Of a stretch of DNA of 64,000 nucleotides, positions 1 to 64,000 are shown piece after piece. Every line of letters starts with the position of its first letter. The first letter of the stretch is position 1. The position numbers and the translations under genes are program-made. The DNA comes from Zea mays (taxonomy: Eukaryota > Streptophyta > Magnoliopsida > Poales > Poaceae). A model generated the notes under the pieces. It saw nothing but the letters and a program-made list of their open reading frames with translations. It searched no databases and had not been told where the DNA came from. The stretch lies in assembly GCF_902167145.1 (NCBI RefSeq), contig NC_050097.1, positions 108,967,982-109,031,981 on the forward strand, in the 5' to 3' direction.

Positions 1-1653
1 GTCAAAGGTTTGGGTAAAATTGCTATATCTCCTGACCATTCCATTTCTAATGTTTTTCTTGTAGATTCTTTAGACTACAATTTGCTTTCTGTTTCTCAAT
101 TATGCAAAATGGGCTACAACTGTTTATTCACTGATGTAGGTGTTACAGTCTTTAGAAGAAGTGATGATTCAATAGCATCTAAGGGAGTGTTAGATGGTCA
201 GCTATATTTAGTTGACTCTAATGATAACAAGGTTGAACTAGACACTTGCTTAATTGCTAAGACTAATATGGGCTGGCTCTGGCATCGCCGGCTTGCCCTT
301 GTTGGAATGAATAATCTTCACAAGCTTCTAAAGGGAGAACACATTTTAGAAATAACAAATGTTCATTTTGAGAAAGACAGGATTTGTAGCGCATGCCAAG
401 CATGGAAGCAAGTTGGAGTCCATCATCCACACAAGAACATCATGACGACCGACAGGCCGCTTGAGCTACTCCACATGGATCTATTCAGCCCTTTCGCTTA
501 CATAAGCATCGGCGGGAGTAAGTACTGTCTAGTTATTGTGGATGATTATTCTCGCTTCACTTGGGTATTCTTTTTGCAGTAAAAATCTCAAACCCAGGAG
601 ACCCTAAAGAGATTCTTGAGACGAGCTCAAAATGAGTTCGAATTGAGAGTCAAAAAGATTAGAAGCAACAATGGAACGGAGTTCAAGAATTCATAAATTG
701 AAGGATTTCTTGAGGAGGAGGGCATCAAGCCTGAGTTCTCTTCTCCCTACACACCTCAACAAAATGATGTAGTGGAGAGGAAGAATAGAACTCTCCTGGA
801 TATGGCAAGGACCATGCTTGATGAATACAAGACTCTAGATCGGTTTTGGGCTGAGGCGATTAACACCTCTTGCTACTCCATCAACCGACTCTACCAACAC
901 CGAATCCTCAAGAAAACATCATATGAACTCCTATCTGGTAAAAAGCCCAATGTTTCTTACTTTAGAGTTTTTGGGAGGAAATGCTTTATTCTTATTAAAA
1001 GAGGTAGAAATTCTAAAATTGCTCCTAAAGAAGTAGAAGGCTTTTTACTTGGTTATGACTCAAACACAAGGGCATATAGAGTCTTCAACAAGTCCACTGG
1101 ATTAGTTGAAGTTTCTTGTGACATTGTGTTTGATGAGACTAATGGCTCCCAAGTGGAGCAAGTTGATCTTGATGAACTAGATGATGAAGAGGCTCCATGC
1201 GTTGCACTAAGGAACATGTCCATTGGGGATGTGTGTCCAAAGGAATCCGAAGAGCCTCCACAAGCACAAGATCAACCATCATCTTCCAAACAAGCATCTC
1301 CACCAACTCAAGATGAGGATGAGGCTCAAGAAGAAGAGGATGAAGATCAAGACAATGAGCCACCTCAAGAGGAGGACATTGATCAAGGGGAGATGAAGAT
1401 AATGAAGACAAGGAAGATGATCAAGAGATTCAGGATCAAAGACCGCCACACCCAAGAGTCCACCAAGCAATTCAAAGAGATCACCCCGTCAACTCGATAC
1501 TTGGTGACATTCACAAGGGGGTAACCACTAGATCTTGAGTTGCTCACTTTTGTGAACATTACTCTTTTGTGTCTTCTATTGAGCCATACAGTGTAGAGGA
1601 TGCATTAAGAAATCTGAATTGGGTGGTGGCTATGCAAGAGGAGCTCAACAACT
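1..1653 (+). pseudogene. Copia (SIRE/Opie-Ji-like) pol fragment: pre-integrase and integrase, degenerate
   Basis: This is the 5' part of a Copia polyprotein that begins outside the window. Visible parts in order are a GAG-pre-integrase motif (WHRRLALVGMNNL, about 275-315), the integrase zinc-binding CSAC motif (about 390), the integrase core with HMDLFSP and DDYSRFTWVFF (about 470-575), and the VVERKNR motif with the catalytic Glu (about 772). A long acidic Glu/Asp-rich linker follows (1140-1400). The wording matches the Opie/Ji group of maize. The gene is dead. In-frame TAA stops lie at 580-582 and 694-696, the second catalytic Asp (expected SDNG) reads SNNG at 664-675, a frameshift lies near 1388, and the restored frame has a TGA near 1535. 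Reading resumes at 9358 across the inserted element; the codons join exactly once one TSD copy is removed. Family assignment is from recognition, not a search. Confidence 0.9.
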
Positions 1654-4600
1654 TGTAATACCCATTTTGTAAAAGAAATAAAAGGAGAATTTTTTTTCCT
1701 TTATATGTGATTTCTCCATTTATCATCACATGTGAACACTTCATTTGAAAACAAATAATTAATAAGAATGTATATCACTAAATTATGCATCATGCTGGGG
1801 TTTTATTTGGTGTGCATTTTGTGACAACATAAAATGACGAGAAAAATATTAAAGCTTAAAGTGGAATTTAAATTCTAAAAGGAATTCTAGAATTTAGAAA
1901 AGAAAAGCAAACAAATATTATGTGATATAAATAATATATATATCTCCAAATTATAACTTGTCATGGCACAATATAATCTAAGGATAAATTGGTCACAAGA
2001 TTGAATTTAAACTAGAATTTAAATTTGAACTTGAGAAATCTAAAAAAGAAAATAAGAAAGGAAATAGAAACAATAAAGAAAAGAAAAAAAAGGGGGGGGG
2101 GGAAAACTCACCTTGGGCCGAATCCCACGGTCAGGCCCAAAACCCCACTCCACCGCCAGCCCACTCTGCGTTCTTTCCTTTTCTTTTTCTTGTGTGGCGC
2201 TTACATGTGGGTCCGCTTCGTCAGTCGTCTTCCTCCTCAGGTCGGACTCCCCGCTGAGAACAGAACCGCGGAATCCGCGCAGCTCAAACGGCTCGACCGA
2301 GGTTTGCGCGATTTGCCCCCCCCAGCTCTTGCTGTCGCCGCGCGGCACTATAAATTCATCGCGCCCTCGTCCATCTGTCTATGGCTCGACCAAAACTGGA
2401 GGCAGAGAACCCCTCCTCCTCTACCATCAACGCCGGGTGGGAGCCGTGGTCGCCGTCTCTCGCGTGTGCCGTCGTTGAACCTTCGATGACTGCTCTGTGA
2501 GGTTCGATGGGATTCAACGAAGATGTACAGGGGCTTACCAGGGCCGGGCGTCAAGCACGGCGTGGCCAATTGCTCACCGGAGCTCGGCGGACAGCTCTGG
2601 ACTGCATCCTGCCGTGGGCGGGTGCCTTCGCGACCTACTACCCCGGTATAATCCCACCCCTAGCTTTGCCTCCCTCTGCTCCTCGTGATGCCCTAAACCG
2701 CATAAGAAATAGCTCGTGGGGACTTCGATTTGGGGCTCGCCGGCCATGGGCGCCGCCGTAGGGGCCTGCGTCTCCGTCCTCTGCCAGGTGTAGAAGACGA
2801 AGCTTTCGCGACCGTCGGATCGGGCGCGGGCGGGTAGGATTAAAACGTGGGATACCCCTTCGCGCTTTAGATCTAGACCGTAGGATGGAGATCGTAAAGT
2901 CCAGATTAGATCGTATCTATTTAAATCCTTGCCATTGATTCCTAATCCAGCGCTCGATATCGCGTACCGATTCGTAAACCTCAGCGATCTAATCCGGGCC
3001 CCTGATTTCCGATCGGACGGCCGAAAATCCTAGATACCCCTTCGCGGTGCCATTTTGCTAAAGAGCCCCTCCACTTGCTAGAATTAGAACCCGCCGTCCA
3101 CCCTAGGGCTAGGATGAGTCTGTGGACTACTTCTGATTTTGCCCCTGTGCTTTCCTGTATTTGAGGCGCAGTCCAGGAATTAAATAAAACAGGAATTTTA
3201 GATTTAGAAATTGAATTTTGAGTATAAAAACAGTTGTAAAACTTGTATAATTCATATTTTATTCATGTTAACTCCAAATTAGTACATTCAAATTTCTATA
3301 ATTCTATAATGTTATTGTTTATCGCCTTGTGCCTCTGTTTTGACATAAAAGACACTTTAAAATTTATATCCTAATTAATCTTGTATCAAACACATAAAAC
3401 CCTAGTAAATTCATAACTTCTCCGTTCTAACTCCGATTTGATCCGTTCAAGTTGCGTTAGTCTCGTAGCAATGTGTAGATTATTATCACGCAGTTTATTC
3501 TCATGTTGGGTGTAATGTTAATTTTGCCTATACCATGTTTGTCTGTATTGATACGTTTAGCAGTGAGGACACGTGTCATCGGAAGAGCAAGTTGGTACCT
3601 GGAATCTCAAGTCCCAGGCAAGTTGTGCCCTTGATCACTTCTTTTTACCCACTCATGTTCTAATTAATCATAATGATCTGCATAGGTTAATTTTGATGGG
3701 ACCCAATAGGTTACCCTAGTTTGATTATCTTTATACCTTGTTACCACTGAACTTTTTGGGTAGTACTTGCTAGTGCTTTATGTGGTTTTGGGTATGAAGA
3801 AACATTACTCATGATTATACTTTTGTTATCCGTTGTTATTTATCGTTCATGATAAGATCATTATGTTAATTGGAACATGGAGCGACCACCCGGGAAAACA
3901 GTGCTACCACAAGGGTATAATGGGACGCCCTTGGCTGATTAATTAGGAAAGCTAGTGGAGGACTACCTTACCCGAAAGGGGCAAGGGCAGTAGGGGAGTG
4001 GTCAGTGTAGGGAGACCCTCGGGAGGATTTTGCTGCGATGGCGGTCCTGCAAGGGAATTCCTGCATTGGAACTTCCTATAAACTGTAGCGGGTTTTCTGA
4101 AGCTAGTGGAACTTTGTAAAGGCCTCGTAGTGTTACCCTGCCTCGCCTCCTCGGTAGAGGTGTATGGGAAGTCGCGATCCCTTGGCAGATGGGTAACATG
4201 ACTTGTGGGTAAAGATGCGCCACCTCTGCAGAGTGTAAAACTGGTATACTAGCCATGCTCACGGTCATGAGCAGCTCGGACCCTCACATGATTAATTTAT
4301 GGAACTTAAATTCAATTTGTCATATGCATTGCATCGCAGGTGATGTCGTTACTTCTGTTCTACTATTTAATTGGGTTGGTATTTACTTATACTTAGTAAT
4401 TGCTAATAAAATTTTGACCAACTTTAAAAGCAATGCTCAGCTCTAACCATCCTCTTTGGTAAGCCTTACACTTCACATGAACTCCCACCTTTGGCGAGTT
4501 CATTCACATTATTCCCCACAACTTGTTGAGCGATGAACGTATGTGAGCTCACTCTTGCTGTCTCACACCCCCCCCACAGGTCAAGAGCAGGTACCGCAGG

Positions 4601-4856
4601 ATGAGGCGCATGGAGGATGCTGTGATGAGTTCGTGAGAGGTCTAGGCCGTCGTCTCCCAGTCAACTTTGGGTTGCTGGACCGTTGTCTCCTTATAATGTA
4701 ATTATTTACTTATTTTGTATAGAACTCCTGTTATGTAGTAAAGATGTGACATTCGATCCTGTGCCATGATTCATCATATGTGTGAGACTTGGTCCCAGCA
4801 CACCTGGTGATTATGTTTACGCCCGGGCTTTGGACCCCTAAAACCCGGGTGTGACA
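1654..4856 (+). repeat. 5' LTR of the young Tekay-like element
   Basis: A 3,203-bp repeat, TG...CA bounded. It contains an A-rich then G-run tract (about 2085-2102), a GC-rich block (2110-2480) with a TATA box, and AT-rich flanks. Small open frames of up to about 150 codons occur in the GC-rich block, are duplicated in the 3' LTR, and show no protein similarity that I recognise. Confidence 0.93.
2349..2355 (+). promoter_or_regulatory. Probable TATA box of the 5' LTR
   Basis: TATAAAT lies in a GC-rich context about 0.7 kb into the LTR, with a C/T-rich stretch about 25-30 bp downstream where transcription could start. The same site is in the 3' LTR at 6845-6851. This is inferred from sequence only. 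Confidence 0.6.
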
Positions 4857-4860
4857 GAAG

Positions 4861-4871
4861 TGGTATCAGAG
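4861..4871 (+). other. Primer-binding site, tRNA-iMet type
   Basis: TGGTATCAGAG lies four bases after the LTR end. It is the complement of the 3' end of plant initiator tRNA-Met, the usual primer of Copia elements and chromoviruses. Confidence 0.92.
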
Positions 4872-6140
4872 GAATGTTGACTGTAGGACGAAACCTAGAT
4901 AGAATTGGACAACCATTCTTTACTTACCCTTGCTACTCTAAACTTATCTTAATCTTCTCTCATCTAATTCCGCTTTACTCTGATTATTCTTACCTTTTTC
5001 CTTCTAAAGATAAATGTGGATTTCACACTTTGAAATCCTGTGCCTAAAGTGACTTTAGGAATAGGAGACCTACTCTTAGGAACAAAAACAAAACTATTTT
5101 TATAGGTATTTGTATGCTTGAATGTTTGTTCTTATGATACTTGTTTGATTTGGATCTTTGATTGAGTGTGATTAGTTGTGGAGTAATGTCCACAATCACA
5201 TCTGCATATACATATAGAAAAAAAAACGGTTATCAAAATATCTAAATGAACTAGGTTATCCCTCATCAAAGAATCTAGCCTAGCAAAATCCATCTTATCT
5301 TGAAAAAGTCTATCCTACACTCATAGATCCATCTTATCCTAAAAAAATAGATTCTCATCTTATCTTGAAAAGATTTATCTTATCCTAATAGATCTATCTG
5401 ACCTCAAAAGATTCTACCTTATCCTTATGGATTCATCTTACTCCAATAAGCATATTTATCCCACGCTAGTGTAACAACCATGATCTAACCTAAAAATAAA
5501 TAAGATCTTATCTAGTCAAACTAGTCACACCAATCTAACCTAGATCTGATCTAATCTAAAGTGACTTATCAAACATGTTAGATAATACTGATGAAATAGA
5601 TTAGACTCTACTCCTATAGAACGGGTCTTAACTTAGTTCACCCTGCACTAAAGTAAGAATGACAGATCGACTTGGCCATATGCAGCTACCTTCACCATCC
5701 AATAGTTGCATAACCCCACAATTTTAACCTAGCAAGAGATTCTAACCTACCTACACCATACAATCCATCCTACTCACATATGTCCTAGCCATATGTCCTT
5801 AACTCGGATGACAACTCCAAGAAATAAAGGCCAAAGAAGACCAACCATGTCAAAAAAGGATAAGCATCAACTCATGTCTTCAAAGATCAAGTTGAATTGC
5901 CAGCGGAATCAAGGTCCACAGTTCTGGATGAAGTTTTTCCTTATTATACCCTTGCCACAACCTCTACTTGCAATAACCGTACCTCATCTGACATAATAAA
6001 TGGCTAGACATACATATCCATATAAAAAAAAACTGTAAACAAAACTTTGATTCCAAAAAAAAAACAAATGAGAAACTGAAATTTTAGACCAAACTTATTG
6101 TATCCCTTTTCTTACAAATCTCGAGGACGAGATTATTTTT
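4872..6140 (+). other. Non-coding interior of the young element
   Basis: About 1.27 kb of AT-rich DNA lies between primer site and purine tract. The longest frame is 67 codons (5793-5996) with no recognisable domain. A series of loosely repeated motifs resembling ATC(T)TATC(C) with AAAAGAT spacers runs through about 5270-5460. No gag, protease, RT or integrase motif is visible on either strand. Confidence 0.8.
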
Positions 6141-6155
6141 AAGGGGGGTAGGATT
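6141..6155 (+). other. Polypurine tract of the young element
   Basis: AAGGGGGGTAGGAT directly precedes the 3' LTR. It marks the second-strand primer and confirms plus orientation. Confidence 0.85.
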
Positions 6156-9100
6156 TGTAATACCCATTTTGTAAAAGAAATAAAAGGAGAATTTTTTTCC
6201 TTTATATGTGATTTCTCCATTTATCATCACATGTGAACACTTCATTTGAAAACAAATAATTAATAAGAATGTATATCACTAAATTATGCATCATGCTGGG
6301 GTTTTATTTGGTGTGCATTTTGTGACAACATAAAATGACGAGAAAAATATTAAAGCTTAAAGTGGAATTTAAATTCTAAAAGGAATTCTAGAATTTAGAA
6401 AAGAAAAGCAAACAAATATTATGTGATATAAATAATATATATATCTCCAAATTATAACTTGTCATGGCACAATATAATCTAAGGATAAATTGGTCACAAG
6501 ATTGAATTTAAACTAGAATTTAAATTTGAACTTGAGAAATCTAAAAAAGAAAATAAGAAAGGAAATAGAAACAATAAAGAAAAGAAAAAAAGGGGGGGAA
6601 AACTCACCTTGGGCCGAATCCCACGGTCAGGCCCAAAACCCCACTCCACCGCCAGCCCACTCTGCGTTCTTTCCTTTTCTTTTTCTTGTGTGGCGCTTAC
6701 ATGTGGGTCCGCTTCGTCAGTCGTCTTCCTCCTCAGGTCGGACTCCCCGCTGAGAACAGAACCGCGGAATCCGCGCAGCTCAAACGGCTCGACCGAGGTT
6801 TGCGCGATTTGCCCCCCCCAGCTCTTGCTGTCGCCGCGCGGCACTATAAATTCATCGCGCCCTCGTCCATCTGTCTATGGCTCGACCAAAACTGGAGGCA
6901 GAGAACCCCTCCTCCTCTACCATCAACGCCGGGTGGGAGCCGTGGTCGCCGTCTCTCGCGTGTGCCGTCGTTGAACCTTCGATGACTGCTCTGTGAGGTT
7001 CGATGGGATTCAACGAAGATGTACAGGGGCTTACCAGGGCCGGGCGTCAAGCACGGCGTGGCCAATTGCTCACCGGAGCTCGGCGGACAGCTCTGGACTG
7101 CATCCTGCCGTGGGCGGGTGCCTTCGCGACCTACTACCCCGGTATAATCCCACCCCTAGCTTTGCCTCCCTCTGCTCCTCGTGATGCCCTAAACCGCATA
7201 AGAAATAGCTCGTGGGGACTTCGATTTGGGGCTCGCCGGCCATGGGCGCCGCCGTAGGGGCCTGCGTCTCCGTCCTCTGCCAGGTGTAGAAGACGAAGCT
7301 TTCGCGACCGTCGGATCGGGCGCGGGCGGGTAGGATTAAAACGTGGGATACCCCTTCGCGCTTTAGATCTAGACCGTAGGATGGAGATCGTAAAGTCCAG
7401 ATTAGATCGTATCTATTTAAATCCTTGCCATTGATTCCTAATCCAGCGCTCGATATCGCGTACCGATTCGTAAACCTCAGCGATCTAATCCGGGCCCCTG
7501 ATTTCCGATCGGACGGCCGAAAATCCTAGATACCCCTTCGCGGTGCCATTTTGCTAAAGAGCCCCTCCACTTGCTAGAATTAGAACCCGCTGTCCACCCT
7601 AGGGCTAGGATGAGTCTGTGGACTACTTCTGATTTTGCCCCTGTGCTTTCCTGTATTTGAGGCGCAGTCCAGGAATTAAATAAAACAGGAATTTTAGATT
7701 TAGAAATTGAATTTTGAGTATAAAAACAGTTGTAAAACTTGTATAATTCATATTTTATTCATGTTAACTCCAAATTAGTACATTCAAATTTCTATAATTC
7801 TATAATGTTATTGTTTATCGCCTTGTGCCTCTGTTTTGACATAAAAGACACTTTAAAATTTATATCCTAATTAATCTTGTATCAAACACATAAAACCCTA
7901 GTAAATTCATAACTTCTCCGTTCTAACTCCGATTTGATCCGTTCAAGTTGCGTTAGTCTCGTAGCAATGTGTAGATTATTATCACGCAGTTTATTCTCAT
8001 GTTGGGTGTAATGTTAATTTTGCCTATACCATGTTTGTCTGTATTGATACGTTTAGCAGTGAGGACACGTGTCATCGGAAGAGCAAGTTGGTACCTGGAA
8101 TCTCAAGTCCCAGGCAAGTTGTGCCCTTGATCACTTCTTTTTACCCACTCATGTTCTAATTAATCATAATGATCTGCATAGGTTAATTTTGATGGGACCC
8201 AATAGGTTACCCTAGTTTGATTATCTTTATACCTTGTTACCACTGAACTTTTTGGGTAGTACTTGCTAGTGCTTTATGTGGTTTTGGGTATGAAGAAACA
8301 TTACTCATGATTATACTTTTGTTATCCGTTGTTATTTATCGTTCATGATAAGATCATTATGTTAATTGGAACATGGAGCGACCACCCGGGAAAACAGTGC
8401 TACCACAAGGGTATAATGGGACGCCCTTGGCTGATTAATTAGGAAAGCTAGTGGAGGACTACCTTACCCGAAAGGGGCAAGGGCAGTAGGGGAGTGGTCA
8501 GTGTAGGGAGACCCTCGGGAGGATTTTGCTGCGATGGCGGTCCTGCAAGGGAATTCCTGCATTGGAACTTCCTATAAACTGTAGCGGGTTTTCTGAAGCT
8601 AGTGGAACTTTGTAAAGGCCTCGTAGTGTTACCCTGCCTCGCCTCCTCGGTAGAGGTGTATGGGAAGTCGCGATCCCTTGGCAGATGGGTAACATGACTT
8701 GTGGGTAAAGATGCGCCACCTCTGCAGAGTGTAAAACTGGTATACTAGCCGTGCTCACGGTCATGAGCAGCTCGGACCCTCACATGATTAATTTATGGAA
8801 CTTAAATTCAATTTGTCATATGCATTGCATCGCAGGTGATGTCGTTACTTCTGTTCTACTATTTAATTGGGTTGGTATTTACTTATACTTAGTAATTGCT
8901 AATAAAATTTTGACCAACTTTAAAAGCAATGCTCAGCTCTAACCATCCTCTTTGGTAAGCCTTACACTTCACATGAACTCCCACCTTTGGCGAGTTCATT
9001 CACATTATTCCCCACAACTTGTTGAGCGATGAACGTATGTGAGCTCACTCTTGCTGTCTCACACCCCCCCCACAGGTCAAGAGCAGGTACCGCAGGATGA

Positions 9101-9352
9101 GGCGCATGGAGGATGCTGTGATGAGTTCGTGAGAGGTCTAGGCCGTCGTCTCCCAGTCAACTTTGGGTTGCTGGACCGTTGTCTCCTTATAATGTAATTA
9201 TTTACTTATTTTGTATAGAACTCCTGTTATGTAGTAAAGATGTGACATTCGATCCTGTGCCATGATTCATCATATGTGTGAGACTTGGTCCCAGCACACC
9301 TGGTGATTATGTTTACGCCCGGGCTTTGGACCCCTAAAACCCGGGTGTGACA
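6156..9352 (+). repeat. 3' LTR of the young Tekay-like element
   Basis: A 3,197-bp repeat. Against the 5' LTR I find two substitutions (about 3090 versus 7591, and 4253 versus 8751). Length differs at one T run, one A run and one G run, which together account for the whole 6-bp difference in length. Confidence 0.93.
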
Positions 9353-9357
9353 CAACT

Positions 9358-9795
9358 TCACGAGGAATGATGTATGTCATTTAGTTCCACATCCTAATCA
9401 AAATGTTGTAGGTACCAAATGGGTATTCCGCAACAAACAAGATGAGCATGGTGTGGTGACAAGGAACAAAGCCCGACTTGTTGCAAAAGGATATTCACAA
9501 GTTGAAGCTTTGGATTTTGATGAAACCTATGCACCCGTAGCTAGGCTTAAATCAGTTCGTATATTACTTGCCTATGCTACTTACCATGGCTTTAAGCTAT
9601 ATCAAATGGACGTGAAGAGCGCCTTCCTCAATGGCCCTATCAAGGAAGAGGTGTGGCATACCTGGGAAAGAGAAGATGATTTCAAATCAAACAACTCCAA
9701 GAGGGCACCTTCATCAGCCAAACTAAGTACATTCAAGACATACTTAAGAAGTTCGGAATGAAGAATGGCAAACCCATCAAGACACCCATGGGAAC
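9358..9795 (+). pseudogene. Copia reverse transcriptase fragment (continuation of 1-1653)
   Basis: The Copia reading frame resumes here in phase with the fragment that ends at 1653. [18 protein letters not shown] and [11 protein letters not shown] (holding the first catalytic Asp) are clear at about 9453-9635. After the KEEV motif the sequence jumps to a region matching the RT C-terminus (QIKQL... to KTPMGT), so the middle of the RT, including the YVDD motif, is deleted. The fragment ends where the Zeon-C LTR begins. The downstream RNase H should reappear beyond the right edge of the window. Confidence 0.88.
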
Positions 9796-10479
9796 CTTTG
9801 GGGGTCTTCATCTTCTGAAGGCCCTCAAAAACACAACTAACATGTTTTCCAGTATAGTATACTGTCACAGGAAGCTTCGGATTTAAGATGAAGGTGTGCA
9901 TGGTATGAAAAACGTGATCTGGAAGAAGGATGAATCAGCTCCGAAGCTGTGACTGGAGAAGCTTCGGCTTAGCACAAGGATGGTGGCGGAGGATGAAACC
10001 GACCTAAAAGAGAAAAGACTGCTTAGTCCTCGACAACTTACCTTCTGGCTAACAGTAAATGTCAGGGGGGCATGAATGTAATTTTGCCTAGGCTGCGTCC
10101 TATGCCTATAAATAGATGAACAGTAACACCGTACTATAAACGCTGACTTGTAATCACTCACACGTCATTCCTACTTTTCTACCTTCTGTCAAGCCGAAGT
10201 ACAAATATAATTCAAGTATCATTGATGTTTGTTTATAATTATATAATAGAGATATGAATAGTCTAATGATTCGAAATGATTATTCTTATTTCCTCTATGT
10301 TTCACATCTTTGTTTATGTCCATGTTTACTGAGATCATGAAGGTACGTCCTTCATGACCTTCGTTTGAAGACCATTGTATCCTAAGGGAGACAATGCTTC
10401 GAAGGACGAAGGTCTTTAACCATTGACACCTGTGTTGCCTTGTTCTTGATTCATAGCATTTGAGAACAAGTGGCCAACA
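9796..10479 (+). repeat. 5' LTR of Zeon-C
   Basis: About 684 bp, ending in CCAACA. It aligns along its length with the Zeon-A and Zeon-B LTRs. It is more diverged from both, and its TATAAATA box is kept at 10107-10114. The primer site starts at 10480. Confidence 0.87.
10107..10114 (+). promoter_or_regulatory. TATA box of the Zeon-C LTR
   Basis: TATAAATA is at the position conserved in all Zeon LTRs of this window, followed by AGATGAACAGTA. Confidence 0.7.
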
Positions 10480-10537
10480 TTGGCACCCACCTCCGGTGAA
10501 CTCACTCGACCACCTTCGGCAAGCATTGACCTTCGTC

Positions 10538-12061
10538 ATGCCGCCGAAGAAGACAACAGGGCCAGGGACTGCACTTCTGCCACTAGACGTTAATCAGGAA
10601 ATGCTACGCGAAGCTAGGAGCCAGAAGAGAAAGGCTACCAGCCCAACACCTTAGGAGGAGGAGTTGGACCAAGAAATCAGGGACTTCGAAGCCATCCATC
10701 AACAGGTTCAGAAGAAGAAAGAAAAGATGCTTCGTCTCGCTGATCTCTAGAGGAAGATTGATGAGGCCGCTGAGGAAATGCGTCATCTCACCCAGGATGA
10801 CCAAGACCGAAGGCCCCAACATAGAGAGCTTCGTCAAGACAATTCATACAACGATGATGAATGGTATGATGATTTCCATCATGGCGATTTTGCTTTTGAT
10901 GATGCTTCTCCTTTGGCAGCAGAGTTGCAGGCCACCCCATGGCCCCCATCATACAAGCCACCTCAGCTTCCTATGTATGATGGGCACTCAGACCCAAAGC
11001 AGCTCCTAATGAGCTACGAGGCAACCATATCTTCATATGGGGGCAATACTGCAGTCATGGCGAAATCCTTCGTCATGGCAGTCAAAAGTGTCGCACAAAC
11101 TTGGTACTCTTCTCTCCGGCCAGGGACAATCATATCATGGCAGAAGCTCAAAGATATGCTAATCACTAGCTTCCAAGGCTTTTAGACGAAGCCAGTCACT
11201 GCTCAAGCTTTGTTTCAGTGCACGCAAGACCATGAGGAGTACTTTCAGGCGTATGTCCAAAGGTTCCTGCATCTAAGAGCACAAGCGACTACAGTGCCCA
11301 ATGAAATTGTCATTGAAGCCATGATCAAGGGGCTTCGGCCAGGACCTACGACTTAGTATTTTGCCAGGAAACCTCCACAAACCCTGGAGAAGCTTCTTCA
11401 GAAGATGGATGAGTATATCCGGGCTGATAATGATTTCCGCCAAAGAAGGGAAGAAGCATACATGTTTTCTAAGAGGACCAAGGGCTTTGGAGGAAGAATT
11501 CACCCCAGGCACGTCAGATCGATCCATAATTCCAACCCAAGTGATGACAGAGAAAGTCAACCTCAAAGGCAGCAACACAGCTCCCAGTCTTCAGGGCCAC
11601 AACAAAGCTTCTTCAGGCCACCAGCCCCAAGAGGCAGATGCGGCAGAGGCTTCGGAGGAAGATACGGAGATCAGCCCAGAAGACTATATTGCTTATTCTG
11701 CGGTGAAGACAAGGGCCACACCACAAGAACATGCCAAGTCACAATTCATAAGCAAAAGGAGATTGCTGAAGCTGAGGCACGACAGAATCAGCCGAAGCAG
11801 GTCCTACATACTGCCTCATGCTACTCTCCCTATGTCCTAGAGTATGTAGGTAATCAACAGCCTACGACCTCTATCGCTTCGGCAAGTCACTCTCAAGCTT
11901 CCTGGGCCCAGCTCCCACTACCACCACCGCTACCACCTACTCTGACCCGAAGCCAACAGCCAGAAGGGCACCAGCACGCTCAACAGCAGCGCAATTTTCG
12001 GGAGGAGTCCGAAGCTCGCATAGTCAATAGCATTGTGCCTGAATCCAAGCACATCTACTAA
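10538..12061 (+). pseudogene. Zeon-C gag, broken by four in-frame TAG stops
   Basis: One continuous frame, colinear with the intact Zeon-A gag, runs from ATG at 10538 to TAA at 12061. It holds the coiled region, the gag core (AKSFVMAVKSVAQTWYSS) and a zinc knuckle (CLFCGEDKGHTTRTC). Four TAG codons interrupt it (about 10652, 10748, 11183 and 11354). Comparison with Zeon-A and Zeon-B indicates that each was CAG. No frameshift is needed to read the whole protein, so decay here is by C-to-T change only. Confidence 0.9.
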
Positions 12062-12169
12062 AGAATATCCTACCCTTGATGTATCTTTATCTTTTCTGTC
12101 ATCTTATTTTCCTTGTATGAAAAACAAGTCACGAAGGACTGAATTTTGGTCTCATGTAATAATTGTGCC

Positions 12170-12600
12170 CGTATCATTGAGTAAAATGCTTCTTCCTAAC
12201 AGACTTCCGAAGCTACAAAAGCCGTTCCTAATGGAGCAGAGTAAGTTCCGAAGATACAAAAAGTCGTTCCTAAGCGAGCACGGAGTAAGTTTCGAAGCTA
12301 CAAAAGCCGTTCCTAAAGGAGCGTAGAGTAAGTTCCGAGGCTCCAAAGTCGTTCCTAATGGAATGCAGAGCCAAAATACCACCGAAATAGAAGGTGAAGA
12401 AGCTCCAAAGTCGTTCCTAAGGGGATGCAGAGCTTAAATACCACCGAAATAGAAGGTGAAGAAGCTCCAAAGTTGTTCCTAAGGGGATGTAGAGCTTAGA
12501 TACCACCGAAATATAAGGTGAAGAAGCTCCAAAGTCGTTCCTAAGGGGATGCAGAGCTTAAAGACTCCAAAGACGTCCCTAAGGGGATGAAGAGTCTTGG
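12170..12600 (+). repeat. Tandem repeats downstream of Zeon-C gag
   Basis: Two sets. Units of roughly 50 bp built on CGAAGCTACAAAAGCCGTTC lie at about 12205-12335. Then come roughly four units of about 62 bp (GAAGAAGCTCCAAAGTCGTT... ACCACCGAAATAGAAGGT) to about 12595. They occupy the same place as the repeats of Zeon-A and Zeon-B but have a different unit. Confidence 0.85.
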
Positions 12601-12883
12601 GTGTTCCAGTGTGGGCGTGTGTGTGTTTGGCATAACCATCATATTGCATCATATCATCGCACCATTCCGCATAACATTAAATCATACATCATATCGCATC
12701 AACAACAAAGATTGGGTACGAAGCAGATCTTAGGCAATAATTTGTTGAATGAAAATGTGCTGAGGCACAAAGCAAAACTTCAGCCAATACAATTTTATCA
12801 GGAAAATCTGTTAATAGTATCACACAACAGATTCGCCATAAAAGGGGCTTCTTTCTTTACGAAGCATGAAAAGAAGGGAAGGT
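12601..12883 (+). other. Zeon-C non-coding interior up to the CACTA junction
   Basis: This stretch is colinear with Zeon-A 22450-22774 (repeated GCATCATATC motifs, then ACGAAGCATGAAAAGAAGG). GGT at 12881-12883 is the likely 3-bp target of the CACTA insertion. No gene is visible. Confidence 0.75.
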
Positions 12884-13130
12884 CACTATACCATGACACA
12901 ATTTTAGCGTCAAACAACTGACGATAAAAATAGACGTTTTGCGACAGACAGTCTGTCACAAAATATTACCATCACACTATCTGTCGGTAGTTATTGTATT
13001 GGAGTCAACAAATCTGTCGGCAATAATGTCGAGCTATTGTGGCTGTCCATCTGTCGGTAAAACTGATTATGCGTGGCGCAAAGTCTGTCAGGAAAAAGTA
13101 GCATCAGATTGTTTGTCGGTAAATGGATGT
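12884..13130 (+). repeat. CACTA terminal and subterminal repeat region
   Basis: The terminal CACTATACCATGACAC is followed by at least six copies of a (T)CTGTC(GG) motif at about 12952, 12981, 13013, 13051, 13083 and 13112. Several are followed by TAA or CAA. In this superfamily such repeats bind the element's regulatory protein. Confidence 0.75.
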
Positions 13131-13506
13131 CATGATCCTATAGCGAAAAAATAATTAACGAGCGAGCGTGTGTAGGAATCGAACTCGTGACCCTTTGCAA
13201 AAAGAGAAGAGACATATCTAATAACTAGTAAGGATTATTCACTCTATTCTCGGTATTATTCAATATAAAACTTTACACATTAATTATTGAAGGGCTACAA
13301 CTCACATGCAATGTAACGACGTGAGCTGGCTGGCTGTGGATTGAAAAAATGTGAACTCGTTTATTTTTTTGCTGGATTGAAAAAATGTGCAATCCGATCA
13401 GATGAAAATGCTATAACAACAGTGATAGACCATCCTAAATTTTAATTACACCCGAAGAGATTTGCATGAACTTGTTTAATTTGTCTCTAGCTTACCATTG
13501 TAGCTA

Positions 13507-13605
<99 letters not shown>

Positions 13606-14210
13606 TGCGATGACAATATCGATGCTCTACATACCCACGCGCCGCCTGGAGCCCGTACAAACTCGATCATCCTCGACCTTGATCTCTTCAATAATCCAGG
13701 CATCCGGTGACATATATGCACGCCGTTAATCATCTCCAGGCATCATCATGTAGCTTGAAACTATGATGGCGTATGTGCTAGCTAGCTAGAATTGACAACT
13801 TCAATGGCACGTGCCAACAGAGCATGGTGAAATAAATATGGCTGTGTAGTCTAGGAACGATCAGGCTGGCTAGATTGAAATTTCGGCCTAGTGGCGCACT
13901 TCACTTGCCCAGTGGCCCAACCTAGCTTCCTTTTTCCCAATTCCCACCACGTGAGTAGAAGCTGCACAACGAACCAACAGCCAACAGCGCAACACCCAGA
14001 GGCACACGCGCGATACGAACCAGCACGCAACCAGCTGCCGAGGGAGAATCGGAGCCCTAGCTAGCGGAATAGGAGATGGCGGCGCACTACCCTCCTCCAT
14101 CTCCGGCGCCTCCTCCATCTCCGGCGCGACGACATTGTCCCGCTCGGCCCCTAATATGAGACGGCGGCACGCTACCCTCCTCCATCTCCGGCGCGGCGGC
14201 ATCGTGCCGC
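13131..14210 (+). other. CACTA 5' non-coding region
   Basis: No convincing gene. It holds a Pol III B-box-like motif on the minus strand (13175-13184), a long AT microsatellite and, near the right end, about three imperfect direct repeats of CTACCCTCCTCCATCTCCGG (about 14086-14195). The motif CCCGCTCGGCCCCT occurs at about 14136 and again directly after the Tekay element at 59628. Confidence 0.6.
13509..13602. repeat. (AT)n microsatellite, about 47 units
   Basis: An uninterrupted AT dinucleotide run of about 94 bp inside the CACTA 5' region, flanked by GCTAGC and GCATGC. The Tyr-Ile frame across it is an artefact. Confidence 0.97.
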
Positions 14211-17200
14211 TGTGGCAGAACCGTCCGAACTATTCCAGCTTAAGTGCCTAAGTCACGCCTCGGGGGCCGTAACACACTTAAATCAGAATAACCCGTCAGT
14301 CCCTCAGATCTAGTCTGATAAAGGCACTTAACCATGATCAAATACCACAATCTCACACGAAGGTGAGTCACAGAAGAAATATAATAAAACATGAAACCTC
14401 AAATTAAAGTACTGAATTATTACATAAATTGGAGTTTTTCAAGTTGCTGTTAAGAGTTCATAAAATAAGATGCAGCGGATAATCGATGTCGTCGATAGCG
14501 AGGAAATGGGCAAGGCCTAGCCAACTACTCCTCGTGCTCCTCTCCTGCCGGAGCAGCATCCCACTCGACCGTCCAACCCGGTGGCAGGGTGGTAGGCCAA
14601 GTCACACCATCAACCATATCCTGAAGCGTACCTGCAAAAATTATGCCACAAGCAAGGCTGAGTATACTAATACTCAGCTAGACTTACCCGATTTGAGGAA
14701 TCTACTCCTCTACCTCTAGACCATGCAGCTGTTTGGCTGAGGGGTTTGGTTTGCCAAAAGCACTAGCTGTTTCTAAAATCAATTTTTAGCTTTTCAAATT
14801 CTAGCATCATTATCTTAGCTAAGTTTGCTCCTTCTAAGCATACATGGTAACAAGCATTTAGTACAATCAACAAATTATCTCATGTAACCTCATTTCACTT
14901 CTTACTCAATATAGTACAAGGGGTCAAGCAGTCTCATTAGCTGCGAGAAGCAGATGATTCGAATCGAGTTTTTATCCTTGCAAGGTAAACCTAAACACAC
15001 GACATGTTAGGGCACTCCGTCCCCACACATGTCAACCGTCCCCATCGATTCCCCGTTCGCGTCCAGGCCTCAACACCTTGGCATACAATGCTCCACTAAC
15101 CTCGGCTGCCGTCGTGCAGTGACCACACTTGTACCCACCATAGCTAGCATGGGAGACCCAGTCTCAGGTCACGTGAGGGATAAAGTCCGCGCCCGGCTTC
15201 ACTCAGGTACTAGGTTTATCGGTTACCATATTTCCGAACATGTGCTTAGTACGTTCAAAAGCTTGACTCAGGTATCCACACATTAATCCTTAATTCCTTT
15301 TTCCCGTCTCATGGACAAGGCATCCTCCCTGGATCCAAGTCCATAGACTAACATATGTCCCGTTATCAAGATGAATACAATCAATTCCTGAACTCTCGCG
15401 AGTGCTAGAAAATCACTCGACTTCTACCGAGATCCTGATTAGCAAAGCAGCTACTTGACCTAGCATACTAGTATCCATCTCAAAAAGGAATCCTAAGTTC
15501 ATGCAACTAGAGGTTTCTAGCAACTTCTATACTTAAGTGCACAATACAATCCTACAAGCATTAAGTGTACTAAAGTAGCATATATAAATACAGTCATGCA
15601 TAAAACTGGGGCTTGCCTTCAATAGCTGGGGCTGCAGGGAGATCCTCGATGGTAGCCTCGGGAGCTTGCTCCTGGTCTTCCTCTTGGACAGTTCCTTGCT
15701 CGGGGATGAGCACGTACTCTCCGTCAGCGAGATTACAATCTAATGAATGCAGTGAGTAAGATACATGCATGATATGATATGTGCTTTAGCAATAAAACTT
15801 TGATGGTGAATGATCCACTTAAATCAGATAGAGTTTAATCTTGCTACTAAAGATTTTTGGTGGTATACTTAGTATTTTAGATCACACTCAGTTAATCTAA
15901 GTGGGTTTGAACTACAAGTTGTCTTAATAAATTTCCAAAAATTCTGTAAAAATTACAGTGGCTTCTTACTGGTGTATAATTCTCTGTCCTAAAATGTGGG
16001 GCTTAAAGAGTGAATAGTTCTCTCTGGATAAAATTATCAAACTTTAGGGCAGAAAGGGGTGTTTTGAACTACAACTACCTTTTAATAGTAGGTTATTCTC
16101 TAGGACTTATTTTTGCTGGCATTTAGATGTTATGACATGACTTTGTACAAACGTTTAGCCACTAATATCCTTTAGTTATTTTACTATGATTTTCTAAAGT
16201 TTCTAGTCAAAGGGGTGCTTTCTACTACCACTATATTTGAAAAATATTAAACAACAAATTTCTGATTTTTCCTAGCTTCTTCTTTGTGCAAGAGCAATCA
16301 TTCTGAAGTTTGGAATCTTTTTGCTTGAGGGAAGGGTGGTAGGAATTATTTGGATTAAATGGCCTTTTTCATGAAGTATGGCAATGGGTATTATTTTGCA
16401 GCTTCCAATTGAGTTTTGCATTTTTCTCTGGTGGCCTATCTCATTATTGATCTAGTAAAATTTTATTTGCCCTATGTTGCACCATTTTTGGGTTGCTTAT
16501 GATTTAATTGAAATATGACACATTATCAAGTTCTATTTGTTTACCCTACCTAAAATAATGGGCTGGGGTGTTGATCATTTTTGTAGTGGAGTTCTAGTGG
16601 TTACAAGTCCACTGGATTTTTATAATTAATTTTGAAATTATTTTTATAATTCTAATAGTTGTTTTTCGTGTTTGATTAATGCCTAATAAAACATTTCACT
16701 TTGATTCTGTTCTGGACTAGAGGTCCCTTTATTTTTCCTAGGTTCTATGTTACTTAAGTAGGCTAGGAAAAATAATTGCACTAGCTGTTTATTATTTTCT
16801 AATGCCTTTCTGATTTTCCTAAGTTTTGGGCCGGGATGGCTTTTAATAGATATCCCTACTTAAATTTTCAATACTAGAGTTCTCACTATTTTTAAACAAT
16901 GTTTAAATGGGGTTTGAACATCTACAAATTTTCTTAGGTTCAGCACAGAAGCATAACTAATTTTCTTTAATTTAATAAGGTTTGGTCAGTTTCTGTATTT
17001 AATTCCAAACTCTAAATCTTAAAACAGAAAGCATGGGGTTCAGTATTTTTAATTGGTAGTCCATAATATTTAGAATACATCAAAATTGGTTTGACATTTT
17101 TTGGTTAAATATTTCTCAAGTTATGAATTTCCTAAGTTCTCTGTTCATTAAAAAGATTAAACAGAAATGATTAAATGGGAAACGACTTTGCATCGGGGTC

Positions 17201-18756
17201 CCTGGCGGGTGTTTTCAATTTCCCTTACAGACTAGTCCTTGGGTTACTATTCAAATGTGTCACTGACAGTTCAGAAAACCCCCTAGAGTTCCTCTAAACC
17301 TAACCCGAGGTCCTTCCCCCAATTAAACAGTTCCCGCGGCGGAGGAAAGGGGGAGGGGCTTACCGGCGGCGAGACTGCTCCGGTGAGGTGGTCGAGGGTG
17401 TAGGGGAGGTTCTGAGGGTCACGATGATGTGCGGGTCGCCGTCGGGGATGGTTGGAGTCGGCCGGTCCACGTGCGTAGGCGGGGGAGCTCGTCGGCGGCG
17501 AGGAATCCGGCCTATCCAGGGCACAATTGATCAATCAAATGGGTCAGAGAGCTTCACCAAGGATCAAGGAAGGTATGTGTGCAAGGAATTGGAAAAAGAC
17601 TCACTGGATTGCTCGGTCCACGCGTGCAGGCGGGCGACCGAAGTCTGGCGAGGACGATCTCGGGCCTCCGGTGAAGTTCTGCCGGGTCCGAGAGCTAGGG
17701 AAGCTTCACAAGCTATTGGCGAAGCTAGCCGAGCGGCTGGCGTGGCTTGGAAGTGACTGGAGTGGGCTGGCCATGGTGGCTGGGGCTCGGGTGGCAATGG
17801 CGGGCGGAAGAGAGCTCGCCGGAGCTAAGGAGGGGCGTTTGGCCGGCGAAGGTGAGCACGGGGTGAGGTGAGGCGCGCCCGGGGAGGCTTTATAGGCGCG
17901 GGCGAGCATGACCGAGGGTGAGGCTCTGACAAGTGCTCGGGGCATGCGCGGGCGAACGCCAGTGCGCGCTCTGGCGCCTGGCACGGCGTCGAGCACGATG
18001 CAACGTAGAGAGAGGTCGAGTTCAAGCGTGGATTGGCTCCAAATCTTTGAGATTATGGCCATGATCCCGTTGAGAGATCTCTTCCCCTGACATTCCTTTG
18101 TCGTTTGTGTGTGGAGGCTTGCAGGTTTTGCTGACTGGATGAAGAGATAGAGAGGGGAGAAATCGAGTTTGTCTCACTGCCGCGCATAGAAAGAAGATCC
18201 CGGGTTTGACATGTCTAGAGCACGCATCTCGATGCCATCTTCTGATATGAGGTAGAGGGATTAGTTAGGCACATTTTTGTCAATGGGGTCATTAGGATTT
18301 GAGCTAGGGATCAAGGTGAACACGCTCGGTCTTTGGCTCAAGGGCTGAAATTCAGAAATCTGAATTTCAGAAATCCCTAATGAACCTCCACTTGAGAAGC
18401 TTCTTTGGAGTTTTTATTAAATTATTTTGGCCAAGCTTCCATAATATTTGTTGTAGCTTATTTAGTATATTTCAATGTTTATAATTGGCCTAAGCCATGA
18501 TTTTATATTTTTCATGGTCTTTTACCCCTTCTCTTTATGTCTACTTAGATAGCTTGATTAGGGTTGGTGTTAGGGTTTCAACATTTTCCCCCTTTTTGAA
18601 AATCTTGTTTGTTTGGAACATGATTCTTTAGATATACACTTAGTAGATTTTTCATTCTTAAGTTAATTTGATACTTCATGCTCAATTTGGCTCACATGAA
18701 ATGTTGATTCTTGGGTTAGCACTGAGAGAAACCCTAGGTGACACTGGGGTGTCACA
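14211..18756 (-). repeat. 3' LTR of the Tekay chromovirus (uninterrupted copy)
   Basis: A 4,546-bp repeat colinear with 47748-49697 plus 57038-59627. The middle is AT-rich. A GC-rich promoter block (17290-18030) holds a minus-strand TATA box. Frames inside it (for example 17388-17871) are duplicated in the other LTR and show no domain, so I do not call genes. Confidence 0.92.
17888..17894 (-). promoter_or_regulatory. TATA box in the Tekay 3' LTR
   Basis: TATAAAG on the minus strand within CGCGCCTATAAAGCCTCCC, matching the 5' LTR copy at 58763-58769. In this position it would drive transcription leftward out of the element into the CACTA sequence. Confidence 0.65.
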
Positions 18757-18772
18757 GCCTTCCCCACTTAAA
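18757..18772 (-). other. Polypurine tract of the Tekay chromovirus
   Basis: On the minus strand AAGTGGGGAAGGC directly precedes the 3' LTR start (TGTGACACCCCAG). It is followed on the plus side by a CGGGGCGAGATTCC motif typical of this lineage. Confidence 0.8.
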
Positions 18773-19003
18773 GGAATCTCGCCCCGAGATTCGGGTCAGA
18801 GTCCTCCCGGGGTGAAGCGAAGGGTGAGACTCACAGGAAGTGGGTGCTTAATTTATTAGGGCAAATTGCTCTTCGAATGTCATTCTCTTTGCAACTTCAG
18901 AAGGAAGTCCTTTTAAAATTTTGTTTCATAATTACTTCATTCTCATTTAAGATCATATTTTTGAAATTTAGATTCGAAGGGCAGGAGGAGGGGTTGGGCA
19001 TGA

Positions 19004-19663
19004 TTACGTACCAATTTCCTTAGGTAGGCAATCGGGGAAGTTGGATCGCAAGAATTCCTCAGTCTCCCAAGTAGCCTCTTCCTCTGAGTGATTACTCCAT
19101 TGGATCTTATACATCTTGATCGATTTAGCCCGAGTTGATCTTTCCTTGCAATCCAGAACCTTGGAAGGGTACTCTTGGTACGATAGATCTGGCTCTATCT
19201 CCAATGCAATTCTGGCTCTGCTATGATCTCGATCGGCAATCGAACACACTTCTTCAGCTAAGATATATGGAACACATTGTGGATGACAGACATTTTTGGA
19301 GGTAACTTCAATTTATATGCCATGGGTCCACATGCTTCTATGATCTCATAAGGTCCAATGTAATGAGGGGCTAACTTGCCTTTGATTCCAAACCTCTGCA
19401 CTCCCTTGGTGGATGATACTTTTAAATACACGAAATCTCTCACCTCGAACTGGAGAGGTTTCCTTCTCTTATTATGGTAACTCTTCTGCCTGGCCTGAGC
19501 AGCTTCTAGATTCTTCCTGATTAGTTTGACCTTCCTTTCGGCTTCAGTCACTAAGTCAGGTCCGAAAACTTTTCTTTCTCCAGGCTGAGACCAATTGAGT
19601 GGTGTTCTACACCTTCTTCCATAGAGAGCCTAGAAGGGTGCCATCCTTAGGCTGGATTGATAA
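19004..19663 (-). pseudogene. Tekay integrase C-terminus and chromodomain
   Basis: This is the end of the Tekay polyprotein, left of the Zeon-A insertion. It reads SYQSSLRMAPF, then a TAG (probably CAG, in MAPFQALYGR), then CRTPLNW, the integrase C-terminal region (EVRDFVYLKVS, GPYEIIEACG, HNVFHIS) and finally a chromodomain (YPSKVLD..., MYKIQWSNHSEEEATWE, FLRSNFPD) ending at 19004. Chromodomains of this type direct integration to heterochromatin. A frame break lies between the two parts near 19258-19249. It rejoins the integrase core at 27051 when Zeon-A and one CTGTT are removed. Confidence 0.9.
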
Positions 19664-19668
19664 CTGTT

Positions 19669-20324
19669 TGTTGGGGGGCCTTCGTCTTCCGAAGGTCCTC
19701 AAAAACACGATTAACAATGTTTCCCAAGTATAATATATGTACAGGAACCTTCGGACTCAGAATGAAGCTGTACACAATATGAAAAGCATGATCAGGACGA
19801 AGGTTGAATCAATCCCGAAGCTACGCACAGGGAAGCTTCGGCTCAGCAGCAGAAAATGGAACCGACTTAAAGAGGAAAAGCCTATCTAGTCCTCAATAGA
19901 TTGTCCTTAAGTCCATAGTAAACATAAAGGGCATGAATGTAATTTTACATAGGCTACGCCCTGTGTCTATAAATAGATGAACAGTATCCCCGTACTGTTC
20001 ACGCTGACTTGGCATTCGCTTTTTGCATCACGCCCGTACCTTTATTTTCCGTCAAACCGAAGGTACATTTGTAATTTGTTATTGTGAATATGATAATGCA
20101 AATAAAAGGGAGTTGATGATAATGTTTATATTATTTTTCCTATCCTGTATATAAATCTTTCCTCGTTGTTTATTGTGCTCATGAAAGCTTTTTCTTCACA
20201 ACCTTCGTCCGAAATTCATTATATCCGAAGGGAAATAATGTTCTGAAGGACGAAGGGGTTTGATATTTAACATTTTATGTTGCCTTGTTCTTAATTCATA
20301 GCATTTGAGAACAAGTCACCAACA
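19669..20324 (+). repeat. 5' LTR of Zeon-A
   Basis: 656 bp, TGTTGGGG...CCAACA. It contains TATAAATA at 19968-19975. The U5 end is followed by the primer site. Confidence 0.95.
19968..19975 (+). promoter_or_regulatory. TATA box of the Zeon-A 5' LTR
   Basis: TATAAATA, conserved in all five Zeon LTRs of the window (10107, 19968, 26689, 50011 and about 56659). Confidence 0.75.
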
Positions 20325-20343
20325 TTGGCGCCCACCTCCGGTG
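20325..20343 (+). other. Primer-binding site of Zeon-A
   Basis: TTGGCGCCCACCTCCGGTG begins directly after the LTR. The TGGCGCC core is the type seen in Tat/Athila-lineage elements. The exact tRNA is not certain from sequence alone. Confidence 0.75.
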
Positions 20344-20397
20344 AACTCACTTCCATTTCTTGAGCTTTGAACATCTTCGGCAAGCATCACCTTTGTC

Positions 20398-21915
20398 ATG
20401 CCATCGAAAAAGGCTTCAGCGACAGGGGCTACCACTCTGCAGCCGCTGGACCCCAATCAGGACGTCCTTTCTCTTAGGGAGGCCCGAAGCCAGAAGAGGA
20501 AGGCCACCAGTCCAACGCCTCCGGAGGACGACTTGGACCAGGAAATCCAAAACCTGGAGATGCTCCATCAACAGGTGCAACGAAAGAAGGAGAAGATGGC
20601 TCGTCTGGCTGATCTCCAGAGGCAGATAGATGAAGCTTCGGAAGAGGTTCGTCATCTTGCTCAGGATGACAAGAACCGAAGGCCTCCGCGCAGAGAGCTT
20701 CATCAGGAGGGCTTCTACAATGAGGATGACTGGTATGAAGATTTCCATCATGAAAATTTTGCTTTTGATGATGCTTCTCCTCTATCAACAGAATTGCAGG
20801 CTACACCATGGCCCCAGTCTTACAAGCCACCCCAGCTCCCCATGTACGACGGTCATACAGACCCAAAGCAATTCTTGATGAGCTATGAAGCAACCATATC
20901 TTCGTATGGTGGCAATACTGCAGTCATGGCAAAGTCTTTTGTCATGGCCGTCAAGAGTGTCGCTCAAACCTGGTACTCCTCTCTTCGGCCAGGGACAATC
21001 ACCTCATGGCAGAAGCTGAAGGATATGTTGATAACCAGCTTCCAAGGGTTTCAGACAAAGCCAGTTACTGCTCAAGCTTTATTCCAGTGTACCCAGGACC
21101 ACGAAGAATACCTTCAGGCGTATGCCCGAAGGTTTCTGCGTCTGAGGGCACAGGCGCCAACAGTGCCCAATGAAATTGTCATTGAGGCCATGATTAAGGG
21201 ACTTCGGCCGGGACCTTCAGCGCAATACTTTGCCAGGAAGCCACCACAAACTTTGGAGAAGCTGCTCCAGAAGATGGACGAGTATATCCGAGCTGATAAT
21301 GACTTCCGCCAAAGAAGGGAGGAGGCATTCAGGTTCTCTGAAATGACCAGGGGCTTCGAAGGAAGATTTCATCCGAGGCACGTCAGGTCAATTCATAACT
21401 CCACTCAAAGTGATGATAGAGGGAGCCAACAGCAAAGGCCACAATACTCTTCGCAAGCTTCGGGTCAACAACAAAGCTCTGTTCGGCCGCCAGCGCCAAG
21501 GGGCAGAGGCGCCAGGGGCTTCGGGGGAAGATTTGGGGATCAGCCAAGAAGAATTTACTGCTTATTCTGTGGTGAAGACAAGGGCCATACCACCAGGATG
21601 TGCCATGTCACCATCCAGAAGCAAAAGGAGATAGCAGAAGCTGCAGCACAACAGAGTCAGCCGAAGCAGGTCATGCACACTGCTTCGTACCATTCGCCTT
21701 ACATTCCAGAATATGTAGGCAATCACTCTGCAGCTTCTGTTGCTTCGGCAAGTCAACCCCAAGCATCTTGGCAACAGCCTCCACCGCCACCACCAACGCA
21801 GCGAGGTCAACAGCCAGAAGGGAGTCATCACACTCATCTTCAGAGGGACTTCAGAGAGGAGTCCGAAGCTCGCACAGTCAATAGCACTGTGCCAGAGTCG
21901 AAGCACATTTACTGA
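20398..21915 (+). CDS. gag: Zeon-A Gag (intact)
   Basis: 505 codons, with no stop or frameshift. The ATG is the first one after the primer site in this frame, and the same start is kept in Zeon-B and Zeon-C. Gag proteins assemble the virus-like particle and package the RNA. Residues about 45-85 are charged and helical (coiled-coil-like: HQQVQRKKEKMARLADLQRQ). The gag core (AKSFVMAVKSVAQTWYSS, SWQKLKDMLITSFQGF, YIRADNDFRQRREEA) spans about residues 150-320. An Arg/Gly-rich stretch precedes a zinc knuckle with C388, C391, H397 and C402. Its spacing is CX2CX5HX4C, one residue longer than the classical CX2CX4HX4C. The C-terminus is Gln/Pro-rich. The ORF stops without entering a protease; no pol follows. 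Confidence 0.93.
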   Translation: MPSKKASATGATTLQPLDPNQDVLSLREARSQKRKATSPTPPEDDLDQEIQNLEMLHQQVQRKKEKMARLADLQRQIDEASEEVRHLAQDDKNRRPPRRELHQEGFYNEDDWYEDFHHENFAFDDASPLSTELQATPWPQSYKPPQLPMYDGHTDPKQFLMSYEATISSYGGNTAVMAKSFVMAVKSVAQTWYSSLRPGTITSWQKLKDMLITSFQGFQTKPVTAQALFQCTQDHEEYLQAYARRFLRLRAQAPTVPNEIVIEAMIKGLRPGPSAQYFARKPPQTLEKLLQKMDEYIRADNDFRQRREEAFRFSEMTRGFEGRFHPRHVRSIHNSTQSDDRGSQQQRPQYSSQASGQQQSSVRPPAPRGRGARGFGGRFGDQPRRIYCLFCGEDKGHTTRMCHVTIQKQKEIAEAAAQQSQPKQVMHTASYHSPYIPEYVGNHSAASVASASQPQASWQQPPPPPPTQRGQQPEGSHHTHLQRDFREESEARTVNSTVPESKHIY

Positions 21916-22179
21916 CAGATATCCTATCTCAACAACAGTTTTTTCACATTTTCACATTCAGTATTACTTTTTTGTTAATAAGGAACAATTATGGGAAGTC
22001 TAAGTGTCTTTTATCGTTTTTCAATTTCTTGTAACAGTTTCGCCTTTTGCCATAATGAAAATATATCTTCTCCATAGGCTTGAGTTGCCGAAGCATAAGA
22101 ATTTATGGTGGCACGAAGGACCTTTGAATTATCAAAAATTTGTTCTAAGGGACACAGTGCAATTTATTTGAAGCAGTAA

Positions 22180-22440
22180 AAAGTCGTTCCTAAGGGAGCG
22201 CAGTGTAAGTTTTCTGAGCCTACAGCGAAAAATAAGCGCTGATTCCGCTGAAAGTAAAAGGCGAAGAAGCTCCTATGGGAGGCTTACAGCGAAAAATAAA
22301 CGCTGATTCCGCTGAAAGTAAAAGGCGAAGAAGCTCCTAAGGGAGGCTTACAGCGAAAAATAAACGCTGATTCCGCTGAAGTAAAAGGCGAAGAAGCTCC
22401 TAAGGGAGGCTTACAGCGAAAAGTCAGCGCTGATATAAAA
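22180..22440 (+). repeat. Tandem repeats between Zeon-A gag and antisense gene
   Basis: About three near-perfect copies of a 64-bp unit (CGAAGAAGCTCCTAAGGGAG... GCTGATTCCGCTGAAAG) lie in the non-coding gap where the two genes converge tail to tail. The rest of 21916-22916 is AT-rich and shows no gene. Confidence 0.9.
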
Positions 22441-22916
22441 AGATTGTGTGCTCTATTGCAGAGATGTGTGTATCTTCGGCACAAATATCATTTTGCATAA
22501 CATAACATCATCACATCATTTTGCATAACATAAGCATCATACATCATATTGCATGTGGAACAAGAAGGGGATACAATATTGATCTTCGGAGAATGTTTTG
22601 AAAAAGAGAAAATCGTGCTAAGGCACGAGATAAATTGAGAAGAAGTGTAGCTTCATTAGAGAGAAGTATGGAGAATGTTTTCACAAAGCTTGGATATTCT
22701 TCATCAGAGAAGTATGGAAATTGTTGTGATATATAAAAGATTTTCTTCACGAAGCATGAAAAGAAGGGAAGGTGTTTTTTCGCCGAAGGCTAAAAAACGG
22801 TATGTATGCAAAATTTTCATGCATCGTAAAGAATTCAACCATAAATAGATTATATATTACATTCAAAGTTACAAAGTATTACACATGTTACATTCCAAAT
22901 GTTTTTACAATAGCAT

Positions 22917-25900
22917 TTAATCTTCCCTAAGAACTACTTCTGCAGCTTCGTTCAGTAGCTGATCGACAACTTTGTCCATGATGGCTTCGGCCATTTTTCT
23001 AATTTCATCGTCCCCCTTCGGGTGGGGGCCCGAAGATGCCTCAGCAGGTTCTGAGGGAGGAGAAGATACGGCTATATTACTATTACAAACCGCGAACAAA
23101 GTTTGAAATCAAAAATTACAACAGAATAAAAACCACTAGTTAATACCTATTTGCCCTTCGGGCTCTGCGCTTTTCTCAGCAGCCTCTGCTACCTTCCTAG
23201 CATCATGGATGCCTTTTTCACTTTTTTGAATGATTTCTTGAGCCATTTCTCGGCCGCCATTGTCCCAGATGTCGGTGAAAATTTTTCCACCAACCAGGCT
23301 TGCTTCGGCCGAGGGGTCCTTTACATCTTCGGAAGACAAGACAGTTTCAGATTGCGCTAAAGATTTCACATGATCACAGCCTTTTCCTTCCAAAACAGTA
23401 GCAATCCCCCTAGCGCCTAAAAAAGCACATATGTCTCCGCGGCTATTCAAGATTTCCTCGAAGGCCTCAGCTTCGTGGCTGATCCATTCAATCGGGCCTT
23501 CTGGATTCCCCCTTGTGAAATTTTCTTCGCTAGAGAATGCGCCAACGCTAGCGAAGCTGGATTTTATCTTCTTAACGCACTCTATGGATTTATCATAGCA
23601 CCTTTTCTTGGAAGCACGAAGCTCTTCAACATTTATTTCCAAATGATTTGCCCATTGATCACTAAGTTCTCGTTTTGTTTCTTCAAGTATGCGTTCTTCT
23701 TTAGCTCTGGCCAGCTGTTTCCGAAGATCCTGAATTTCGCGTTTTTGGGCTTCAGCTTGAGCCTTAGAGGTAGCTTCGTCTTCCTTTATTTTGTCCACCA
23801 GTGTAAGCAGAATTTTATCTTTTTCCAAAGCTTCGTTTCTCAGCTTAATAACCTCTGTTCGTAGGTTGTTGAAAGCAATATTATAGCTCTCGTCTTCGGC
23901 ATTCTTTTGCGCTCTCAAAGTGTTGCTCAGTATTAAACCCTATATGAAAAAAGAATTAATATAAGAATAAAAGAATGATTCAAAAATTACAAATTACCAA
24001 ATATACAATTCTCATACCTTCAGACTATTATATGCAAGGCTATCCGTAAGATCGTCCTTCGTCATAGCTTTGAGCCCAGCTTCAAGCTTCGGGAACCCCA
24101 TACTTCTAGCCATCTCCCGGCAGACAAATAATTCTTTGTTGTCTGGGAGGCAGTATAAGAAGTCATCTTCATCTATGCCGTTGAATACTAAGGCCCCTTT
24201 CGGATACTTCAGTTCTCGGGCATAGTGATTAACTTCAAAAATCTCTTCTTCAGATAATTTCTTCCCCGAAGCATGTCGTATAATATAATCATGTATTTTG
24301 GAAGATGCTTCGGGGGCAGCAGTGTCAGTTTCTTCACTCAAAATTTGTTCCGCCATTTCTGTTTTTTCAGCCTCCAAGGATTTCACCTTGGCGGGCTCTG
24401 AAGGCCCGACTTCAGTTTTAGACTGTGGTTTTGAAGCTTCGGCGTCAAAGGTTTCTGTGTGCACTTCAGAAGTTTTAGCAATTTTCTTTGGAGTTGTGCT
24501 TGAAGATTTGATTGTCTCTAAAACATCTAGCACATTTACCATCCTTTTTCTTTTAGGGGTCACTGCTGGACCCTTATGGCTTTTTGTTGCCTCAGTTTCT
24601 GCCGAAGGACTCAAGACTTCTGATGTCTTTACTTCTTCAGCCCTCGTTTCTTCAGCTCTTGTTTCTTCTATTTTTTCAGTCACTGGCACTTCGGCCAGCA
24701 CTTCAATATTTGGCAGGGGAGCTGTCTCTTTAGCTTCAGTGGCCGAAGGAGTCCCACCGACAAATGCAGGCACTGTGGCCGGTTCAATATAACGTGGCCG
24801 GTGTGTGAGAACTTTTACCCTTCTCCTCTTTGGCGCCGGCTCGCTAGGAGCGGCTGGAGCAGTTTCCTTCACCGAAGACGTATTCTTTCTTTTTTCACCC
24901 CGCGCTGGATAGCGGTAGTCGGGGTAGACAAACCCAATTGCATCAAATACTCGATTGAGCCTCTTCCTCTTTCGGCCTCCGAAGGCCGCTGATAATGCAG
25001 TATCTTCGGCCTTTGAGTATACGCCAAGCAATTCATCACTGATGGCCTCAATACTTTTTAACCAGTCATCATCCGGCTCAACGAATTTATCTCCGTATTT
25101 AAATGTGTATTTCAGCCTGACTAGTCCACCTTCGTCAGGTTCTTTAATGGTTTCCTTCGGCATTTCCCATTTTTCCACAAGTGGCCATACTCTGAAGGCG
25201 ATGTGTTCTTGGACAAAATCCCTTGTCCCAATAAAAGAGCAAACAACACCGAAGGCTCTCTGGCATTCTTCGGCTGCTTCATTCATTTCCACCTTCGGCC
25301 TCCGCAGGCCGAAGCGTTGCCAGATGGGACGCATAATGATCCTTTTTATATCTTCCCGTGATTTCAAGTCATTCTTCACGTAAAACCATTCCGTCATCCA
25401 GTCGCCGGGCCACCTCTTTTGAAAGGTAGGCACGGGGCAGCTTGACCCAGACCGGGAGCCGAAGCTGTAGCAGCCAAAATTGTTGTGATACTGTTCTTTA
25501 CTCCAGGGTTTTGTCTCGTACAACAATTCATGTATGTTGCAGAAACTTTTCGCATTAGGTTCCAAACCTTGGCTTCTCACGGCCCACACAAAGATATTCA
25601 TCCTTATGATTGCTTCGGGGGTAAGTTGGTGAAGGTAGATTTCAAATATCTTCAGTATTTCTACAACAAAACTGCTTAAGGGAAATCGTAGTCCAGCTTT
25701 CAAGAAGCTTCGGAATACCACGACTTCATTCTCCTCAGGAGTCCAACAAGTGCTATCTCCTCCAACCCTCACAATAGTCATGTCGCGGAAGTATCTTCCT
25801 CTCATAGCATCAACATGACTTTGTTTGATAGTCGATTTTCGGAAGATGGTATGGCTTGGTCGCCACAACCGATCTTCATAATCTTCATCTTCACTTTCTG

Positions 25901-26093
25901 CATCATACTCATCACTGTCGTCGGAGTCTTCAGACAGATCCGCTAGTATTTCTCTTGTAATTTTTTCTGTGTTCGTTTTTGCCATGGATTCGAAAAATCT
26001 AGCGATGAAGGGATCCACAACTTTTTTCTCTTCAAACAACTTCGTGTCCTCAGTTATCTTTGTCTCCTTAGTCATCTTCATCTCCTCAAACAT
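22917..26093 (-). CDS. Zeon-A antisense gene (aORF), three exons, about 1,007 aa, intact
   Basis: Antisense to gag. Predicted exons are 26093-24018, 23939-23147 and 23071-22917. Introns have GT-AG borders (AAG/GTATGAG...ATATAG/GG and ATAG/GTATTA...ATATAG/CC). Spliced length is 3,024 nt, exactly 1,008 codons with stop, and the frame stays open. The N-terminus is acidic (DSDDSDEYDAESEDEDYED, residues about 56-75). Residues about 110-330 resemble the Pfam 'putative gypsy type transposon' family (VVVFRSFLKAGLRFPLSSF, LHQLTPEAIIRMNIFVWAV, WFYVKND). A basic KRKR motif lies near residue 514. The C-terminal exons form a Lys/Glu-rich coiled coil (about 700-790) and a globular tail. Additional antisense ORFs at this place are known in Tat-lineage elements. 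Molecular function is unknown. Zeon-B keeps the same borders. Confidence 0.82.
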
Positions 26094-26226
26094 GGCGAAA
26101 ACACGTCTTAAAACCGAAGCTCAAAAAGCTTGAAAATTAGGCAAGAGCTGGTGAACAAGAGCTAGAAATTTGAGAAAATAATGCAAACGACAGAAATGAC
26201 GTATCAAATGTTGCCGCTATGGTTCA

Positions 26227-26234
26227 TATTTATA
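26227..26234 (-). promoter_or_regulatory. TATA box of the Zeon-A antisense gene
   Basis: TATAAATA on the minus strand, about 135 bp upstream of the antisense ATG at 26093 and outside the LTR. The matching site in Zeon-B is 56183-56190. Conservation of position suggests a dedicated promoter. Confidence 0.7.
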
Positions 26235-26377
26235 CGCCCAGTGTGTCGCGACTTGGTGGGCCCCAACAGTCATTGACTGTTGCTATTCTAGCAAAGGGAA
26301 GGTGTTTTTTGGACCTTTGGCTTAAGGCCTTCGTTCACGTCGCAATCTGAATTCGTTGTTTATAACAAATTAATACT

Positions 26378-26389
26378 GCGAGGGGCTAC
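26378..26389 (+). other. Polypurine tract of Zeon-A
   Basis: GCGAGGGGCTAC immediately precedes the 3' LTR. The same sequence precedes the Zeon-B 3' LTR. Confidence 0.75.
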
Positions 26390-27045
26390 TGTTGGGGGGC
26401 CTTCGTCTTCCGAAGGTCCTCAAAAACACGATTAACAATGTTTCCCAAGTATAATATATGTACAGGAACCTTCGGACTCAGAATGAAGCTGTACACAATA
26501 TGAAAAGCATGATCAGGACGAAGGTTGAATCAATCCCGAAGCTACGCACAGGGAAGCTTCGGCTTAGCAGTAGAAAATGGAACCGACTTAAAGAGGAAAA
26601 GCCTATCTAGTTCTCTATAGATTGTCCTTAAGTCCATAGTAAACATAAAGGGCATGAATGTAATTTTACACAGGCTACGCCCTGTGTCTATAAATAGATG
26701 AACAGTATCCCCGTACTGTTCACGCTGACTTGGCATTCGCTTTTTGCATCACGCCCGTACCTTTATTTTCCGTCAAACCGAAGGTACATTTGTAATTTGT
26801 TATTGTGAATATGATAATGCAAATAAAAGGGAGTTGATGATAATGTTTATATTATTTTTCCTATCCTGTATATAAATCTTTCCTCGTTGTTTATTGTGCT
26901 CATGAAAGCTTTTTCTTCACAACCTTCGTCCGAAATTCATTATATCCGAAGGGAAATAATGTTATGAAGGACGAAGGGGTTTGATATTTAACATTTTATG
27001 TTGCCTTGTTCTTAATTCATAGCATTTGAGAACAAGTCACCAACA
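26390..27045 (+). repeat. 3' LTR of Zeon-A
   Basis: 656 bp. It differs from the 5' LTR at six positions that I can see, mostly C/T. TATAAATA is at 26689-26696. It is followed by the TSD CTGTT. Confidence 0.95.
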
Positions 27046-27050
27046 CTGTT

Positions 27051-28743
27051 GTTATAAGCAAACCCTGCCAAGGAAAGGTGCTTATCCCAGTTCTTGCCAC
27101 AATTGATTGCACAAGCTCTCAGATATCTTCAAGAATTTGATTCACCCTCTCAGTCTGACCATCAGTCTGTGGGTGGTAAGCTGAACTTCTGATTAGCTTG
27201 GTTCCCAAAGACTCTTGAAGTTGTTCCCAAAATCTGGCAACAAATTGGGCTCCTCGGTCAGAAACAATGGTCCGAGGCAATCCGTGCAAACACACGATCC
27301 TGTCAATGTACAACTCTGCATACTTTTGAGCCTTATCAGTGGTGTGCACAGTGAGAAAATGTGCCACTTTCGTCAGTCGGTCCACAATAACCCAAATCGA
27401 ATGATGATGACGAGAGGTGTTGGGCAGACCCACGATGAAATCCATGCTGATGTCATCCCATTTCCACGAAGGTATAGATAGGGGTTGCAAAGCTCCAGCT
27501 GATTTCAAGTGGCTTGCCTTTATCGTCTGACAGGTGTCACATTCCGATACATATTGGGCTATCTCCCTCTTCATTCTGGTCCACCAATACAAGAGCTTCA
27601 GATCATGGTACATTTTGGTGCTTCCTGGATGCATAGAGAATTTGGAGAGATGGGCCTCGTCCAAGATTTTCTTCTTGAGATCCTTGTTTTTAGGAACCAC
27701 CAATCTTCTTCCAAACCACAATATACCCTTTCCATCTTGGCGGAAACATTTATACTTCTCGGTCTTCTGATGGAGATTCTTCTTGATAATTTGCACTCCC
27801 TTGTCGCTGAGTTGGGCCATGATGATCTGGTCTTGCAAAGCTGGCTCAACGGAAAGGTGAGACAAAGCACCAGAAGGAATTACTTCAATCTGCATCTTGC
27901 TCAACTCATCACACAAGGTGTCAATACGAGAATCCATCACAACACAGTTGCACTGCAACTTCCGAATCAAGGCATCTGCTACCACATTGGCCTTTCCTGG
28001 GTGATAATGTACCTCCAGGTCATAGTCCTTGATCATCTCTAGCCATCTTCTCTGTCTCATGTTGAGATCAGCCTGAGTAAAGATATACTTAAGGCTCTTA
28101 TGATCAGTGAAGATGTTGCAGTGGGTTCCCATCAAATAGTGCCTCCGCATTTTTAATGCATGAACCACTGCTGCCAACTCCAAGTCATGAGTGGGATAAT
28201 TCTGCTGATGAGGCCTGAGTCCTCTTGAGGCGTAAGCGATGACTCGGTTGTGTTGCATCAAGACACAACCTAGTCCAGTGCCAGAGGCATCACAATACAC
28301 ATCAAATGGCTTGCTGCTGTCGGGTTGCGCTAACACCGGTGCTGTGGTCAGATGTTGCCTCAATGCATGGAAGGCATCTTCGCACTTCTCACCCCAAACA
28401 AACTTGGCTTCTTTCTTCAACAGCTCAGTTATGGGCTTCGCAAGTTGAGAGAAATCCGAAATGAATCTTCGGTAATAACCAGCTAATCCCAGAAAACTCC
28501 GAATCTGACGGACAGTCGTTGGTGGCTTTCGGTTCATCACTTCTTGCACCTTATCAGGATCAACAGCTATTCCTGCCTGAGAGATAGTGTGACCTAAGAA
28601 TTTGATCTCCTTTAGCCAAAAGTCACATTTTGACAACTTGGCATAAAGGTGGTGCTCTCACAGACGTTGAAGCACTACATGCAAATGGCCGACATGTTCT
28701 TCTTTGTTCTTCGAGTACACCAAGATATCATCGATGAAAACCA
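27051..28743 (-). pseudogene. Tekay RT C-terminus, RNase H and integrase core
   Basis: This part continues the Tekay polyprotein after a one-base frameshift near 28744. [11 protein letters not shown] (RT active site) lies at about 28720, and a TGA (probably CGA) follows near 28660. Then come [13 protein letters not shown], the RNase H start ([12 protein letters not shown], about 28300), the integrase zinc finger ([10 protein letters not shown]... CDTCQTIK) and the DDE core ([25 protein letters not shown], about 27430-27135). An in-frame stop is at 27119. The frame then runs to the CTGTT where Zeon-A is inserted, inside the conserved YNNSYQ segment. 505 codons are open from 28636 to 27119. Confidence 0.92.
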
Positions 28744-30060
28744 CTACGAATTGTCCAATTCAGGCATGAAAACAGAATTCATCAGATACATGAAATATGC
28801 TGGTGCATTCGTCAGCCCAAAAGACATCACCAAGAATTCATATAGCCCATATCTGGTTGAGAAAGCCGTCTTTGGAATATCGCTTGCTCGTATCTTGATC
28901 TGATGGTAGCTGGAGCGAAGGTCTATCTTGGAAAATACTTTGGCTCCGACCAACTGGTCAAAAAGAACATCAATACGAGGCAAAGGATACTTGTTCTTGA
29001 TAGTCACCGCATTAAGTGGGCGGTAATCTATACACAGCCTCAAGCTTTCATCTTTCTTCTTTACAAACAAGGCTGGACATCCCCAAGGCGAAGTACTTGG
29101 GCAAATAAAAGCTTTGTCCTGCAACTCTTGCAATTGCTTCTTCAATTCTGCCAACTCAGCGGGTGGCATCCGGTAAGGCCTCTTGGAAATCGGTGCCGTT
29201 CCCGGTTGCAACTCGATGGCGAATTCAATATCCTGGTCTGGTGGCATTCCTGACAATTCATCAAGAAAGACATCTGCATACTCACAGACCACTAGAATCT
29301 TCTTCAGAGGTAACTCGGTCATAGAAAAAGCACATGACTGAGTAGAATCTTGACTGGGCAGAATTAAGGTGAAACTCCCACAGAACGTGGAATTGATTTC
29401 CACGATGCGGATGGCTACATCAAGCACTACTTGGTGCAGGGTCATCCAATTAGCTCCCAGAATAATATCCACATTTTCCAAACCCAAAACAAGAAGGGTG
29501 GTTTTGACAATGTGGCTTCCCAGTTGAATAGGCACACTTTGGTTTAATTGATTAGTTGCAATTTTACCCCCAGGTGTGGCTATCATATACGACCCTTTTG
29601 AGTGATAGAAAGGCAGTTGACATTTAGCACTGAACTTTTGGCTAATGAAACTATGAGATGCACCAGAATCAAACAGAATTAAAGCAGGTTGATTATAAAC
29701 TGAAAAGATACCAGTCATGATGGGGGCTCCCTTAGGTACTTCCTCCAGTGTAGTGAAGTTGAGCTTCCCTTGTCTGACTTGTATCTTCTGCTTTCTTCCC
29801 TTGTCTTGATTTGGTGCTGACATCTGCCTCTGCTGATTTCTTAGGCAATTCTTGGCATAGTGGCCCACATTGCCACAAGTGAAGCACTTGTTCCCATTGC
29901 CCTGGCGGAACTGCTGCTGCTGCGGAGGCTGATTGTTCCTTGGAGCGAGAGCTGGAAAACGAGTGGGTGCCGGCTGCTGCTGCTGAGGTGGCCTAATCAC
30001 CCATCTGCCTGCCTGCTGCTGAAATCCCCTGCTCTGGTTGTGAGAAACAATCCTGAACCT
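28744..30060 (-). pseudogene. Tekay Gag zinc knuckle, protease and RT N-terminal half
   Basis: The frame runs from after the TAG at 30067 to the TAG at 28744. It has a Gln/Pro-rich stretch, a canonical CX2CX4HX4C knuckle ([14 protein letters not shown], about 29890-29850), a retropepsin active site ([12 protein letters not shown], about 29670), and RT motifs ([55 protein letters not shown]). A single-base loss in the conserved FVVVFIDD segment shifts the frame at 28744. Gag and pol are one continuous frame, as is usual for chromoviruses. Confidence 0.92.
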
Positions 30061-30677
30061 CTGGGCCTAAGCGGATGGTGCTGCCATTGGTGCCTTTCTC
30101 TTCTTCTCTGCCCGGTGAGCTACAATACAGTCCTCCTGGGAGATGGCCAGGTTGACCAACTCATTGAAGCTATCAGCCCAGACAGTGTTGAGACGTTCCC
30201 GCAGCTTGGTGTTGAGACCCCTGCGGAAGCGGTCTCTCATCTTCTCATCAGAATTAGCATGGTAACCTGCATAATGGCACAGGTCGTTGAAGGCCTGAGC
30301 GTACTGCAATACCGTGCGGGTTCCTTGATTAAGTGCTAGAAACTCATTCAGCTTGCGATCAAGAATTTCGGCTGGTATGTGGTGCCCTCTGAAAGCAGTC
30401 TTGAATTCCTCCCAAGAAACTTCACGATCAGTGGGTAGCATAGCACAGAAGTGGTCCCACCAAGTCCGAGCAGGGCCGCGAAGCTGCTGTGCGGCGAAGC
30501 GAGCCTTGGTCTCATCAGGACAGTCTCCCGTGAGGAGGGGAAACTTGGACTCAACGACGCGGAGCCACACGTTGGTGTCCAACGGATCCTCTGCCTTGGT
30601 GAACAAGGGTGGCTGCATACTCAGGAACTCCTGGTAGGTTGCCGCTACTGGAGGTCACTGATGCTGGCCTCCACCAT
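30061..30677 (-). pseudogene. Tekay Gag core
   Basis: Gag capsid-like region (YQEFLSMQPPLFTKAEDP, WLRVVESKFPLL, RTWWDHFCAMLPTD, SWEEFKTAFRGHHIP, LNQGTRTVLQYAQAFNDL, RFRRGLNTKLRERL), the retrotransposon gag domain of chromoviruses. A TGA (probably CGA) lies just after the MITE junction, and the stop at 30067 reads TAG where CAG is plausible. The start codon lies beyond the MITE at 31220. Confidence 0.9.
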
Positions 30678-30685
30678 GCTGCAGA

Positions 30686-31081
30686 TAGGGATGTTCCTAA
30701 AACATCCGACTTGTATCACAAATCTAATATTTTAGCATAGATATACATAGAATTTAAAGTTAATTTTCGGCAATGTTATTAAGAATATTACGAAGTATTT
30801 AAATATTTTTTGTATAATTTTTTATGTACATTATTTTCTCCCTACAACAAAAAAGGTGAAAAAACATCCGAATCCGTATTCGGATAGACATCCGAATTTT
30901 ATATGAATTATTTAAAAAGATATAGAATGAATTTAATGTTTATTTTTTGTGAAGATTAATAGTGTTAATGCTAAAAACAAGAATATAAATTTACATAGCA
31001 AATTCTATATGTTAGTTGTTCACAATCAAAGAAAGAAGACCAAAAAAATGACATCCAAATAAATATCCGGATCCATCCCTA
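30686..31081. mobile_element. hAT-type MITE (396 bp)
   Basis: Inverted termini TAGGGATG / CATCCCTA bound an AT-rich, non-coding 396-bp insert. It is flanked by a perfect 8-bp duplication GCTGCAGA (30678-30685 and 31082-31089), the hAT signature. Internal ATCCG/CGGAT motifs recur near both ends. Removing it and one TSD rejoins the Tekay gag frame exactly (HPLQ to HGGGQ). Confidence 0.93.
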
Positions 31082-31220
31082 GCTGCAGAGGGTGGGGCTG
31101 GCTCTGCAAGAGCTGTCGCAGAATCTCATTCTGCTGGGCCATCAGCTCCTGCACTGTGGGAGTTGGAGGAGGTGGCGGGGGAACTTGCTCGTTATGCCCG
31201 CGACGTTGCCTAGCTACCAT
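31082..31220 (-). pseudogene. Tekay Gag N-terminus
   Basis: ATG at 31220-31218 opens MVARQRRGHNEQVPPPPPP..., a typical chromovirus Gag start. It runs to the MITE and rejoins the gag core beyond it. The ATG directly follows CTGTTTTCAG, a strong 3' splice site, which supports this start over an upstream in-frame start (31274). The broken protein cannot be made intact. Confidence 0.8.
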
Positions 31221-31295
31221 CTGAAAACAGAGATTGTCACCATTGTTATCCCAACTCACAATTTCGAACGACATGCCATTATCTCATATGGAAGG

Positions 31296-32888
31296 TGTCG
31301 GCGTTTCGACCCCGGAGGGGTCCCTGGACCAACGAGTAGATTGTCGCTGCGTGTCCCAGCCCAGATGGGTCAGCGCGAGACGGGACACAAAGGGGGGAGA
31401 ACATTAAAGGGGAACCCGCGGCCTTCGTGTTGTCCTGCGCCCAGGGCGGATGGATGCACTTGCTGTAGGGGTTACAAGCGTTCGCGTGGTAGAGAGAGAG
31501 AGAGATAGAGAGAGCGAGAGCCTTATGCGTCGGCCCGTTCTCCCGCGCGGCCAACCTCCTCGTACGAGAGCCCTGGACCTTCCTTTTATAGGCGTAAGGA
31601 GAGGGTCCAGGTGTACAATGGAGGGTGTAGCAGTGTGCTAACGTGTCTAGCAGAGAGGAGCTAGAGCCCTAAGTACATGCCGTCGTGGCAGTCGGAGAGG
31701 TTTTGGCACCCTGTTCATGTGATGTCGTGGCCGTCGGAGGAGAGCTGGAGCCCTGCGGAAGGACAGCTGTCGGGACTGTCGAATCCTTGCTGACGTCTCC
31801 TTGCTTCTGTAAGGGGCTGAGAGCCGCCGTCGTCATGGAGCACGCGGGGCGCCATCATTATTTGTTTACCGGGGCGAGCCAGATGGGACGCCGGTCTTGT
31901 TCCCCGTAGCCTGAGCTAGCTAGGGGTAGGGTAATGATGGCCCCCCCTATGATGTGGTCGGTCCGAGCCCTAGGTCGGGCGAGGCGGAGGCTCCTCCGAG
32001 GTCGAGGTTGAGTCCATCTTCCGAGGTCAAGGCTGAGTCCGAGCCCTGGGGTCGGGCGAGGCGGAGTCCGTCTTCCGAGGTCGAGGCTGAGTCCGAGCCC
32101 TGGGGTCGGGCGAGGCAGAGTCCGTCTTCCGAAGTCGAGGCTGAGTCTGAGCCCTGGGGTCGGGCGAGGCGGAGTCCGTTTTCCGAGGTCGAGGTTGAGT
32201 CCGAGCCCTGGGTCGGGCGAGGCGGAGACCGTCTTCTGAGGCCGAGGCTGTGTCCGAGCCCTGGGGTCGGGCGAGGCGGAGTCCGTCGTCCAGCGTCGAG
32301 GTTGTGTTCGAGCCCTAGGGTCGGGCGAGGTGGAGTCCGTCGTCCAGCGTCGAGGTTGAGCCCGAGCCCTGGGGTCGGGCGAGGCGGAGCTTCCTATGGC
32401 ACCCGAGGCTGGACTTAGCTGATGTTAGCCTCACTCTATCAAGTGGCACAGCAGTCGGAGCGACGCAGGCGACGCTGTTTTCTTGTCAGGTCGGTCAGTG
32501 GAGCGGCGAAGTGACTGCGGTCACTTCGGCTCTATCGACTGAAGAGCGCGCGTCAGGATAAGGTGTCAGGCGATCCTTGCATTAAATGCTCCTACGATAC
32601 GGTCGGTTGGCGTGGCGATCTGGCCAAGGTTGCTTCTCTGCGAAGACTGGGCCTCGGGCGAGCCAAAGGTGTGTCCGTTGCTTGAGGGGGCCCTCGGGCG
32701 AGACGTGAATCCTCCAGGGTCGGCTGCCTTTGCCCGAGGCTAGGCTCGGGCGAGGCGAGATCGTGTCCCTTGAGTGGACTGAGCCTTGACCTTAATCGAG
32801 CCCATCAGGCCTTTGCAGCTTTGTGCTGATGGGGGTTACCAGTTAAGATTAGGAGTCTTGGGGGGACCCCTAATTATGGTCCCCGACA
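31296..32888 (-). repeat. 3' LTR of the Huck-like element
   Basis: 1,593 bp. It includes a GA-rich microsatellite (about 31492-31520), a minus-strand TATAAAAG (31590-31583) and a 54-bp tandem array. Its inner edge is followed by the purine-rich GGGGGCTAC (minus strand, 32889-32897). Confidence 0.93.
31970..32390. repeat. 54-bp tandem repeats in the Huck 3' LTR
   Basis: About eight copies of a unit reading GAGTCCGAGCCCTGGGGTCG then GGCGAGGCGGAGTCCGTCTT. A 54-bp period is 18 codons, so an open frame with an 18-residue repeat appears. It is a repeat artefact, not a gene. The same array is at 45394-45800. Confidence 0.92.
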
Positions 32889-34181
32889 GTAGCCCCCGAG
32901 CCTCGAAGGGAGTGTTGATACTCGCTTGGAGGCTTTTGTCGCACTTTTTTGCAAGGGGACCGACCTTTCTCGGTTGCGTTTCGTTCCGGTGGGTGCACGC
33001 GAGCGCACCCGCCGGGTGTAGCCCCCGAGGCCTCGGAGGAGTGGTTTGACTCCTTCGAGGTCTTAGCGCGTTTCGTGATGCTTCGGCCGATCTAGTTGTT
33101 CCCTCATGCGAACTAGCCGTAGCTCGGGTGCATAGTCAAGTCCCAAGTTCTCGGGCTGGTATGTTGACGCTGTCAACGGTTTGGCTGGAGCCGAGTTTGC
33201 GAGAGCAGCCCTCGAGCCTTCGCACAGAGCGAGAGGACGGTCAAGGACAGACTCGGCTTTTTTCATACGCCCCTGCGTCACCTTTCTGCAAGGAGGAGGG
33301 GGGGGGGGGAAGCGCCATGTTGCCCTCGGAGGGCGCCGAACATGGTGTCTCCAGTGAGCTGCTAGCAGGTGATCCGAGTGGACGCCCGTGCCCCATTCGT
33401 TAGGGGTCGGCTAGTGGCCCGGAGGCGCGCTCCAAAAGTACCTGCGGGTGATTCGCCGGACCCGATCCCCTTTTGACGGGGTCCGAGGGCTCGATGCCTC
33501 CCTCTGGTGGGATTCCGTTACAAAATCGTTCCCGTCGGTCTCGGAAATGTCCTAGGGTACCTCGAAAGCGTAGCCCAAGCCTTGGTTATGTATCGAACGT
33601 ACCCAGGGTCATCCCTCGCTCTGCGTGCCCTGAGGCTGCTGTCGAACCCTTCGGGGGCCAGCCTACGAACCCCTGATCAGTAGTGGGCGCGGAGCTCGAG
33701 TGGCCTGAGGCGGCCGTTGAACCCTTCTGAGGGGCCAGCCTTCGAACCTCTGACCAGTAGTGGGCGCGGAGCCCGAGTGCTCTGAGGCGGCTGTTGAACC
33801 CTCCCGAGGGGCCAGCCTTCGAACCTCTGATCAGTAGGGGGGCTCGGGGCCCGCTTCCTTCGCGGAGAAGGATCCCTTTCGGAGTATCCCCTTTCCCGGT
33901 CCCTGTAGCAAGAGAGAGAAAGAGGAAGCGAAAAAGGATATGAAATCGAACGACGTGGCACACCTTTTTTGACGCGGTCATTATGGCGAAGGTGAAGCGT
34001 CGCCTGCTTCGCCTACCAAAGGTGCCGCCTATCCTGTCACAGAGTTAATGCGACGGGACGAGTGGTTCGCGGGGCAGCCGTTGTGCGTGCGCGAGCCGTT
34101 CGAGGAACGGGCGTCTCGCTTTGAGTTTTGAATCTCGCGGCGGGTTCGGGCGAAGTGTTGAACGGGTCTCGCCTGGGCCTT
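32889..34181 (+). other. Huck 3' spacer with tandem repeats
   Basis: GC-rich spacer between the 3' LTR and the antisense gene. It includes repeated TAGCCCCCGAG motifs, a run of about 14 G near 33297-33309, and about 2.7 copies of a 75-77-bp repeat (33630-33835, unit CTGAGGCGGCTGTTGAACCC... TAGTGGGCGCGGAG). No convincing gene on either strand. Confidence 0.7.
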
Positions 34182-34188
34182 TATATAT
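34182..34188 (+). promoter_or_regulatory. TATA box of the Huck antisense gene
   Basis: TATATAT within GGGCCTTTATATATTCGGG, about 135 bp upstream of the ATG at 34322. Spacing is the same as in the Zeon antisense genes. Inferred promoter. Confidence 0.65.
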
Positions 34189-34321
34189 TCGGGAGAGGGA
34201 CCGGTGACAGTTCTTTACTCTGCTGCTCGCCTCCCAATTAGGTTTTCGCAACCCGAGGGAATAGCCAGAGAAAGGAAACCGCGCACCTCGTCCTCTCCGC
34301 TGCCACCTCTTCTGCTTGGTG

Positions 34322-37300
34322 ATGGCCGACCGGGTGACCGTTGTTTCACCGTGTGACCCGTGGCCTTTCTCCACCGTCACGGCGGATGATCTGGAGGCCC
34401 TTGTTGTTGATGGTTTGCTTCGCCCTCTCTCCGGTGGCTCGCAGCCGGAGTGGATGGCCCCTCCGAGCGGAGCCGCCCTGTCCCCGCCGCCGGGGTATGT
34501 GCTGAGCTTCGTCTCCTTTCATGAGCGGGGGTTCGGAGTGCCGGCAAGCCGTTTTATGCGGGCGATTCTGCACGTCTACGGGGTGGAGCTGCACAATCTC
34601 AGTCCCAACTCCATCTCGCAAGCAGCCATCTTCGCGGCGGTTTGCGAAGGATATTTGGGGATTGCCCCCCACTGGGATCTGTGGACCCATCTCTTCTCCG
34701 TGGAGCTTTTTGCCTCGTCGACGGGGGAAAGAAGAGTTCACATGGAGGTGCGGGCCAGTGGCTGCATCCTCCAGTTGAGGCAGGCGCGGGCGCTGCAGTA
34801 CATCCCTGCCATCCTCGCGTCTTCGAACAAAGGGTGGCAGCACCGGTGGTTTTATCTCTGAAATGACGACGGGAGGCTCCCGTCGTTTTCTCAATGAGTG
34901 GTGACCGCCGCCGCCGATAACTGGCGCTACGGGGCCCCGCGTGAGAGACAGAAGAATCTCCAGCCCCTTTTGAAGGCCTTGGAGGAGCTGCGAGAAGGAG
35001 GGTTCACCGCCGCGGGGGTGGTTGCCGCCATTCATCGCCGAAGGGTGCTCCCCTTGACGGAGCGGCAGCTGCCGCTTTGGGAGATGACGCCGGGGGTCGA
35101 CTTGGAGGGTTTGCAGATGTCCTCGGACCCCCTTCCCGCCGACAACCTCCACAGGCGGGTAGCCGGCGCCTTTTCCCAGCTCTCGATGTGTCCCGATCGC
35201 GGGTGTGTGTCCCTGGTGAGTGTCCGCTCCTTCTTCCTTCTTGTGTCGGATTGCCCTTGGTTCTCACATTCGAGACTTTTCGTCCATCTCCAGGAGGTGG
35301 GGTTTCACAAGCCTTCCCTGCCACCGGTCCTGGAGGACGCGGTGGACCGAGCTATGCGGAGGGTTGCCGCAGAGAAGAGGAAGGAGAAGAAGGACGCGAA
35401 GAAGGCTCGGGCCCGCGAGTGGATGCGGGCTCGGGACGCCTTGGAAAGGCTTCGTCGTTGGCAGGAGAGGTATGGGCTCCCGAGGGAGCCATCGCCGGAG
35501 ATGCCTGATGACGACGACGATGATGAAGACGATGATGAAGACGACGACATGGCTGCCCGCCTCGGCCTCAGCCCGGATCTGAGGCTGGGCCAGGGGTCAT
35601 CGAGCCAGCCCCCGAGCGGGCTGGTGCCATCGGTATCCGGGGCCGGGACATCGGGGTCCCGGTCCGAAGAACGGGGGCAGGCCGAGGGGGTACTTGACCC
35701 CTTGGCCGAGGTAGTTGAGGTGACCCCGGGGAGTCAGGCCGAGTCGCCTGTTCCCCAAGAACCGTTGCCCGTGCCGACTGCGCAGGAGGGTGATCCTCGG
35801 GTCATCATGGCTGCACCTGGGCAGTCCGTCCCTCTGGTGCCTCGGGCACCCAAGGCAAGGACGGTGCCGAAGCCGGCAGCAGGGCTGACCTCGGTGGTAC
35901 CTTCATGGATCGAGGCTCGAGAGACCTCCCCACAGGCACGATTGATCATGGCCCGGAGTGGGTAAGTATCTTAGGATATCTTCGTCCTGGCTCCTCCTTC
36001 GTGTGTCCTGATCCTGCTCTTCCTTTTCTTCCCAGCAAACGGAGGCATGGTTCGACTGGTCTGGCTCCCTGGAAGGCCCTCAAAACGGCGCCGGCTTCTG
36101 CAGCTAGTGCCGCACCGGGCCTTGCCGGCCAGCTGGCCTTCTTACAAGATGCTCCAAAGCGGGGGGCCCAGGCGGCACAAGTTGCCGTGGGGCGAGCTCC
36201 CGAGGCCGACTCCTCCGTCGAGGCGGCCGTCGTGCCGAGGGAGACTGCTGGCGCGGCTACGGCCTCGAGCCCACCAGACGCGTTGCCGGCGCTGGCACCG
36301 GCTTCTGCCGAGGTGGTTGCCGTTCTGGCCGTGGAGCCACCCATCGCCGCCGACGCTGAGATGGTCGAGGCGTCGCTACTTGATGCCTCAGAGGAGGGAG
36401 GCACAGAACCGCGACCCGTCCTGGGGAGCGGCAACCTCGTCCCCGCACGGCGCAGTCCCGACGGGCGGCGTCAGTCGCTCCGGTTCTGGATCAGTGGGGC
36501 TTCGGATCCCCTCTTCGTTCTTGACGATGAGCGAGAGGAGCAGTCTTGGGACGGGCTTCGTGAGCGTGTTGAGGCAACGGTGGGGTCGCTTCGGTCGACC
36601 TTGGAGGTCCTTTGTAGGGACATTCCCAAGATCCTCTAGGTAATGATTTCAAGCATACCTTTCATGTGATCAAGGCATTCTTTGTGACGCCCCGCTTCCT
36701 TTCCTCAGGATCTGACGGATCCGAGCGCCGCCAAGTCGTCGTTCATCCGCCGCGAGGCCGATGTCTGGGGTTCGCTGCGGTCCCTGAGGACCACGCTTGC
36801 CGGGGCTACCGAGCGCCTCTCCCAACGGAGCGCCGAGGTGGCGGACCTTCGGTTGCTCTGTGTCGATCTGGGAGCAGAGGCAGCGGCGGCACGTGCAGAG
36901 GTGCAACAGCAGCAGTTGGAGCTTGGCCAGGTCATCGGTGAGCGGGACCAATCTCAGGGCCGGGCCGCCGAGGCTGAAAGCCGGGTTGAGGCTCTTGGAG
37001 TCTAGTTAGCCGAGGCGTCTGCTCGGGCCGGAGCCCTTGCAACAGACCTAGCCGTGGCCCAAGCCGCATCCTCGGAGCAGCGTGCCCGAGCCAAAGGTAT
37101 GTCTTGGCCGTTTTAAGATTTTGATTCAGCTTCGTTCCTCAACTCATGTTTGAAGTCTTCTGCTTTGGCTGTTTGCAGAGCTCGAGTCTGCCCTCGATGA
37201 GATAACCAAAGCACTTGCCCAGGCGGCCGAGCAGAGGGAGGCCGACCACGCGGCCATGTCCGAGGCCATCTCGACCTTCTGCCGGGTCTTTGGTTTCGAC

Positions 37301-37656
37301 GACGTCCCCTCGGAAAGCTCCCCTTAGAGTCGCCTGCAGGCCTTGGGTGACCACGCGCGCGGCCGACTCCGCGAGGCACTGCATCATGGCGTCAGGCGGG
37401 CCTTCGCCGTGCTCGCTTCCCACTATGACGTGGATCTGGAGCGGGTCAGCGAGGGGTACTGCCTTCCCGACGAAGATGAAGCTGCCCTGGCCGAAGTCCA
37501 GAGGCTTGAGCGGCCGCCGCGGGCCCAAGCGCGGTGCTGGCGACCACCTTCGAAGCAGAGATCCTCCCGCTTGCGCCGTCGTCCGAGACCGGGGCGGATC
37601 TCGCCGAGGGTGGAGACGAAGCCGAGGGCGCGGCTCCTTCTCCGGGCGACGCCTGA
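34322..37656 (+). pseudogene. Huck antisense gene (aORF), five exons, about 1,010 codons, decayed
   Basis: Antisense to Huck gag-pol, between integrase and 3' LTR. Exons read from the sequence are 34322-35215, 35294-35961, 36036-36639, 36709-37096 and 37179-37656. Every junction is GT-AG and the phases fit (894 nt; then 2; then 0; then 1). Exon 1 carries the Transposase_28-like region (PPGYVLSFVSFHERGFGVP, SRFMRAILHVYGVELHNLSP, NSISQAAIFAAVCEGYLGI, WQHRWFYL). Exon 2 holds a Lys/Glu-rich helix and an Asp-rich run, exon 3 an Ala/Pro-rich linker, and exons 4-5 coiled coil. Stops are TGA (34861 and 34896, likely CGA) and TAG (36637, 37003 and about 37325, likely CAG). A frameshift lies near 37530. 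Function is unknown; a gene at this place is known in Tat-lineage elements. Confidence 0.8.
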
Positions 37657-38122
37657 TTCTGCCAGAGCAGTTTAGTTTGAATGCGTATGTGTCTTTTGCG
37701 GCCGCCGAGGCCCGAACACTTTATCATCGTAATATAGGGTTGTGTCTCTTTTCCTCTTGTTTTGCGTATCCGGACTCGTTCGTCAGTAGCAGGATTGCTT
37801 ACCCAAGTAAGAGTTATTTTTCGCGGTAGGCGACGAGTGAGGTATCCGTATCCCTGAGGTGTAGGAGTCCCTCGGCTCGGTCGGCCTTGCCACTTAATGC
37901 ACTCTTATTCGTTTCTTGGGGTCCTATTACTGATATAGCCGGGAGACGCGAAAGTCGTTTTGATGGAAGACTTTTTTCGAGGAAAATTTTGACGCAGAGG
38001 GGGTTCGCCCCTTCTAGCCCCCGAGGGAGGGTCGGGCTTTGCCGAAGCAAGGCTGACCCTTCCTTGATGGTTAGACTTTATTGGCGTATGTAAACGAGGT
38101 GTATGAACGACTTGAAAACATC

Positions 38123-39400
38123 TTAAGGGTAGAAGCAACGTAGCTGTTGGATGTTCCAAGCGTTGTTGTAGACCTCGCCTTGACTGTTGGCCAGCTTGTA
38201 CGTCCCGGGCTTCAAAACCTTGGCGATGACGAACGACCCTTCCCAGGGAGGCGTGAGCTTGTGCCGCCCTCGGGCATCTTGTCGCAGCCGAAGCACCAAG
38301 TCGCCCACCTGGAGGTCTCGGGACCGAACCCCTCGGGCGTGGTAGCGTCGCAGGGACTGCTGATACCGCGCCGAGTGTAGTAAGGCCATGTCCCAAGCCT
38401 CTTCCAGCTGGTCTAGTGAGTCTTCTCGGTTGGTCTGGTTGCGTCGGTCATCGTAGGCCCTCGTCCTTGGGGAACCATATTCTAAGTCTGTGGGCAAGAT
38501 GGCCTCGACCCCATAGACTAGAAAGAACGGCGTGAAACCCGTGGCTCGACTTGGCGTCGTCCTCAGGCTCCAGACCACCAAGGGGAGTTCCTTCTTCCAT
38601 CGCCTGCCGAACTTGTGGAGGTCGTTGTAGATCCTCGGCTTGAGTCCTTGCAGAATCATGCCGTTGGCACGTTCTACCTGCCCATTCGTCATGGGGTGAG
38701 CCACGGTGGCCCAGTCCACCCGGATGTGGTGATCCTCGCAGAAGTCCAGGAACTTTCTGCCGGTGAACTGGGTGCCGTTGTCGGTGATGATGGAGTTCGG
38801 GACCCCAAAGCGATGGATGATGTTGGTGAAGAATGCCACCGCCTGTTCGGACCTGATGCTGTTTAGGGGTCGGACCTCGATCCACTTGGAGAATTTGTCG
38901 ATGGCGACCAGCAGGTGCGTGTAGCCCCCGGGTGCCTTCTGCAAGGGACCGACGAGGTCCAGACCCCACACAACAAACGACCAGGTGATGGGTATTGTTT
39001 GCAGAGCCTGAGCGAGTAGGTGCGTCTGCCTTGCGTAGAATTGACACCCTTGGCAGGTGCGGACAATTCTAGTGGCGTCGGCCACCGCAGTCGGCTAGTA
39101 GAAACCTTGTCGGAAAGCGTTTCCAACAAGGGCTAGAGGCGCTGCGTGATGACCGCAAGCCCCCGAGTGTATTTCTTGTAAGAGCTCCTGGCCTTCGGCG
39201 ATGGATATGCATCGCTGGAGGATGCCGGAGGGGCTGCGGTGGTAGAGCTCCTTCCCGTCACCCGGCAAGACGAATGACTTGGCGCACCGCGCCAGTCGCC
39301 AAGCTTCGGCTCTGTCGAGGGGTATCTCTCCTCGGTGGAGATATTGCATGTACGAGGTCTGCCAGTTTCGATTAGGCGTGACCCCATTCCGCTCTTCCTC
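38123..39400 (-). pseudogene. Huck integrase
   Basis: The integrase reads HSGACGHHAAPLALVGNAFRQ, then a TAG at 39095 (likely TGG) and the zinc-binding CQGCQFYARQ. The DDE core follows: GLDLVGPLQKAPGG, DKFSKWIEVRPL, IITDNGTQFTGRKF and TNGQVERANGMI. The C-terminal VGDLVLRLRQDARG and WEGSFVIAKVLKPGTYKL segments end at the stop at 38123. 320 codons are open from 39085. All three catalytic acidic residues are present. About 0.45 kb of 3' sequence separates it from the convergent end of the antisense gene. Confidence 0.92.
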
Positions 39401-41413
39401 TATGCGTAGTGCCTCACCCTCGGGGGCCGAGGGTGCCTCGGGCTGAGCCGAGGGTGCCTCGGGCTGAGCCGAGGGCGCCTCGAGCTGGGCCAAGGGCGCC
39501 TCGGGCAGGGCCGAGACCTTCTCGGGCTCGGGCGTGTCGTCGGTCTTGACTGAGGGTTGATGTAGGTCTCGGGAGAATACGTCCAGGGGAACCATTGTTC
39601 GCGCCGAAGCTATCTTCGCTAGCTCGTCCGCAGTCTCGTTGTACCGTCGGGCGACGTGGTTGACCTCGAGCCCGTAGAACTTGTCCTCCAGGCGCCGAAC
39701 CTCATCGCAGTAGGCTTCCATCTTCGGGTCGCGGCAGTGGGAGTTCTTCATGACTTGGTCGATGACAAGCTGTGAGTCATCGCGAGCGTCGAGGCGTCGG
39801 ACCCCTAGCTCGATGGCGATGCGCAACCCGTTGACCAGAGCCTCATACTCAGCCACGTTGTTGGACGCCGGGAAATGGAGGCGCAGCACGTAGCGGAGGT
39901 GCTTCCCGAGGGGCGAGATGAAGAGCAGGCCCGCGCCTGCCCCTGTTTTCATCAGCGACCCGTCGAAAAACATGGTCCAGAGCTCCGGCTGGATCGGAGC
40001 TGCCGGGAGCTGGGTGTCGACCCATTCAGCCACAAAGTCTGCCAAGACTTGGGACTTGATGGCCTTCCGAGGGGCGAACGAGATTGTCTCGCCCATGATC
40101 TCCACCGCCCATTTTGCAATCCTACCCGAGGCCTCTTGGCACTGGATGATCTCTCCCAGGGGGAAGGATGACACCACAGTCACCAGATGAGACTCGAAGT
40201 AGTGTCGCAGCTTCCGCCGCGTCAGAATCACCGCGTACATCAGCTTCTGAATTTGTGGGTAGCGGATCTTGGTCTCGGACAGTACCTCACTGATGAAGTA
40301 GACTGGCCTCTGGACGGGCAATGCATGCCCTTCTTCTCGTCTCTCAACCACGATCGCGGCGCTGACCACCTGAGTGGTAGCGGCGACGTAGATCAAGAGG
40401 GCTTCTCCGGCAGCGGGGGGCACCAAGATGGGTGCGCTGGTAAGGAGCGCTTTCAGGTTCCCGAGGGCTTCCTCGGCCTCGGGGGTCCAAGTGAAGCACT
40501 CGGTCTTTCTTAAGAGGTGGTATAGAGGTAGGCCTCTTTCGCCGAGGCGCGAGATGAAGCGGCTCAGAGCCGCAAGGCATCCCATGACCCTCTGTACGCC
40601 TTTCAAGTCCTTGATGGGCCCCATGTTGGTGATGGCCGCGATTTTTTCCGGGTTGGCCTCGATGCCCCGCTCGGAGACGATGAACCCCAAGAGCATGCCT
40701 CGGGGGACTCCGAAGACGCACTTCTCGGGATTGAGTTTTACACCTTTCGCCTTGAGACACCGGAATGTCGTTTCAAGGTCGGAGAGGATGTCGGAGGCTT
40801 TCCTCGTCTTGACTACGATGTCATCGACGTAAGCCTCGACCGTTCGACCAATGTGCTATTCGAACACGTGGTTCATGCACCTTTGGTACGTCGCACCCGC
40901 ATTCCTCAAACCAAATGGCATGGTAACGTAGCAGTACATGCCAAAGGGCGTGATGAAAGAAGTCGCGAGCTAGTCGGACTCTTTCATCTTGATTTGGTGA
41001 TACCCTGAGTAGGCATCGAGGAATGACAGGGTTTCGCACCCAGCAGTGGAATCCACGATTTGATCGATGCAAGGCAGAGGGTAGGGAACCTTCGTACATG
41101 CTTTGTTTAGACCAGTGTAGTCTACACACATCCGCCATTTCCCTCCTTTCTTTCTCACAAGCACAGGGTTGGCAAGCCATTCGGGATGGGATACCTCTTT
41201 GATGAACCCTGTGGCCATCAGCTTGTGCATCTCCTCGCCTATGGCTCTGCGCTTTTCTTCGTCGAATCGGCGCAGAGGCTGCTTCACGGGTCAGACTCCA
41301 GCTCGGATATCCAGCGAGTGCTCAACGACATCCCTCGGTATGCCAGGCATGTCCGAGGGACTCCACGCAAAGACTTCGGCGTTCGCGCGGAGAAAGTCGA
41401 CGAGCACTGCTTC
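39401..41413 (-). pseudogene. Huck reverse transcriptase and RNase H
   Basis: RT starts with FDEEKRRAIGEEMHKL, VLVRKKGGKWRMCVDYTGLN, LSFLDAYSGYHQI and [19 protein letters not shown]; the active site is YVDDIVVK (about 40840-40815). RNase H has FFDGSLMKTGAGAGL, NVAEYEALVNGL and DSQLVIDQV. A Pro/Ala/Glu repeat linker (QPEAPSA repeated, about 39430-39500) leads toward integrase. In-frame stops at 41414, 41291, 40970 and 40858 are TAG or TGA. From family knowledge they were probably CAG (three) and CGA (one). 533 codons are open from 40696 to 39095. Confidence 0.92.
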
Positions 41414-41416
41414 CTA

Positions 41417-42379
41417 TTTGGGGTCGAGCTCGGAGCCGATCCGGATCTGCTTGGAGGCGTCGTTGCTGGGGTCGAGAGGGACGGATTTGACCGTCTCAGC
41501 TGGCTCGAAGTTGCCGGCGTGGCGCTTCGCATCTGGCGCCTCCTTGGAGAGGCTCTCCAGGTCGGCGATGAGGGCCTCGGATTCGGCGAGGGCCTTGGCG
41601 TACTCCATGCACTCCACGTCGCATTCGTACGCGTGTCGGTACGTGGGGCCGACGGTGATGACCCCGTTGGGGCCCGACATTTTGAGCTTGAGGTAGGTGT
41701 AGTTGGGGACGGCCATGAACTTGGCGTAGCATGGCCTCCCCAGTACTGCGTGGTAGGTTCCTTGGAACCCAACCACCTCGAACGTGAGGGTTTCCCTTCG
41801 GAAGTTGGAGGGAGTCCCGAAGCAGACGGGCAGATCGAGTTGTCCGAGGGGTTGGACGCGTTTCCCGGGGATGATCCCGTGAAAAGGCACCACGCCTGCC
41901 CGGATCGAGGATAGGTCGATCTGCCGGAGCCCGAGGGTCTCGGCGTAGATGATGCTGAGGCTGCTGCCTCCGTCCATGAGGACCTTGGTGAGCCTGACGT
42001 TGTCGATGACGGGGTCGACAACGAGCGGATATTTCCCCGGGCTCGGCATGCGATCGGAGTGGTCGTCCTGGTCGAAGGTGATGGGCTTGTCGGACCAGTC
42101 TAGGTAGACTGGCGCCGCCACCTTTACCGAGCAGACCTCCCGACGCTCTTGCTTGCGGTGCCGAGCCGAGGCATTTGCCACTGGCCCACCGTAGATCATG
42201 AAGCAGTCGTGGACCTCGGGGAACCCCTCTGCGTTGTGATCCTCCTTCTTGTCGTTGTTGTGGGCCCTGCCACCTTCAGCAACTGGCCCGTCTTTGTGAA
42301 AGTGGCGCCGAAGGATGACGCACTCCTCAAGGGTGTGCTTGACAGGTCCCTGATGATAGGGGCACGACTCCTTGAGCAT
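41417..42379 (-). pseudogene. Huck protease region
   Basis: 321 open codons. A CHCC-like segment (CPYHQGPVKHTLEECVILRRH) is followed by a Tat-type aspartic protease region (VHDCFMIYGGP, YLDWSDKPITFDQDDH, then KVLMDGGSSLSIIYAETLGL). The active site is Asp-Gly-Gly rather than Asp-Ser/Thr-Gly, as is common in this lineage. Similarity continues (GRPCYAKFMAVPNYTYLKLK). It joins RT after a TAG at 41414. Confidence 0.9.
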
Positions 42380-44661
42380 CTTATCGAACAGGTTGGCACC
42401 TCCAGGAGGTTTCCGAGGGTTCTTGTACTCAGCGGCGGCGACAAGGTCCTTGTCGGTGGCGTCGCGTTTCGCTTGCGACTTCTTCTTGTTCTTCTTCTTA
42501 ATGCCGCGCTGAGTGGACGCCTCGGGGACGTCTTCCGGCTGGCGGCCCTGGGGCTGCTTGTCCTTTCGGAAGATGGCCTCAACCGCCTCCTAGCCAGAGG
42601 CGAACTTGGTGGTGATGTCCATCAGCTCGCTCACCCTGGTGGGGGTCTTGCGACCCAGCTTGCTCACGAGGTCGCGGCAGGTGGTGCCGGCGAGGAACGC
42701 GCCGATGACGTCCGAGTCGGTGACGTTGGGTAGCTCGGTGCGCTGCTTCGAGAATCGCCGGATGTAGTCCTGGAGAGACTCTCCCGGCTGCTGGCGGCAG
42801 CTTCGGAGATCCTAGGAGTTCCTAGGGCGCACGTACGTGCCCTGGAAGTTGCCGGCGAAGGCTCGGACCAGGTCGTCCCAGTTGGAGATCAGCCCCGGAG
42901 GCAGATGCTCCAGCCAGGCTCGAGCGGTGTCGGAGAGGAACAGGGGGAGGTTGCGGATGATGAGGTTGTCATCGTTCGTTCCACCCAGCTGGCAGGCCAG
43001 TCGGTAGTCCGCGAGCCACAGTTCCGGCCTCGTCTCCCCCGAGTACTTTGTGATGGTAGTCGGGGTTCGGAACCGGGTCAGGAACGACGCCCGTCGTATG
43101 GCTCGGCTGAAAGCCTGCGGACCGGGTGGTTCGGGCGAGGGACTCCGATCCTCCCCGCTGTCGTAGCGTCCCCAACGCCTGGGGTGGTAGCCTCGGTGCA
43201 CCCTCTCATCGAGGTGGGCTCGACGGTTGAGGTGGTGGTGCTCGTTGCCGAGGCGACCCGGGGCCGCAGGCGCCGTGTTGCACGTGCGCCCGGTGTGGAC
43301 CGAGGCTTCCCGCACAAATCGGGAAGTCGCGGCGTGATGCTCCGAGGGGTACCCCTGCCTTCGGGAGGCAGAGCTTTCGGCCCGTCAGACCGCGGCATCC
43401 TCCAGGAGATTCTTGAGCTCTACCTGGATACGCCGCCCTTCGGTGGTCGATGGTTCCGTCATAGCGCGGAGTAGTATTGCTGCTGCAGCCAGGTTCTGGC
43501 CGACCCCACTGGAAGCCGGTGGCGGCCTTGCCCTGACGTCGTCGGCAATGCGGTGCTGGATGCCATGCGGTAGATGACGTGTTTCTCCGGCCGGAGCTAG
43601 GTCTGCCCATTCCTGCCCGATGTTCGGCCGGAACTGCTCAAGTGTTCCTGCTCCCTCGTCGAGCCTGGCCTGCATCTCGCGGATTTGCTCGAGCTATGCG
43701 TCCTGACCCCCCACAGGGACTGGGACCACAGCTAGCTCCCGAAGGATGTCAACGCGAGGCGCAGGCCTAGGGGGATCGTCGTTTTCCGGCATACCAAGAT
43801 GGTTGCCTTCACCGGGACCCCCTAGATCGATGTGGAAACATTCACGACTTGGGCTGCAGTCCTCGTCGCCGAAGCTGTGGCTACCATCGGAACAATCGGA
43901 GAGGCAGTAGTCGCATGCGGTCATGAAGTCCCGCATGGCACTGGGGTTACCGAGCCCGGAGAAATCCCAACAAAAGTCGGGCTCGTCATCTTCCTCGGAA
44001 CTCGAGGGTCTGTAGGTCGAGACGGCCGTCAGTCTGTCCTAGGGCGACCGCATATGGTACCCCAGAGGGTTGGTACATGCCTCTATGAAGGCTTCCACCG
44101 AAGCGAGGTCGCTTGGTGGGTCGAAGCTGAATCCAAAAGGCACGAGATGGGAATCGGTCGGTACCTCTTGGTCGACGGGCGGTGACGAAGTCGCGTCGGG
44201 GCGGACTACACCGTTGTCTCAGGTACGAGGGCGACGTCCAGCAAGTCCTTCGCGAGCGTGCTGGCGTCGTTCGTCTGCTTGGGGTTGGCGTGTTGCGGGC
44301 AAACAACGCTCGTCTTCGTCTCAGACGCAAGGTCGAAGCCCGACGTGTCCCCCGCTGGGGCGTCGGCGTCGTCGACTTGCTCGACAGCCGACGAGGTGCC
44401 ACCTCCTGCTTGGCCATGGTTGCCCCGCCTCCTCCTCCGTCGGTGGGGGAAGTGATGGGACAAACCCAGATGTTGTTCTTTCGCCATGTGGGGAAGACTT
44501 CGTTGATTCCGCCGCCGGCGGGCGGGCTGACGGCCGCTATTGTCGCTGTCGCGCGGCGGAGGAAGGAGTATCATGTTGTAGCTGCCGTCGAGGGACATGA
44601 ACTCAAGACTCTTGAAACGGAGCATCGTCCCGGGTTGGAAAGGTTGCTGGAGACTACCCAT
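42380..44661 (-). pseudogene. Huck Gag
   Basis: Gag begins near MGSLQQPFQPGTM (44661) and runs leftwards. A frameshift near 44210 moves the frame to QEVPTDSHLVPFGFSFDPPS. The capsid part is at about 43130-42630 (FLTRFRTPTTITKYSGETRP, WLADYRLACQLGG, IIRNLPLFLSDTARAWLEHL, FAGNFQGTYVRP, ESLQDYIRRFSKQRTELPNV). In-frame stops at 43694 and 42590 (likely CAG) and 42812 (likely TGG) interrupt it, and another lies near 44037. A Lys-rich tail leads to the protease. Confidence 0.85.
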
Positions 44662-44701
44662 CTGGAGCTTGACGGGAAGCTGTTCGTCAACATGCAGCAG
44701 G

Positions 44702-44720
44702 CCCCTACCTGACGCGCCAA
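44702..44720 (-). other. Primer-binding site of the Huck-like element
   Basis: On the minus strand TTGGCGCGTCAGGTAGGGG follows the 5' LTR with one base between. It resembles the primer site I associate with Huck/RIRE2-type elements. The tRNA is not assigned. Confidence 0.75.
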
Positions 44721-44721
44721 C

Positions 44722-46305
44722 TGTCGGTGTTTCGACCCCGGGGGGTACCTGGACCGACGAGTAAATTGTCGCTGCGTGTCCCAGCCCAGATGGGTCGGCG
44801 CGAGACGGGACACAAAGGGGGGAGAACAGTAAAGGGGAACCCGCGGCCTTCGTGTTGTCCTGCGCCCAGGGCGGATGGATGCGCTTGCAGTAGGGGGTTA
44901 CAAGCGTTCGTGTGGGAGAGAGAGAGAGAGAGCGAGAGCCTTATGCGCCGGCCCGTTCTCCCGCGCGGCCAACCTCCTCGTACGAGAGCCCTGGACCTTC
45001 CTTTTATAGGCATAAGGAGAGGGTCTAGGTGTACAATGGGGGGTGTAGCAGTGTGCTAACGTGTCTAGCAGAGAGGAGCTAGAGCCCTAAGTACATGCCG
45101 TCGTGGCAGTCGAATAGGTTTTGGCACCCTGTTCATGTGATGTCGTGGCCGTCGGAGGAGAGCTGGAGTCCTGCGGAAGGACAGCTGTCGGGGCTGTCGA
45201 ATCCTTGCTGACGTCTCCTTGCTTCCGTAAGGGGCTGAGAGCCGCCGTCGTCATGGAGCACGCGGGGCGCCATCATTATTTGTTTACTGGGGCGAGCTAG
45301 ATGGGACGCCGGTCTTGTTCCCCATAGCCTGAGCTAGCTAGGGGTAGGGTAATGATGGCCCCCCCTGTGATGTGGTCGGTCCGAGCCCTAGGTCGGGCGA
45401 GGCGAAGGCTCCTCCGAGGTCGAGGTCGAGTCCGTCTTCCGAGGTCGAGGCTGAGTCCGAGCCCTGGGGTCGGGCGAGGCGAAGTCCGTCTTCCGAGGTC
45501 GAGGCTGAGTCCGAGCCCTGGGGTCGGGCGAGGCGGAGTCCGTCTTCCAAAGTCGAGGCTGAGTCCGAGCCCTGGGGTCGGGCGAGGCGGAGTCCGTCTT
45601 CCGAGGTCGAGGTTGAGTCCGAGCCCTGGGTCGGGCGAGGCGGAGACTGTCTTCCGAGGCCGAGGCTGTGTCCGAGCCTTGGGGTCGGGCGAGGCGGAGT
45701 CCGTCGTCCAGCGTCGAGGTTGTGTCCGAGCCCTAGGGTCGGGCGAGGCAGAGTCCGTCGTCCAGCGTCGAGGTTGAGCCCGAGCCCTAGGGTCGGGCGA
45801 GGCGGAGCTTCCTATGGCGCCCGAGGCTGGACTTAGCTGATGTCAGCCTCACTCTGTCGAGTGGCACAGCAGTCGGAGCGACGCAGGCGGCACTGTTTTC
45901 TTATCAGGTCGGTCAGTGGAGCGGCGAAGTGACTGCGGGCACTTCGGCTCTATCGACTGAAGAGCGCGCGTCAAGATAAGGTGTCAGGCGATCCTTGCAT
46001 TAAATGCTCCTGCGATACGGTCGGTTGACGTGGAGATCTGGCCAAGGTTGTTTCTCTGCAAAGACTGGGCCTCGGGCGAGCCGAAGGTGTGTCTGTTGCT
46101 TGAGGGGGCCCTTGGGCGAGACGTGAATCCTCCGGGGTCGGCTGCCTTTGCCCGAGGCTGGGCTCGGTCAAGGCGAGATCGTGTCCCTTGAGTGGACTGA
46201 GCCTTGACCTTAATCGCGCCCATCAGGCCTTTGTAGCTTTGTGCTGATGGGGGTTACCAGCTGAGATTAGGAGTCTTGGGGTACCCCTAATTATGGTCCC
46301 CGACA
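44722..46305 (-). repeat. 5' LTR of the Huck-like element
   Basis: 1,584 bp. It holds a minus-strand TATAAAAG (45008-45001), a GA microsatellite (about 44915-44936) and the 54-bp tandem array (45394-45800). It drives leftward transcription of Huck gag-pol. Confidence 0.93.
45001..45008 (-). promoter_or_regulatory. TATA box of the Huck 5' LTR
   Basis: TATAAAAG on the minus strand within GCCTATAAAAGGAAGG, matched at 31583-31590 in the 3' LTR. Confidence 0.75.
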
Positions 46306-46480
46306 GAAGGAAAATGCCATAATCATAATATTAGGTTCGAAATGAAGATAACATGGTTATAAACATCCCATAGATTTTGAAAGTTCATAAGGGTTACATC
46401 AATTAGGGGAAAGTACCTGTAAGCCTAGTCCAAAATCTGTCATTAACTAAGCTCGCGTAGGTTTCTATCCGCCTAAAGCA

Positions 46481-47368
46481 TCAAAGTGACTGATCAACCC
46501 TGAGTGGTGGAAGCGACACTAGATGCGGGTGAAGGGGCATCGCGGAGGTAGTCCCGTTGGCACCAGGGGCTGGTCCTAACTCCTCGGGAGCCTCTTCTCC
46601 CTCGCTTTCGGCCTCATTGGCCTCCATTTCCAAGTGGTGCATGTCCAGGTGGTCATTTACTTCTTCGAGTTCCCGCTGCACATCGTGGAGCTGGTTCTCC
46701 AAGACATCAATAGTGTTGTCTCGGATCTCCACCTGCTGCTCCAAGGTGGTAATGCGCTGGCTCAGCCTTTCCACCTGCAAATCCTTTTCCACCAACTCGG
46801 AGGAAAAGTCGACCACAAAGTCTTCTCGACTGTCGAGGGTGAGCTTGGTGGTTTGAGCGATGTTAGCAAGATGTGCCATAGCATCGCTCTGCTGGTCCTG
46901 AAGGTGGTACAATGCACTCATGCACTGAACAGTGACCCTCCCAACCAAGTCAGGATACATTGCCCACACATCCTTCACATGGCTCACACGGTTACACCAC
47001 ATGGGGTCGTCCTTCTTCTCAACAGGGAAGAGTCCCAAGGGGTGCATCACCATCTCCAGGGGATGGTAGCCACAGAAAGTTGTCAGAGTCTTCATGGCTG
47101 CCGCTTCAGTGGTGTCGTCCGTCCTAAATCCAACAGTCTTGGAGTCAAGAGAACGCCAACCCGGCTGAAGGGGATGAGCTTCCAAAGTCAGCCAGACTCG
47201 GCAATGAGGTACCCGATGCTCCTCATACAACTGCACCATGTACAAAGGGGGTGTAGGGTAACCGGCGGAGTTAAGCACTTCCCACAAGATGGAAAGAAAG
47301 CAATCATGAGAAAGGAAGTCAGAGCTGAAACGAGTGTCTCCTCCACTGGCGGGGGTGGGTGAATTCAT
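46481..47368 (-). CDS. Tekay upstream ORF (ORF0-like), 295 aa
   Basis: An intact 295-codon frame between the Tekay primer site and gag. It starts MNSPTPASGGDTRF. The N-terminal 140 residues are a globular, Trp/His/Cys-containing part (LWEVLNSAGYPTPPLYMVQL, GYHPLEMVMHPLGLF, WCNRVSHVKDVWAMYPDL). Residues about 175-250 form a clear heptad coiled coil (LQVERLSQRITTLEQQVEIR), followed by an acidic tail (NEAESEGEEAPEELG). I know no biochemical function. Similar extra ORFs upstream of gag have, as I recall, been described in rice elements such as RIRE3. It is notable for staying open while gag-pol around it is badly decayed. A splice donor-like site (46416) lies 65 bp after its stop. Confidence 0.75.
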   Translation of the reverse strand: MNSPTPASGGDTRFSSDFLSHDCFLSILWEVLNSAGYPTPPLYMVQLYEEHRVPHCRVWLTLEAHPLQPGWRSLDSKTVGFRTDDTTEAAAMKTLTTFCGYHPLEMVMHPLGLFPVEKKDDPMWCNRVSHVKDVWAMYPDLVGRVTVQCMSALYHLQDQQSDAMAHLANIAQTTKLTLDSREDFVVDFSSELVEKDLQVERLSQRITTLEQQVEIRDNTIDVLENQLHDVQRELEEVNDHLDMHHLEMEANEAESEGEEAPEELGPAPGANGTTSAMPLHPHLVSLPPLRVDQSL

Positions 47369-47733
47369 CTGCGGAAGGGTATCAAAGGTAAAGATTATGG
47401 TGGAAGGAAGAAAATAAAAGAGCCTGGATGGTTTTAAAAGGAAGCGGGTTAGCTCAATTTTTAATTCCTTTTAGTTTTTTATAATGCATGCATGCTGAAA
47501 TCAACGTCTCCTCTCCAAATAAAATAAAAGGGTGGTCCTAGGGCATCCTTCAAAAGCTAAGTACTGGCCCACAAGGCCTACTTACTTAGCCACCTATTTC
47601 CCCCTCTATTCCTAATGCCTTTCGTCCTAGGTCTAGCGATCTAGTCCTGATGATTCTTATCAGTTTCTAAGCAAGTTTTAGATTTTGAAAAATTGGTATT
47701 CGTGGTTAATTATCCTTCTCTGTGGTGGTATTT
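47369..47733 (-). other. Tekay 5' untranslated region
   Basis: Lies between the primer site and the upstream ORF, AT-rich. No open frame of note. Confidence 0.6.
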
Positions 47734-47745
47734 GCTCTGATACCA
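47734..47745 (-). other. Primer-binding site of the Tekay chromovirus, tRNA-iMet type
   Basis: TGGTATCAGAGC on the minus strand, two bases after the 5' LTR end. Confidence 0.92.
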
Positions 47746-47747
47746 GT

Positions 47748-49697
47748 TGTGGCGGAACCGCCCGAATTATTCCAGCTTAAATGCCTAAGTCACGCCTCGG
47801 GGCTATAACACACTTAAATCGGAATAACCCGTCAGTCCCTCAGATCTAGTCTGATAAAGCCACTTAACCAGGATCAAATACCACACTCTCACACGAAGGT
47901 GAGTCACCGAAGAAATACAATAAAACAAGAAACCTCAAATTAAAATACTGAATTATTACATAAATCGGAGTTTTTCAAGTTGCTGTTAAGAGTTCATAAA
48001 ATAAGATGCAGCGGATAATCGATGTCGTCGATAGCGAGGAAATGGGCAATGCCTAGCCAACTACTCCTCATGCTCCTCTCCTGCCGGAGCAGCATCCCAC
48101 TCGACCGTCCAACCCGGTGGCAGGGTGGTAGGCCAAGTCACACCATCAACCATATCCTGAAGCGTACCTGCAAAAATTATGCCACAAGCAAGGCTGAGTA
48201 TACTAATACTCAGCTAGACTTACCCGGTGTGAGGAATCTACTCCTCTATCTCTAGACCATGCAGCTGTTTGGCTGAGGGGTTTGGTTTGCCAAAAGCACT
48301 AGCTGTTTCTAAAATCAATTTTTAGCTTTTCAAATTCTAGCATCATTATCTTAGCTATGTTTGCTCCTTCCAAGCATACATGGTAACAAGCATTTAGTAC
48401 AATCAACAAATTATCTCATGTAACCTCATTTCACTTCTTACTCAATGTATTACAAGGGGTCAAGCTGTCTCATTAGCTGTGAGAAGCAGATGATTCAAAT
48501 CGAGTTTTTATCCTTGCAAGGTAAACCTAAACACACGACATGTCAGGGCACTCCGTCCCCACACATGTCAACCGTCCCCATCGATTCCCCGTTCGCGTCC
48601 AGGCCTCACCGCCTTGGCATAAAATGCTCCACTAACCCCGGCTGCCGTCGTGCAGTGACCGCACTTGTACCCACCATAGCTAGCATGGGAGACCCAGTCT
48701 CAGGTCACGTGAGGGATAAAGTCCGCGCCCGGCTTCACTCAGGTACTAGGTTTATCGGTTTCCATATTTCCCGACATGTGCTTAGTACGTTCAAAAGCTT
48801 GACTCAGGTATCCACACATTAATCCTTAATTCCTTTTTCCCATCTCATGGACAAGGCATCCTCCCTGGATCCAAGTCCATAGACTAACATAGGCCCCGTT
48901 ATCAAGATGAATACAATCAATTCCTAAACTCGCGCGAGTGCTAGAAAATCACTCGACTTCTACCGAGATCTTGATTAGCAAAGCAGCTACTCAACCTAGC
49001 ATACTAGTATCCATCTCAAAAAGGAATCCTAAGTTCTTGCAACTAGAGGTTTCAAGCAACTCCTACACTTAAGTGCACAATACAATCCTACAAGTATTAA
49101 GTGTAGTAAAGTAGCATATATAAATACTGTTATGCATAAAACCGGAGCTTGCCTTCAATAGCTAGGGCTGTGGGGAGATCCTCGATGGTAGCCTCGGGAG
49201 CTTGCTCCTGGTCTTCCTCTTGGACAGTTCCTTGCTCGGGGATGAGCACGTACTCTTCGTCAGCGAGATTACAATCTAATGAATGTAGTGAGTAAGATAC
49301 ATGCATAATATGATATGTGCTTTAGCAATAAAACTTTGATGGTGAATGATCCACTTAAATCAGATAGAGTTTAATCTTGCTACTAAAGATTTTTGGTGGT
49401 ATACTTAGTATTTTAGATCACACTCAGTTAATCTAAGTGGGTTTGAACTACAAGTTGTCTTAATAAATTTCCAAAACTTCTGTAAAAATTACAGTGGCTT
49501 CTTACTGGTGTATAATTCTCTGTCCTAAAATTTGGGGCTTAAAGAGTGAATAGTTCTCTCTCGATAAAATTATCAAACATTAGGGCAGAAGGGGTGTTTT
49601 GAACTACAACTACCTTTTAACAGTAGGTTATTCTCTAAGACTTATTTTTGCTAGTATTTAGATGTTATGACATGACTTTGTACAAACTTTTAGCCAC
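47748..49697 (-). repeat. Tekay 5' LTR, part proximal to the primer site
   Basis: 1,950 bp colinear with 14211-16160 of the 3' LTR. The break at GCCAC is the Zeon-B insertion; the uninterrupted site reads TTTAGCCACTAATATCC in the other LTR. Confidence 0.93.
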
Positions 49698-50384
49698 TGT
49701 TGGGGGCCTTCGACCTCCGAAGGTCGTCAAAAATGTGATTTAACGATGTTTCTGGAGTATAATACATGAATAGGTACCTTCGGACATGGACCCTTCGGAC
49801 ATGAGTCAAAATCACAATGCGAAGAAGCACAAGGGAAACAAAGGATGGAACAGAGCCGAAGCTGTACGCAAGGGAGCTTCGGCATGTTGACAGGAAAAAG
49901 GAAACCGACTTAAAGGGGAAAGGGCCATCTAGACCCCGATGAATTACTATAGAGTTATTAACAAATGTAAAGGGTCTGGATGTAATTTTACATGGGCTGC
50001 GTCCCGTGCCTATAAATAGATGAACAGTACTCCCGTACTGTTCACGCTGACTTGGCATTTGCTTTGGCATCACGCTCGTACGTTTACTGTCTATCAAGCC
50101 GAAGGTACTAAATGTAATTCAATATTGTTTTTATTTTCTCATGATAATATAATGAAGATGAGTTGATAATGTTATATGACTGTTTATGTTATCTCTTGTA
50201 TTTTACACACTTCCTTCTATTACCTTCATACCTTCGATGTTCGAAGGTATGTCCTTCATAACCTTCGTCTGAAGATCATTATATCCTAAGGGAAATAATG
50301 TTTCAAAGGACGAAGGGCGTTAATATCTAACATTTTATGTTGCCTTGTTCTTGATTCATAGTATTTGAGAACAAGTCCCCAACA
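49698..50384 (+). repeat. 5' LTR of Zeon-B
   Basis: 687 bp, TGTTGGGGG...CCAACA, with TATAAATA at 50011-50018. A TTGGCGCCCACCTCCGG primer site follows from 50385. Confidence 0.95.
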
Positions 50385-50443
50385 TTGGCGCCCACCTCCG
50401 GTGAACCCTTTTCGACCACCTTCGGCTAGCATCGACCTTCGTC

Positions 50444-51970
50444 ATGCCGCCAAAGAAAGTTTCAGCAACAGGGGCTGCCGCTCTGCAGCCGCTGGACCCG
50501 AACCAGGAGACCCTTTCTCTTCGGGAGGCCCAAAGCCAGAAGAGGAAGGCCATCAGTCCAACGCCTCAGGAGGACGACTTGGACCAAGAAATCAGGAATA
50601 TGGAGATGCTGCATCAACAAGTGCAAAGGAAGAAAGAAAAGATGGCCCGGCTAGCTGACCTACAAAGGCAGATAGACGAAGCCTCTGAAGAAGTTCGTCA
50701 TCTTACGCAAGATGAGCAGAACCGGAGGCCCCAGTACAGAGAGCTTTACCAAGAGGGCTTCGTCAACGAGGATGACTGGTATGAAGATTTTCATCATGGA
50801 AATTTTGCTTTTGATGATGCTTCTCCTCTGTCAGCAGAACTGCAGGCTACACCTTGGCCCCTGTCTTACAAACCACCCCAGCTCCCAATGTATGACGGAC
50901 ATTCAGATCCGAAGCAATTTCTGATGAGCTACGAAGCAACCATATCTTCATATGGTGGCAATACTGCAGTCATGGCGAAATCTTTCGTCATGGCAGTCAA
51001 AAATGTTGCACAGACCTGGTACTCTTCTCTTCGGCCAGGAACAATTACATCATGGCAAAAGCTGAAGGACATGCTCATCACCAGCTTCCAAGGGTTTCAG
51101 ACGAAGCCGATCACCGCTCAAGCTTTGTTCCAGTGTACTCAGGATCATGAAGAATACCTTCAGGCGTATGTCCGAAGGTTCTTACAACTGAGGGCACAGG
51201 CGCCAACTGTGCCTAATGAAATTGTTATTGAGGCCATGATTAAGGGGCTTCGGCCAGGACCTACAGCCCAATACTTCACCAGGAAACCCCCTCAGACCCT
51301 GGAGAAATTGCTTCAGAAGATGGATGAATATATCCGAGCAGATAATGATTTTCGACAAAGAAGGGAGGAAGCTTACAGGTTCTCCGAAATGACCAGGGGC
51401 TTCGGAGGGAGAATCCACCCTAGGCACATCAGATCTATCCACTCTACTCAGAATGACGACAGGGGAAGTCAGCAATAGAGGCCGCAATATTCCTCCCAGG
51501 CTTCGGGGCAACAACAGAACTATCCCCGGCCCCCAGCTCCAAGGGGCAGAGGCGCCAGGGGCTTCGGAGGAAGGTTTGGGGATCAGCCCAGGAAAAATTA
51601 TTGCCTATTCTGCGGTGAGGACAAGGGCCATACTACCAGGATGTGCCATGTCACCATCCAGAAACAGAAAGAGATAGCAGAAGCTGCAGCCCAACAGAGC
51701 CAGCCGAAGCAGGTTATGCATACTGCTTCGTACCACTCACCGTACATTCCAGAGTATGTGGGTAATCATCCTGCAGTTTCTGTTGCTTCGGCAAGCCAAC
51801 CTCAGGCATCTTGGCAACAGCCTCCACCTCCACCACCAATACAACCCGCTTATCACCAAGGCCAGCAGCCAGAAGGGAGCCATCACACTCACCAGCAGCG
51901 AGACTTTAGGGAGCAGTTTGAAGCTCGCACAGTCAACAGTACTGTGCCAGAATCGAAGCACATCTACTAA
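50444..51970 (+). pseudogene. gag: Zeon-B gag with one in-frame TAG
   Basis: Starts ATGCCGCCAAAG and is colinear with the Zeon-A gag to the common ending ESKHIY. A single TAG at 51476-51478 separates the gag core from the zinc knuckle (CLFCGEDKGHTTRMC, about 51602). Zeon-A has CAG here. If translated as is, the product is 344 residues and lacks the knuckle. No frameshift. Confidence 0.92.
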
Positions 51971-52184
51971 GACATATCCTACCTCTGAAATAGTTTTTAC
52001 ATTTGTTATCATTTACCTTTTCCAATAAAGAACAATTATTGAAAGTTGAGTTCTTTTGTTGATTTCAATTTCTTGTAATAGCTTCGTCATTATCATAATG
52101 TAATATACCTTTCTCATAAATCGACGAAGTTCCAAAAGTTTTGACGAAGCAACAAAAGTCGTTCTTAAGGGAACACAGCGTAAG

Positions 52185-52420
52185 TTTTCTGCTCAAAAGT
52201 CGTTCCAAAGGGAATGCAGAGCTTACAGCGAAAAATAAACGCTGATACCGCCGAAATAAAAGGCGAAGAAGCTCCTAAGGGAGGCTTACAGCGAAAAATA
52301 AACGCTGATACCGCCGAAATAAAAGGCGAAGAAGCTCCTAAGGGAGGCTTACAGCGAAAAGTCAACGCTGATACACCGAAAAATAAACGGTGAAGCCGAA
52401 AAATAAATGGCAAGGAGACT
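52185..52420 (+). repeat. Tandem repeats in Zeon-B
   Basis: About two and a half copies of a 63-bp unit (GCTTACAGCGAAAAATAAAC... GAAGAAGCTCCTAAGGGAG), close in sequence to the 64-bp unit of Zeon-A. The rest of 51971-52891 shows no gene. Confidence 0.87.
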
Positions 52421-52891
52421 GTATTCTACTGTGGGAATGTGTGTGTATCTTTGGCACAAATATCATCATTGCATATCATAGCATCATCACATCATTCGCA
52501 TAAACATGACATCATACATCATATTGCATCAATGGCACAAGAAGGGAATACAATGTTAACCTTCGGAAATTGTTTTCGAAGAAATTGTGCCAAGGCACAA
52601 AATAAAGTCTGAAGAAGAGCAGTTTCGTCAACTTTAGTATCGGAGGAAATCTATTGCTTGCGAAGCATAATATTTTCACGAATATGGATATTCTTTACGA
52701 AGCATGAAAAGAAGGGAAGATGTTTTTTCGCCAAAGGCTCAAAAACGGTATGTATGTAAAGTTTCATGCATCACAAAGAACTGAATTACAAACAACTTAT
52801 ATATATATATATTACTTACAAAACTATAGAATTTTACACACTTTGTTTAGCAAATGTTACATCAGTACTCCGAATGTTTTTACAACAATAG

Positions 52892-55800
52892 CTAGTCTTC
52901 TTTTAGAACTACTTCCGCAGCTTCATTTAGTAGTTGAGTTACAACTTTGTCCATAATAGCTTCGGCCATCTTAATGATTTTTCATCTTCACTTTTTGCTT
53001 TGGGGTTCGTTTGTGACTCAAAGGGCTCCGGGGGAGGAGATAAGTCGGCTGCAATACAAAACAAGAATAAACCCGAAGTCACAAGAATAAAACATAAAGT
53101 CAAAAGCAGTTAGACAATACCTATCTGCCTTTCAAGTTCTGCAGCTTTTTCAACTGCCTTTGCTGCTTCTCTAGCATCGTGGGTATCTTTTTCACTCTGC
53201 TTTATAATTTCGTGGGACATCTCTCGGCCACCATTTTCCCAGATATCGGTAAAAAACTTTCCGCCAACTAGGCTTGCCTCAGCCAAAGGGTCTTTCGTAT
53301 CTTCGATAGAAAACGCAGCTTCGGCTTGAGCCAGAATATTCATGTGCTCGCATCCTGCCTTCTCTAAGAAAGCCGCAATTCCCCTGGCACCTGAGAAGGC
53401 GCAGACATCTCCATGGCCACTCAAAACTTCCTCAAAGGCTTCGGCTTCGCCCTTGATCCATTCGATTGGACCTTCGGGATCGCCTACTACGAAGTTGTCC
53501 TCATTTGAGTATGCACCAATTTTGGCGAAGCTGGTTTTTATCTTTTCTACGCATGCCATAGATTTTTCATAGCATCTCTCTTTTGAAGAACGAAGCTCCA
53601 CAACTGTTTTCTCCCAGTGATTTTTCCAATATTCACTGGCGTCTCGGTCAGCTTCGGCAACGACACATTTTAATTTTTCTTCTGCAAGCTATTTCCGAAG
53701 ATCTTCAATTTCGCGCTTCTGGGTCTCAAATTGGGCTTTCGAAGTAGCCTCGTCTTCTTTTATCTTGCTTATCAGTGAGTTTAATATTTTGTCTTTTTCA
53801 AGACCTTCGTTCCTTAGCTCAATTACTTCGGAACGAAGGTTATTCAAGGCCATGGTATATCCCTCGTCTTTGGCGCTTTTTTGCGCCCTGAGGGCGTTGC
53901 TAAGAATAAGGCCCTGCAAAAGAAGTGTGGTATTAAGTATAAGCAAACGAAAAACATCTTGTTTTTAAACACAAAGATCTTGTCCTCTCACCTTTAAGCT
54001 GTTGTACGCTAAGCTGTCGGCCAATTCATCTTTTGATAGCACTGAGAGCCCGTTTTCTAGCGTTGGGAATCCGAAGCTTCTTCCCATCTCTCGGCAGACA
54101 GAGATCTCCTTGCTATCTAGGAGACAGTATAAGAAGTCTTCTTCTCCACTGCCATTGAAAATCAATACCCCCTTCGGATATTTCAATTTTTGGGCATAGA
54201 ACTGAGCCTCTTGTTTTTCTTTTTCAGTCAACTATTTCCCCGAAGCATGTCGTAAAGTATAATTGAGAGCTTTGGAAAATGCTTCGGGGGTGGCAGTGCT
54301 AGTTTCTTCAGCCAAAATTTGTTCTGATGCTTCTGTTTCTTTTTCTATGGTTCCCAAGGATTTCACCTTGGCGGGCTCTGAAGGCCCAGCTTCAGTTTCA
54401 GCTTGGTGCTTTGTAGCTCCGGCATCAGAGGCTGTTGTCTCGATTTGCGCTTCGGGAGCTTCGACAATTTTCTTTGGTATGGTGCTCGAAGACTTTATTG
54501 TCTCCAATACATCCAGAACGTTAACCATCCTTTTTCTTTTGGGGGTCACTGCTGGACCTTTTTGGGTTTTTGGCACTTCAACTTCAGCCGAAGGACTTAA
54601 AATTTCTGATGTTTTTGTCCCTTCAGCTCTCGACCCTTCAATTTTATCAGCCTTCGGCGTTGCAGCCGGCTCTTCATTCTTTTGTGTAAGAGCAGGTCCT
54701 TTGGCTTCAATAGCCATAGAGGTCTCACCACCAAAGTCGGGCACTGAGGCCGGTTCGATGAAGCGCGGTCGGTGAGTAAGGACCTTCACCCTCTTCCTCT
54801 TTGGCGCGGCCTCACTTAGAGTAACTGAAGCATCTCCTTTTCCAGAAGTGGCACTTTTTCTCTTTTGCCCTTTCAGCGGGTAGCGATAATCAGGGTACAT
54901 AAACCCAATAGCATCGAAAACTCTATTCAACCTTTTCTTCTTCCGGTTTCCGAAGGTCACAGGCAGCGCGTTATCCTCTGCCTTTGAATATGGTCCAAGA
55001 AGTTCGTCGCTTGTAGCTTCGATGCATTTTAGCCAATCATCATCTGGTTCAATAAACTTACCCTCGTATCTGAAGGTATATTTCAATCTAACCAGTCCGC
55101 CTTCGTCAGTTTTATTGATAGTTTCCTTTGGCATTTCCCATTGCTCTACAAGCGGCCACACTCTGAAGGCTATGTGCTCCTGGACCAAATCCCTCGTCCC
55201 GATGAAACAACATACTGTGCCGAAGGCCTTTTGGCATTTTTTGGCTGCTTCATCAATTTCCACCTTCGGTTTCCGAAGGCCGAAGCGCTGCCAGATAGGG
55301 CGCATGATAATATCTTTAATGTCCTCTCGAGCTTTTAAGTCATTTTTCACGTAAAACCATTCCTTCATCCAGTCCCCAGGCCATCTTTTCCGGAAGGTTG
55401 GCACGGGGCAGCTCGAGCCAGAACTAGCGAAGAAGCTATAGCACAACCAAAGTTGTTATGATATTGCTCTTTGCCTCAGGGTTTCGTCTCATAAAGCAGT
55501 TCATGCATATTGCAGAAACTTTTTGCATTTGGCTCCAAGCCTTGGCTTCTCACGACCCAGACGAAGATTCCCATTCTTATAATCGCTTCAGGCGTAATTT
55601 GATGAAGGTAAACCTGATAGATCTTTAAAACCTCAACCACAAATTTGCTTAAGGGGAAACGAAGCCCAGCTTTAAAAAAGCTTCGGAAGATCACGACTTC
55701 ATTCTCTTCGGGAGTAGGCACAGTCCTCTCTCTGTCATCGGCCCTCACAGTAGACATGTCTCGAAAGTATCTTCCCCTCATGTTATCGAGATGATTCTGT

Positions 55801-56037
55801 TTAATACTCGATTTTCCGAAGACTGCATGACTAGGTCGCCACGGTCGATCTTCGGAGTCTTCACCTACTTTCTATATCATAGCTGTCACTTTCACCAGTA
55901 TCTTCAGATAAACCTTCTAAAATCTTCCTAGTGATCTTCTCTGTGTTCGTCTTTGCTATCGATTCAATAAACCCAAGATTCTTCTCTTCAGAAAGGCTCA
56001 GCTTTGCTTCGGCGACAGCTTTGTTATCTTGAGACAT
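52892..56037 (-). pseudogene. Zeon-B antisense gene (aORF), three exons, decayed
   Basis: Colinear with the Zeon-A antisense gene. ATG is at 56037. Exon borders are retained: exon 1 to 53992 (AAAG/GTGAGAG), exon 2 53913-53121 (TTGCAG/GG...ATAG/GTATTG), exon 3 53048-52892 (TTGCAG/CC). The Transposase_28-like region (VVIFRSFFKAGLRFPLSKF, LHQITPEAIIRMGIFVWVV), the KRKRMVNVLDVLETIK motif, and the coiled-coil exon are clear. Damage: a small insertion and frameshift near 55865, TGG to TGA near 55476, a frame change near 55446, TAG at 54232, CAG to TAG near 53689, and a frameshift in exon 3. 404 codons are open at 55446-54232. Confidence 0.85.
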
Positions 56038-56182
56038 CTTCGGAAATGTCGAAAACGTGCTTTTAAGGCCGAAGCTAAAAAGTCTAAAAAGCCAGGCAAG
56101 CGTTGGTGTCCAAGAGCTAAAGTATTGAGAAAGCAAGGGCAGATGGCAAGAAAGCGTGCCAAGTGTACCCGCAGTGCGCTCT

Positions 56183-56190
56183 TATTTATA
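56183..56190 (-). promoter_or_regulatory. TATA box of the Zeon-B antisense gene
   Basis: TATAAATA on the minus strand, about 150 bp upstream of the antisense ATG. It is conserved in position with Zeon-A. Confidence 0.65.
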
Positions 56191-56345
56191 CGCCCAGTGC
56201 GTTGCAAGTGGGAGGGCCCCGCCTGTCATTGACTGTTGCTATTCTAGCAAAGAGAAGGTGTTTATTCGGACCTTCGGCTTAAGGCCTTCATCCATATCGC
56301 AATTTGAATTTACCATTCTAACAAATTAATATTGCGAGGGGCTAC

Positions 56346-57032
56346 TGTTGGGGGCCTTCGACCTCCGAAGGTCCTAAAAAATGTGATTTAACGATGTTTC
56401 TAGAGTATAATACATGAATAGGTACCTTCGGACATGGACCCTTCGGACATGAGTCAAAATCATAATGCGAAGAAGCACAAGGGAAACGGAGGATGGAACA
56501 GAGCCGAAGCTGTATGCAAGGGAGCTTCGGCATGTTGACAGGAAAAAGGAAACCGACTTAAAGGGGAAAGGGCCATCTAGACCCCGATGAATTACTATAG
56601 AGTTATTAACAAATGTAAAGGGTCTGGATGTAATTTTACATGGGCTGCGTCCCGTGCCTATAAATAGATGAACAGTACTCCCGTACTGTTCATGCTGACT
56701 TGGCATTTGCTTTGGCATCACGCTCGTACGTTTACTGTCTATCAAGTCGAAGGTACTAAATGTAATTCAATATTGTTTTTATTTTCTCATGATAATATAA
56801 TGAAGATGAGTTGATAATGCTATATGACTGTTTATGTTATCTCTTGTATTTTACACACTTCCTTCTATTACCTTCATACCTTCGATGTTCGAAGGTATGT
56901 CCTTCATAACCTTCGTCTGAAGATCATTATATCCTAAGAGAAATAACGTTTCGAAGGACGAAGGGCGTTAATATCTAACATTTTATGTTGCCTTGTTCTT
57001 GATTCATAGTATTTGAGAACAAATCCCCAACA
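56346..57032 (+). repeat. 3' LTR of Zeon-B
   Basis: 687 bp, preceded by the purine tract GCGAGGGGCTAC (56334-56345) and followed by TSD GCCAC. Confidence 0.95.
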
Positions 57033-57037
57033 GCCAC

Positions 57038-59627
57038 TAATATCCTTTAGTTATTTTACTATGATTTTCTAAAGTTTCTAGTCAAATGGGTGCTTTCTAC
57101 TACCACTATATTTGAAAAATATCAAACAACAAATTTCTGATTTTTCCTAGCTTCTTCTTTGTGCAAGAGCAATCATTCTGAAGTTTGGAATATTTTTGCT
57201 TAAGGGAAGGGTGGTAGGAATTATTTGGATTAAATGGCCTTTTTCATGAAGTATGGCAATGTGTATTATTTTGCAGCTTCCAATTGAGTTTTGCATTTTT
57301 CTCTGGTGGCCTATCTCATTATTGATCTAGTAAAATTTTATTTGCCCATTATTGCACCATTTTTGGGTTGCTCATGATTTAATTGAAATATGACACATTA
57401 TCAAGTTCTATTTGTTTACCCTACCTAAAATGATGGCCTGGGGTGTTGATCATTTTTGTAGTGGAGTTCTAGTGGTTACAAGTCCACTGGATTTTTATAA
57501 TTAATTTTATAATTATTTTTATAATTCTAATAATTGTTTTTCTGGTTTGATTAATGCCTAATAAAACATTTTACTTTGATTCTGTTCTGGACTAGAGATC
57601 CCTTTATTTTTCTTAGGTTCTATGTTACTTAAGTAGGCTAGGAAAAATAATTGCACTAGCTGTTCATTATTTTCTAATGCCTTTCTGATTTTCCTAAGTT
57701 TTGGGCAGGGATGGCTTTTAATAGATATCCCTACTTAAATTTTCAATACTGGGGTTCTAACTATTTTTAAACAGTGTTTAAATGCGATTTGAACATCTAC
57801 AAATTTTCTTAGGTTCAGCACAGAAGCATAACTAATTTTCTTTAATTTAATAAGGTTTGGTCAGTTTCTGTATTTAATTCCAAACTCTAAATCTTAAAAT
57901 AGAAAGCATGAGGTTCACTATTTTTAATTGGTAGTCCATAATATTTAGAATCCAGCAAAATTGGTTTGACATTTTTAGTTAAATATTTCTCAAGTTATGA
58001 ATTTCCTAAGTTCTCTGTTCATTAAAAAGATTAAACAGAAATGATTAAATGGGAAACGACTTTGCATCGGGGTCCCTGGCGGGTGTTTTCAATTTCCCTT
58101 ACAGACTAGTCCTTGGGTTACTATTCAAATGTGTCACTGACAGTTCAGAAAACCCCCTAGAGTTCCTCTAAACCTAACCCGAGGTCCTTCCCCCAATTAA
58201 ACAGTTCTCGCGGCGGAGGGAAGGGCGGAGGGGCTTACCGGGGGCGAGACTGCTCCAGTGAGTTGGTCGAGGGTGTAGGGGAGGTTCTGAGGGTCACGGT
58301 GATGTGCGGGTCGCCGTCGGGGATGGTCGGAGTCGGCCGGTCCACGTGCACAGGCGGGGGAGCTCGTCGGCGGCGAGGAGTCTGGCCTATCCAGGGCACA
58401 ATTGATCAATCAAATGGATCAGAGAGCTTCACCAGGGATCAAGGAAGGTGTGTGTGCAAGGAATTGGAAAAAGACTCACTGGATTGCTCGGTCCACGCGC
58501 GCAGGTGGGCGACCGAAGTCCGGCGAGGACGATCTCGGGCCTCCGATGAAGTTCTACCGGGTCCGAGAGCTTGGGAAGCTTCACAAGCTATTGGCGAAGC
58601 TAGCCGAGCAGCTGGCGTGGCTTGGAAGTGACCGGAGTGGGCTGGCCACGGTGGCCGGGGCTCGGGTGGCAATGGCGGACGGAAGAGAGCTCGCCGGAGC
58701 TAAGGAGAAGCGTGTGGCCGGCAAAGGTGAGCACGGGGTGAGGTGAGGCGCGCCCGGGGAGGCTTTATAGGCGCGGACAAGCATGGCCGAGGGCGAGGCT
58801 CTGACAAGTGCTCGGGGCGTGCGCGGGTGAACGCCAGTGCGTGCTCTGGCGCCTGGCACGACGTCGAGCACGAGGCAGTGCAGAGAGAGGTCGAGTTCAA
58901 GCGCGGATTGGCTCCAAATCTTTGAGATTATGGCCATGATCCCGTTGAGAGATATCTTCCCCTGACATTCCTTTGTCATTTGTGTCTGGAGGCTTGCACA
59001 TTTTGCTGACTGGATCAAGAGATAGAGAGGGGAGAAATCGGGTTTGTCTCACTGCCGCGCACAGAGAGAAGATCCCAAGTTTGACGTGTCCAGAGCACGC
59101 GTCCTGATGCCTTCCTCTGATATGAGGTAGAGGGATTAGTTAGGCACATTTTTGTCAATGGGGTCATTAGGATTTGAGCTAGGGATCAAGGTGAACATGC
59201 TCGGTCTTTGGCTCAAGGGCTGAAATTCAGAAATCTGAATTTCAGAAATCCCTAATGAACCTCCACTTGAGAAGCTTGTTTGGAGTTTTTATTAAATTAT
59301 TTTGGCCAAGCTTCCATAATCTTTATTGTAGCTTATTTAGTATATTTCAATGTTTATAATTGGCCTAAGCCATGATTTTATATTTTTCATGGTCTTTTAC
59401 CCCTTTTCTTTATCTCTACTTAGATAGCTTGATTAGGGTTGGTGTTAGGGTTTCAACGTTTCCCCACTTTTTGAAAATCTTGTTTGTTTGGAACACGATT
59501 CTTTAGATATACACTTAGTAGATTTTTCATTCTTAAGTTAATTTGATGCTTCATGCTTTGGCTCACATGAAATGTTGATTCTTGGGTTAGCACTGAGAGA
59601 AACCCTAGGTGACACTGGGGTGTCACA
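57038..59627 (-). repeat. Tekay 5' LTR, promoter-containing part
   Basis: Colinear with 16161-18756 of the 3' LTR. It includes the GC-rich block (58190-58910) and TATAAAG at 58769-58763. It ends at CCAGTGTCACC/GGTGACACTGG, the LTR start in element orientation. Confidence 0.93.
58763..58769 (-). promoter_or_regulatory. TATA box of the Tekay 5' LTR
   Basis: TATAAAG on the minus strand in CGCGCCTATAAAGCC, identical in context to the 3' LTR copy at 17888-17894. Confidence 0.68.
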
Positions 59628-60713
59628 CCCGCTCGGCCCCTCCTCCATCTCCGGCACGGCGGCGCCAGTAGCCGGCGTGCAGGTATGGTCTCCAGTCTTC
59701 GGTCTCCATAATCCAGATTCAGATCTTGTCCCTGTTTTCTCTGTGCTCTGTTGTACTGTAGCTTGTAGGTATGTGCATATGGCTGTTGGCCTGTTGCTGC
59801 CCATGTCCATGTTTGTTGGTTTTCAGTTTTACTTAGATGCTGAAAGCCTTAAACCTTCTAGTGATTATTTTCTTCATGTTGTTGTATGGCTATTGGCCTG
59901 TTGCTACCCATGTCCCTGGGTGTATCACCTTGATCTTATTCATCATTAGACGCATATCCATAGAAGTAGTAATATCAATTGATGTGGCAATGGGATTAAC
60001 ATGTTCTGCATGGTCTTCCGTAATGAAGGAGCATCCCTGTATAAAATCATGTTCCTTCTCTCATGCCCATGAATTTAAAATAAATTTGTACAATGGCACT
60101 TGCTTTGAAAACAAGTGATTTAGCAGGTTTACTCAAATGAATACAGAATGCTTGGATCGGAAACTTGCAAAGTAAATAATTAGCAGTACAATGATTCTAA
60201 AAGGATGAAGGATAAAACATGAATGTCCTAATAGGCATATGAATAAATAGTCTAGTAGCATGTTGTGATGTCATCTATGCATATACCTCATCTGTCTCCG
60301 AGTCAGCCTAAAAGAACAGAAACAACACAGACAATGAAATGGAAAAGTAAGGTTACTCAGCTTAAGCAAAAAATGTTTCGAGACTCCAAACTTACTTGCG
60401 TCATCACATTATGCAGTTGGCATAGTCAGTTTAGGATAGCTGGGGATCTGAGATTCCATTTCCTTGTTTGTTGGCATAGTAAGTTTTGTTGATGCTCCAA
60501 ACTTACTTGTAATGATCCCCCCTTTTCTAGCCTTTTTTGCACCTCTACTTTGAGGCTAGGAAGGGTACATTTCATCTTATTAATTGTTAAGGTACACCAT
60601 GGATAAAAGGTGGATGAATGAACCTAGGTATATTTCTGACAATGTACTATAAACCATTATTTTGTAGTAATCACCTTTGACCAACATATCATTTTTGTAC
60701 CTAATATTTATAG
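59628..60713 (+). other. CACTA 5' transcribed region upstream of the transposase exon
   Basis: No open frame with a recognisable domain. CCGGCGTGCAG/GTATGG near 59678 is a good splice donor consensus. TATTTATAG before 60714 is a splice acceptor. The stretch may therefore be a leader exon plus a 1-kb intron. This is inference. Confidence 0.5.
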
Positions 60714-63700
60714 GCACACGAAGGTCTACATAGATGGGGTAGCTGGATTTATTGAGTTTGCGTTTAGCAATTCTATAGGTGGAAATAGAATTCTATGTCC
60801 TTGTAGAAAATGTGTTAATTCTCTATGGAAAGATGAAAATGAAGTTCGTTCGCACTTGATATGTGATGGCTTTCAAGAGGGATACAAAAGGTGGACTTAT
60901 CATGGAGAAACATACTCTATGCCTACTAATATTCATGACTTTAGTGATATAGAGGCTACAAACAATTCAGATGAAGATGACATAGCCAATTTGATTCAAG
61001 ACATGGCTGGTGGTCTTGATGATAAAGGGGATTTTGAAGTATCTGATGGTTTAGATGAAACTGATGTAGATTTAGAAGCCATCAATCAGTTAGTGATAGA
61101 TAATACCCAAGAGCTATACCCAGGGTGTAAGAAGTTCTCAAAGGTGCATTTCTTAATAAGAATTCTTCACTTGAAATTGCTTGGAGGGTGGACAAATAAA
61201 AGTTTTGATATGCTACTAGATCTACTAATGGAGGCTTTCCCTGATGGCTTGGCATTGCCAAAAAATTTCAATGAAGCAAAGAAAGTAATTAAGTGTCTAG
61301 GACTCGGGTATATCAAAATTGATGCATGTGAAAATGATTGTATTTTGTTTAGGAAGGAGTATGCTAATTGTGATGCATGTCCCACATGTGAAAAGTCACG
61401 CTGGAAATCAAAAAGAAGTTTAAAGGAAAACGTGTACACAAGGTTCCATGCAAAGTTCTTCGCTATTTTCCAATAAAAAGAAGGCTTCAGAGGTTATTTC
61501 TATCATCTAAGACAGCAAGTGACACGAGGTGGCATGATGAGGAGCGTATACAAGATGGATTACTAAGGCATCCTGCAGATTCACCTCTCTGGAAGGATTT
61601 TGACCAAAAGCACCCAGTGTTTGCTTCTGACAGTCGCAACATTAGACTTGCTTTAGCTATAGATGGTTTTAATCCGTTCAGGTCCATGAATGTTAGCTAT
61701 AGCATTTGGCCTGTTATTCTCATCCCATATAACTTTGCACCATGGTTGTGTATGAAGCAAACAAATTTCATTATCTCATTGTTGATTCCAGGCCGTAGAT
61801 CTCCTGGTAGTGATATAGATATTTATTTTGAGCCACTAATTGATGATCTGTTGGATATGTTTGTTGAAGGGGTAAGGACTTATGATTCTGCAAAGCATGA
61901 GTACTTTCAATTGCGTGCTGCAATAATATGGACCATATCTGATTATCCGGGCCTAGGGTACATTGTAGCATGTACTACATCAGGTCAAGTAGCATGTATT
62001 GAATGCCACTCATATACATGTTCTCTACGATTGAAACAAGGTACAAAAATTGTTATATGGGACATCGTAGATTCCTGGACCCAAACCATCCATATAGATT
62101 TGATCCAAATTCATTTGATGGTAAAGTTGAGGATAGGCCAACGCCTAGACCACTTTCTGGAGAGAAAGTTTTATTGCAAACAGAGAATATGCACGCAGTG
62201 CATGGGAAAGGTTGCCAACATAAAAAGAAAGTAAAAAATAAGGAAGGGGAGCCTACTGTCATTTGGAAAAGGAGGTCTATTTTTTAGGCTTCCATATTGG
62301 AAGGATTTAATGTTACGACATAATTTAGATGTCATGCATATCGAGAAGAAAGTGTGTGATAACATTGTCAACACCCTCCTAGGCATTCAGCGAAAGTCCA
62401 AGGATAACTTGAAATATCGTTTGGATCTTCAGTCCCTAGCCATTCGAACTGAGCTTCATCCTGTTCCAGTGGGTGACAAGTTTTATTTACCACCAGCATC
62501 ATATACTATGAGTGCGTCTAAGAAGACATTATTTTGTGAACTACTAAAAGGAGTAAAATTTACTGATGGTTATGCATCAGATATAACAAGCAATGTGGAC
62601 ATGAAGGAGAAGAAGCTTGTTGGGCCAAAGAGCCATGATAACCATGTTTTGTTACAATATTTACTTCCACTTTCCGTGAGAAGGATATTACCAGAAAAAG
62701 TTAGTAGTGCGCTGATTCGTGTGAGCAATTTTTAAGCAAATCTATTCGGCAGTTATTCATATAAGCGATATGCATAAGCTAGAGTCAGAAATAGCTGAGA
62801 CTCTAAGCATTCTTGAGACTATATTCTTACCATCCTTTTTTGATATTATGGTACACTTAATGGTTCATCTTCCTACTCAAGTCAGAATTGCTGGCCCTGT
62901 TCAATTTCTTAATATGTACCCAGTGGAGGGGTAAATTTTAATATATTTTAGCAACAAATTAAACTTAGTTTTACTCATAGGAAGGTTTAACATATATGGC
63001 ATTCTCCTTTATAGGTTTTTAATGAGATGTAAGGGCTATGTTCGCACTAGGAGTCACCCAGAGGGGTCAATTGCGGAAAGCTATCTATTTGATGAAAGTC
63101 TCACATTCTGGTCTCGCTATTTACATGGTGAAACTAGATTTAACCAGAAAAAAAGAAATGATGATGGCTTGGATGTTGATTTAATCAATACCACCCCTTT
63201 CTTCCATAACGAAGGTCGAGGATTAGTTGGTAAGCATAGTGTCACATTAGACCACAAAACATGGCTTCAAGCACATAGATATGTCTTGTTCAACTATGAC
63301 CATATAGAGCCTTACTTGAAGTAAGTTTTCCATTATATTTCTTATAATCAGTATCATCCATTTATTTCATGATTACTAAAGTATAATGTATGTTCAGTAA
63401 ACATATAGAATATCTTCACTTGGTTGGCCATCAAAATCAAAGAACAATCAGTCGTTTACACTATAAGACATTTCACGAGTGGTTTAAGTCACACGTAAAT
63501 ATCTATGAAAATGGTTTATACAACATCTAGTTCCACATTATTTCTTTAGTGCAATAACAATCTTCAATATCGTTAGGTGGAAACAACGGGTGAGGAAGTA
63601 CCTGATGAGATAACAATATTAGCTAAGGAGCCTAACATGGTTCACATTCTTATGACAGTTATACTATAAATGGGATAAATTTCCATACACATTCTTATGA

Positions 63701-63999
63701 TGTAGGTAGGTCAGTGCAGTGTAGTGGTGTAGCCCTAGTTGCACATGCAACAAGTTTTGATGGGACAAACAATAATAACCCAATATCAATGAGCAAAACT
63801 TATTATGGTGTTATAAAAGACATTCTTGAGCTGAACTACCATCACCAAGGAAAATTAGTATTGTTCAAATGTGATTCGATTGATAACCGAGTACGAGACA
63901 AATGGGTCAAAATAGACAATTTTGGGGTGACAATGGTCAACTTCAAGCATTTATTCAATACTGGTGACAACGAATTAGATGAGCCATTTATTTTTGCTT
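60714..63999 (+). pseudogene. CACTA (En/Spm) transposase, tnp2 type, multi-exon and frameshifted
   Basis: Domain order is typical. First a transposase-associated domain (VYIDGVAGFIEFAF, CPCRKCVNS, HLICDGFQEGYKRW, about 60717-60910). Then the tnp2 domain: CDACPTCEKSRWK, VPCKVLRYFP, DTRWHDEERIQDGLLRHPAD, DGFNPFRSMNVSYSIWPVIL, YNFAPWLCMKQTNF, YMGHRRFLDPNHPYRFDP, LPYWKDLMLRHNLDVMHIEK. A DUF4218-like part follows (LETIFLPSFFDIMVHLMVHL, HPEGSIAESYLFDESL), then a DUF4216-like part (YYGVIKDILELNY, VTMVNFKHLFNTGD) at 63800 to the edge. GT-AG introns lie at about 62932-63015 and 63320-63399. Frameshifts near 61411, 62043 and 62277 sit in A or T runs. It cannot make an active enzyme as read. Confidence 0.88.
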
Positions 64000-64000
64000 C

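Follow-up and report, generated by a model that had tools for sequence, protein, structure and literature searches.

An antisense Transposase_28 gene with two predicted introns evolves under purifying selection in gag-only retrotransposons of maize

The window, a stretch of 64,000 nucleotides of Zea mays DNA (NC_050097.1, positions 108,967,982 to 109,031,981), carries a retrotransposon that we call element A (19669-27045; 7,377 bp). It is bounded by LTRs of 656 bp each on the plus strand (5' LTR, 19669..20324; 3' LTR, 26390..27045) and by a CTGTT target duplication at 19664-19668 and 27046-27050. The LTR pair is 98.9% identical over 659 aligned bp (7 mismatches), which, at a substitution rate of 1.3e-8 per site per year, gives an age of about 0.4 million years. 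Between the LTRs lie an intact plus-strand gag of 505 codons plus stop (20398-21915; PF03732, E = 6.6e-19), a spacer with short tandem repeats in place of pol (21916..22916) and a gene on the minus strand, opposite in direction to gag and 296 bp from the 3' LTR. The longest open frame in the 1,001 nt of spacer between gag and the antisense gene has 81 codons, and no pol was found there. Both the total length and the LTR length fall inside the ranges published for Zeon (7.1-7.5 kb and 450-750 bp; PMC5311732). From this structure and size we infer that element A is of Zeon type, a probable gag-only member of the Tat/Retand group.

Two relatives of element A lie in the same window. Copy B (49698..57032, plus strand) is a collinear, gag-only relative with a broken antisense gene, 74% identical to A over 7,549 aligned columns and with LTRs that are 97.8% identical to each other. 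Copy C (9797..12883, plus strand) comprises the LTR, gag and spacer of a third relative; its gag is 77.6% identical, its spacer match runs to 12883, and a search of copy C for a match to the antisense protein found none. The three copies align through the gag stop into the spacer, where B and C likewise have no pol. In the home genome (2.18 Gb), a first look gave 13,902 candidates for exon 1 of the antisense gene, of which 40, including A, were scored and 29 of the other 39 were fetched. For 20 of these 29 relatives, together with 4 copies of another lineage, we also fetched the stretch upstream of the antisense gene: gag was present in 24 of 24 and pol was absent from within the element in 24 of 24. 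A pol probe based on a different gypsy element in the window had matches in 3 of the 20 and 0 of the 4, all three of them in flanking DNA outside the 5' LTR. The distance from the end of gag to exon 1 (2,039-2,128 nt in the 20 relatives; 2,106 in A) is short and therefore leaves no room for pol. The original prediction that gag and the antisense gene were kept while pol was dropped holds for A and for the relatives examined, and we conclude that pol was lost before these copies diverged.

Recombination among the copies is indicated by the differing best identities of the LTR, 5' gene end and gene body of A. Among 40 scored of 11,740 candidates, the best other full-length match to the LTR of A is 83% identical and one partial match reaches 87% over 544 bp. 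For the promoter and N-terminus of A, one copy reaches 97% identity and no other scored copy exceeds 93%; for its gene body, the best of the other copies scored stands at 93%.

The antisense gene, as originally predicted, has three exons with GT-AG borders: exon 1 (24018..26093, minus strand, with ATG at 26093), a 78-nt intron 1 (23940..24017), exon 2 (23147..23939, with homologs and, by eye, a coiled coil), a 75-nt intron 2 (23072..23146) and exon 3 (22917..23071). These coordinates were confirmed: the joined exons give 3,024 nt, or 1,008 codons, with the sole stop at the end. The exon-1 frame alone extends for 702 codons from stop to stop, against a maximum of 220 in 2,000 first-order Markov simulations of the internal region of element A. 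The ATG at 26093 is common to 8 of 8 copies of a lineage resembling the 5' end of A; in copy B and in all 29 relatives of the gene body, the start aligns with Met7 of A (26075).

We compared the splice sites across 31 copies. The borders of intron 1 are highly conserved (GT in 31/31, AG in 30/31), the GT of intron 2 is present in 30/31, and both introns are kept in 30 copies, the remaining one being cut off. The intron-2 acceptor chosen in the original prediction, a proximal AG at 23073-23072, is present in only 16 copies (elsewhere AT in 13, AA in 1 and truncated in 1). A distal AG at 23052-23051, 21 nt downstream, in frame and in a pyrimidine-rich context, is present in 29 of 31; it is absent from copy B, which has the proximal one, and from the truncated copy L020, and at least one of the two acceptors is found in 30 of 31 copies. 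For intron 2, the predicted donor therefore stood, whereas the predicted acceptor proved less widely kept than its neighbour. The change from AG to AT in 13 copies had been a candidate for evidence against splicing and is explained by the distal site. Use of the distal acceptor (intron 2, 23051-23146; exon 3, 22917-23050) would yield a product of 1,000 aa, and use of the proximal one 1,007 aa. Because the distal acceptor is kept in more copies, we think that it is commonly used, and we rate the 1,000-aa product no less likely than the longer one.

Protein databases gave complementary information on the exon borders. Of the fetched proteins matching exon 1, 98 of 123 lose homology at the first codon of intron 1. 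A spliced product appeared in 0 of 263 fetched proteins; in each of the 23 that span intron 1, a divergent in-frame intron is translated. Since these were only the best 120 each of 273, 3,322 and 3,428 matches and came mostly from genomic assemblies, the protein search is a weak test of splicing, which we accordingly propose from the comparison of genomic copies. Three of 31 sequences (A, L014 and L023, the last without the proximal acceptor) have an uninterrupted spliced frame, and exon 1 alone is open in 10 of 31. An ORF-only survey would lose about one third of the protein, given that 315 of its 1,007 aa are encoded by exons 2 and 3.

The gene appears to have its own promoter. In a presumed promoter region between the gene and the 3' LTR (26201..26389, minus strand), a TATAAATA TATA box at 26234-26227 lies about 134 bp upstream of the ATG and outside the LTR, as the original prediction had stated. 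It is present in 39 of 39 sequences, namely A, B, the 29 relatives and the 8 copies of the lineage resembling the 5' end of A. The surrounding block (26233-26330) is identical at 86 of 98 positions between A and B, whose LTRs are about 75% identical. A bacterial-type promoter scan was set aside as irrelevant to plants, and the two matches to Rfam were both far under their gathering scores.

The predicted protein contains a Transposase_28 domain (TRP28, PF04195) at aa 125-187 (25533..25721, minus strand; E = 4.7e-11, 43.2 bits against a cut-off of 26.2), which we recovered in 56 of 57 aligned sequences, A included. This was the sole Pfam match of exon 1, and a link to the plant mobile domain (MAIL1/MAIN, PMC5418596) is consequently not claimed. 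Three basic clusters at aa 374-381, 422-427 and 513-517 (24543..24974, minus strand) are possible nuclear signals; they retain at least four K/R in six residues in 56, 57 and 54 of the 57 aligned sequences, and there are four basic clusters in all, kept in 51-57 of 57. Searches of solved structures by sequence or profile gave no significant match to the antisense protein, and searches of viral, bacterial and archaeal contigs for relatives gave pattern matches, none of them confirmed.

We used the divergence between A and B to assess selection on the antisense gene. With dN of 0.184 and dS of 1.634, dN/dS is 0.113 (bootstrap 0.097-0.149), with 0.114 in exon 1 and 0.081 in exon 2, ratios that are rough because dS is near saturation (1.63). 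Shifted frames on the same strand give 1.22 and 1.35, and frames on the opposite strand 1.27 and 1.62, with 0.261 in the third, which shares third positions with the antisense gene. A sense ORF over the antisense gene (24289-24792) keeps its in-frame length and single terminal stop in 20 of 31 copies; we do not claim it as a gene, since it occupies the frame that shares third positions with the antisense gene (0.261) and constraint cannot be assigned to it. For exon 3, the true frame has a dN/dS of 0.205 and the other two about 1.1. Across all three exons, third codon positions are 48-55% identical between A and B and the other positions 78-85%; the introns are 54% and 59% identical.

Genomic relatives gave the same picture. 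This comparison covered exon 1 from 25970 on plus exon 2, excluding the divergent N-terminus and exon 3, and used 28 relatives, L020 being excluded because its 3' part is unalignable. The original prediction had named a ratio near 1 among genome copies as part of the outcome that would count against it; median dN/dS was 0.248 between A and the 28 relatives (range 0.185-0.413), 0.202 among the relatives themselves (378 pairs) and 0.105 between B and the relatives. In exon 1, A against the 28 relatives gave 0.279 in the true frame and 0.99 and 0.97 in the other two. Exon 3, compared between A and two copy groups, has pN/pS of 0.43 and 0.32 in frame, with 0.66-0.82 and 1.16-1.24 in the other frames. 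The antisense protein is under purifying selection in these pol-less elements.

One alternative is that the product is an antisense RNA that pairs with genomic RNA and so modulates or silences the element. The conserved TATA box of the gene makes convergent transcription possible, dsRNA has been raised as a possible function (PMC7264820), and in one stretch of exon 1 (24255-24498) synonymous sites are conserved too. RNA pairing does not need frame-specific constraint, however, and such constraint is seen in all three exons, so the pairing role entertained in the original prediction does not by itself explain this constraint. We regard an RNA product as an unlikely account of the gene.

The age structure of the ratios bears on whether the gene is instead a relic whose constraint was inherited from pol-bearing ancestors and which is now inert. 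Pairs of relatives with dS below 0.06 have a ratio of 0.46 (16 pairs) and those with dS of at least 0.12 a ratio of 0.18 (207 pairs), a pattern that reads as constraint while the lineage moved and neutral decay once copies had inserted. The elevated ratio of the youngest pairs and the scarcity of open spliced frames would suit a relic, but gag is equally decayed, its frame being open in 3 of 22 sequences, and ratios are low in the older pol-less pairs as well as between A and B, at a dS of 1.63. Given that the relatives carry gag without pol and that the spacers of A, B and C align, these low ratios indicate that the constraint postdates pol loss and accrued in pol-less lineages, unless recombination has misled us. 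We therefore consider a relic very improbable. Kept under selection after pol was lost, the gene behaves like gag and not like pol, and was not simply left to a helper.

Selection on gag itself is comparable. Its dN/dS is 0.052 between A and B, and in 20 copies it is 0.175 against A, 0.212 among the copies themselves and 0.057 against B. Similar constraint, together with the retention of the antisense gene alongside gag in all 24 pol-less relatives examined, is what one might expect if the protein were a structural or packaging helper acting with Gag in the particle, for example by recruiting genomic RNA. Set against this are the conserved, possibly nuclear basic clusters, the reported nuclear location of the Grande relative (PMC7264820) and the presumed separate antisense promoter, which would uncouple expression from that of Gag; a packaging role thus seems improbable to us.

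We also found that element A is strongly enriched in the hexamer CCGAAG/CTTCGG, with 55 occurrences against 3.0 expected (18-fold). The enrichment recurs in copy B (51 against 3.3; 15-fold) and copy C (15 against 1.0), whereas the rest of the window, which served as the comparison set without TRP28, has 37 against 24 expected (1.5-fold). Sites are spread across the LTR, gag, spacer and antisense gene, on either strand, in every frame and both inside and outside coding DNA, and are not clustered in non-coding tandem repeats; within the coding part of the antisense gene, 17 of 24 CGAAG fall in one favoured frame. The hexamer is balanced between strands (26 and 29), which favours double-stranded DNA over RNA as a target. 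Sites of the core CGAAG/CTTCG in A are kept in B more often than other CG-containing 5-mers (39 of 74 against 220 of 808; Fisher P = 1.3e-5). Results for other TRP28 elements are mixed. The second Tat element of the window, in which a Transposase_28 ORF (E = 1.7e-21) runs antisense to pol, has a different enriched word, CCGAGG (80 against 22). Among six further stretches around PF04195 matches, one shows AGCTCG enrichment (L063; 19 against 1.9), three only weak word signals (L064, L067 and L068) and two mainly simple or repeat-like words (L065 and L066).

The motif enrichment hints that the element may recognize itself. In its most specific form, the protein would be a sequence-specific nuclear anti-silencing factor that reads CCGAAG/CTTCGG and keeps its own family open to transcription, a retrotransposon counterpart of the VANC proteins of Arabidopsis, which are the precedent (PMC5735166). 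The enrichment in A and B over the rest of the window, the above-background retention of sites between them and the balanced strands all point in this direction, and such a role, if true, would account for the retention of the gene in an element that depends on borrowed enzymes. We nonetheless hold this version unlikely, because motifs in other TRP28 elements are weaker, different or missing and because the comparison set was the rest of the window.

The reading we prefer, with a degree of belief only slightly above even, is broader: the antisense TRP28 gene of a Zeon-type, gag-only Tat/Retand element encodes a nuclear DNA- or chromatin-binding helper that raises the expression or mobility of its own family. 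The gene would probably be transcribed from its own TATA promoter, which lies between it and the 3' LTR, and the two introns would probably be spliced out to give a protein of about 1,000 aa. Retrotransposition would spare these introns, since it copies an RNA transcribed from the opposite strand. Most likely the protein would then enter the nucleus and bind DNA or chromatin as a helper of its own family, a role proposed from relatives and from prediction, with the TRP28 domain and basic clusters in its N-terminal part and a putative coiled-coil tail for self-association. By this route it may raise the expression or mobility of the elements that carry it, and its retention without pol might reflect either preferential action on the sub-family that encodes it or a need for large amounts. 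Counted against this helper reading are the 0 of 263 fetched proteins with a spliced product, the 3 of 31 open frames, the proximal acceptor missing from 15 of 31 copies, the near-saturated dS and the differing published frequencies of Transposase_28, which is given as present in 23% of Retand elements in one source (PMC6317226) and in 97% of clusters in another (PMC11963269). A pol-less lineage with a selected antisense gene is a good system for finding the function of the protein, and the element-wide motif offers a concrete first target.

Plant Tat/Retand elements have been known since the 1990s to carry antisense accessory genes, to which, to our knowledge, no function has been assigned. 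Two analogies come from further afield. The antisense product of HTLV retroviruses is nuclear and regulatory and resembles the present case in its antisense gene, an analogy that we draw without a claim of homology; according to PMC11963269 and PMC7264820, its promoter is located within the 3' LTR, whereas the presumed promoter here lies outside. VANC proteins of Arabidopsis VANDAL transposons read a short motif to undo silencing (PMC5735166), and the likeness is that of a transposon-encoded accessory protein combined with a short motif enriched in its own family. For VANC, however, binding has been demonstrated, to a motif located in non-coding tandem repeats; here the motif is dispersed over coding and non-coding parts and is a candidate target.

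Element A matches the Zeon half of the maize Zeon/Cinful pair, in which Cinful codes for pol domains and Zeon for gag (PMC8547701; also treated in PMC2774510, PMC5311732 and PMC3091746), in being gag-only and pol-less, about 7.4 kb long and flanked by LTRs of 656 bp; its antisense gene goes unmentioned in the passages of these four papers considered here. Two Zea mays clusters without GAG but with pol domains and TRP28 are listed in Table 1 of PMC11963269, with LTRs of 585 and 587 bp and internal regions of 8,365 and 8,245 bp. Their summed size of about 9.4-9.5 kb is near the 9.568 kb of Cinful (PMC3091746), and on this size match they are probably Cinful, so that the helper probably has the gene too. 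This weakens the original prediction that the protein supplies something the helper does not and, if the match is true, would make TRP28 a gene retained by both partners.

The nearest known genes are the antisense TRP28 (Transposase_28) genes of Tat/Retand elements, such as Grande gene23, RIRE2 and Retand ORF4 (PMC11963269, PMC7264820). TRP28 is predicted to bind DNA (PMC11963269), and the Grande antisense protein is reported to be nuclear and to have its own promoter (PMC7264820). The gene described here shares with them PF04195, an antisense orientation relative to gag, a position next to the 3' LTR and a presumed promoter of its own; unlike them, it sits in a gag-only carrier and has three exons, whereas the genes there are described as ORFs (PMC11963269, PMC7264820). 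The word 'intron' is absent from the main texts of both papers, and a surface-level literature search recognized no report of introns in TRP28 genes or of selection in pol-less elements. The kind of gene and the pairing of gag-only Zeon with pol-only Cinful are thus already known in print (PMC11963269, PMC7264820, PMC8547701); what the maize copies add is protein-level purifying selection on the antisense gene in elements that have no pol.

Synonymous sites are conserved to an unusual degree between element A (19669-27045), a gag-only retrotransposon carrying an antisense Transposase_28 gene, and its collinear relative copy B (49698-57032) at 24255-24498, within exon 1 of the antisense gene. 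Synonymous conservation reached 87.5% in the best 40-codon windows of this stretch versus 55% overall (1/5,000 shuffles), and dN between A and B was not reduced there. Sense RNA of 24255-24400 folds with a z-score of -4.48; within it, 24264-24274 and 24305-24315 are the two arms of an 11-bp stem and are exactly preserved in 25 and 24, respectively, of 31 sequences (A, B and 29 relatives from the home genome). Close to this folded RNA lies a 34-nt run, 24374-24407, that is identical in A and B. Possibly, 24255-24498 is an element of the genomic RNA.

Judged from sequence comparisons, element A looks like a mosaic: its promoter and the N-terminus are 97% like one copy, its gene body is 93% like other copies, and other full-length matches to its LTR reached at most 83% among the candidates scored. 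Instead of AG, thirteen copies of the antisense gene (L002, L003, L005, L009, L016, L017, L018, L021, L023, L024, L025, L026 and L030) read AT at the proximal intron-2 acceptor (23073-23072 in A), and the same 13 are more divergent in intron 2, exon 3 and the spacer.

The host sequence into which copy B has inserted, at 47748-59630, is ~96% identical to 14211-18759 elsewhere in the window, the unoccupied counterpart of the insertion site.

The hexamer CCGAAG/CTTCGG occurs 15- to 18-fold above dinucleotide expectation in three related elements (19669-27048, 49698-57032 and 9797-12900), and the remainder of the window shows a 1.5-fold excess; its core sites are retained from A to B at roughly twice the rate of other CG-containing 5-mers. 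A second Tat-lineage element (31296-46309, minus strand), bounded by 95% alike LTRs (31296-32892 and 44722-46309), has its own enriched hexamer, CCGAGG; it encodes integrase, reverse transcriptase and RVT_3, and antisense to its pol runs a Transposase_28 ORF (34265-34861; E=1.7e-21).
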